Below, piece by piece: positions 1 to 34,691 of a stretch of DNA of 34,691 bases (its first letter is position 1; each line of letters starts with the position of its first letter). Origin of the DNA: an uncultured Bacteroidales bacterium. Its GTDB lineage: Bacteria; Bacteroidota; Bacteroidia; Bacteroidales; FEN-979. Under the pieces are notes generated by a model. The model made no database searches. It was not told the DNA's origin and worked only from the letters and a program-made list of their open reading frames with translations. The DNA lies in contig CAISJJ010000051.1 of NCBI GenBank assembly GCA_903885595.1, positions 1-34,691 of the forward strand, written 5' to 3'. The translations under genes and the position numbers were made by a program.

Positions 1-1226
1 AGTTCCGGGTTTGTCCCGACATTGATGATGGTAACTGTATAATCAGCAGTACTTCCCACCTCAATGCTCGTGGGTCCGGCGACGGATGCTCCCATCAGGT
101 CATGATCAAACGGAGAAAGGCAAGAGATATCCGCAGCCCATCCTGCTCCCTGTGCAGAACCATCGGATGTAAATCGGAAGGTAAGGGCGCCGGTTCCATT
201 TTCCAGTGAAGCCGCTATTTCCGGGGGCATGGTCGTACCTGTAAAATTTCCCAACAGCGGGGCGCTTGTTGTTGGTCCGTCATATATTTTCAAGAAGTCG
301 AAATTGTTTTCCGTGTCGAAGAGGGTAAAAATCAATTTTACTTTCCCGCCGGGAGTGGAGGGATTGATTGTCAGCGTAAGATCTTCACCGGGTTGATAAG
401 TGTTGTCAGGACCGCCACTGTCATAAAAAATACCGGCGCATGCTGAAATTGTTCCGTTGTGCATCAGGATGGGATTTCCTGCAGAACCATCCCATATAAT
501 TTTGCAATATCCGCCGGCGCCAAATGCTGCCGGGCTGCCATTACCGTTGCCGCCACCACCTGCGCCGCCATAATTTCCGCCGTTTGCAGCAGGGTTTGAA
601 TTGTTACATCCGGCATCGAAGAATCCGGCGCCTTTTCCGCCACTGCCACCAGGGGCGCCGCCGCCATTGCCGCCAGCCCCTCCGGGGGTATTGCAATTGC
701 CACCGAAAACAATGGTGTTTCCGCCATTCGAACCATCTGTAAGGGAACCACCTGCTCCTGCTCCACCGCCACCAAAGTAGGTCCAGTAACCACCACCGCC
801 GGTTCCACCGGTCCGGTTTGCAATTGTACCACCTGTACCAACACCGGCTGTACCTCCACCCCCGACCATCGGATTCGGCACAGTATATCCATTTCCACCT
901 CCGGTAGCGGAAATCAGGGCATCCACACTGGTTGTACCTCCAGCCGTCCCTCCTCCACCGGTTCCAACAGTAACTGTAAGTATTGCCGATGGGGTTACAA
1001 CATAAGTTCCTTTTGCGTAGCCACCACCACCGCCGCCACCGCCGCCATTCAACCAGCCATTACCGCCAGCCCCGATAACTTCGATGGTGACCGCTGTCAC
1101 CCCTGCCGGTACGGCAAACTCACCTGAAGTGGTAAAAATCAGCGAATCCTGTTGTGAGAATGTTTTAACGCCTGTAAAAGCAATAAGCGTAAACACGAGT
1201 GCAAAAACAAAGTACAGATTTTTCAT
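1..1226 (-). CDS. Glycine-rich, CUB-domain secreted protein (C-terminus off the left edge)
   Basis: The frame is open from an ATG at 1226 to the left edge, giving about 408 residues. It begins MKNLYFVFALVFTLIAFTGV, a signal peptide ending near FSQQ. Residues 30-250 are extremely glycine-rich (many GGGG and GGAG runs), with a start like the bacterial glycine-rich fold that precedes adhesive modules. Residues about 260-365 look like a CUB domain: paired cysteines (SACAG and DISC), LKIYDGP, and FRFTSDGS before the second cysteine. A beta-sandwich of the kind found before T9SS sorting domains then starts (PTSIEVGST). The role is probably an extracellular or surface adhesin. A sorting domain would be expected beyond the edge but cannot be seen. 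The fold calls are my reading of the motifs. Confidence 0.8.
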   Translation of the reverse strand, partial: MKNLYFVFALVFTLIAFTGVKTFSQQDSLIFTTSGEFAVPAGVTAVTIEVIGAGGNGWLNGGGGGGGGGYAKGTYVVTPSAILTVTVGTGGGGTAGGTTSVDALISATGGGNGYTVPNPMVGGGGTAGVGTGGTIANRTGGTGGGGYWTYFGGGGAGAGGSLTDGSNGGNTIVFGGNCNTPGGAGGNGGGAPGGSGGKGAGFFDAGCNNSNPAANGGNYGGAGGGGNGNGSPAAFGAGGYCKIIWDGSAGNPILMHNGTISACAGIFYDSGGPDNTYQPGEDLTLTINPSTPGGKVKLIFTLFDTENNFDFLKIYDGPTTSAPLLGNFTGTTMPPEIAASLENGTGALTFRFTSDGSAQGAGWAADISCLSPFDHDLMGASVAGPTSIEVGSTADYTVTIINVGTNPE

Positions 1227-1621
1227 GATGCTGGAAATTTACAAATGATTGATTATGTTGATAGAATTACATATATTTTTATTGTTCGGAATCAAACCTG
1301 TAGATATTAATTGATGGCACCTTGATTTTTAAGGCCCCCTCCCCGGCCCCTTGATGTGGAGGGAGTTGGGTGGTGGAGGAGTCCTTGAGTTACAACATAA
1401 GGTTATTTGATTTATAGTGGTGGATTTGTGATCAATCAATTATATCTTTTTATATTATACTGATATTCAATTTAATAAAAAAGAATAAACCATGATACAA
1501 AGGCAGCTTTGTATTATGCATATTGCCAGTCCCATCAATTATCGTCAAAATTAGGTTATCCATCAGAACTGAACCATCCGTACCAGTACGTATTATTGTT
1601 AAATTTCACAACTGGAAAAAA
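1227..1621. other. Intergenic region with a G/C-rich tract
   Basis: I see no gene in this 395-base gap between two leftward genes. It is AT-rich except for a C-rich then G-rich tract at about 1331-1380 (CCCTCC pairing with GGAGGG around a short loop), which resembles dispersed intergenic repeats. A small CGTAC-CA-GTACG hairpin lies near 1579-1590 downstream of the response regulator, without a U-tract. Confidence 0.5.
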
Positions 1622-2287
1622 TTACCCTAACAGCTTATGTTCGATGGCATATTTTATAAGTCCGATAATGGTTTTTTGCCTTGTTTTAATAAATAAGTTC
1701 TTACGGTGCGTCTCGACGGTACGTTCACTGATAAATAGCTTACTGGCGATTTGCTGATTGGTAAATTCCCTGGCAATCAGGTTCAGGATCTCCTGTTCCC
1801 TGAACGAAAGATGTATGGTTTTTGGCTGTACTGTAATCACCGCATCATTGTCGGGCAATATGTGTTCGCTGATAACTTTACGGATGTCGGCGCTGAAGTA
1901 TAAACCGCCATTGACAACAGACTTAATAGCTTCCAATAGATCCTCCAGGTTAATATTTTTTAAAATATAGCCAGAGGCGCCTGCCTCGATCATTTGTGAA
2001 ATGAACATGTGATCATCATACATGCTCAATGCGAGAACCTGCGTGGCAGGATAATTCTTTTTGATTTCGCGGGTAAGTTCAATCCCCGACATTTCCGGCA
2101 TATTGATGTCGACCAGCGCTATATCAAATGGGTGAATCTTAAATTGTTCCAATGCTTCCAGGCCGTTTCCGGCAACCTGGACTATTGCCTTGAAATCGAC
2201 ATCAGACAATAAGGCTTTTATTCCTTCCCTCGATAATGGGTGATCATCAACGATGATCAGGCGGATCAATGCTTTCTCATCAGTCAT
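1622..2287 (-). CDS. NarL/FixJ-type response regulator (REC + LuxR HTH)
   Basis: This 221-residue DNA-binding response regulator is the presumed partner of the adjacent kinase. The REC domain (1-125) has the acidic pair D14/D15, phosphoacceptor D60 in ALVDINMP, the switch serine S88 and K110 in GYILK. The C-terminal LuxR-type helix-turn-helix (about 155-215) has LSFREQEIL and SERTVETHRKN. I chose the ATG at 2287, although an in-frame TTG lies two codons upstream. The ATG overlaps the kinase stop: the kinase TGA is at 2282-2280, so the genes share 8 bases and are probably translationally coupled. Family knowledge: dimerises after phosphorylation to activate transcription. Target genes are unknown. 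Confidence 0.95.
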   Translation of the reverse strand: MTDEKALIRLIIVDDHPLSREGIKALLSDVDFKAIVQVAGNGLEALEQFKIHPFDIALVDINMPEMSGIELTREIKKNYPATQVLALSMYDDHMFISQMIEAGASGYILKNINLEDLLEAIKSVVNGGLYFSADIRKVISEHILPDNDAVITVQPKTIHLSFREQEILNLIAREFTNQQIASKLFISERTVETHRKNLFIKTRQKTIIGLIKYAIEHKLLG

Positions 2288-4295
2288 GGTCAATCTTATT
2301 TGTCAAAGGTATAATAAGTGTAAAGATTGTTCCCCTGCCCAGCGCAGAGTCAATTAACACAGCACCATTCAGATTTTCAATGCGAGAGTAAATATTATGT
2401 ATCCCTATTCCGTCGGTCTTTTTTATTTGATTGATGTCAAATCCCTTCCCGTTATCTTCGATCATGATCGTTACATCCTTTTCGGTTTTTATCAGCTGGC
2501 AATTTATTTCCGTAGCTTCCGCATGTCGGATAATATTGCTGAAGATTTCCTGAATCACACGATAAATCGTTGTCTCGAGAAAACCATCGACCCGCTTTTC
2601 AAACCCGATTTCCTCAAAATTAACAACCCAGTTATTGGCTTTTCCAATCTTATTCAACAGGTCATTGACGCATTCAATTAATCCCTTTTCCTTTAATAAA
2701 AACGGAGTCAGGTTATGAGATATGTTGCGGAGTTCTTCAAAAGCGGTATTCAGCAGGTTGATGCTGTTGTTAACTGCTTCAGTTTGCTTTTCGGATAAGG
2801 GCGGATCCTTGATTTTCAAACTCGACACCGTCAGTTTTGCCAATAAAAGAATCTGACTAAGGCTTTCGTGAAGTTCTTCACCGATCCGTTTCCGTTCACG
2901 GTTTTCAGCCTCGATCACCTCCCTGGCCCGTTGTTCTTTCAGGGAATGAACTGCATGATCAAGCTTCATGGATTGTTTGTTCAGGTAATACTTATACAAG
3001 AGATAAATGATAACAACAGAAAAAACAGAAATAATGAACACGATGGATATAAACTGATTGTTCTTACTGATAATGAGTTTCTGCTTCTCAATTTCAATGT
3101 TCTGCATTTGCTTCTGCATGTTAAGCTCCGCGATTTTATCCGCATTTTTATCCGTTTCCCGCTGCAGTTGCATATTGTATATCTGGCTAATTTTTTGATT
3201 ATCGAGGATTTCTTCATTGATTTCAATCGATTTCCGGTAAAAATGCAGCGCCAGTTTATGATCCTGTTTTTTCTCGTAGATCTGCGATATGTTTTTATAG
3301 GCCCTGACCAGGTACTTTTTATTTACCACTACCTGTGCGTATTGAAGGCCCTTTTTTGCCAGTGACAGCGCTTTATCGAGTGAATTTAGCGCCATATGGC
3401 ATTCCGACTGGCGTTCAAAAACCGAAGCCAGTTCTATTGGGTTTTTCAGTTTCAGATTGTACGCCTCGGCGATCCCAAGATATTTCAATGCATTTTTATA
3501 GTCCTTGTTGGTAAAATAAATGATTCCGATCTCTTTGTAGATCTTGGCTTCATTAAACTTATCATTGGTTTCCTTGCAATAAACCAGGGCACTGTCAAGA
3601 TATGACAAGGCTTTGCCGGTTTCACCAATCCGTGTATAGACATATCCGATATTGATCATGGATGGACCGGTGAGCTTAAGGTTTCTGACATTTCTTCCCA
3701 CATCCAGCGCCTTTCGATAGTATTTGAGCGCCTGATCGTATTCCTTTAATTCAAAATAGATCAACCCGATATTATTATAGGCCGATCCAACAGAAGATGA
3801 ATCCCTGAATTGCTCATAGTAATTCAAGGACTGGTTAAAATTATTCAGGGCTTCAGAATAATTGCATAAGCGATAATTAATAAAACCGATGTTATTAAGT
3901 ATGGATGCAATGTGCGAAGTATCATGCATTAAATAAGCCAGGCTGATCGATTTATTAAAATTCACAAATGCGCTATCGTATCGATTTTTATTATTGTAAA
4001 TGATTCCAAACAAGTTATATGCTAAAATTTTCTCGTTGGCCAGGTTATTTTCATAAGCCTCATTCAACGAAATAAAGGCATAACTCAGGGCAAGATCGGG
4101 ATCGGAATTCATGTAATAACGGCAAAGATCGTTGCTGACTTCAATAAAATGTTTTCCTTCGGCATGTTTCAGCTCCGCCTTCAGGCTATCGGCATAGGCC
4201 TCTTTCTGGGAAAAACCAGAATAACCTGAACATAGTGATGCCAGAAAAACAACCAATATTTTAATTTGAAAGTGATGTCCCGAGCTGAAAACCAT
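2280..4295 (-). CDS. TPR-repeat sensor histidine kinase (HisKA_3 type)
   Basis: This 671-residue membrane kinase has a signal sequence or first membrane helix (10-29), then about seven tetratricopeptide repeats in the periplasm (55-375, with repeated NNIG and YRKAL motifs). A coiled coil (375-410) and a membrane helix (about 415-437) precede the cytoplasmic HisKA_3 dimerisation domain and a HATPase_c domain. The phospho-accepting histidine is H476 in RIGEELHES; most HisKA_3 proteins have LHD, so Glu at the next position is a small deviation. The N-box is N587 (EIFSNIIRHA), the G1 box is EDNGKGFD (614-620) and the G2 box is DGIGIHN. The gene order kinase then regulator, with overlap, is a standard two-component operon. 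The TPR sensor is common in Bacteroidota; its ligand is unknown. Confidence 0.95.
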   Translation of the reverse strand: MVFSSGHHFQIKILVVFLASLCSGYSGFSQKEAYADSLKAELKHAEGKHFIEVSNDLCRYYMNSDPDLALSYAFISLNEAYENNLANEKILAYNLFGIIYNNKNRYDSAFVNFNKSISLAYLMHDTSHIASILNNIGFINYRLCNYSEALNNFNQSLNYYEQFRDSSSVGSAYNNIGLIYFELKEYDQALKYYRKALDVGRNVRNLKLTGPSMINIGYVYTRIGETGKALSYLDSALVYCKETNDKFNEAKIYKEIGIIYFTNKDYKNALKYLGIAEAYNLKLKNPIELASVFERQSECHMALNSLDKALSLAKKGLQYAQVVVNKKYLVRAYKNISQIYEKKQDHKLALHFYRKSIEINEEILDNQKISQIYNMQLQRETDKNADKIAELNMQKQMQNIEIEKQKLIISKNNQFISIVFIISVFSVVIIYLLYKYYLNKQSMKLDHAVHSLKEQRAREVIEAENRERKRIGEELHESLSQILLLAKLTVSSLKIKDPPLSEKQTEAVNNSINLLNTAFEELRNISHNLTPFLLKEKGLIECVNDLLNKIGKANNWVVNFEEIGFEKRVDGFLETTIYRVIQEIFSNIIRHAEATEINCQLIKTEKDVTIMIEDNGKGFDINQIKKTDGIGIHNIYSRIENLNGAVLIDSALGRGTIFTLIIPLTNKIDHD

Positions 4296-4663
4296 TTTAA
4301 CAGGGAATAAAATTAGAGTAAGAGGTTTTTGACATCATTATGATTTTCAAATACTTTAGAAAAACGATTCATGTAAAAGTTCATTCTGATGGTTCCTCAA
4401 CCAGAAAATGTGAATACAGTTTACAGGCAAAGATAAATATTGCTGCACTGATCTCAACTATAATTGAACAAATCGGGAGTTTTCACAGGCTGAGCAACAA
4501 GGGGTGCCCCATAATAGCATACCTTATCTATCATTTGATAATGTTTATTTTTTCGGGTCACATGGAATATCCATAAATTATCATTCACGGCTTTCATGAA
4601 CGTGGCGCTTCTGGATATTTCCTATCTTAGCTGGTTTGGAACTCTTTGTAAAGGAATTATCAT
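4296..4663. other. Divergent intergenic region
   Basis: 368 bases lie between the leftward kinase and the rightward gene at 4664. A 78-codon open frame at 4340-4576 has no recognisable domain and no ribosome site, and I do not count it as a gene. The region must hold promoters for both neighbours, but I see no full TTG/TAnnTTTG pair with good spacing. AAGG at 4651-4654 may be the ribosome site of the next gene. Confidence 0.5.
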
Positions 4664-5083
4664 ATGGAGCAGAAAGACTACCTGTTACGGGAAATTGAAA
4701 AAATCGGGTTATTGTTAAAGCTGATTTTCAATAAAATAGCCGGCAAGGATGCGAGTCAGGCAAAAACGGCAGAAAATCAATCGGAAGAGGCCAAAAAAAT
4801 ACTGCTTCTTGAAGCTGGTGTTGATTTGGACCTGCTCGTATCAATGAAAGAAACGGCATTGGGGCCTTACTTATCCGGAATGAAAGGAATGAATGTCTCG
4901 AATATTGAACTGCTGGCAGATATTGTAAAAGCAATTGGAATGGATGCGGACTCGGCAACATCACAGGGATATCTGCAGGTTGCCTTAAGGTTGTACACCC
5001 TCTGTAATTCATCAGACCGGACATTTTCGTTTGAACGTGAAAATAAAATAAGCGGAATAAAAAATATGTTGTTCATGCGGTAA
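4664..5083 (+). CDS. Small conserved-type protein of unknown function
   Basis: 139 residues, soluble, no signal peptide. The ATG at 4664 follows AAGGA by a reasonable distance. It starts MEQKDYLLREIEKIGLLLKL and is predicted mostly helical, with several leucine-rich amphipathic helices. The opening (QKDYLLR.IE..) resembles small helical proteins of the DUF6483 type from Firmicutes that have a TPR-like C-terminus; this similarity is from memory and unverified. It stands alone between a kinase operon and a T9SS gene. The codon choice fits its neighbours, so I take it as a real gene. Function is unknown. Confidence 0.7.
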   Translation: MEQKDYLLREIEKIGLLLKLIFNKIAGKDASQAKTAENQSEEAKKILLLEAGVDLDLLVSMKETALGPYLSGMKGMNVSNIELLADIVKAIGMDADSATSQGYLQVALRLYTLCNSSDRTFSFERENKISGIKNMLFMR

Positions 5084-5155
5084 TACAATAGGAGCGAAAC
5101 CATTAAGCAGGCAAAAAGAGCTTTGTAAAATATGAGGTTGAACCAAAACTTCCAT

Positions 5156-5163
5156 TACCTTTA
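5156..5163 (+). promoter_or_regulatory. Possible -7 box TACCTTTA
   Basis: Seven of eight bases match TAnnTTTG, 25 bases before the chosen ATG at 5189. The best upstream TTG (5138-5140) is only 15 bases away, so the -33 element is weak. The box supports placing the start at 5189 and not at 5132. Confidence 0.3.
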
Positions 5164-5188
5164 CACAAAATTTCACAAAATCTCTTGC

Positions 5189-7933
5189 ATGAAAAAACAA
5201 CTTTTACTTTTTGTGGCTTTAATTCTGCTTACAGCCACTGCCTATAGCCAACAGGAGGCATCAAAGCCCATTGTTATTACAGCTACGTACTTTGATATTT
5301 CGCCCCCTTTACGCGATATGATTAAGACACTTCCCTCCAACGCTGATGCAACCTGGAAGGATGGGGTGGTAAAGAATTTTTTTAACCACGAGCGTTTTCG
5401 TCCGGTTGACACCGATGATCCATTGGCAACCGATCCGAATGTTCAGCGGGTACCTGGCCCAAGGGCTCCCGATTCTGTTCAGCAATCGTTTGATGGTGTT
5501 CCTAATCCCCAGGGCTATGTTCCACCGGATACAGATGGCGATGTAGGCCCAAATCACTACTTTCAGGTAGTCAACTGCAGCGCAGCCATTTACTCTAAAA
5601 CCGGAACCCTCCTCATGGGCCCCTTTACCAACAGTTCTATTTTTTCGGGATTGCCCAATAACAGCAACGATGGCGACGGCATCGTTTTATATGATGAAGC
5701 GGCCGACAGGTGGGTGTTTTCACAATTCTCACTGCCCAATTTTCCGAATGGTCCTTTCTTCGAAATGGTTGCAGTTTCACAAACTCCTGACCCCACTGGT
5801 TCCTGGTATCGTTATCAGTTCCAGTTTACCGACATGCCCGATTACCCTAAATTAGGAGTTTGGCCTGATGGATATTACATGTCTTGCAACCGTTTCTCAG
5901 CCGGTTCAACCAACTATATGGGGACTGGTGCAGCCGCCCTGAACCGTGAAAAAATGCTCGCCGGTGATGCTTCGGCCAATATGGTTTTTTTTACCTTGCC
6001 ATCTTCCAATGAAGCCTATAGCTTATTACCTGCAGATTGCGATGGTATTTTTCCCGCAACCGGCACACCAAACTACTTCACTTACATGAATGATGGTCCC
6101 GACCGGCTTGGCATGTATGCGTTTCACGTTGATTGGGTCAATACAGGTTCTTCCACTTATACACAGCATGCACTTTTGACCGTCAATGCGTTCAACTCAA
6201 ATATTTCGGGTGGAATTCCTCAGAAAAATACCACTGTAAAATTAGCTACTTTGTCAGACAGGTTAATGTTTCGCCTCCAGTTCCGTACATTTGCCGATCA
6301 CTGGTCGATGGTTACCTCTCATGCCGTAAATACCGGATCCAATTTAGCCGGTATGCGATGGTATGAGCTTCGCAAGGAGGGAACCAATCCCTGGGTCATA
6401 TATCAGCAGGGAACCTACGCCCCTGACAACCATTGCCGCTGGATGGGCAGTGTTGCCATGGATTCATCAGGGAATATGGCGCTCGGGTATTCTGTTTCAA
6501 GTACCACCAAGTTCCCTTCAATTTACTATACCGGACGAATGGCCAACGATCCGCTTGGTGAAATGACCATCCAGGAAGGGATCATCAAAGAGGGAGGCGG
6601 ATCCCAGACCAACACCTGGAGCGGCAATCCAAGCCGCTGGGGCGACTACAGCTCCATGAATGTGGATCCATCGGAACCATCAAAGTTCTGGTATACCCAG
6701 GAATATTACCAAACCACAACAGGATCGGCCTGGAAGACACGCATCGGTTCTTTTACCCTGAGCGCAGCTACCAGTTATGCCCTGAGCGGAACCATTAAAT
6801 ACCCCGGCTCGACACCCACCGCGCTTGCTGGCGTTACTGTAACGCTGAAAAACAGCTCCGGTACTGTTGTAGGGACCACCACAACCAATGCTTCCGGAAG
6901 TTATTCCTTCAGTAACCTGTCAAACGGGAATTATACCCTGGAACCATCCACCACAAAATTATGGGGTGGCGTTACAGCCTCCGATGTTCTGCTTTACAGA
7001 AAACATATTGCCAACATTTCATTGCTGAATGGAATTTTCCTGGCCTCTGGTGATGTAAATGCTTCGGGAAGCCTCACAGCTGCCGATGTCCTGCTGGTAA
7101 AAAAACGCATTGGGGCCATTGTGAACTCATTCGTGGTAGGCGACTGGTTATTCAACAATGTGCCGGTAACAATAAACAGCGGAAATGTGACACAGGACTT
7201 TAACGGGTTATGTTTTGGTGATGCCAATGCATCCTATGTTCCTGCTGCCAAGGGGGCCCCTGAAGGTTCAGCACTGAAAGCTGCTTCGGGCGCGTTCATG
7301 ATTGAATCGGTTGAAGCTGGAACAGGCGATATTTCCATACCGGTTTATGCTACCGATGTTCAGAACCTGGGATCTTTCCAGTTCACGCTGAGTTATAATC
7401 CTGAAAATTTAACTTTTACCGGTGTCGATCAATGGTTCCCGGGGATTGAAAGCGTCACTGTAGGAAATCCCCAACCGGGAAAACTGACCTTCGTGTGGGC
7501 TGCTGATGCAAATGGAATATCGATTGCGAATGGCAGATTGGCCGAACTCCATTTTTCATCGGCATCAGCTGAAGCTTCTTCAGTTGCCTGGATTGATAAT
7601 CCAACCATCCGCGAATTTGCTGATTACTCGGGAGGAATTATCACCCCTGTCCTGATGAATGGCGGAGTGGGTAAAACAACGGGACTGGAAACCCTTAATA
7701 ACGATCCGGTGCTGGTCTATCCTAATCCTGCAAAAGATTTCATCGTGATCAGAACCAGCGAAATGATGCAAAGTCTGCAAATCTTCAACAGTGCCGGACA
7801 AGTGGTCTCAACCCAGCCGGTGAATGCTAAAGAAACCCGGATTTCGACATCAGATTTCAAACCGGGCTTGTATATGATCCGGATTGATACCAAAACAGGC
7901 CAGTTCAGCAAAAGTGTAATGATTGAAAAATAG
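5189..7933 (+). CDS. T9SS cargo protein with dockerin-like and cohesin-like modules
   Basis: 914 residues from the ATG at 5189; an in-frame ATG at 5132 would bury the signal peptide MKKQLLLFVALILLTATAYS. Residues about 60-520 form a large beta-rich domain I do not recognise (PPDTDGDVGPNHYFQ, TDMPDYPKLGVWPDGYY). A carboxypeptidase-regulatory/SdrB-like domain follows (530-590, SGTIKYPGSTPTALAGVTV). Next is a dockerin type I-like pair of loops (600-650), the second GDVNASGSLTAADVLL with good calcium ligands and the first degenerate. A cohesin-like sandwich (700-820) and a T9SS type A sorting domain (840-914, VYPNPAKDF...GLYMIRI) end the protein. It is exported through the outer membrane and is probably cell-attached or released. 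Having both dockerin-like and cohesin-like modules in one chain suggests head-to-tail or intramolecular association (inference). Confidence 0.9.
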   Translation: MKKQLLLFVALILLTATAYSQQEASKPIVITATYFDISPPLRDMIKTLPSNADATWKDGVVKNFFNHERFRPVDTDDPLATDPNVQRVPGPRAPDSVQQSFDGVPNPQGYVPPDTDGDVGPNHYFQVVNCSAAIYSKTGTLLMGPFTNSSIFSGLPNNSNDGDGIVLYDEAADRWVFSQFSLPNFPNGPFFEMVAVSQTPDPTGSWYRYQFQFTDMPDYPKLGVWPDGYYMSCNRFSAGSTNYMGTGAAALNREKMLAGDASANMVFFTLPSSNEAYSLLPADCDGIFPATGTPNYFTYMNDGPDRLGMYAFHVDWVNTGSSTYTQHALLTVNAFNSNISGGIPQKNTTVKLATLSDRLMFRLQFRTFADHWSMVTSHAVNTGSNLAGMRWYELRKEGTNPWVIYQQGTYAPDNHCRWMGSVAMDSSGNMALGYSVSSTTKFPSIYYTGRMANDPLGEMTIQEGIIKEGGGSQTNTWSGNPSRWGDYSSMNVDPSEPSKFWYTQEYYQTTTGSAWKTRIGSFTLSAATSYALSGTIKYPGSTPTALAGVTVTLKNSSGTVVGTTTTNASGSYSFSNLSNGNYTLEPSTTKLWGGVTASDVLLYRKHIANISLLNGIFLASGDVNASGSLTAADVLLVKKRIGAIVNSFVVGDWLFNNVPVTINSGNVTQDFNGLCFGDANASYVPAAKGAPEGSALKAASGAFMIESVEAGTGDISIPVYATDVQNLGSFQFTLSYNPENLTFTGVDQWFPGIESVTVGNPQPGKLTFVWAADANGISIANGRLAELHFSSASAEASSVAWIDNPTIREFADYSGGIITPVLMNGGVGKTTGLETLNNDPVLVYPNPAKDFIVIRTSEMMQSLQIFNSAGQVVSTQPVNAKETRISTSDFKPGLYMIRIDTKTGQFSKSVMIEK

Positions 7934-7966
7934 GATAACAGTTACGGATTGATAACTGATTTCAAG

Positions 7967-8017
7967 GCGGCTGTGCAGGTATTTAGATCTAATACCAACG
8001 TACAGCCGCTTTTTTTT
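7967..8017 (+). terminator. Intrinsic terminator with two-part stem
   Basis: GCGGCTGT (7967-7974) pairs with ACAGCCGC (8002-8009). Inside it GGTATT pairs with AATACC around TAGATCT. Eight T follow at 8010-8017. It lies 33 bases after the T9SS gene stop and ends transcription before the enzyme gene at 8052. Confidence 0.9.
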
Positions 8018-8051
8018 CGGCACATCGATACAAACGCCATATACCCTGACC

Positions 8052-9131
8052 ATGGATAAAATTAGCCCAAAATTTGATTTCGACGATATACTGATTCAGC
8101 CTGCTGATCAAAGCGCCGTTCACTCAAGAAAAACCGTTTTGGTGATGGATGAAAACGGTATGCTTCCGCTTTTCACTGCTCCGATGGATACTGTGACCGA
8201 TGGACTGCACCGGAATATTTTCAGCGAAAACCATATCTATCCTATTGTACCGCGAACCGAAACCAGACATTTTACGAGGGAAGATTGCAGAAAACTGAAC
8301 GGATGGGTTGCACTAAGCCTCGATCAATTCGAAAATATTTTTAACGCCGGTGATTCTCCGGGCGATTCCGGGAAAATGCAGATCTGCATTGACATCGCAA
8401 ACGGGCATATGAACCGGTTGACCGCTGCGGTAAGAAAAGCAAAGGACAAATACCAGGATCAGATATCGGTTATGGTCGGGAATGTGGCTAACCCGGATAC
8501 CTATTTTGAATTATCAGAGGCAGGAGCTGATTTTGTCAGGGCCGGGATTGGCAATGGTTCAGGTTGCAGTACATCGGTTCATACCGGGATTGGTTATCCG
8601 CTGGCTTCGCTGATCCACGATATCAACCGGGGAAAAAGTAGTCAAACGGGAAAATTTGCGAAAGTTATTGCCGATGGCGGGATTAAAAAATATGCGGATA
8701 TTATCAAGGCGCTTGCCCTGGGAGCAGATTATGTAATGTGTGGGGGAATTTTCAATAAAGCGCTCGAATCGGCAGGAAATACATACTCAGCCAATAAGAA
8801 GTTCGAAGGATATACGGTTCCTGGCGACCAGGTTGATCAATACAGCGACGAGGTTCGGACAGCTTTTAAAATGGGATCCCTGTTTTACAAAAAATTCCGC
8901 GGTATGAGCACCAAGGAGGTTCAGGCACACCTTGGAAATGAACTCCGTTCATCAGAGGGTGTTACGCGTATGGTCCAGGTGGAATACACCCTGGCCGGGT
9001 GGGTTGAAAACTTTATCGATTACCTGTCGTCGGCCATGTCGTACACCAACCACAAGGACCTGCCTTCATTTATCGGGAAACCGGAATGGAATTTAATTAC
9101 CATAAACAGTTTGAACCGTTTTAACAAATAA
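8052..9131 (+). CDS. IMP dehydrogenase/GMP reductase family enzyme without CBS domains
   Basis: 359 residues with the TIM-barrel fold of the IMPDH/GMPR family. The active-site cysteine is C172 in GIGNGSGCSTS, where the family usually has GPGSxCTTR; the phosphate-binding IADGGI is at 206-211 and the flap-side GMST follows at 284-287. There are no CBS domains and TGIGYP follows the cysteine loop, both closer to GMP reductase than to IMPDH. The region after it (FRGMS...SSEG...FIDYLSSAMSYT) is also family-like. It most likely interconverts GMP and IMP with NADP(H), but the altered loop means the substrate is not certain. It starts at an ATG 34 bases after a terminator, so it has its own promoter, probably inside the terminator spacer. 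Confidence 0.8.
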   Translation: MDKISPKFDFDDILIQPADQSAVHSRKTVLVMDENGMLPLFTAPMDTVTDGLHRNIFSENHIYPIVPRTETRHFTREDCRKLNGWVALSLDQFENIFNAGDSPGDSGKMQICIDIANGHMNRLTAAVRKAKDKYQDQISVMVGNVANPDTYFELSEAGADFVRAGIGNGSGCSTSVHTGIGYPLASLIHDINRGKSSQTGKFAKVIADGGIKKYADIIKALALGADYVMCGGIFNKALESAGNTYSANKKFEGYTVPGDQVDQYSDEVRTAFKMGSLFYKKFRGMSTKEVQAHLGNELRSSEGVTRMVQVEYTLAGWVENFIDYLSSAMSYTNHKDLPSFIGKPEWNLITINSLNRFNK

Positions 9132-9139
9132 TTTATAAA

Positions 9140-9177
9140 GCAGGGAAGCGCCCTGGGCCAGGAGCGGTTTTTCCTGC
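9140..9177. terminator. Long imperfect hairpin between convergent genes
   Basis: GCAGG...CGC...CCTGG (from 9140) pairs with CCAGG...GCG...CCTGC (to 9177), with small bulges. It sits between two convergent genes and could act as a shared terminator. No clear U-tract follows on either strand, so confidence is modest. Confidence 0.4.
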
Positions 9178-9266
9178 CAACATCGACCGAATTTATGCAG
9201 GACCTACAATAAATAACCACGTCATCCGAGGGCAAATACTCTTTTTGTCATATTAAATTGCATTGC

Positions 9267-11324
9267 TTACTGTATCACCAGCTTTTTACTTTCAACTCCC
9301 TCCCGGGTTTCTGTTTTCACAACATAAACGCCTTTTGGCAGCATGCTCACCTTCATCTCAACCGGATGATCCTGGAATTTATGCTGCATCAAAGGTTCCC
9401 CTTTTATATTAAAAATGGTTACTGCATACTCCCCTGGCAAGTTAAATTCATGTGCCACGGTGATTCTTGAATTTGCCGGGTTGGGGTAAATATTCAGCAT
9501 TGACTTGTTCGATTTATGTTCATTGGTAAAAACAATTCCGCCGTTGGTGGTTTTTAATATGTTTCCATGATCACCTGCAATATAACCTGTATTGGCATCG
9601 ATAAACCAAGCTGATTCAAGGTAATTATTGGTTACTCCCGGTAATGTGGTCCATGATAAGCCTCCATTTACGGTTTTCAGCATGATTCCATTTTCCCCTG
9701 TCGCATACCCTGTATTCGAATCGGGAAAGTTAAGTGAAAAAATACCTTTGGTTGTTCCTGTTGGGATAATGGTCCAGGTGGCGCCACTATCGGTTGTTTT
9801 TAAGATCGTTCCCGCATCACCGGCTGCGTAGCCCTCATTTGTATTGAAAAAGTAAACGGCATTCAGGTCATGAATTGTTCCGCTCGGCAGTTCAGTCCAG
9901 GTTGTTCCCCCATCGGTGGTTTTCAGGATGGTTCCCCAATAACCGACGGCAAAACCCGTAACAGCATCCGGAAAGCAAATTGAATACAAGGGATGAGATG
10001 TTACAACGGGTAAAACGGTCCAGTCTGCGCCTGCATTTAAGGTTTTCAGGATTGTTCCCTTACCGAAAACACCTCCTGCAACATAACCGGTACTAGGATC
10101 TGTAAAGCATATTGAATAAAACCAATCCGTTGTTCCACACGGTATGGCAGTCCATGAATCGCCGCCATCCATGGTCTTCAGAATCGTCCCAAACCTTCCC
10201 GCCGCGAAACCAGTGGCAGCATCGGTAAAGTAAACCGAGCACAACCGGTTGGTTGTTCCACAAGGCACAGCTGTCCATGTAAAGCCTGCATCGCTGGTTT
10301 TTAAAATGGTTCCTTCAGCACCAACAGAATAACCTGTTTCATCGTCCGTGAAACAAATTGAAAACAGATTACTGGTTGTTCCCTTCTGTAATGTTGTCCA
10401 GGTTTCACCTCCGTCAGGAGTTTTTATAATAGTTCCACCCACAGCATACCCTGTTCCGGCGCTGCAAAAAAACACAGACATTAAAGCATCTGTTGTTCCG
10501 GTCGTTAAAACATTCCAGGTCAAACCAGCATCTGTGGTTTTCATGATATTTTCTCCATCAGCAATAAATCCAGTATCCATGCCGGTAAAAAAAACCGAAT
10601 ATATATTAGCGTATGTTCCGGCCCAAATAGAAACCCAGGTTGAACCCCCATCTGTTGTTTTCAACATGGTACCTGAAGCGCCTGCTGCATATCCGTTATC
10701 GAAATCGGTAAAATAAACGGCAAACAAGTTATTAAGTGTTCCACTGGGTAATGTGTTCCAGGTTTCGCCCGCATCGGTAGTCTTCAGAATCAATCCGCCA
10801 CTTCCCACGGCGTAACCGGTAAAACCGGTGTTGGAGCAGGGAAAGTGCACTGATCTCAGAATGCGGGTAGTTCCGCTTGCGATTGCCGTCCAGGTAGTGC
10901 CTCCATCAAAGGTTTTCAGGATGGTACCGCCGTCACCAACCACATACCCTGTGTTGATATCGGTAAAGCAAACTGAATGTAACAACTGGGTTGTTCCGCT
11001 GGATAAGGCAGTCCAGGAAATTCCGGCATTGGTGGTTCTTAAAATGGCACCCGCACTGCCCACAGCAAAACCTGCATTGGCATCATTAAAATGCAATGCG
11101 TGCAGCGTTTCGAAAGTTCCAGCAGATAATACCGTCCAGGAGGCGCCACCATCAATCGTTTTAATAATCATTCCTGATTCGCCTGCCGCATAACCTGTAT
11201 TGTCACTGGTAAAGAAGACTGACCTTAAATGATTACCCTGGGGTAACGGATTTTGCCATGTCCACTGTGAAAATGCCAGGATTGAAATCGTGGCAAAATA
11301 AAATAAAAAGAATGTATTCTTCAT
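9267..11324 (-). CDS. YCF48-like beta-propeller T9SS protein (14 repeats)
   Basis: 685 residues starting MKNTFFLFYFATISILAFSQ, a signal peptide. The body is about 14 copies of a 40-45 residue repeat of the type LKTTDGGTTWTxLxSGTTxxLxSVxFTDxxTGYAVG (shortened here), matching YCF48/HCF136-like and BNR-type propeller blades. I count 14 K/RT-x-D/N-x-G signatures. A T9SS type A sorting domain ends the chain (about 600-685, IYPNPANSRITV...GVYVVKT). It is probably a secreted or surface adhesive propeller; in plants YCF48-type proteins assist photosystem II assembly, which does not apply here. No catalytic residues are evident. It is monocistronic, convergent with the IMPDH-like gene. A possible -7 box (TAAATTTT) lies about 35 bases upstream of the start. 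Confidence 0.9.
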   Translation of the reverse strand: MKNTFFLFYFATISILAFSQWTWQNPLPQGNHLRSVFFTSDNTGYAAGESGMIIKTIDGGASWTVLSAGTFETLHALHFNDANAGFAVGSAGAILRTTNAGISWTALSSGTTQLLHSVCFTDINTGYVVGDGGTILKTFDGGTTWTAIASGTTRILRSVHFPCSNTGFTGYAVGSGGLILKTTDAGETWNTLPSGTLNNLFAVYFTDFDNGYAAGASGTMLKTTDGGSTWVSIWAGTYANIYSVFFTGMDTGFIADGENIMKTTDAGLTWNVLTTGTTDALMSVFFCSAGTGYAVGGTIIKTPDGGETWTTLQKGTTSNLFSICFTDDETGYSVGAEGTILKTSDAGFTWTAVPCGTTNRLCSVYFTDAATGFAAGRFGTILKTMDGGDSWTAIPCGTTDWFYSICFTDPSTGYVAGGVFGKGTILKTLNAGADWTVLPVVTSHPLYSICFPDAVTGFAVGYWGTILKTTDGGTTWTELPSGTIHDLNAVYFFNTNEGYAAGDAGTILKTTDSGATWTIIPTGTTKGIFSLNFPDSNTGYATGENGIMLKTVNGGLSWTTLPGVTNNYLESAWFIDANTGYIAGDHGNILKTTNGGIVFTNEHKSNKSMLNIYPNPANSRITVAHEFNLPGEYAVTIFNIKGEPLMQHKFQDHPVEMKVSMLPKGVYVVKTETREGVESKKLVIQ

Positions 11325-11399
11325 ATTTCAGATGTTGGCAAAACAAAATCACCTGTGACAAAATTTATGTATTTCCCATCCATTGTTCAGCATTCATCT

Positions 11400-12635
11400 T
11401 CACAACTTCCCAGCTGGTAAGGTAAAATAAAAGGTGCTTCCTTTTCCCACTTCACTTTCCGCCCATATTTTTCCCTCGTGTTTTTCAACAAAATCTTTGC
11501 AGATGATAAGTCCCAGACCGGTACTGGATTCGCCTTCCGTTCCTTTGCGGCCGGTTTGTTCGATCAGCCGGAACAAGTTTGCCATTAACTCCTTATTCAT
11601 GCCAACCCCTGTATCGTGAATACTGATTTCAACAGTATTATCAGATGTTTTCCTGGCCGATACTTTAATCTTTCCTCCTCTGGGGGTGAACTTAACCGAG
11701 TTGCTGATAAAATTGCGTATAATGGTTTCGACCATGTGGGCATCGGCAAAAACTGATACCGTCTCCGGAATGTCATACCCGATTTCAATCTCCTTTTTTT
11801 GTGCTGATCCGTATATAAGTTCAACACTCTCGATGATCAGGGAAGCTAATGGAAAAGTGACTGGATGAAACAGAATCATTCCACGCTGCATCCGCGACCA
11901 TTCCAGCAAATTCTCAAGCAAAGTGTAGAGGTTGGTGGCCGATTTTCGTAAACTCAGAACAATCTCTTTAATCTCTTCAAGTGACATGGTGTTCAGTTCT
12001 TCAACCATGATACGCGTAAAGCCAAGGAATGCATTGAACGGACTGCGCAAGTCGTGGGCAATGATGGAGAAAAACTTGTCCTTTTCGGCATTTGCCTGAA
12101 TGAGTTGCAGGTTTTTAAATTTTAATTCCTGCTCTGCCTTTTTACGATCGGTAACATCACGGCCGATCCCAATCAAACCAATAATCCGGTCACGTTTGTC
12201 GCGTAATGGAATTTTTGAAGAGAGTAAATACCGTTTCTCATTCTTCGCATCAAGAATGTATTCCTCCCTGTTTAACACCGGGGTTCCGGTCAGCATTACC
12301 GATTGATCATCAGTAAAGAACAAATCCGCCAGTTCTTTCGGGTAAACCTCAAAATCATCCTTACCTAAAACTTCTGATGCGGAATTCGCTCCCATAAAAT
12401 GCACTTCAGCCAGATTAACGAATGTTTTACGGCAGGTCAGGTCTTTTGAATAAATTGAATCGGGGATGTTGTCGATAATAGTGCTTAGCAGCAATCGTTC
12501 ATTCTGGAGCTGCTCCTCTACCTGCTTTTGCTCATTGATGTATTTTTCGTATGCTTTTTTTAGTTCATCATTTTCATTCCTTAGTTCATCTAATTCATGC
12601 TGAAGCTTCTTATTGGTCATATGCAGGGCATTCAT
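11400..12635 (-). CDS. PAS-domain sensor histidine kinase
   Basis: 411 residues from the ATG at 12635. The frame is open to 12854, but the upstream 73 codons look non-coding and contain a promoter and a terminator. A coiled coil (5-48) leads into a PAS domain (48-165, DNIPDSIYSKDL...GIGRDVTDRKKAE). HisKA follows with H194 in FSIIAHDLRSPFNAF, then HATPase_c with N312 (FISNSVKFT), DTGVGM (341-346) and STGLGL (371-376). There is no membrane helix, so it is cytoplasmic. No response regulator is next to it, so it is an orphan kinase. It is divergent from the FG-GAP gene at 12908. The ligand sensed by the PAS domain cannot be read from sequence. Confidence 0.9.
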   Translation of the reverse strand: MNALHMTNKKLQHELDELRNENDELKKAYEKYINEQKQVEEQLQNERLLLSTIIDNIPDSIYSKDLTCRKTFVNLAEVHFMGANSASEVLGKDDFEVYPKELADLFFTDDQSVMLTGTPVLNREEYILDAKNEKRYLLSSKIPLRDKRDRIIGLIGIGRDVTDRKKAEQELKFKNLQLIQANAEKDKFFSIIAHDLRSPFNAFLGFTRIMVEELNTMSLEEIKEIVLSLRKSATNLYTLLENLLEWSRMQRGMILFHPVTFPLASLIIESVELIYGSAQKKEIEIGYDIPETVSVFADAHMVETIIRNFISNSVKFTPRGGKIKVSARKTSDNTVEISIHDTGVGMNKELMANLFRLIEQTGRKGTEGESSTGLGLIICKDFVEKHEGKIWAESEVGKGSTFYFTLPAGKL

Positions 12636-12656
12636 GATTTTTTCTTTAAGGAACAG

Positions 12657-12691
12657 TAAAGGTACAAAAAACAACCGAGAAGTAATGCAAA
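12657..12691 (-). promoter_or_regulatory. Promoter of the PAS kinase gene
   Basis: On the minus strand TTTG (12691-12688), a 23-base spacer and TACCTTTA (12664-12657) match the Bacteroidota -33/-7 pattern with one base off. Transcription would start near 12650, just before the ATG at 12635, which supports that start. Confidence 0.55.
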
Positions 12692-12721
12692 AAAGGCCGG
12701 CTGAACCACCAGCAGACCGGC
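12689..12721 (-). terminator. Intrinsic terminator upstream of the PAS kinase
   Basis: Read on the minus strand, GCCGG-t-CTG pairs with CAG-CCGGC around a 9-base loop (12721-12696) and is followed by C and six T (12694-12689). No known gene ends here, so it would end a short transcript that starts further upstream in the divergent region. Confidence 0.6.
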
Positions 12722-12813
12722 ATGCCACAATGATAATTTGAATATGAAAAGCGGCCGATCCGTAACAATTATTAAAACACACGAATTTTACAGATATTGC
12801 TGTAAACCCCGGA
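12689..12813 (-). ncRNA. Candidate small RNA of about 125 nt
   Basis: A minus-strand promoter-like pair (TTTG 12855-12852, 23 bases, TAAATTTA 12828-12821) predicts a start near 12813, and the terminator at 12721-12689 would end the RNA. The stretch between has no convincing reading frame. This is an inference from signal spacing only. Confidence 0.25.
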
Positions 12814-12855
12814 TTTGTTGTAAATTTACCATTCAGATTAACAGGCTGATTCAAA
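12797..12855. promoter_or_regulatory. Bidirectional promoter around the palindrome GTAAATTTAC
   Basis: The palindromic TAAATTTA (12821-12828) can serve as a -7 box on both strands. To the right, TTG at 12797-12799 lies 21 bases upstream, driving the gene at 12908. To the left, TTTG at 12855-12852 lies 23 bases upstream on the other strand. The last base of each box is A instead of G. Confidence 0.4.
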
Positions 12856-12907
12856 TTTCATAATCTGTAATCTGCTCAAAGATCCCTGATCAATTTAAAA
12901 AACCAAA

Positions 12908-14863
12908 ATGATGAAACAAATTCTTACCATCCTGATCATCCTGGTTCAGATTTTACCGGCCCGGGTTATTGCACAACCCTGGGAACAAAACAATGCCATT
13001 TTCAATCCGAGCGGAATACCAAGCCTGCCTTTTTCGCAACCCCGGTTTGCCGATCTGGACGATGATGGCGATCTGGATATGATCATAGGCAGTACGGATG
13101 ACAGTCCATTTTACGCGGAAAACACGGGGACCAATACAAATCCTGTCTTTATGCCCGGCGCAGGAATATTTTCGGATATTTCATACCTGGATGCCGAAAT
13201 AGGTATTTGTTACGATATTGACAATGACGGCGACCTGGATTTTATTACCGGTGGATTTACGGGACTCAGCCTTTACGAAAACACCGGCACGGCCAATCTC
13301 CCGGATTTCGAAAAGATAAATGGATTTTTCAATGGCTTACAAGTAGGGATGAGCCCTGTTCCCGACCTGGCTGATGTCGACAACGACGGCGACCCCGATC
13401 TCCTGGTCGGACTGAGTGAAAGTGGCTTAATAAAACTTTATACCAATACCGGAACTACCTCATCTGCCCAGTTCAGTGAAAGTTTTGTCGTCACCATCGG
13501 GGATGTGGGGTTATATGCCTATCCCATATTTTATGACCTTGATTCCGACGGCGACCAGGATATCCTGGCAGGCAGGGATGAACATGGATTTATCTATTAC
13601 CAGAACACCGGGAATCCAAGCAACCCTGTTTGGGAACCCAACAATGCCCTGTTTGAGGGAATCGGGATCCAAACCTACTGGAATTCGCCCGATCTGGCCG
13701 ATTTAAATGGCGACGCCAAACCCGACCTGGTGTATGGATCGGCTGCCGGGCCCCTCAATTATTATATTAATACCGGCAGCCTTTCTGTACCGGTATGGCA
13801 GATGAACACAACGCTATTTGGGGGCGTAATTGATGTTGGGGGCGCCAGCAATCCCTGTTTTTTCGATTTCGATTACGATGGCGATTTGGATCTTTTCAGC
13901 GGAAGCCAGCTTGGCAACATCAAATATTACGAAAACACGGGAACTGCATCAGGTCCGGCCTGGGTCGAAAACAGCGGTTATTTTACCTCTCTCAAACATT
14001 CGATATATGGTGCGGTCGCGATTGGCGACGTTAACGGTGACAATCTTCCCGATGCTATTGTGGGCGATCTTTCCGGAAAACTCTATTATCATCGTAATAC
14101 TGGTTCCGGATTTATCTTTGAAAGCGCTGCACTGGCCACAATTGCCCTGGGCGGCTGGTCTTCGCCCCGGCTGTTCGATCTTGACCAGGATGGCGACCTG
14201 GATATTATTGCAGGAAATGAGGCAGGAAAATTGAATTATATTAAAAACCAGGGATCGGCAACCAATCCAGTCTGGATGATTATCCCTAATTTTTTTGGCA
14301 GTATCGACGTGGGATCCAACTGTGTGCCTGCCATTGCCGACCTTGACATGGATGGCGATGCCGACATCGTGACCGGGAATTTGTCGGGCGACGTTCAGTT
14401 TTTTGAAAACATGGGCACAACCTGGGTTGAAAACCCGGCACCTGTCGCTGGACTGTCGGTCGACCAAAATGCAACACCAGCATTAGCCGATCTGGATGCC
14501 GATGGTGATGACGACCTCACCCTTGGACAATATACCGGCACCTTCGATTATTATAAAAACAATGCCATAATTTCTGCTTCCGGCGAAACACACCAAAACC
14601 CCTTTAAACTATGTCTTTCAGCTTTTCCCAACCCCTTTTTACAATCAACAACCCTTCACTTTTATGTGGCGTCAGCCACTGATATTTCACTGCAGGTAAC
14701 CGATATCCGGGGACGGCTCATTATTTCAGAAAAATGGCAAAATATCATTCCGGGGAATCACGCATGGCGGATGGATATCGGGACACATCCACCGGGTGTT
14801 TATATAATCCGACTGGTTGCCGGAAATGACCAGGAGACCCTAAAAGCTATCGTTGGGAGGTGA
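12908..14863 (+). CDS. FG-GAP/VCBS-repeat T9SS protein
   Basis: 651 residues. MMKQILTILIILVQILPARVIA is a signal peptide; ATGs at 12908 and 12911 are both usable. The body is an integrin-like propeller with many calcium loops of the form DLDDDGDLDMI or DIDNDGDLD, alternating with ENTGT strands, at about 60-residue spacing (FG-GAP/VCBS). The last 80 residues are a T9SS type A sorting domain (AFPNPFLQSTTLHFY...GVYIIRLVAG). Such proteins are usually surface-bound and calcium-stabilised and may bind glycans or other proteins. It is transcribed alone, divergently from the PAS kinase. Codon use matches the neighbouring genes. Confidence 0.9.
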   Translation: MMKQILTILIILVQILPARVIAQPWEQNNAIFNPSGIPSLPFSQPRFADLDDDGDLDMIIGSTDDSPFYAENTGTNTNPVFMPGAGIFSDISYLDAEIGICYDIDNDGDLDFITGGFTGLSLYENTGTANLPDFEKINGFFNGLQVGMSPVPDLADVDNDGDPDLLVGLSESGLIKLYTNTGTTSSAQFSESFVVTIGDVGLYAYPIFYDLDSDGDQDILAGRDEHGFIYYQNTGNPSNPVWEPNNALFEGIGIQTYWNSPDLADLNGDAKPDLVYGSAAGPLNYYINTGSLSVPVWQMNTTLFGGVIDVGGASNPCFFDFDYDGDLDLFSGSQLGNIKYYENTGTASGPAWVENSGYFTSLKHSIYGAVAIGDVNGDNLPDAIVGDLSGKLYYHRNTGSGFIFESAALATIALGGWSSPRLFDLDQDGDLDIIAGNEAGKLNYIKNQGSATNPVWMIIPNFFGSIDVGSNCVPAIADLDMDGDADIVTGNLSGDVQFFENMGTTWVENPAPVAGLSVDQNATPALADLDADGDDDLTLGQYTGTFDYYKNNAIISASGETHQNPFKLCLSAFPNPFLQSTTLHFYVASATDISLQVTDIRGRLIISEKWQNIIPGNHAWRMDIGTHPPGVYIIRLVAGNDQETLKAIVGR

Positions 14864-14902
14864 AATAGTCTGTCGCAGGTATCATATATTACTTTTAATT
14901 TT

Positions 14903-14910
14903 TATATTTG
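14903..14910 (+). promoter_or_regulatory. -7 box TATATTTG
   Basis: Exact match to TAnnTTTG, 43 bases before the hybrid kinase ATG at 14954. No clear TTG is present 17-23 bases upstream. Confidence 0.4.
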
Positions 14911-14953
14911 ACATGCATAAGAATACCCAAGATACAATCGTCATATACCTGCT

Positions 14954-17359
14954 ATGAACCAGGAAAGAGAAATCCGGCTTTTTGCCGACGCGCTTCCTCA
15001 ACCCGTATGGGAAACCAACCAGGAGGGATGTATAATTTATGCCAATGAAGCAGCGCTTTTCTTGATGGGCTACTCACAGGAGGATCTCCGGGAAGGTGTC
15101 ATGTTGGCCGAACTGATCGTCTCTGACGACAAGGAAGGTTTCATGGATAACTTTATCAGGCACCTTCAGGGTTTGAATTCAACGCACTATGAGTACCTCT
15201 GCCTCCGGAAAGACGGCACCGTTTTTCCGGCTGTAATTTATATTTCACCCATCTATAAAAACGACACTATTTCAGGCATCAGGGGGATAACACTAGATAT
15301 CTCAACCCAAAAAGAATCAGAAGCCAAACTACATAAAAACCTGATCCAGCAGGAATTGTTATCGGAAATTGCTCTTGAACTTAACTCCCTGGAAAATTTC
15401 AGCAACAAGATCAATAAAATCCTGGAAAAAGCAGGGATACATACCAATGTAAGCAGGGTCTACATCTTTGAAAACTCCGGCGATGGAACCTTCACAAACA
15501 ACACCTTCGAATGGTGCAACAAGGGTGTAACGCCACAGATAAACCAACTGCAGGATGTCCCATACGAACTCATCCCGTCATGGAAAAAGATCCTGATGGA
15601 AAAGGGCAGGGTTTATTCAGAAAACATCAGGGAACTCCCGCAGGACATCAGGGATATACTGGAACCCCAGGAAATCAAATCGATCGTTGTTTATCCACTG
15701 CATGTGACCGACCGGTTTTTCGGATTCATCGGTTTTGATGAATGCAGCAGGATCAAACAATGGGACCGCTCAGAACTGGAGTTGCTCCGGACCATCACCG
15801 GGATGATCGTCAACGCATATGAAAGGAAGATATCAGAACAATCTCTCCTTGAGAGCGAAGCCATAAACCGCGCCATTATCGAATCAATCCCCGATATCCT
15901 CTTTCACTTCGACAGGAGAGGTAAAATTCTTAATTACAGGTCTAATTCGATTGCTGATATGGCGATCCCTCCTGAACAATTTCTCCATAAGAACATAAAG
16001 GACCTTTTCCCACAGGCTATAGCCATAAAAGCCCGCAGGGCCATCAGTATCTGTCTTAAAAAGGGGTCATGCAATATCGAATACTCATTGCCGATAAACG
16101 ACAAAATCGAGGATTATGAAGCCCGGCTTTCGAAGATGAACGATAACGAAGTGATCGCCATTATAAGAAAAGTCACTGAACGGAAAGAATATGAGCGAAA
16201 ACTGAAGGAAGAGCGAGACAAAGCCAAACAAGCAAACATCATTAAGACCGACTTCCTCTCCACCATGAGCCATGAGATTCGTACACCCCTAAATGCCGTT
16301 GTTGGGATCACAAACATCCTGCTGATGGAGGATCCGAAGGAGTCACAATTGGAAAATCTCTCCACGCTTAAATTCTCAGCACAGAACCTGCTGAACATTA
16401 TCAATGACATCCTTGACTACAACAAACTGTCAATCAACAGGGTTAAACTTGAACAGATTGATTTCAACCTGTTTGAACTGTTCAGGGGAATGTACTTTTC
16501 CATGAATAATATGGCGGCAAGCAAGCAGATCGGGCTTTCCTTCACCATCGATGACAATATTCCCCCAATCCTTGTCGGAGACAGCACACGCCTGCTTCAG
16601 ATCATTACCAACCTGGTAAGCAACGCCATTAAATTTACCAAAAAAGGAGCCGTTCATTTATCTGTTAACCTGAAGGACCAAACCAGTAAAAATGTCTTGC
16701 TGCAGTTCCAGGTAACCGACACAGGCATCGGCATCCAACCAGACAAGATCGGAGTAATCTTTGAAGAGTTCAGACAGGCTTCCGATAACATTACCCGCGA
16801 ATTCGGCGGTACCGGACTTGGGCTGGCGATTGTTAAGAAATTGCTGCACTTTATGGGATCGGAGATCTTCGTGGAAAGTGAACCAGGAAAAGGTTCCAGG
16901 TTTCATTTCGACCTCAGCCTGCTTATTGGCAATGAACAATCGTCGGGTGAAATAATACGCAAAACCATTGACCGGATAACGCTGAAAGGGAAAAAAGTTC
17001 TGTTGGTTGAAGACAACAAGATTAACCAGATGGTTGCACGCCGGTTCCTGGATGACTGGGGATGCATTACAGATATTGCCGACAATGGAGCCATCGCACT
17101 GGAAAAAGTCCGTGAAACCAATTACGACATTGTCCTGATGGATCTCCAGATGCCGGTAATGGATGGTTATCAGGCCAGCCGTAAAATCAGGGAGATGAAA
17201 GGAAAGAAATATCATACGCTCCCCATTGTCGCATTGTCGGCTTCGGCTCATGGTCAGCTCGAAATCCGTGCATTAAAATATGGCATGAATGGATTCGTGG
17301 TCAAACCCTTTGAACCTGCCTACCTTTTCACAGTAATCGATAAGCACATCAATAATTAA
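14954..17359 (+). CDS. Hybrid sensor histidine kinase (PAS-GAF-PAS-HisKA-HATPase-REC)
   Basis: 801 residues, no membrane helix. The order is PAS (5-120, QPVWETNQEGCIIYANEAAL), GAF (about 135-290), PAS (300-410, SIPDILFHFDRRGKIL), coiled coil, HisKA with H440 (FLSTMSHEIRTPLNAVVG), HATPase_c with N557 (NLVSNAIKFT), DTGIGI (589-594) and GGTGLGLAI, and a C-terminal receiver domain. The receiver has E686/D687, phosphoacceptor D730 in VLMDLQMPVMDGYQ, S762 and K784 in VVKPFEP. All catalytic residues are in place, so it should autophosphorylate and pass phosphate to D730, and from there through an Hpt protein that is not in this window. It follows the T9SS gene by 90 bases with its own -7 box. The signal is unknown; GAF and PAS suggest a small intracellular ligand or redox state. 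Confidence 0.95.
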   Translation: MNQEREIRLFADALPQPVWETNQEGCIIYANEAALFLMGYSQEDLREGVMLAELIVSDDKEGFMDNFIRHLQGLNSTHYEYLCLRKDGTVFPAVIYISPIYKNDTISGIRGITLDISTQKESEAKLHKNLIQQELLSEIALELNSLENFSNKINKILEKAGIHTNVSRVYIFENSGDGTFTNNTFEWCNKGVTPQINQLQDVPYELIPSWKKILMEKGRVYSENIRELPQDIRDILEPQEIKSIVVYPLHVTDRFFGFIGFDECSRIKQWDRSELELLRTITGMIVNAYERKISEQSLLESEAINRAIIESIPDILFHFDRRGKILNYRSNSIADMAIPPEQFLHKNIKDLFPQAIAIKARRAISICLKKGSCNIEYSLPINDKIEDYEARLSKMNDNEVIAIIRKVTERKEYERKLKEERDKAKQANIIKTDFLSTMSHEIRTPLNAVVGITNILLMEDPKESQLENLSTLKFSAQNLLNIINDILDYNKLSINRVKLEQIDFNLFELFRGMYFSMNNMAASKQIGLSFTIDDNIPPILVGDSTRLLQIITNLVSNAIKFTKKGAVHLSVNLKDQTSKNVLLQFQVTDTGIGIQPDKIGVIFEEFRQASDNITREFGGTGLGLAIVKKLLHFMGSEIFVESEPGKGSRFHFDLSLLIGNEQSSGEIIRKTIDRITLKGKKVLLVEDNKINQMVARRFLDDWGCITDIADNGAIALEKVRETNYDIVLMDLQMPVMDGYQASRKIREMKGKKYHTLPIVALSASAHGQLEIRALKYGMNGFVVKPFEPAYLFTVIDKHINN

Positions 17360-17409
17360 CACACAGGTCAGGCACAACCAGGAGCTGATAGAGGTATTGA
17401 ATGAGGCAA

Positions 17410-18618
17410 TCAGGATAATTCGCCGAGTAACTGCCTGATGGTATCCGGATCGCCGGTACGTTTTTCAGCGCAATCGGTGAGTTTAATGCACTGAATCCAC
17501 GCAGCAGTATCATCTGGCTGCATTCCTGTTATTTTTATCACCATGTTCAACGGTTTGATGCGAACACCGTCGGTTCCAACGATGTCATTCGTTATCCAGG
17601 TGCCGATTCCATAGACTGAAAAAATCTTGTTTCTGACTGCATTTTCAATTTCAGATATTTTTTCAATGCTGTCGATGGCATCAGAAAAAACAAGGGTTTT
17701 GGGAATCAGTCCATTGGGTAAAATAATTTTTTTTCCAATATAATGTCTGATAGCTTTTTGGGCAAAAACTACGGGGTCTCCTGAATCCTGACGAATACCA
17801 TCAAACAGTTTTGAATAGAAAAGCTCAAAATCCCTGAAAAATACTTCGGTGGTGTAGGTATCGGTCAGCGCTATGCCAAGAGCCCCACGGTACGTTTCAA
17901 CCCATTTTTCAAGCGCCATCCGGGTAGCCATTCTGACCCCGAACCTGGCTGCATGAAACATAAACCATTCATGTGCCTGTGTTCCGCTGGCAGGGATCCC
18001 GAATTTGCGTGCAAACATGACATTGCTGGTCCCTTTGATTGTTTCAGGAGCTGAGTGCAGAAATGTTTCAACGACCTTTTCCTGCACAAGGCATGATTTC
18101 CTGCGCCGGGTGCCGAATTCAATCACAGCGATCTGCATGGATGAGAATTTCCTGAATTTTTCTTCCCAGCGGGGGATGTTCAGTTCAATCGCATCGTGAA
18201 TATCGTACATCCGATAATAAAGTTCTGAAATGCAAGCCATCAAAGGAACTTCCCACAGGATGGTTTTATGCCAGAATCCCTCAATAGCTATGTCCAGCTT
18301 GCCCCCTGTTTGGTGAATCCTGACCTCATCCGGATTGAACCGGTAACCCCTGAGGTATTCCATGTATGATGTGTCGAACCAGGGCATTTGCCTGGCTATG
18401 TGCTCCTCAATATCAGCAGTAAACCGGATATCTTCAAACCGGCGGACCTGGTCCGTTAGCGCTTCTCCGAAACCGGATGGAAAATCAATCGTTTGATCCC
18501 TTAAAATGAAAGCATATTTTACCTTTGCCTCAGGATAATGTTTCAGGATTGCATATTGCATAAAAAACTTATACGCATCCTGATCGTCAAAACTGGTTAT
18601 GATTGGAGAGAAGTTCAT
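17410..18618 (-). CDS. pncB: Nicotinate phosphoribosyltransferase
   Basis: 402 residues from the ATG at 18618. The enzyme joins nicotinate and PRPP to form nicotinate mononucleotide, with ATP use, in the Preiss-Handler branch of NAD synthesis. Family motifs are DDQDAYKFFMQ (11-21), IEFGTRRR (166-173), GTSNVMFARKFGIPASGTQAHEW (196-218 region) with the presumed phosphorylated H216, LTDTYTTEVF (251-260) and DGIRQDSGDP (273-282). Length and motif order are typical of bacterial PncB. The start is tightly constrained: the divergent nicotinamidase-like gene begins only 14 bases away, and a consensus -7 box ends 7 bases before this ATG. The mRNA would therefore have almost no leader. Confidence 0.95.
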   Translation of the reverse strand: MNFSPIITSFDDQDAYKFFMQYAILKHYPEAKVKYAFILRDQTIDFPSGFGEALTDQVRRFEDIRFTADIEEHIARQMPWFDTSYMEYLRGYRFNPDEVRIHQTGGKLDIAIEGFWHKTILWEVPLMACISELYYRMYDIHDAIELNIPRWEEKFRKFSSMQIAVIEFGTRRRKSCLVQEKVVETFLHSAPETIKGTSNVMFARKFGIPASGTQAHEWFMFHAARFGVRMATRMALEKWVETYRGALGIALTDTYTTEVFFRDFELFYSKLFDGIRQDSGDPVVFAQKAIRHYIGKKIILPNGLIPKTLVFSDAIDSIEKISEIENAVRNKIFSVYGIGTWITNDIVGTDGVRIKPLNMVIKITGMQPDDTAAWIQCIKLTDCAEKRTGDPDTIRQLLGELS

Positions 18619-18658
18619 ATTTTTGCAAATGTATGAATACCCCTCCGAAGGAAACAAA
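18618..18658. promoter_or_regulatory. Palindromic divergent promoter of pncB and the nicotinamidase gene
   Basis: Two exact TAnnTTTG boxes abut on opposite strands: TATTTTTG (18618-18625, plus) and TACATTTG (18633-18626, minus), giving the symmetric pattern TAnnTTTGCAAAnnTA. The minus promoter has TTTG at 18658-18655 with a 21-base spacer. The plus -33 region (about 18593-18596, CTGG) is weak. The two start codons share the outer bases of the palindrome, so transcripts would be leaderless or nearly so. Confidence 0.65.
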
Positions 18659-19310
18659 AAAAATTGTCGTGGTTTTCAATAAAACAGCCTCGCACAATGT
18701 CGAACCCCAAAATGGCTTTACACCGTTATGTCCTGACGAACTGCCGGTTGTGGATGGGGATAAGATCGTACCTGAACTGAACGGGCAGAATGGGATCGTT
18801 GCATATAAAACCTTGTCAAAGGAAATTCATCCGCCAAATGCTGTGTGGATTGCAACAAAAGACAAGCCCCAGTTCAGCCTGGTTGATGGTGAAAATGTTG
18901 ATCTGCGCTGGAATCCTCATTGTATCTCAGGCACAAAAGGAGTTGAACTGATTGATGGGATGGAACATATTTCCAACTTTGATTTTATCGTGGCAAAAGG
19001 TTTCGAACCCGATCTGCATCCCTATTCATCCTGCTATCACGACCATAAAAAGAAAATTTCAACTGGCTTTATTGAATGGCTTGGAGCGAGAGATGTTACC
19101 ACCGTGATCGTAGGAGGTTTAGCCACCGACTATTGTGTGGCTGCGACTTGTAAAGACCTTGCAAATGCCGGGTTTAAGGTCGTTCTCAATCTGGGCGGAT
19201 GCCGGGGAATCGGCACAAAGGAAGAGATAGAATTATGCGTCCAAAATCTCATTCATGATTATCATGTCATTGCAGTAAATTCTTATACAGATATTGAAGT
19301 AATCGACTAA
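18633..19310 (+). CDS. pncA: Nicotinamidase-like isochorismatase-fold protein
   Basis: 225 residues from the ATG at 18633. It matches the long nicotinamidase family whose members carry PLCPDELPV, NVDLRWNPHC, GTKG, EPDLHPY and GLATDYC. Nicotinamidase converts nicotinamide to nicotinate, the substrate of the divergent pncB product, so the pair fits NAD salvage. The nucleophile C168 (GGLATDYCVA) and the lysine K122 (AKGFEPD) are present. The catalytic Asp that precedes Gln-x-Gly-Phe in relatives is Glu here (E24 in NVEPQNGF). The usual SKDAH metal motif reads SKEIH (62-66), and a later His position reads Lys (TKDKPQF). Activity may be kept, weakened or changed. An upstream in-frame TTG at 18603 is possible but would run into pncB. 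Confidence 0.8.
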   Translation: MNTPPKETKKIVVVFNKTASHNVEPQNGFTPLCPDELPVVDGDKIVPELNGQNGIVAYKTLSKEIHPPNAVWIATKDKPQFSLVDGENVDLRWNPHCISGTKGVELIDGMEHISNFDFIVAKGFEPDLHPYSSCYHDHKKKISTGFIEWLGARDVTTVIVGGLATDYCVAATCKDLANAGFKVVLNLGGCRGIGTKEEIELCVQNLIHDYHVIAVNSYTDIEVID

Positions 19311-19326
19311 ACCACAAAATTGACAA

Positions 19327-20067
19327 GTGGAAACACCAACCGATCATATTACCCCGCAGCTTCCGATTCGCAGAAGCACCAATGTGTTCTCCGACATACG
19401 GTACTATTTTATACACCGGCCTGAGAAAAAGACACGGGTCAGGTTTAACTCGGAAGAAGACAGGCACAGATACAGCGAAAGCATCATGCAGCGCGTTGGC
19501 ATCGATGTTGACCAGTACAAGCTTCTGAATATTCACCGGATCGGCATCGAAGTACCTTCAAGTATCCTGTTTGATGACCTGATGAAATGGAACGGGGACT
19601 CCATCTGCTGGCCCAATCATATTGCCAGGGTTAACCTGCAGGATAATAAACTTGATAACATCCTGATCTCCCTTTTCGGTAAATCTGCGAAGTCACCGGG
19701 AGGGCATGATGGATTCTTTTCTTTCCGGTTTCCGCAACTCTTTATCATGGAGGCGCTCCGGATACAGGCTACTCCTTCCCCTATTGATACCGACAACGCC
19801 CGTTACCTGCTTTACAAATGCAGCGGCGGATACCCAATCGGGGTCTTCTCCATGTATGTGCGGAGTTCAATTCCTGAGCGCGGTGAATCAGCCATGTCAC
19901 AACTTTTCATCATGGTCAGCTTTAACTTCTACGGAAAAAAGTCGTTGTCAGGATTGAATCTGGTGAATAAAATATGGGAGGGGATTCATAACCGGGTAAC
20001 TTCTAATGTGGCTAACAGGTTTAAAAAGCTTTCTGAATGGAAGTTTGAACACTTAAAAGAACCCTGA
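19327..20067 (+). CDS. Protein of unknown function downstream of the nicotinamidase gene
   Basis: 246 residues from a GTG at 19327, 16 bases after the previous stop, so probably in the same transcript. The next in-frame Met is near residue 54, which makes the GTG start likely. No signal peptide or membrane helix is seen. Regions such as RSTNVFSDIRYYFIHRPEKK, GGHDGFFSFRFPQLFIMEAL and LYKCSGGYPIGVFSMYVRSS look like a mixed alpha/beta domain with ordered strands. I do not recognise the family. Linkage to NAD salvage may be coincidental. It is convergent with the glycoside hydrolase gene, 15 bases apart. Confidence 0.75.
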   Translation: METPTDHITPQLPIRRSTNVFSDIRYYFIHRPEKKTRVRFNSEEDRHRYSESIMQRVGIDVDQYKLLNIHRIGIEVPSSILFDDLMKWNGDSICWPNHIARVNLQDNKLDNILISLFGKSAKSPGGHDGFFSFRFPQLFIMEALRIQATPSPIDTDNARYLLYKCSGGYPIGVFSMYVRSSIPERGESAMSQLFIMVSFNFYGKKSLSGLNLVNKIWEGIHNRVTSNVANRFKKLSEWKFEHLKEP

Positions 20068-20082
20068 CCGGTTGCCTCCGCA

Positions 20083-22863
20083 TTACAGCCTGATGATTTT
20101 TGCCATTTCGACCCTGTCTCCCATTATCAACCGGATGATGTAAATACCCGCCTGTTTTTCTTCAATGGAAAACTCCTTTTTCCTGATTGCCTCCACCTCC
20201 TGCTTAATCACGATTTCTCCACGCATACCATTGATGAACATAGTCATGGCAGCCGGATCAACCCCGGGATTCAGTTCAAGGGTAAACTTGCCAATGGTTG
20301 GATTGGGATAGATTTTAAACATCCCGGCTTGAGATTGTATCGTTGGAGTTTGTTCAAAGCTGATATTTTCACCTTTTTTGGGTGGGGCAGTCACCGTGTT
20401 GCAAAATGCACCGGTATTTGTAATATAGGCCCGGAGCATCCCTTCATGCTCCACCTTAGTGCCCGGAAGAAGGATTATCTTCCGGCCGGCAATGAGGGTA
20501 GCGCTGCCACCCGATTGTACGAGAAATGTGGTACCATTCCCGGCCACATTAACGTCCTGACCAGCGTCATAGCATTTTGTTTCGCCATTTTCCAGAATAA
20601 CATTGTTCAAATTGTTTTGGGTCGGAACCACATGAATCCACTGAACTGGCGAAGCCTGGCCCGACCCACACAGGTTAGTACCTGAAACAACCAGGTTCCC
20701 TGAACGGGCCGTTGAAGAGAATGTTACAGTAATATTATGGGTATTGGCCCCAGCCGTGATGGTAGCGCCGGGAGGCAAGGTCCAGTTATACCCGGTCGCA
20801 TTTGCAACAGGGTTCACCCAGTAGTTAACGCCCGCCTGCCCTTGTTGCACAGCAAGCGTCCCGCTGACAGGACCCGCTGCACCAGGCAGCAGGCTGGTAT
20901 CTTGCATTGAAAGAATGAAAACCGGACGTTCGGTAACCCTGAAAGTAACAGTATTGTTTTGAATTTCGAGGACAGACTGATAGCCATCAGGCATCCCATA
21001 TTGAGGGACACTCATCCTTGCTGCAGCGGAAGGTCCGATATCAAGGGTGAAATCTCCGATGATTTTATTAGAAGAACTGGTACACCAAACTGCATATACA
21101 TTTGTAGAACAAGATGTTGAAGTAAATTTGTAAATATTGACTGAATCATGACCGGAGGTGATTTCGCTTTCAAATCGAAGTCCCTTCAGCTGGTTTTTCA
21201 TAGTGGAAACGTAATACCATGACTTTTTCGGTTCCTGTCCATACCATATTTCTGTTGTAAGCCCCGAGCTGTTGTACTTATTGGGATTGGCGGCATTCGC
21301 ATCACGGAGCATGAATACAAAGGCCTTATCAGCTCCTGCTGCAATAGCCTCAAGATACGATCGCAGGATCCACTGCCCCTGCACTTCGTAAATGTCATTT
21401 GTGTCAATGGCAACGGCAGCCTGTTCACTGTCGGGATTTGTATCATATCCAAATTCGGAGAGCCAGATTTCCTTGCCTGGCAAACCCGTATCTCTGAAAT
21501 TCACGATTTTTTTCAGCTTATGTTTCAGGCTGTCCTCCTCCGGACTTATACCATGGGCCCCGTTCTCAGAGTAATGATGGAAATTCAGGACATCGGCCGG
21601 GAACCCATTCTGACGGTTAAAATCACACCACAACTTCATGCACCGCACATATTCCAGGTTCAGGCTAGCCAGTCCGCCCATCACCATTTTTATAGCAGGA
21701 TCGGCCGATTTCATTCCTTTTCCGGTTCCCATTGTATTTTCATGGCCATCATAATCAGCGCTGCACATGGTCGACAACTCGTCAGGCGTAAAATATCCCT
21801 TTCGCGTTGTCCACCATTTGTCGGGTTCATTCCAGTTTTCAAGATAACCAGCCAGTCCGGTGCCGCTGATGAATGCCTGGTCGGGCCTGAGCTTCAGCAA
21901 GGAGGGATTTACGGCAGTCTGGCCATATCTGGCGGCAAACTGAAACATGTAATCCGCATGCTCAATGTAAGAATCAGGATCGAGGGGATCTTCATCCCGG
22001 CTGATGGGTTTATATTGCGCAAGAGAGTCATGAAAGCCTGTGATGTAGGGAGCACATCCCTGCAAATCGGGGCTTACAATTATACTGGTGTTTTTCAGTT
22101 GCTGATAAAATTGATCAAAATTAAATGCCCAGCCTGGTCCGCTTACCCAGCTTGGATTCCATGCATACTGATTGTTTGGATAGCCTTGGTAAGTCGTGTC
22201 AAGATTTCCTTCATCCCAGCCCCAGTTGTGGTATTCTCTTACATTTCCGACACAGTTGAGCTTGTCAACCGGGTCATCAATGAAACCATTTACGCCCATA
22301 AAATGATCAATATCTGGTTTTTCATGCAGTACCGGCAAGGGAGGAGGTGAAGTTTCTCCGACAGGCACACCGTAAAGTACAATCTCTGCCACCCGTGTGG
22401 AGGGGCTGGGATATCTGAACATCACGAACCTGGTGGTGTCACCCAGCGTTACTTCACGCCATGTGTTGTATGTGTTTAAAAGCATTGCAGCCTTTTTATT
22501 CCACAAGGAAGGATCACCAGTGTAAATAAAAATACTGTCACTGTCATAAGTGTCAAACAACCACAACGACATGAGATGGTATGTTTTTCCAAGGTCGACG
22601 ACGATCATGGCAGGATAATAAATATCGGCATTCACCCATCCGGGTGTAAAGACAGTTATAGGGGTGCCACCCTGGCCGGCTGCAGGATCATTGGCCAGAA
22701 CCTGTTCATCAACAAGCATTCCTGCTTCTCCCTGCGTCGAAAAGTTGTACATCATTTCAACGTTCAGCGAAAGTTTTGTCTGCCCGCAGGTAAAGCCGGG
22801 AATACAGGTTAAAATGCCCGACAGTGTCAGCAAATACAGACCGGTGATAATTCTGTATGACAT
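20083..22863 (-). CDS. T9SS-secreted glycoside hydrolase (clan A-like TIM barrel)
   Basis: 926 residues with signal peptide ending near TCGQ. Residues 30-168 form a carbohydrate-binding-like jelly roll (discoidin type). The TIM barrel (about 185-590) shows the clan GH-A pattern: acid/base E346 in LENWNEPDKWW and nucleophile E470 in EIWLSEFGYDT. This resembles GH39/GH5-type enzymes acting on beta-linked plant or algal glycans, but the exact family is uncertain. A PKD-like domain (about 660-745, YNWTLPPGATI...GTNLCGSG) and a further beta segment follow. A T9SS type A sorting domain (850-926, IYPNPTIGKFTL...GIYIIRLI) closes the protein. It is transcribed alone from a consensus -7 box at 22902-22895. 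Confidence 0.85.
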   Translation of the reverse strand: MSYRIITGLYLLTLSGILTCIPGFTCGQTKLSLNVEMMYNFSTQGEAGMLVDEQVLANDPAAGQGGTPITVFTPGWVNADIYYPAMIVVDLGKTYHLMSLWLFDTYDSDSIFIYTGDPSLWNKKAAMLLNTYNTWREVTLGDTTRFVMFRYPSPSTRVAEIVLYGVPVGETSPPPLPVLHEKPDIDHFMGVNGFIDDPVDKLNCVGNVREYHNWGWDEGNLDTTYQGYPNNQYAWNPSWVSGPGWAFNFDQFYQQLKNTSIIVSPDLQGCAPYITGFHDSLAQYKPISRDEDPLDPDSYIEHADYMFQFAARYGQTAVNPSLLKLRPDQAFISGTGLAGYLENWNEPDKWWTTRKGYFTPDELSTMCSADYDGHENTMGTGKGMKSADPAIKMVMGGLASLNLEYVRCMKLWCDFNRQNGFPADVLNFHHYSENGAHGISPEEDSLKHKLKKIVNFRDTGLPGKEIWLSEFGYDTNPDSEQAAVAIDTNDIYEVQGQWILRSYLEAIAAGADKAFVFMLRDANAANPNKYNSSGLTTEIWYGQEPKKSWYYVSTMKNQLKGLRFESEITSGHDSVNIYKFTSTSCSTNVYAVWCTSSSNKIIGDFTLDIGPSAAARMSVPQYGMPDGYQSVLEIQNNTVTFRVTERPVFILSMQDTSLLPGAAGPVSGTLAVQQGQAGVNYWVNPVANATGYNWTLPPGATITAGANTHNITVTFSSTARSGNLVVSGTNLCGSGQASPVQWIHVVPTQNNLNNVILENGETKCYDAGQDVNVAGNGTTFLVQSGGSATLIAGRKIILLPGTKVEHEGMLRAYITNTGAFCNTVTAPPKKGENISFEQTPTIQSQAGMFKIYPNPTIGKFTLELNPGVDPAAMTMFINGMRGEIVIKQEVEAIRKKEFSIEEKQAGIYIIRLIMGDRVEMAKIIRL

Positions 22864-22894
22864 ATTTATTTCAATGATGAATGATCTGGAGGTA

Positions 22895-22902
22895 CAAATT
22901 TA
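22895..22902 (-). promoter_or_regulatory. -7 box TAAATTTG of the glycoside hydrolase gene
   Basis: Exact TAnnTTTG on the minus strand, 31 bases upstream of the ATG at 22863. A clear -33 TTG is not seen. Confidence 0.45.
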
Positions 22903-22929
22903 AGGATAAAATTGTTAGTTCCCCTGATC

Positions 22930-22964
22930 TTTGATCACGCTGTCTGGTCTGTTTAGTATCTTTG
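22930..22964 (+). promoter_or_regulatory. Promoter of the STAS/kinase-fold gene
   Basis: TTTG (22930-22933), 23-base spacer, TATCTTTG (22957-22964). Both elements match the Bacteroidota consensus. Transcription would start near 22970, about 36 bases before the ATG at 23006, which rules against the longer frame from 22931. Confidence 0.65.
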
Positions 22965-23005
22965 TTCCCGTATGTTTTTATTTACCGACGCAAAAAATTT
23001 TGATT

Positions 23006-25234
23006 ATGGAAATTATCATAGATGAGAAAATCCGCTGTGTTAAACCAATCGGCAAACTGGATGCCAACAGCTGCAATGACCTCGATTCAGCCCTGGCGGC
23101 TTTACCCGAAAATAACCAGGATATCATTCTTGACATGTCCCGGTGTTCCTATGTTTCGAGCGCAGGGATCAGGATCCTGTTAAAAGCCAAAAAAAAACTG
23201 CTGGCCGGTAAAAACGAACTTTTTATAACCGGGATTGTTCCTGATGTTTTTCATGTACTCGAAATAGCCGGTCTGCACCGCGTTTTGCACTTTGAAGCCA
23301 CTGTGGAAGCTGCTTTGGCTGTCATTCAGGCCGGCAGCAAGAATAAACCGGATATCAAGGATTTATCCGCCGGCGATCATCAACTTGTTTACGAGCACAT
23401 GGCAACGGATGAGATTACGGGGCAACTATGCCTGAAATCCGATATCCTGAGTTATCAGGAACTCGGGTTTGCATTGGGGTTTGGATCATTTTCAGATACC
23501 TCAGGTGATAATACGGATTGTGATGACTTTTTTGTGACATTCGAAAATTGTTCCGGGATTTTACCATTAAACCCGGATATGCATCCCGACTTCAGGATCA
23601 TTTCCAATCCGGATAAAACTGGCCTGCCGGTTTGCGAGGCCATATCACTAGGGCACAACCCGACCGGCTCAATAAAATTAACCACGCCTGGAATATTGAC
23701 ATTCAAACAGTTGAACAATGCAATCGAAACGTTACGGGAAAAAACATTTTCGGCAAATTCTATACTCCTGCAGGTTTTGGCAAACCGGGAGAAAAACAAA
23801 CCTTCGCTGAGCCTGTTTATGCCAGCTGACGCTGGGCTGGCTGACCTGGTCAAAAATAATGGAATGGATCATTTTCAACATTTACTGACAGCCATTGCCG
23901 GGAAGAAGGATTTCATCGGAATCACTTTCCATCTGGCTGAATTGGATCTTTCAGAAGATGAAAAGTCACTCCAGGATATCATCAGGCGGTTGACTTTTGA
24001 GAATATCCTGGCCGTTGAGGCTTTCAACCCGGGCACATTTCTTGAAAATCCAATGATCTGGTTCTTCAATACCGGTAAATTCATTGATGGGAATTCGAAG
24101 AGGCTAATTATCGAGACCCGGCCCGGGTCTGTTTTTGAAACCCACAAGCAATTTCTGGCCAGAATGCTGTATGCCGATTCGTCGAAGCTGATGATCGAAC
24201 CTTTGCATGGCGGGTATTCGGCACAAACCTATCATGTGACCTCGTTCGACCATGAAGGCCGGAAAATGCGGCCTACCGTACTCAAGATCGCCCATCGTGA
24301 CCTGATTGCCAGGGAGTCGGAACGATGCCAGCAATATGCCCTTCCCTATATTTTTAACAACTGCGCCGTCGTGCTGGGTGCCGAACATTATGGCAAAACC
24401 ATGGCGCTGCGGTACAATTTCGTTGGAATCGGCGGTGAATCGAGCCACCTTAAATGGCTTACACACTATTACCATCAGTCGGACATTGCCTTCCTTGAAC
24501 CGCTTTTCGATAAAATATTCCTGCAAATCCTGAAACCCTGGTATGGCCAGCCTGTCAGTAAAACCATTTTCCCGTTCAGGGATCATGATCCGACTTTCAC
24601 ATTTTTTCCACATATTTATAAAACGGTTAGCGACTTGTTTTCAATCCAGGCAGATAAAAAACACATCTTTGTCCATGAATTGAACCGGGAAATTCTTAAC
24701 CCGTACTGGTTTCTTAAACATGAGTTTGCCAGGCGCCGCGACTGGAGCATGGAATATTTAACCGGGATTTGTCATGGCGACCTGAATATGCAGAATATTC
24801 TGCTGGATGAAAACATGAACGTTTATCTCATCGATTTTTCAGAAACAAAACCCAGGTCAATTATCTCCGATTTTGCCCGTCTGGAAGCCATTTTTCTGAT
24901 CGACAATGCACCCCTGGAAAATGAGAGCGATATGGCTGATTACCTTTATTTCATCAATGAATTTTATAAAAAAGAACACCTGAACGACATTCCTGATATT
25001 ACCTATACCGGGAAACATGATGAAAAGGTGAGTAAAAATGCTGCATTGACTTTAAAAATGAGGAAATACGCCCTCGACAGCGCCAAAGGCAATCCCGATC
25101 CAGTCCCCTATTATTTTGCCCTGCTTGAATGGATCTTACCGATTGTATGCTACTCCTCACTGCCTGTCTATCACAAACGCCTTTCGATGATTGTGTCTTC
25201 CATCTTGTGCGAAAAAGTCATGGCTGCCATTTAA
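23006..25234 (+). CDS. STAS domain fused to an APH-like kinase-fold protein
   Basis: 742 residues from the ATG at 23006. Residues 1-110 are a STAS (anti-sigma antagonist) domain with DMSRCSYVSSAGIRILL; S51/S52 is the usual phosphoserine site. Residues 115-385 are a middle domain I do not recognise; its layout (GFALGFGSFSD...FFVTFENC) faintly recalls STAS-linked PP2C-like modules. Residues 390-742 have the aminoglycoside/choline kinase fold: glycine loop LHGGYSAQTYHV (400-411), K427 (PTVLKI), E437 or E439, catalytic HGDLNMQN (590-597) and D610 in LIDFSE, all consistent with an active phosphotransferase. No membrane segment. It lies 81 bases before the RiPP precursor, separated by a promoter. 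It may regulate that system or only neighbour it. Substrate unknown. Confidence 0.8.
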   Translation: MEIIIDEKIRCVKPIGKLDANSCNDLDSALAALPENNQDIILDMSRCSYVSSAGIRILLKAKKKLLAGKNELFITGIVPDVFHVLEIAGLHRVLHFEATVEAALAVIQAGSKNKPDIKDLSAGDHQLVYEHMATDEITGQLCLKSDILSYQELGFALGFGSFSDTSGDNTDCDDFFVTFENCSGILPLNPDMHPDFRIISNPDKTGLPVCEAISLGHNPTGSIKLTTPGILTFKQLNNAIETLREKTFSANSILLQVLANREKNKPSLSLFMPADAGLADLVKNNGMDHFQHLLTAIAGKKDFIGITFHLAELDLSEDEKSLQDIIRRLTFENILAVEAFNPGTFLENPMIWFFNTGKFIDGNSKRLIIETRPGSVFETHKQFLARMLYADSSKLMIEPLHGGYSAQTYHVTSFDHEGRKMRPTVLKIAHRDLIARESERCQQYALPYIFNNCAVVLGAEHYGKTMALRYNFVGIGGESSHLKWLTHYYHQSDIAFLEPLFDKIFLQILKPWYGQPVSKTIFPFRDHDPTFTFFPHIYKTVSDLFSIQADKKHIFVHELNREILNPYWFLKHEFARRRDWSMEYLTGICHGDLNMQNILLDENMNVYLIDFSETKPRSIISDFARLEAIFLIDNAPLENESDMADYLYFINEFYKKEHLNDIPDITYTGKHDEKVSKNAALTLKMRKYALDSAKGNPDPVPYYFALLEWILPIVCYSSLPVYHKRLSMIVSSILCEKVMAAI

Positions 25235-25261
25235 ATGTTTAATGCTTTTCTTATAGATTTG
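25230..25261 (+). promoter_or_regulatory. Promoter of the module A precursor
   Basis: TTTA (25230-25233), 20-base spacer, TAGATTTG (25254-25261). The -7 box is exact and the -33 box is one base off. It overlaps the stop codon of the preceding gene and would give a leader of about 48 bases. Confidence 0.65.
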
Positions 25262-25315
25262 CACATTCGTTTTCAGACTCCGGATTATTAAACAAATTTA
25301 AATATCGAAAATTTT

Positions 25316-25531
25316 ATGAACGCAAAAGACTTAGCAAATGAATTGGGCGTTGATCCTGAAAAGGTTGATTTTACTATTGCAGATAAGGAATTAGATCATA
25401 TTTCCGGTGGCACTGGCAACAATTGCCTTGAAATGGGGTACAGCAGTCAACAAAGTACAAATTCAGGCGTTGGTACAAGTTGCACTGAGATCGGGTGCAT
25501 TAATCCCGACTGCACAAAGGCCGGTATGTGA
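25316..25531 (+). CDS. Candidate RiPP precursor peptide, double-glycine leader and Cys core (module A)
   Basis: 71 residues. The leader (1-32) is acidic and helical and ends with ADKELDHISGG, a typical double-glycine cleavage motif (G31-G32). The core (33-71) is rich in Cys, Ser, Thr, Asn and Gly, with cysteines C37, C56, C61 and C66. It holds a repeated unit, CLEMGY (37-42) and CTEIGC (56-61), then CINPDC (61-66). The stop overlaps the start of a radical SAM/SPASM enzyme (GTG at 25528, shared ATGTGA), a classic precursor-maturase arrangement. The likely product is a thioether-crosslinked peptide (sactipeptide or ranthipeptide class) after leader removal. The class and bioactivity are inferred; no named family is recognised for the core. 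Confidence 0.85.
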   Translation: MNAKDLANELGVDPEKVDFTIADKELDHISGGTGNNCLEMGYSSQQSTNSGVGTSCTEIGCINPDCTKAGM

Positions 25532-26856
25532 GCAGCAGATTGAAAATTCACACCGAGATCATTCATGATCATTACCTTGTAAGCTGCAGCGAAACAGGCG
25601 CCCTGAGCCTTTTTTCGCCGGCTGAGTATATTGCCTTTCATTATCTGCTGAGAAGGCCGGATGAGGATCAAAATGAAGCACTGCATGCATTGTTGCTGGA
25701 TTATGGGTGTGATGAAAGGACGATTTCTAGCTTTTCTGAACTTTTTCTAAAAAAAATCAGACAGCAGGGTTGGTTTAGAAACGACTTCCCTAATAGTGTT
25801 GCCCGGCAACTCGAGATGGCTTATTTAACCATAACGACCCACTGCAATCTGTCATGCGCCTATTGCTATGTTGGCGATGAAAGGCGTAATCCGGCATTTA
25901 TAATGAAGTTTGATGATGCAAAGATCATCATCAATAAGATTTCAAATTTCAATCCGCATGCCAGGGTAGCGATAACAGGAGGAGAACCCTTAACCCACCC
26001 CGAGATTTTTAAAATACTTGATTTACTGGATCAGTCAGGTTTAAAATTCACTTTGGGTACAAATGCGACATTGATTAATGAAACCTGTGCGAAAAAACTT
26101 AAAGCATATGACAATCTCCTTTTCGTTCAGGCCAGTCTTGATGGTATAACCCACGAAACCCACGAAATTACCAGGGGTAATACCTTTCACGAGACTATGA
26201 AGGGTATCAGGAACCTGATACAAGAAAAAGTAATGTTTGCGATCGCCCCCACGCTGCACGAAGGCAATCTGCATGAGGTGTATTACATTGCATGCCTGGC
26301 ATATGATAATGGCGGTTTTTTCGCACCCAACCATTTGCGGAAGTTTCCACATTCACTCCAGGTTCAATCCATTAACCTGCAACCAGCTTCCCTGCGAAAA
26401 TGCATTATTCAAACTTTTGAAAGAACAGGAAAGGAATACAATTCCAGATCCCGTACTCCGGAATGCGCTGACATTGACTGTGAAAACCTGCCGGAAATGC
26501 GATGTAAATTTGTTTGCGGTAATGGCTGGCAAACAGTTGATCTCGATTGGAACGGAGACGTTTATCCGTGTCACCTTTTAAGAGAAAAAGAATTTATTAT
26601 CGGGAATATCCTGACAGAAGAATTCACCGAAATTTTTGATCGCAGTAAAAACAGCCAGACTAGGGTGAAATCGTACGATATCCCAAAATGCAAGACTTGT
26701 CCATTCGTATCTACTTGCGCTGGAGGATGCAGGGCTTCTGCATTTTACACAAAGGGCACCCTTGCAGCAGAAGATGAATATTGTGAGATCCTCTTTAAAT
26801 TCGAGGTTGAAAAGTTGTTTCTGAAAAAAGGGATCACTTTTCAGTATCCGCTCTGA
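25528..26856 (+). CDS. Radical SAM/SPASM peptide maturase (module A)
   Basis: 442 residues from a GTG at 25528 that overlaps the precursor stop by 4 bases. Residues 1-85 resemble a PqqD-like RiPP recognition element that would bind the leader. The radical SAM core has C106-x3-C110-x2-C113 (THCNLSCAYCY) and GGEP at 151-154. The C-terminal SPASM domain is complete: C330-x12-G-x4-C348, C388-x2-C391-x5-C397-x3-C401 and C419, enough to hold two auxiliary 4Fe-4S clusters. Known relatives form thioether or carbon-carbon crosslinks on precursor peptides. The neighbouring Cys-rich precursor is the obvious substrate. The enzyme is cytoplasmic and needs anaerobic or protected conditions. No transporter follows it. 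Confidence 0.92.
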   Translation: MSSRLKIHTEIIHDHYLVSCSETGALSLFSPAEYIAFHYLLRRPDEDQNEALHALLLDYGCDERTISSFSELFLKKIRQQGWFRNDFPNSVARQLEMAYLTITTHCNLSCAYCYVGDERRNPAFIMKFDDAKIIINKISNFNPHARVAITGGEPLTHPEIFKILDLLDQSGLKFTLGTNATLINETCAKKLKAYDNLLFVQASLDGITHETHEITRGNTFHETMKGIRNLIQEKVMFAIAPTLHEGNLHEVYYIACLAYDNGGFFAPNHLRKFPHSLQVQSINLQPASLRKCIIQTFERTGKEYNSRSRTPECADIDCENLPEMRCKFVCGNGWQTVDLDWNGDVYPCHLLREKEFIIGNILTEEFTEIFDRSKNSQTRVKSYDIPKCKTCPFVSTCAGGCRASAFYTKGTLAAEDEYCEILFKFEVEKLFLKKGITFQYPL

Positions 26857-27218
26857 ATTGAATATGCCTTTCCAAAGCCCATGAATTCATCAAAGAATTC
26901 GATCATAACAGGTTGATTGTTTACCGGCAGAATCAAGCCATTTACCTATTTGAAAGACGATTAATAATAAAAATGGATAATACACCGGCGGAATCTACGC
27001 AGGCGGAACACTCAGAAAGACATTTACCATCAGCAATAAAATAACGAGTGTAACCTTCTGATATACTTCATCAGCTATCTTTCCGGATGAACGGACCAGC
27101 TGACGCCGGTCAAATGAATTTCTTTTTTCCTTTTTTGCATTTTTTACTAATTGATCCCAATCCCTGATATTGATTTGGGATTTTCTGCAAAAAGTTTATC
27201 TTTTCTTCCGAAAACCAA
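26857..27218. other. Intergenic region between RiPP modules A and B
   Basis: No convincing gene. A frame without a normal start is open from 26862 to a stop at 27042-27044; its only ATG (26973) gives 23 residues with no domain. A weak hairpin GACC...GGTC (27094-27111) followed by T-rich DNA could end the module A transcript. The 3' part is pyrimidine-rich. Confidence 0.5.
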
Positions 27219-27250
27219 TTTGGTTTCCCCTGTTTTCCGTATTAAATTTG
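27219..27250 (+). promoter_or_regulatory. Promoter of the module B operon
   Basis: TTTG (27219-27222), 20-base spacer, TAAATTTG (27243-27250): perfect match to the Bacteroidota -33/-7 consensus, 25 bases before the ATG at 27276. The three genes to 31180 are closely spaced or overlap and probably form one transcript. Confidence 0.8.
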
Positions 27251-27275
27251 TGTTGAGTTTAAACCATGGTACACC

Positions 27276-28292
27276 ATGAAAAAAGTGCCGGTGTTCTCTT
27301 CTCTCCTTTTATTCATAACAAGCATTCTCCCAGCCAATGGGCAAATCCTGTCAAAACCCGAGCCTGACGCCAGTTTTGACCGATCAAAAGGGATCATCAT
27401 CATCCAGGCTGCAAATAAGGGTTCCTTCTTCCTGGATGATCACATGATGACAAGCTTAAAGGAGGGAGACTCACTTTATATAATTAATGTTCCAGGCGGT
27501 CAGCACAATGCGAAGGTAATTTCCGACAGCATCGCTCCGACGTATAGTTTTATCCTTTCCCCGGGAAAAGTCCTGGAAATCAAAACCGGTAAAGATATGT
27601 TGCAGATCATGAACAGTCATTACAGCTTTGATGAAGTGGCGGAAAAAGTTAAAGGTAAGACGGTTTATTTCATCTCACGCCGGCATTATTTTAATATCAC
27701 ACAAACCTCCTTCGTTACCTTACAGGCCGGATCATCAGAATATAATCCTGTTATGTGGTTCAGATCAATATCTACAATCAACGGTTTCCAGGTTGTTCCT
27801 GGTTTTTGTATCGGCGCCGGCGTCACGTATAACAACTATGATATTCCTGTTTTCTATGGGTACAACTATTACGCAGATCCTCAGTGCAGTCAACTTGCCG
27901 TATTAAAAAATGTTTCTTACCTGCCGGTTTATTTTGATGTGCGGACGCATTTCTCCTCCGGGAGGGTTGCTCCCTTTATCAAGTTTGACATAGGGTACAA
28001 CATTTTAATCTCAAAAAAAAGCATGCAGGTGTATAACTATAGTTATTGGCCTTCACCTGATAATCCCCCGTATACATTTAAACTGGAAGGAGGAGGCTTG
28101 TATCTGTCACCTGGCATCGGGTTAAGGGTTGCAATCAACAAACTGATACAGGTTATTTTTACAGCCGAATATACGTACGATTCGTCGAAAAGCACAATGG
28201 CTTCGGATGGAGAGCAAAACGGATCGGGGTCCGGTTATCATAAACACCTGCATTGTTTTAAGTTCAACATTGGAATCGGATTTCAAAAATAA
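27276..28292 (+). CDS. PEGA-like domain plus outer-membrane beta-barrel protein (module B)
   Basis: 338 residues with signal peptide MKKVPVFSSLLLFITSILPANG. Residues about 35-115 read as a PEGA-like beta-sandwich (KGIIIIQAANKGSFFLDDHMM...VPGGQHNAKV). Residues about 140-338 alternate hydrophobic and polar strands with aromatic girdles and end in a Phe-rich strand (FKFNIGIGFQK), typical of an 8-stranded outer-membrane barrel. It leads the module B operon, 36 bases before the lipoprotein gene. It may anchor the lipoprotein or help export or immunity; none of these roles is shown. No named family is recognised beyond PEGA and barrel. Confidence 0.75.
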   Translation: MKKVPVFSSLLLFITSILPANGQILSKPEPDASFDRSKGIIIIQAANKGSFFLDDHMMTSLKEGDSLYIINVPGGQHNAKVISDSIAPTYSFILSPGKVLEIKTGKDMLQIMNSHYSFDEVAEKVKGKTVYFISRRHYFNITQTSFVTLQAGSSEYNPVMWFRSISTINGFQVVPGFCIGAGVTYNNYDIPVFYGYNYYADPQCSQLAVLKNVSYLPVYFDVRTHFSSGRVAPFIKFDIGYNILISKKSMQVYNYSYWPSPDNPPYTFKLEGGGLYLSPGIGLRVAINKLIQVIFTAEYTYDSSKSTMASDGEQNGSGSGYHKHLHCFKFNIGIGFQK

Positions 28293-28328
28293 CCGGTATT
28301 CATCAGTCATAATATTAAACCTGTGAAT

Positions 28329-30026
28329 ATGAAACTTTACGCTTCTCCGTTCCGACATTTTTCCCTTCCTTTGTTACTGGCGGTTTGCTTATCTCTCCTT
28401 ATTTTCAACGGGTGTTATTACTATAAAGTAAACACAAAAACAGGGCTCACCCCTGAGGAATTACGCTGGGCTGATTTCAACAAAAAATACCTGATCCTTC
28501 ATGTGGGGCCTTCTGCCTGGAATCTTACAAAGCCTGAAATAACCGATGAACGTTTTTCAGGGTCTCTCTTTGCTTTACCAGGCACCCGTTTCCAATATCA
28601 AAACACCTATCCTGAGGGTACTAACCGGTATAAACGAAAATTCCAGGATATTATAATGGACCAGACCCACATTTATGTCAGGGATTCCCTTTTTCCTGAT
28701 TTAACTGCCGGGGGTAGTATAACCCTGCCATTTTCTGCCATTGATAAAACAGAGAATTATCAAAAGGCCCAGGGAGCGACCAGAGCTTCCTGGGCAATAT
28801 CGTTAACCCTTGGGTCGATTGCAACAGTTGTTGCGGTGGTAGGGATTGTAGCAGCTTTAACTTCATGCCCCATGGTCTATATCCAGAATGATCGGGAAAT
28901 GACATTTGCCGGGGAGATTTTCGGAGGAGCAGTCTATTCCTCCCTTGAACGCCATGATTATCTGCCCCTGCCTGCAATAAAGCCCTCCGGCAACCGGTAT
29001 ACCCTGAAAATCGCCAACAAACTTGCTGAGGTCCAGCATATCAATCTTGCTGAATTGTGGATTGTAAATCACCCGGGAGATGTGATGGTTTTGGCTGACC
29101 GCCATGGTTCTGTTCATTCCATTAAAAACCTCAATCAGCCTGTTGAAGCCTATTCCTCTTCCAACATTGACCTGCTGCCCCAGGTAAGCGCCCAGGATCA
29201 GAAGGGTTTCCTTTTCGATGAGGAGCCTTCCCAAACAGGCGATACAAATGCCTTTAATTCTGTTGTCATGACTTTTCCCGCTCCCGGTTCAGCAGTGACA
29301 GGTAAATTAGTGCTGAAAGCGGGTAATTCATTGTGGGGAGATTATACTTATGGTGAATTCATGAAGTTATTTGGCAACAAATATGGCAAATGGATCCGGA
29401 TGCAGGGTAAAGAACCGGCGCAAAAAAACACGCAATGGAAACTTGACCAGTGTTTGGTCATGATGGTATACCTTGAAACGAAAACAGGATGGCAGTTTGT
29501 CGACTACTTTGACCTTATCGGACCTGTTGGCGACAGGGAGATGATCATGCCGGTAACGCTTGACCAAGCGCTTTTTTCAAAGAATCCGCAGGACGACCGG
29601 GTGATCAGGATCAAACTCGTATCAGGTTTCAAATTCTGGGAACTCGATTATGCCGCTATGGATTTCTCAGAAAACATCCCGGTAACAATGCACTCCATTC
29701 AACCTCTTTCAGCGACTACCGAAATGGGGAAGGATGTCGGACAACTCATCTCAAAAAACGATAAAGACTATTATATTCAGAAGAATACAGGAGATGAGGC
29801 GTTGGTCGTTTACCAGGATGTTGAGGAAATCCCTGGCAAGAAAAAGACCGTTTTTTTGCATGCCAGGGGATATTATGAGCATGTCAGGGACTATCAGGGT
29901 CCACCTGATAAAGCACAACTCGTAACCTTCGGAAACCCGGGAAAACTCAGCCGGTTTTCGTACGTCAATTACCAGGAATTCACTAAAGCAAAAGCCGTAC
30001 TGGTTACTGATCCCGTTCTGCCATGA
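28329..30026 (+). CDS. Large lipoprotein with one membrane helix (module B)
   Basis: 565 residues from the ATG at 28329; a GTG at 28323 is in frame but less likely. The signal ends in LLIFNGC, so C29 is the probable lipid-bearing cysteine (loose Bacteroidota lipobox). Residues 154-178 form a hydrophobic helix (SLTLGSIATVVAVVGIVAAL), followed by SCPMVYI and a segment with FAGEIFGGAVYSSLERHDYLPLP. I recall similar stretches in uncharacterised Bacteroidota lipoproteins but cannot name a family. The last 180 residues are beta-rich. The stop overlaps the radical SAM start (ATGA, 30023-30026), so the products are probably made together. Its role in a RiPP system is unknown; surface display, processing or immunity are possibilities. 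Confidence 0.7.
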   Translation: MKLYASPFRHFSLPLLLAVCLSLLIFNGCYYYKVNTKTGLTPEELRWADFNKKYLILHVGPSAWNLTKPEITDERFSGSLFALPGTRFQYQNTYPEGTNRYKRKFQDIIMDQTHIYVRDSLFPDLTAGGSITLPFSAIDKTENYQKAQGATRASWAISLTLGSIATVVAVVGIVAALTSCPMVYIQNDREMTFAGEIFGGAVYSSLERHDYLPLPAIKPSGNRYTLKIANKLAEVQHINLAELWIVNHPGDVMVLADRHGSVHSIKNLNQPVEAYSSSNIDLLPQVSAQDQKGFLFDEEPSQTGDTNAFNSVVMTFPAPGSAVTGKLVLKAGNSLWGDYTYGEFMKLFGNKYGKWIRMQGKEPAQKNTQWKLDQCLVMMVYLETKTGWQFVDYFDLIGPVGDREMIMPVTLDQALFSKNPQDDRVIRIKLVSGFKFWELDYAAMDFSENIPVTMHSIQPLSATTEMGKDVGQLISKNDKDYYIQKNTGDEALVVYQDVEEIPGKKKTVFLHARGYYEHVRDYQGPPDKAQLVTFGNPGKLSRFSYVNYQEFTKAKAVLVTDPVLP

Positions 30027-31180
30027 AAAAACAAGGGATATATAATGTCACAGGGTTTCAGGCCAGGATGATCAATTCAGTCTCCGACCTTTTTTATCTC
30101 TGGAAAGCAATAAAAGAGTACAGATCAATCAGTTCAGCCATTAAAGTAATGACGGAACTCTATGCCCTGAGGAAGGTAATCGCAGGGTACCGGATATACA
30201 GGATCGTGAAAGCAAACGGCCGCTATTACTGGACTATGCACCTGCCTGGTTTCCCATCTTCGGCGCTTACCAACCACGTATCGGGTGAGATGAACCGCAT
30301 CAGTCCGGTACATTCAAAAAACAACCGGCTGAGTGTCCTGTTTCTCGGGATCACAAAAAAATGCCCATTACAATGCCTCCACTGTTACGAATGGGATGCG
30401 CTGAACCGGAAGGATACATTGTCACTGCCAGATTTAAAAAAGATTGTCAGCACATTTCAGGAGACCGGTGTCAGCCATATTCAGCTGGGTGGCGGAGAGC
30501 CCATGACAAGGTTTGAGGAGATGGTCGAGCTGATAAAAGATATCAAACCGGGGGCCGATATCTGGATCTCAACCTGCGGGTTCAACCTGTCGGAAGAAAA
30601 GGCGCTGATATTGAAGAAGGCCGGGCTTACCGGTGTTGCAATCAGCCTTGATCATTTTGAGGCCGGTCTTCACAATGCATTCCGGGGTCATCCCAAAGCA
30701 TTTGACTGGGCAATGACCGCCACGGAAAACTGCCGGAAAGCAGGGCTTATCACCTGCTGGTCAATCTGCGTGACCCGTGAATTTATCAGCCGGGAAAACC
30801 TTTTCCAATATGCTCTGGCAGCAAAAAGAAACAAGGTGACCTATATCCAGCTTTTCGAGCCCATGCAGGCCGGCCGTTATTCGGGGAAAGATGTGAGGCT
30901 GACTGAAACCCAGGTTAAAATACTTGAGGATTTTTACCTTGAACTGAACACCTCACCAAAGTACAGGGATTTTCCCCTTGCAGTGTATCTCGGGGTTTAC
31001 CAGCGCCGTATCGGGTGCCTGGGATCGGGAAACAGGTATGTTTATGTTGATACGGATGGAAATATTCAATCATGCCCCTTCTGCCGGACAGATAAAAAAA
31101 TGGAAGTGAATGAGCATCCTGCCGGGGAACTTCTTCAGTGGATCAGTAATGAACGGTGCAGTCAAAGGATCTTCAGTTAA
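30023..31180 (+). CDS. Radical SAM enzyme with a short auxiliary-cluster tail (module B)
   Basis: 385 residues. The N-terminal 100 residues are not a normal PqqD domain and contain many basic residues (RKVIAGYRIYRIVKANGRYYW). The core has C114-x3-C118-x2-C121 (KKCPLQCLHCY) and GGGEP at 156-160. The tail has C332, C351, C354 and C379 with YVDTDGNIQSCPFC, a reduced SPASM-like site for perhaps one auxiliary cluster. It overlaps the lipoprotein stop by 4 bases. Its 3' end overlaps by 8 bases the end of the NHLP precursor gene on the other strand, which makes that precursor a candidate substrate. The chemistry (epimerisation, crosslinking or methylation-type) cannot be read from sequence. Confidence 0.88.
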   Translation: MKKQGIYNVTGFQARMINSVSDLFYLWKAIKEYRSISSAIKVMTELYALRKVIAGYRIYRIVKANGRYYWTMHLPGFPSSALTNHVSGEMNRISPVHSKNNRLSVLFLGITKKCPLQCLHCYEWDALNRKDTLSLPDLKKIVSTFQETGVSHIQLGGGEPMTRFEEMVELIKDIKPGADIWISTCGFNLSEEKALILKKAGLTGVAISLDHFEAGLHNAFRGHPKAFDWAMTATENCRKAGLITCWSICVTREFISRENLFQYALAAKRNKVTYIQLFEPMQAGRYSGKDVRLTETQVKILEDFYLELNTSPKYRDFPLAVYLGVYQRRIGCLGSGNRYVYVDTDGNIQSCPFCRTDKKMEVNEHPAGELLQWISNERCSQRIFS

Positions 31181-31496
31181 AACACCCAATGGCTCCATGG
31201 GATTCTTCATTGGGATTATTATTTCCCTCGTAACCACCTGACACTAATTCCAGATCTGCCTCCGTTAACTCGCCATCCTCCTTGAAGGCTGGATTTGGCG
31301 GAAGTACCAGGTAAAAAGTTTGGGCATCCTCCTCAACGACATATATATTAACCGAATCGGGTATTTTCATCCTGATCTCCTGCTCCAGCACATGCTTCGG
31401 ATCGTCACTCAGTTGTCTTCTGAAATCTGCATCCTTCATCGCTTTTTCGATGATTTGCTGTTCAATCTGTTTCCTGATTTCCTGTGAATCGTTCAT
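31173..31496 (-). CDS. NHLP-type (proteusin-like) RiPP precursor peptide (module B)
   Basis: 107 residues from the ATG at 31496. The leader (1-88) matches the nitrile-hydratase-like leader family: KDADFRRQLSDDPKHVLEQE (21-40), IPDSVNIYVVEED and FYLVLPPNP. It ends in ELTEADLELVSGG, with cleavage expected after G88. The 19-residue core YEGNNNPNEESHGAIGCFN is polar with Asn repeats and one Cys. Family knowledge: NHLP leaders precede proteusins, whose cores are changed by radical SAM epimerases and other enzymes. The gene faces the module B radical SAM gene and shares 8 bases at its 3' end. No ribosome site is obvious. Its promoter region abuts a truncated XRE-type gene fragment. Confidence 0.88.
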   Translation of the reverse strand: MNDSQEIRKQIEQQIIEKAMKDADFRRQLSDDPKHVLEQEIRMKIPDSVNIYVVEEDAQTFYLVLPPNPAFKEDGELTEADLELVSGGYEGNNNPNEESHGAIGCFN

Positions 31497-31551
31497 GATT
31501 ATGGTTTGCTTAAAGTACAAAGGGTTCCGGCAAAGTTGGTGATTTTTTTAA

Positions 31552-31656
31552 TCATAATTGTTTTACGATGGTCATGAAAGCAAAAACCTGTTCCACAATG
31601 TCTTTGGTCGCTTTCAGATCATCTTCAACAATCCTTACATTAACCCCTTTCACCAT
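31552..31656 (-). pseudogene. Truncated copy of an XRE-type regulator gene
   Basis: A 34-codon frame from the ATG at 31656 to a TGA at 31554-31552 reads ...VRIVEDDLKATKDIVEQVFAF.... This resembles the gene at the right edge (HVCEDDLKVTLDIAQFFAF), and the DNA is also similar (for example CTTTCAG.TCATCTTCA in both). The helix-turn-helix part is missing and a TAG lies in frame upstream, so it is a remnant. It sits directly upstream of the NHLP gene. A short C-rich tract (about 31699-31726) lies beyond it. Confidence 0.6.
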
Positions 31657-31813
31657 GTAACTTGAACCATCGACTATCTGATTCAAAGAATTGAAAAACT
31701 AACGCCCCCGCCCCAACCTCTCCAACATGCACAACTTCAACACAACTCTCTCAATAAAGTGTTATTACAAAAATTAGTGAAAGAAGAAAGGTGAGGAATA
31801 AAAAAATCAAACT

Positions 31814-31843
31814 ATTGAATTACCATTTACGTTATTAATTTTG
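31814..31843 (+). promoter_or_regulatory. Promoter before the truncated TPR gene
   Basis: ATTG (31814-31817), 18-base spacer, TAATTTTG (31836-31843), an exact -7 box, 22 bases before the ATG at 31866. Confidence 0.55.
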
Positions 31844-31865
31844 CTCTCCCTATCCGGGCTGTAGT

Positions 31866-32156
31866 ATGAAACCTTTATTCTTCATCATCATTTTTGTTTG
31901 GTTTGTTATCCTGCCATGGAATATTGTGTTTTCAGGCAGGCCAGGGGTTGACAGCCTTCATGCTGAACTCTTCAAGACAGATGATATCACTAAAAAGGTT
32001 AATCTCTACCTGTTGATTTCAAAAGTATTCGAAGAGACTAACCCCGATTCGGCGATACTTTTCTGGAAGGTGGCTCAAAATCTCGCCCGGCGGATGAAAA
32101 GCGATAAGCTGCTTGCGGCGGTTTATACAGTAACAACACTGTTTGTTACACCATAA
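31866..32156 (+). pseudogene. Truncated N-terminus of a TPR sensor-type protein
   Basis: 96 residues with a signal peptide or membrane helix (MKPLFFIIIFVWFVILPWNI) followed by VDSLHAELFKTDDITKKVNLYLLISKVFEETNPDSAILFWKVA (split here: positions 38-80). That start resembles the N-terminus of the TPR kinase at 4295 (DSLKAELKHAEG...NSDPDLALSYAF). Only about one helical repeat remains before the stop, whereas TPR kinases of this type have many. It is either a degraded gene with a surviving promoter or a short secreted helical protein. I favour a remnant. Confidence 0.5.
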
Positions 32157-32157
32157 T

Positions 32158-32190
32158 TTTAGGATTATTTATATTTCGGGATTAGGTTTG
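32158..32190 (+). promoter_or_regulatory. Promoter of the small gene at 32198
   Basis: TTTA (32158-32161), 21-base spacer, TAGGTTTG (32183-32190). The -7 box is exact. Transcription would start almost at the ATG at 32198, so that ATG would be leaderless; ATGs at 32216 or 32228 are alternatives. Confidence 0.45.
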
Positions 32191-32197
32191 CGAAAAA

Positions 32198-32389
32198 ATG
32201 TTACAGAATAATTGTATGACCGGAGAAATGGATACCAATGATAATCCTGACAACTGGCGATCTGATCTTGCTGATCTTATCAGAGAAAAAAAGGCGGAGA
32301 GAGAACTCCTGAAAAAAATCAGGGAATCAGACATACTCTCAGAACATGCTGAAGACCCGGCATTTTATTCCGGCAATAAGCTTATTTGA
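32198..32389 (+). CDS. Small charged protein of unknown function
   Basis: 63 residues from 32198, or 53 from the ATG at 32228. The C-terminal half is a charged helix (DLADLIREKKAERELLKKIR) and the protein is soluble with no signal. It has its own consensus promoter and lies 45 bases before the SBBP-type gene, so the two may be cotranscribed. I recognise no family. It could be a small regulatory or antitoxin-like helix, but nothing supports a specific role. Confidence 0.45.
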   Translation: MLQNNCMTGEMDTNDNPDNWRSDLADLIREKKAERELLKKIRESDILSEHAEDPAFYSGNKLI

Positions 32390-32434
32390 ACTGTCAATCA
32401 ACCATTAAATTATAACACTGAAAAAGAGGATTTT

Positions 32435-34075
32435 ATGAAAAAACAGATAATTTTATTCGCATTATTTCTGGTCGGTTTACAATGTTTTTCTCAGACGTCT
32501 GCCTGGTCGTGGGCACAAAATGCCGGTGGTGCAGAGGGCGATTGGTCATATGCAGTAAAAACTGACGAAAACGGGAATGTGTATGTTGCCGGATCCTTTA
32601 AATCTGCAACTATTACATTCGGAACATTTACTTTAACCAATACTGCCGTCGGCTCCAATGATCTTTTTCTGGTAAAATACGATACTGATAAAAATGTGCT
32701 CTGGGCCATCAGCAATGGTGGAAGCGGGTCGGATGTTGCAACAGCCATTGATGTGGATGAATCAGGTTACATTTATCTCGGCGGAAATTTTTCTTCACCA
32801 ACCATTAATTTCGGGGGAGGAATAATAATTACAAGGACCGGTGGATCGGACGCATTTTTTGTAAAATACAACAGCACCGGGATGGCGGTTTGGGCGAAAA
32901 AGGGAGGCGGCAGCAGCAACGAGGAGGTTGAGGATATCAATGTTGATTTAAATGGAAATTTATATGGTGCAGGATATTTTGAATCTGCCAGCTGCATATT
33001 TGGAACCATAACGCTCACCAACCATGGTCACTACGATGGTTTCCTCGTGAAATATGATATTTCAGGAAATGAAATCAGTGCCAACGGTTATGGAGGTTCA
33101 ATGTGGGACGACTGCAAAGGGATTATTTCGGATAATTCAGGGAATATTTACCTGACAGGATACTACCGTTCCGATATTACTTTTGGTGATACAACACTGG
33201 TAAACAATACCGGCGATGCGCACCTGTTTGTTGTTAAATATGATAATTCCGGTGAATATCTCTGGGCGAAAAATTCTGCCGGGACATGGGAGATTGGTAA
33301 TGAGATTGCACTTGATCAGTCAGGCGGCATTTATATTACCGGCTTTTTCCAGGGAACAACGATGTCAGGTGGCAACTTGTTATTAAGTAATAACGGGCCC
33401 TCTGGCACTTCAGATTTTTTTATCCTGAAATTTGACCAGGACGGGAATCCGCAATGGCTTACCGGAGGCGGCAACTCAGATTACGAAGAGGGCAGGGCCG
33501 TTGATATTGACCACAATGGCGATGTGTTTGCCGGGGTTTATTTTAATTCCACCACAATTACAATTGGTTCATCAACAATAGTCAATAACGGAGCCGGTGA
33601 CATTTTACTGCTAAAATACCTGAACGACGGTAATTTTAGCTGGGTTCTGCATGCCGGTGGTGATGCCGATGACCAAATACATTCACTTAGTTCAGGTAAT
33701 CAAGGTAAGAATTATATCTGCGGCAGTTTCTCGTCGTCAACCCTTTCCTTTGGTTCTGAAACTTTGACAAATACAGGGGTTGCGGATATGTTTGTGGCAG
33801 AGGCGGACGATTTTTTAACAGATATCCGGCCAGAAACACTTGCTTCGGAAGCCATTGCTTATCCCAACCCTGCGTCTGAATTCATTACGATAAAAACAAA
33901 CCGTTCAATGACCGGTAAAGTCTATTTCCTGGTTAATGCAATTGGTACCAGGGTTTACCATGGAATAATAAAAGATGAACCCGTTTTCATGGATATAAGC
34001 ATGCTAAACGATGGCCTCTACTATCTGGTATTTCCGGATGATGAAGGGATGAATACAAAATTTATAAAAATGTAG
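32435..34075 (+). CDS. SBBP-type beta-propeller T9SS protein
   Basis: 546 residues. MKKQIILFALFLVGLQCFSQ is the signal peptide and AGAGG lies 7 bases before the ATG. The body has about nine repeats with the SBBP pattern: DENGNVYVAGSF or SGNIYLTGYY, then TITFGTFTLTN, then DLFLVKYDTDKN.LW. These form propeller blades often seen in secreted Bacteroidota proteins of unknown function. The C-terminal 75 residues are a T9SS type A sorting domain (AIAYPNPASEFITIKT...LNDGLYYLVF). Likely exposed at the cell surface. It is the fifth complete T9SS protein in this window. Confidence 0.9.
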   Translation: MKKQIILFALFLVGLQCFSQTSAWSWAQNAGGAEGDWSYAVKTDENGNVYVAGSFKSATITFGTFTLTNTAVGSNDLFLVKYDTDKNVLWAISNGGSGSDVATAIDVDESGYIYLGGNFSSPTINFGGGIIITRTGGSDAFFVKYNSTGMAVWAKKGGGSSNEEVEDINVDLNGNLYGAGYFESASCIFGTITLTNHGHYDGFLVKYDISGNEISANGYGGSMWDDCKGIISDNSGNIYLTGYYRSDITFGDTTLVNNTGDAHLFVVKYDNSGEYLWAKNSAGTWEIGNEIALDQSGGIYITGFFQGTTMSGGNLLLSNNGPSGTSDFFILKFDQDGNPQWLTGGGNSDYEEGRAVDIDHNGDVFAGVYFNSTTITIGSSTIVNNGAGDILLLKYLNDGNFSWVLHAGGDADDQIHSLSSGNQGKNYICGSFSSSTLSFGSETLTNTGVADMFVAEADDFLTDIRPETLASEAIAYPNPASEFITIKTNRSMTGKVYFLVNAIGTRVYHGIIKDEPVFMDISMLNDGLYYLVFPDDEGMNTKFIKM

Positions 34076-34147
34076 TCTTTTGAACTTCAACATGTTGAAC
34101 GCCCTTCAAAAGGATAACCCAAAATCCTTGGCAACTTAATCACAAAT

Positions 34148-34180
34148 AAAAAAACCACTCACAAATTTTCGTGCAAGTGG
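34148..34180 (-). terminator. Terminator-like hairpin for the right-edge gene
   Basis: Read leftward, CCACT-tg-CAC pairs with GTG-AGTGG (34180-34155) around an AT loop, followed by a run of T (34154-34148). It would end transcription of the XRE gene about 250 bases after its stop, and may also act weakly rightward after the SBBP gene. Confidence 0.55.
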
Positions 34181-34315
34181 CTCATTTTCAGTCTCCTCGC
34201 CAGTATGAGTAAGAGGGGAACCAGTACTATCCAGATTAAACGGATAGATTGATTATATTATTGGTTTACATATACTTATATCATACATGGTTTAACCGGT
34301 CAATGGTTTTTGAGT

Positions 34316-34343
34316 AACCAGATTAACCCGGTTTTACCTGGTT
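34316..34343. repeat. 28-bp imperfect palindrome in an AACC/GGTT-rich region
   Basis: AACCAGATTAACCC is followed by its near complement, with 11 of 14 pairs matching. More GGTT/AACC copies, including GGTTTAACC, lie at 34285-34310. The gap 34076-34431 holds no gene; it also has a perfect 14-bp palindrome TTCAACATGTTGAA at 34086-34099 and an AAGGAT/ATCCTT hairpin at 34110-34129. The region could hold an operator for the XRE regulator or be a remnant of a mobile end. Confidence 0.4.
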
Positions 34344-34431
34344 TATGAGACAAATCTGAGACAATTATTTTCCTGACATGACCCGTTTTTTTCACCTGGT
34401 ACCTCGTCAGATATGAAATTTTTTTCCTTTC

Positions 34432-34691
34432 TTAAAGCAGAAACCTGATCTCAGCCAACTCCTTCCCGATTTGTTGAACTCCCTTAAGAATTCGCTGTGT
34501 TTGTATCGGGGAGGGCTTTTTTATCCCGTTAATATATTGGGCCAGCAAACTTTGATTCATACCGATGCGTTCCGAAAATGCTTTGGCATTGATTACCTTG
34601 TAGAATGCAAAGAACTGAGCAATATCCAGTGTCACTTTCAGGTCATCTTCACAAACATGTTGCCCTTTTTCTTCAAAATACAGATTGATTG
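34432..34691 (-). CDS. XRE-type helix-turn-helix regulator (N-terminus off the right edge)
   Basis: About 85 codons are visible and open to the edge. The start reads INLYFEEKGQHVCEDDLKVT, followed by a helix-turn-helix: KAFSERIGMNQSLLAQYING.KKPSPIQTQRILKGVQQIGKEL (split here). The pattern S-ERIG-N-S-LAQYINGIKKPS is typical of XRE-family antitoxin-like or HicB-associated regulators in Bacteroidota. A truncated paralogue lies at 31552-31656. It probably binds DNA; whether it works with a toxin is not visible. A -7 box cannot be judged because the start is outside the window. Confidence 0.75.
   Translation of the reverse strand, partial: INLYFEEKGQHVCEDDLKVTLDIAQFFAFYKVINAKAFSERIGMNQSLLAQYINGIKKPSPIQTQRILKGVQQIGKELAEIRFLL

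Follow-up and report, generated by a model that had tools for sequence, protein, structure and literature searches.

A precursor peptide with Cys-x-x-x-Gly modules and its putative radical SAM/SPASM maturase in an uncultured Bacteroidales bacterium

Does a 71-codon open reading frame that runs directly into a radical SAM gene encode the substrate of that enzyme and, if so, what would the enzyme do to it? The question is raised by positions 25316-26856 of a contig from an uncultured Bacteroidales bacterium, the whole analysed stretch of which (34,691 nucleotides) is called the window here. The features of the locus are given below; L001 and L011 are the homologous loci of two further species of the genus, in genomes G015 and G017, respectively, and the genome of the window is G000.

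25254..25261, + strand: TAnnTTTG promoter box (TAGATTTG)
25316-25531, + strand: precursor ORF (71 aa; ORF call), stop codon at 25529-25531
25316..25411, + strand: leader coding region (residues 1-32, the last two being Gly-Gly); ELG, PEK, KEL and GG are common to all three homologues
25412..25528, + strand: core coding region, residues 33-71, containing three CxxxG modules plus an additional Cys
25424..25438, + strand: CxxxG module 1, C37-G41 (motif count)
25481..25495, + strand: CxxxG module 2, C56-G60; CTEIG also in L001
25511..25525, + strand: CxxxG module 3, C66-G70; CTKAG also in L001, CTKTG in L011
25528-26856, + strand: radical SAM/SPASM maturase, 442 aa, GTG as first start codon (ORF, Pfam, NCBIfam, homologues)
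25528..25779, + strand: putative N-terminal RiPP recognition element (RRE), approximately residues 1-84 (AF2 model and Foldseek)
25843..25866, + strand: CX3CX2C, motif of the SAM [4Fe-4S] cluster, C106/C110/C113 (Pfam and homologue alignment)
26515..26784, + strand: SPASM seven-Cys region, C330-C419 (Pfam and homologue alignment)

The two genes lie on the same strand and have the bases GTGA at 25528-25531 in common, so that the precursor ends within the start of the maturase, the 4-base overlap that an initial annotation of this DNA had reported. That annotation had also described a 71-residue peptide with the double-glycine leader ELDHISGG, which is borne out by the open reading frame (MNAKDLANELGVDPEKVDFTIADKELDHISGG / TGNNCLEMGYSSQQSTNSGVGTSCTEIGCINPDCTKAGM): the leader terminates in ELDHISGG, with the two glycines at residues 31-32. 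The precursor stands next to a radical SAM enzyme with both CX3CX2C and the SPASM cysteines, which is the general signature of radical SAM/SPASM RiPP systems, and we regard it as close to certain that 25316-26856 is a RiPP precursor-maturase pair, the enzyme of which would crosslink the peptide. The double-glycine leader model TIGR01847 (cut-off 15.7 bits) splits the two precursors scanned with it, scoring 14.9 bits on that of the window and 17.3 on that of G017. The NHLP precursor model TIGR03793 (cut-off 50.9 bits) has no listed match for 25316-25531, and against TIGR04149 (cut-off 25 bits) the G017 precursor reaches 16.0 bits and that of the window is not listed at E 0.1. Because the pair falls outside the named subfamilies examined, with the leader model divided, we consider it a variant within the general radical SAM/SPASM RiPP kind, a known type of peptide natural product in bacteria, of which it is apparently a rare branch that has not been described. 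The earlier remark that the core belongs to no recognised named class stands as far as the listed models go (25 of 85 NCBIfam matches for the maturase), since precursor and maturase score below the curated cut-offs, Pfam Radical_SAM and SPASM excepted.

One element of the initial annotation, a consensus promoter, had to be replaced. A promoter scan of 25150-27100 listed no sigma-70-like site 5' of 25316, and a sigma-70 promoter for the pair was accordingly rejected; what precedes the pair instead is a TAnnTTTG box, which we take to be the Bacteroidota -7 consensus, at a distance of 54 nt from the precursor ATG in the window and in L001, the two loci compared. The same motif occurs 31 times in the window, counting both strands.

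The maturase scores 77.4 bits with Pfam Radical_SAM (cut-off 29.5) and 44.2 bits with SPASM (cut-off 21.5). Its SPASM pattern reads C330-X12-G-X4-C348, C388-X2-C391-X5-C397-X3-C401 and C419, the complete seven-cysteine pattern noted before, and the ten motif cysteines are invariant in the three homologues together with maturase C326 and C61, the other six cysteines being variable. The PqqD-like leader-binding region proposed at the N-terminus has no Pfam hit and finds its support in the fold. An AF2 model of residues 1-92 with the three homologues (pLDDT 86) consists of strands 7-12, 15-20 and 25-29 followed by helices 31-41, 48-58 and 63-79, and the top nine Foldseek matches in the PDB are all leader-binding RRE structures, from three distinct proteins: TbiB1 with leader (5v1v, 5v1u), CteB (5why, 5wgg; 5WGG is CteB in the accessible part of PMC10352776) and a lasso B1 protein with leader (6jx3). 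These matches are weak (E 0.05 to 0.55, TM on the query 0.47-0.53, none at E 0.001), and on the strength of the model the N-terminus is likely an RRE that binds the precursor leader. The full-length AF2 model was too poor for use (pLDDT 50).

As to the family of the enzyme, 85 NCBIfam models match at E 0.1, and all 25 listed fall below their cut-offs. The best listed score is that of StsB (NF045574; 132 bits, cut-off 625), which we take to be the streptosactin maturase GggB; further scores include heme b synthase (117.1 of 500 bits), NirJ2 (113.3 of 500), WgkB (111.6 of 650), mycofactocin (108.3 of 265) and PapB (NF047865; 88.4 of 340). For the G017 maturase, WgkB comes first (127.3 of 650 bits) and StsB second (118.1), with PapB at 96.5. 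A profile search of solved structures ranks the anaerobic sulfatase-maturating enzyme first (4k37, 76.9 bits), ahead of SkfB (6efn, 50.5 bits) and CteB (5wgg, 43.7 bits). Given the low StsB score, which barely exceeds those of the heme-maturation and mycofactocin models, the first place of WgkB in G017 and the sulfatase-maturating enzyme as best structure match, family likeness leaves the chemistry unfixed; judged by its sequence, the maturase is a peptide- or protein-modifying radical SAM/SPASM enzyme, for which these searches returned no closely related characterised protein. A role as a defence gene was rejected: PADLOC matches the maturase with models of prokaryotic viperins, at 64.4 and 54.7 bits, over residues 100-232 only, and since these matches are confined to the radical SAM core, we read them as the shared core of the superfamily.

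The pair recurs in two further species of the genus, with maturase identities of 74% (G015, L001) and 57% (G017, L011); L001 and G015 contig C169, which give the same 74% match, were treated as one genome. A maturase search of 149 relatives (E 1e-20) returned these two, G000 itself and, at 29% identity, G054, the enzyme of which is a different radical SAM protein and was excluded from the family counts. The G054 enzyme (L005, 1223-2556, - strand) overlaps a 76-aa ORF with the end QGQCGCVMGCLGG, and the two may form a further RiPP pair, in which the precursor gene would follow that of the enzyme. A profile made from the three precursors matched only G000, G015 and G017 among the 149 genomes (E 0.01); these three matches are obtained by construction, and the information lies in the 146 genomes that have none. 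At 1e-30 the maturase is found in no other of the 43 family genomes, and in wider genome samples, with at most 4 candidates per genome scored, only the genome's own copy was recovered at the level of the phylum (1 of 395 genomes, E 1e-60), the order (1 of 393, 1e-38) and the class (1 of 395, 1e-25). The 56 pattern matches on viral contigs include no relative, and the 192 matching plasmid records all have less than 60% identity (20.6-26.1% in the ten listed).

In all three loci the precursor is directly 5' of the maturase. L001 has the GTGA overlap too, with an alternative open start, an ATG, 18 bases earlier, and the two genes are 170 bases apart in G017. Between the window and L001, pN and pS are 0.29 and 0.63 for the whole precursor, 0.21 and 0.55 for the leader, and 0.14 and 1.00 for the last 17 codons; pN below pS indicates purifying selection and, thus, that the precursor is a translated product whose C-terminal modules are conserved. 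The initial annotation would have been undermined by a small frame that is not conserved in relatives with the maturase, and the outcome is the opposite, with the same 3 of 149 genomes carrying both genes and the frame under purifying selection. The flanks of the pair differ among the window, L001 and L011. Taken together with the absence of the maturase (1e-30) from the other family genomes, this suggests that the pair moved horizontally or was lost repeatedly. In an rpoB tree of 17 of the 19 genus genomes (no rpoB was obtained from the other two, and G009's second, partial rpoB was excluded), the carriers stand in separate places. Their distribution requires three changes across starred branches, for which a single gain followed by two losses would suffice, and shuffled labels are clustered just as much as the carrier label.

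Inspection of the three cores revealed a regular spacing of cysteine and glycine. Core cysteines number four in the window, three in L001 and two in G017, and glycine occupies position +4 of three, three and two of them, respectively, or 8 of 9 pooled. The resulting modules are CLEMG, CTEIG and CTKAG in the window, CGSVG, CTEIG and CTKAG in L001, and CGEVG and CTKTG in G017. None of 200,000 shuffles of the three pooled cores reached 8 of 9 cysteines in CxxxG, a value that overstates the case because the three cores are homologous and hence not independent evidence; for each core alone, glycine at +4 has p values of 0.007, 0.009 and 0.044, the offset having been picked post hoc. Four NHLP cores used as a control (one from the window and three, including a fragment, from G017) have CxxxG at 2 of 12 cysteines (Fisher p 0.002). 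The odd cysteine is C61 of the window precursor, which lies in CINPD, a Cys-X3-Asp, and is replaced by Tyr in L001. If glycine is the acceptor, the bond must be to Calpha, since glycine has no beta carbon. There is a precedent: in the accessible parts of PMC8172795 and PMC13361665, GggB makes the un-nested Cys25-Ser28 and Cys31-Gly34 alpha-thioethers of streptosactin, in C-to-N order. In view of the CxxxG count, StsB as the best model for the window's enzyme and the streptosactin precedent, we favour a Cys-Gly sactionine reading, and put tandem Cys-Gly Calpha thioethers in the core at slightly better than an even chance.

No exporter was seen beside the pair in the window or L001. In G017, one strand carries, in order, a LanM gene (867.3 bits, cut-off 304), a gene for a 356-aa protein, NHLP precursors, the precursor, the maturase and a gene for a squalene-cyclase-like protein, and the opposite strand encodes an HlyD-like protein (65.3 of 156.2 bits), an NHLM_ABC1 exporter that includes a C39 peptidase (976.4 bits, cut-off 853.3) and NHLM_ABC2 (802.5 bits, cut-off 709.4); exporter, pair and the LanM lanthipeptide set thus lie in one stretch. 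Above its cut-off, NHLM_ABC1 is found in 6 of the 43 family genomes (seven proteins), with 19 candidates per genome scored and a group below the cut-off (~794-818 bits, including G000:C357) excluded from the alignment. G000:C27, G015:C167 and G017:C116, all with the C39 peptidase, form one clade with 80-84% identity to the first, and the remaining exporters (G000:C152, G008, G029 and G039) have 60-62% identity. Among the 43 family genomes, this clade comprises exactly the three carriers of the pair, a coincidence with a chance of 1 in 12,341 (8.1e-5) when kinship and the post hoc choice of the clade are ignored. Descent of the carriers as a single clade does not account for the co-occurrence, because the rpoB tree scatters them. 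The exporter is on a different contig from the pair in G000 (C27 versus C51) and G015 (C167 versus C169), both draft assemblies. From this pattern, export of the product by the C27-type NHLM system appears likely.

Several neighbouring genes were considered as further parts of the system. The gene directly 5' of the precursor (22931-25234, + strand) encodes an N-terminal STAS domain fused to a TCAD9/APH-like kinase region; it was rejected, as its place is taken in L001 by a DegT-family aminotransferase gene (Pfam 284.9 bits) and in G017 by NHLP genes. Another radical SAM gene (30023-31180, + strand), in which Pfam finds no SPASM domain and which has homologues of 45-48% identity in G017, G008 and G012, was likewise dismissed as a partner: at 1e-40 it occurs in 4 of 43 genomes (G000, G017, G008 and G012) and not in G015, and its G017 homologue is on another contig than the pair. 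This gene lies tail to tail with an NHLP precursor (31173-31520, - strand; TIGR03793, 85.3 bits, cut-off 50.9), the only one in the window of thirteen NHLP-leader matches that G000 has on 11 contigs, 10 of them over the cut-off; the other contigs are C210, C221, C288, C252, C164, C436, C247, C148, C71 and C366. Along with the LanM gene at C152, these matches look like a dispersed lanthipeptide precursor set, presumably resembling the prochlorosin style. In L011, one NHLP precursor copy (~9834-10130, - strand) is matched in two adjacent parts, by profile positions 2-33 and 33-77, as though it had undergone a frameshift. The squalene-hopene-cyclase-C-like protein (~345-378 aa; L011 6594-7631, - strand, G008:C3 and G029:C55) is encoded in 3 of 43 family genomes (G017, G008 and G029), each time on the contig of an NHLM exporter, which in G008 and G029 lies within ~4-9 kb; G000 and G015 lack it. 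We do not favour it as a dedicated partner, and since G008 and G029 have no maturase match, it is not specific to the pair.

How else might these observations be read? The pair could belong with the ranthipeptides, in which case the spacing would be CX3D/E-like as in PapA, the thioethers would go to the side-chain carbon of a nearby Glu, Asp, Asn or Lys, and the glycines would be structural. The PapB score of the maturase, the fit of C61-x3-D65 in the window precursor to CX3D, and the partial conservation of CTE and [DE]CTK all point this way. However, only C61 is in CxxxD, the other 8 of 9 cysteines being in CxxxG, and no residue other than Cys recurred eight times at any one offset (-8 to +8) in 20,000 shuffles; moreover, glycine has no side-chain carbon to offer, and both the window maturase (88.4 bits) and its G017 homologue (96.5) stay below the PapB cut-off of 340. 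We therefore consider the ranthipeptide reading unlikely.

A different radical change, namely a C-C or Cys-aromatic crosslink, epimerisation, or the tailoring of a peptide the main rings of which are made by LanM, would accommodate the position of the pair after LanM and the NHLP precursors on one strand in G017, the LanM gene of G000 (C152, 835.7 bits, cut-off 304) and WgkB as the best model for the G017 maturase. It is harder to reconcile with the ORF lists of the window (20000-34691) and of L001's 13 kb, in which no LanM-like ORF was seen, with the first core Cys of L001, which no Ser/Thr of the core precedes, and with the lack of an aromatic residue common to the three cores, and we find it decidedly improbable. 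Finally, the small ORF is short and has no family hit over a cut-off, as would be expected if it were no substrate and the maturase acted on something else; but a frame that is co-conserved with the maturase in three species under purifying selection, has a GG leader and overlaps the maturase start with its stop in 2 of 3 loci leaves this reading with almost no weight.

Under the preferred Cys-Gly thioether reading, the N-terminal RRE of the maturase would bind the precursor leader, and the radical SAM centre, helped by the SPASM clusters, would join core cysteines to the Gly four residues on. The predicted rings C37-G41, C56-G60 and C66-G70 would be tandem, un-nested, five-residue thioethers, with 2 H lost for each. 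The leader would then be cut after Gly-Gly, and the product would leave through the C39-peptidase NHLM transporter of contig C27. We judge this mechanism as a whole to be probable; an antagonistic or signalling role may be envisaged for the product.

Beyond the initial annotation, the analysis adds the CxxxG modules, an exporter elsewhere in the genome and, in a relative, a link to a lanthipeptide cluster. To our knowledge, few radical SAM RiPPs have been characterised in Bacteroidota, and this is a small, two-gene and directly testable system from that phylum. If the CxxxG prediction is true, un-nested sactionine chemistry also exists with a different spacing and in another phylum, and the natural series of 3, 3 and 2 modules is suited to testing processivity. 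Furthermore, genome mining based on clusters would miss a RiPP pair whose likely exporter does not adjoin it. More tentatively, the pair may represent a new class of tandem Cys-x-x-x-Gly radical SAM thioether peptides, with a movable gene pair, a dedicated NHLM exporter elsewhere and, in one species, a lanthipeptide island where one exporter ships two different thioether RiPPs. In full-text literature, a body that does not extend to subscription works such as the radical SAM RiPP atlas, we found no CX3G/CXXXG radical SAM thioether system among the matches listed, and the accessible parts of PMC8172795, PMC10352776, PMC13361665, PMC8326336 and PMC9413430 do not describe the present one; the family may have been listed earlier, for instance in the atlas cited by PMC10352776.

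Among known systems, streptosactin (GggA/GggB) resembles the present pair in its radical SAM/SPASM maturase and small precursor and, as far as the accessible parts of PMC8172795 and PMC13361665 describe it, in its un-nested small Cys rings, which are predicted here, with Gly as one acceptor. It differs in that the present system, from Bacteroidota, has a double-glycine leader, CxxxG in place of CxxS/CxxG, up to three modules, and probable C39/NHLM export where streptosactin has the GggC protease; the StsB model scores 132 of 625 bits. As for the WgkB model, WGK enzymes make Lys-Trp linkages (PMC13361665, accessible part). In PapA/PapB (freyrasin) ranthipeptides, a radical SAM maturase likewise acts on tandem Cys-X3-acceptor motifs, namely CX3D/E (PMC9413430, accessible part), whereas the acceptor, Asp/Glu there, would be Gly here, and the PapB model scores 88.4 of 340 bits. 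The TIGR04149 GG-Bacteroidales radical SAM-modified RiPPs share the GG leader and the radical SAM maturase, but the G017 precursor, at 16.0 bits, remains below the cut-off of 25, and that of the window is not listed at E 0.1. With NHLP/NHLM and LanM lanthipeptide systems, the pair has in common an NHLM_ABC1-type exporter in all three carriers, which in G017 shares one stretch with LanM and NHLP precursors; the pair is set apart from them by its short GG leader, which has no NHLP leader match, and by a radical SAM maturase of its own.
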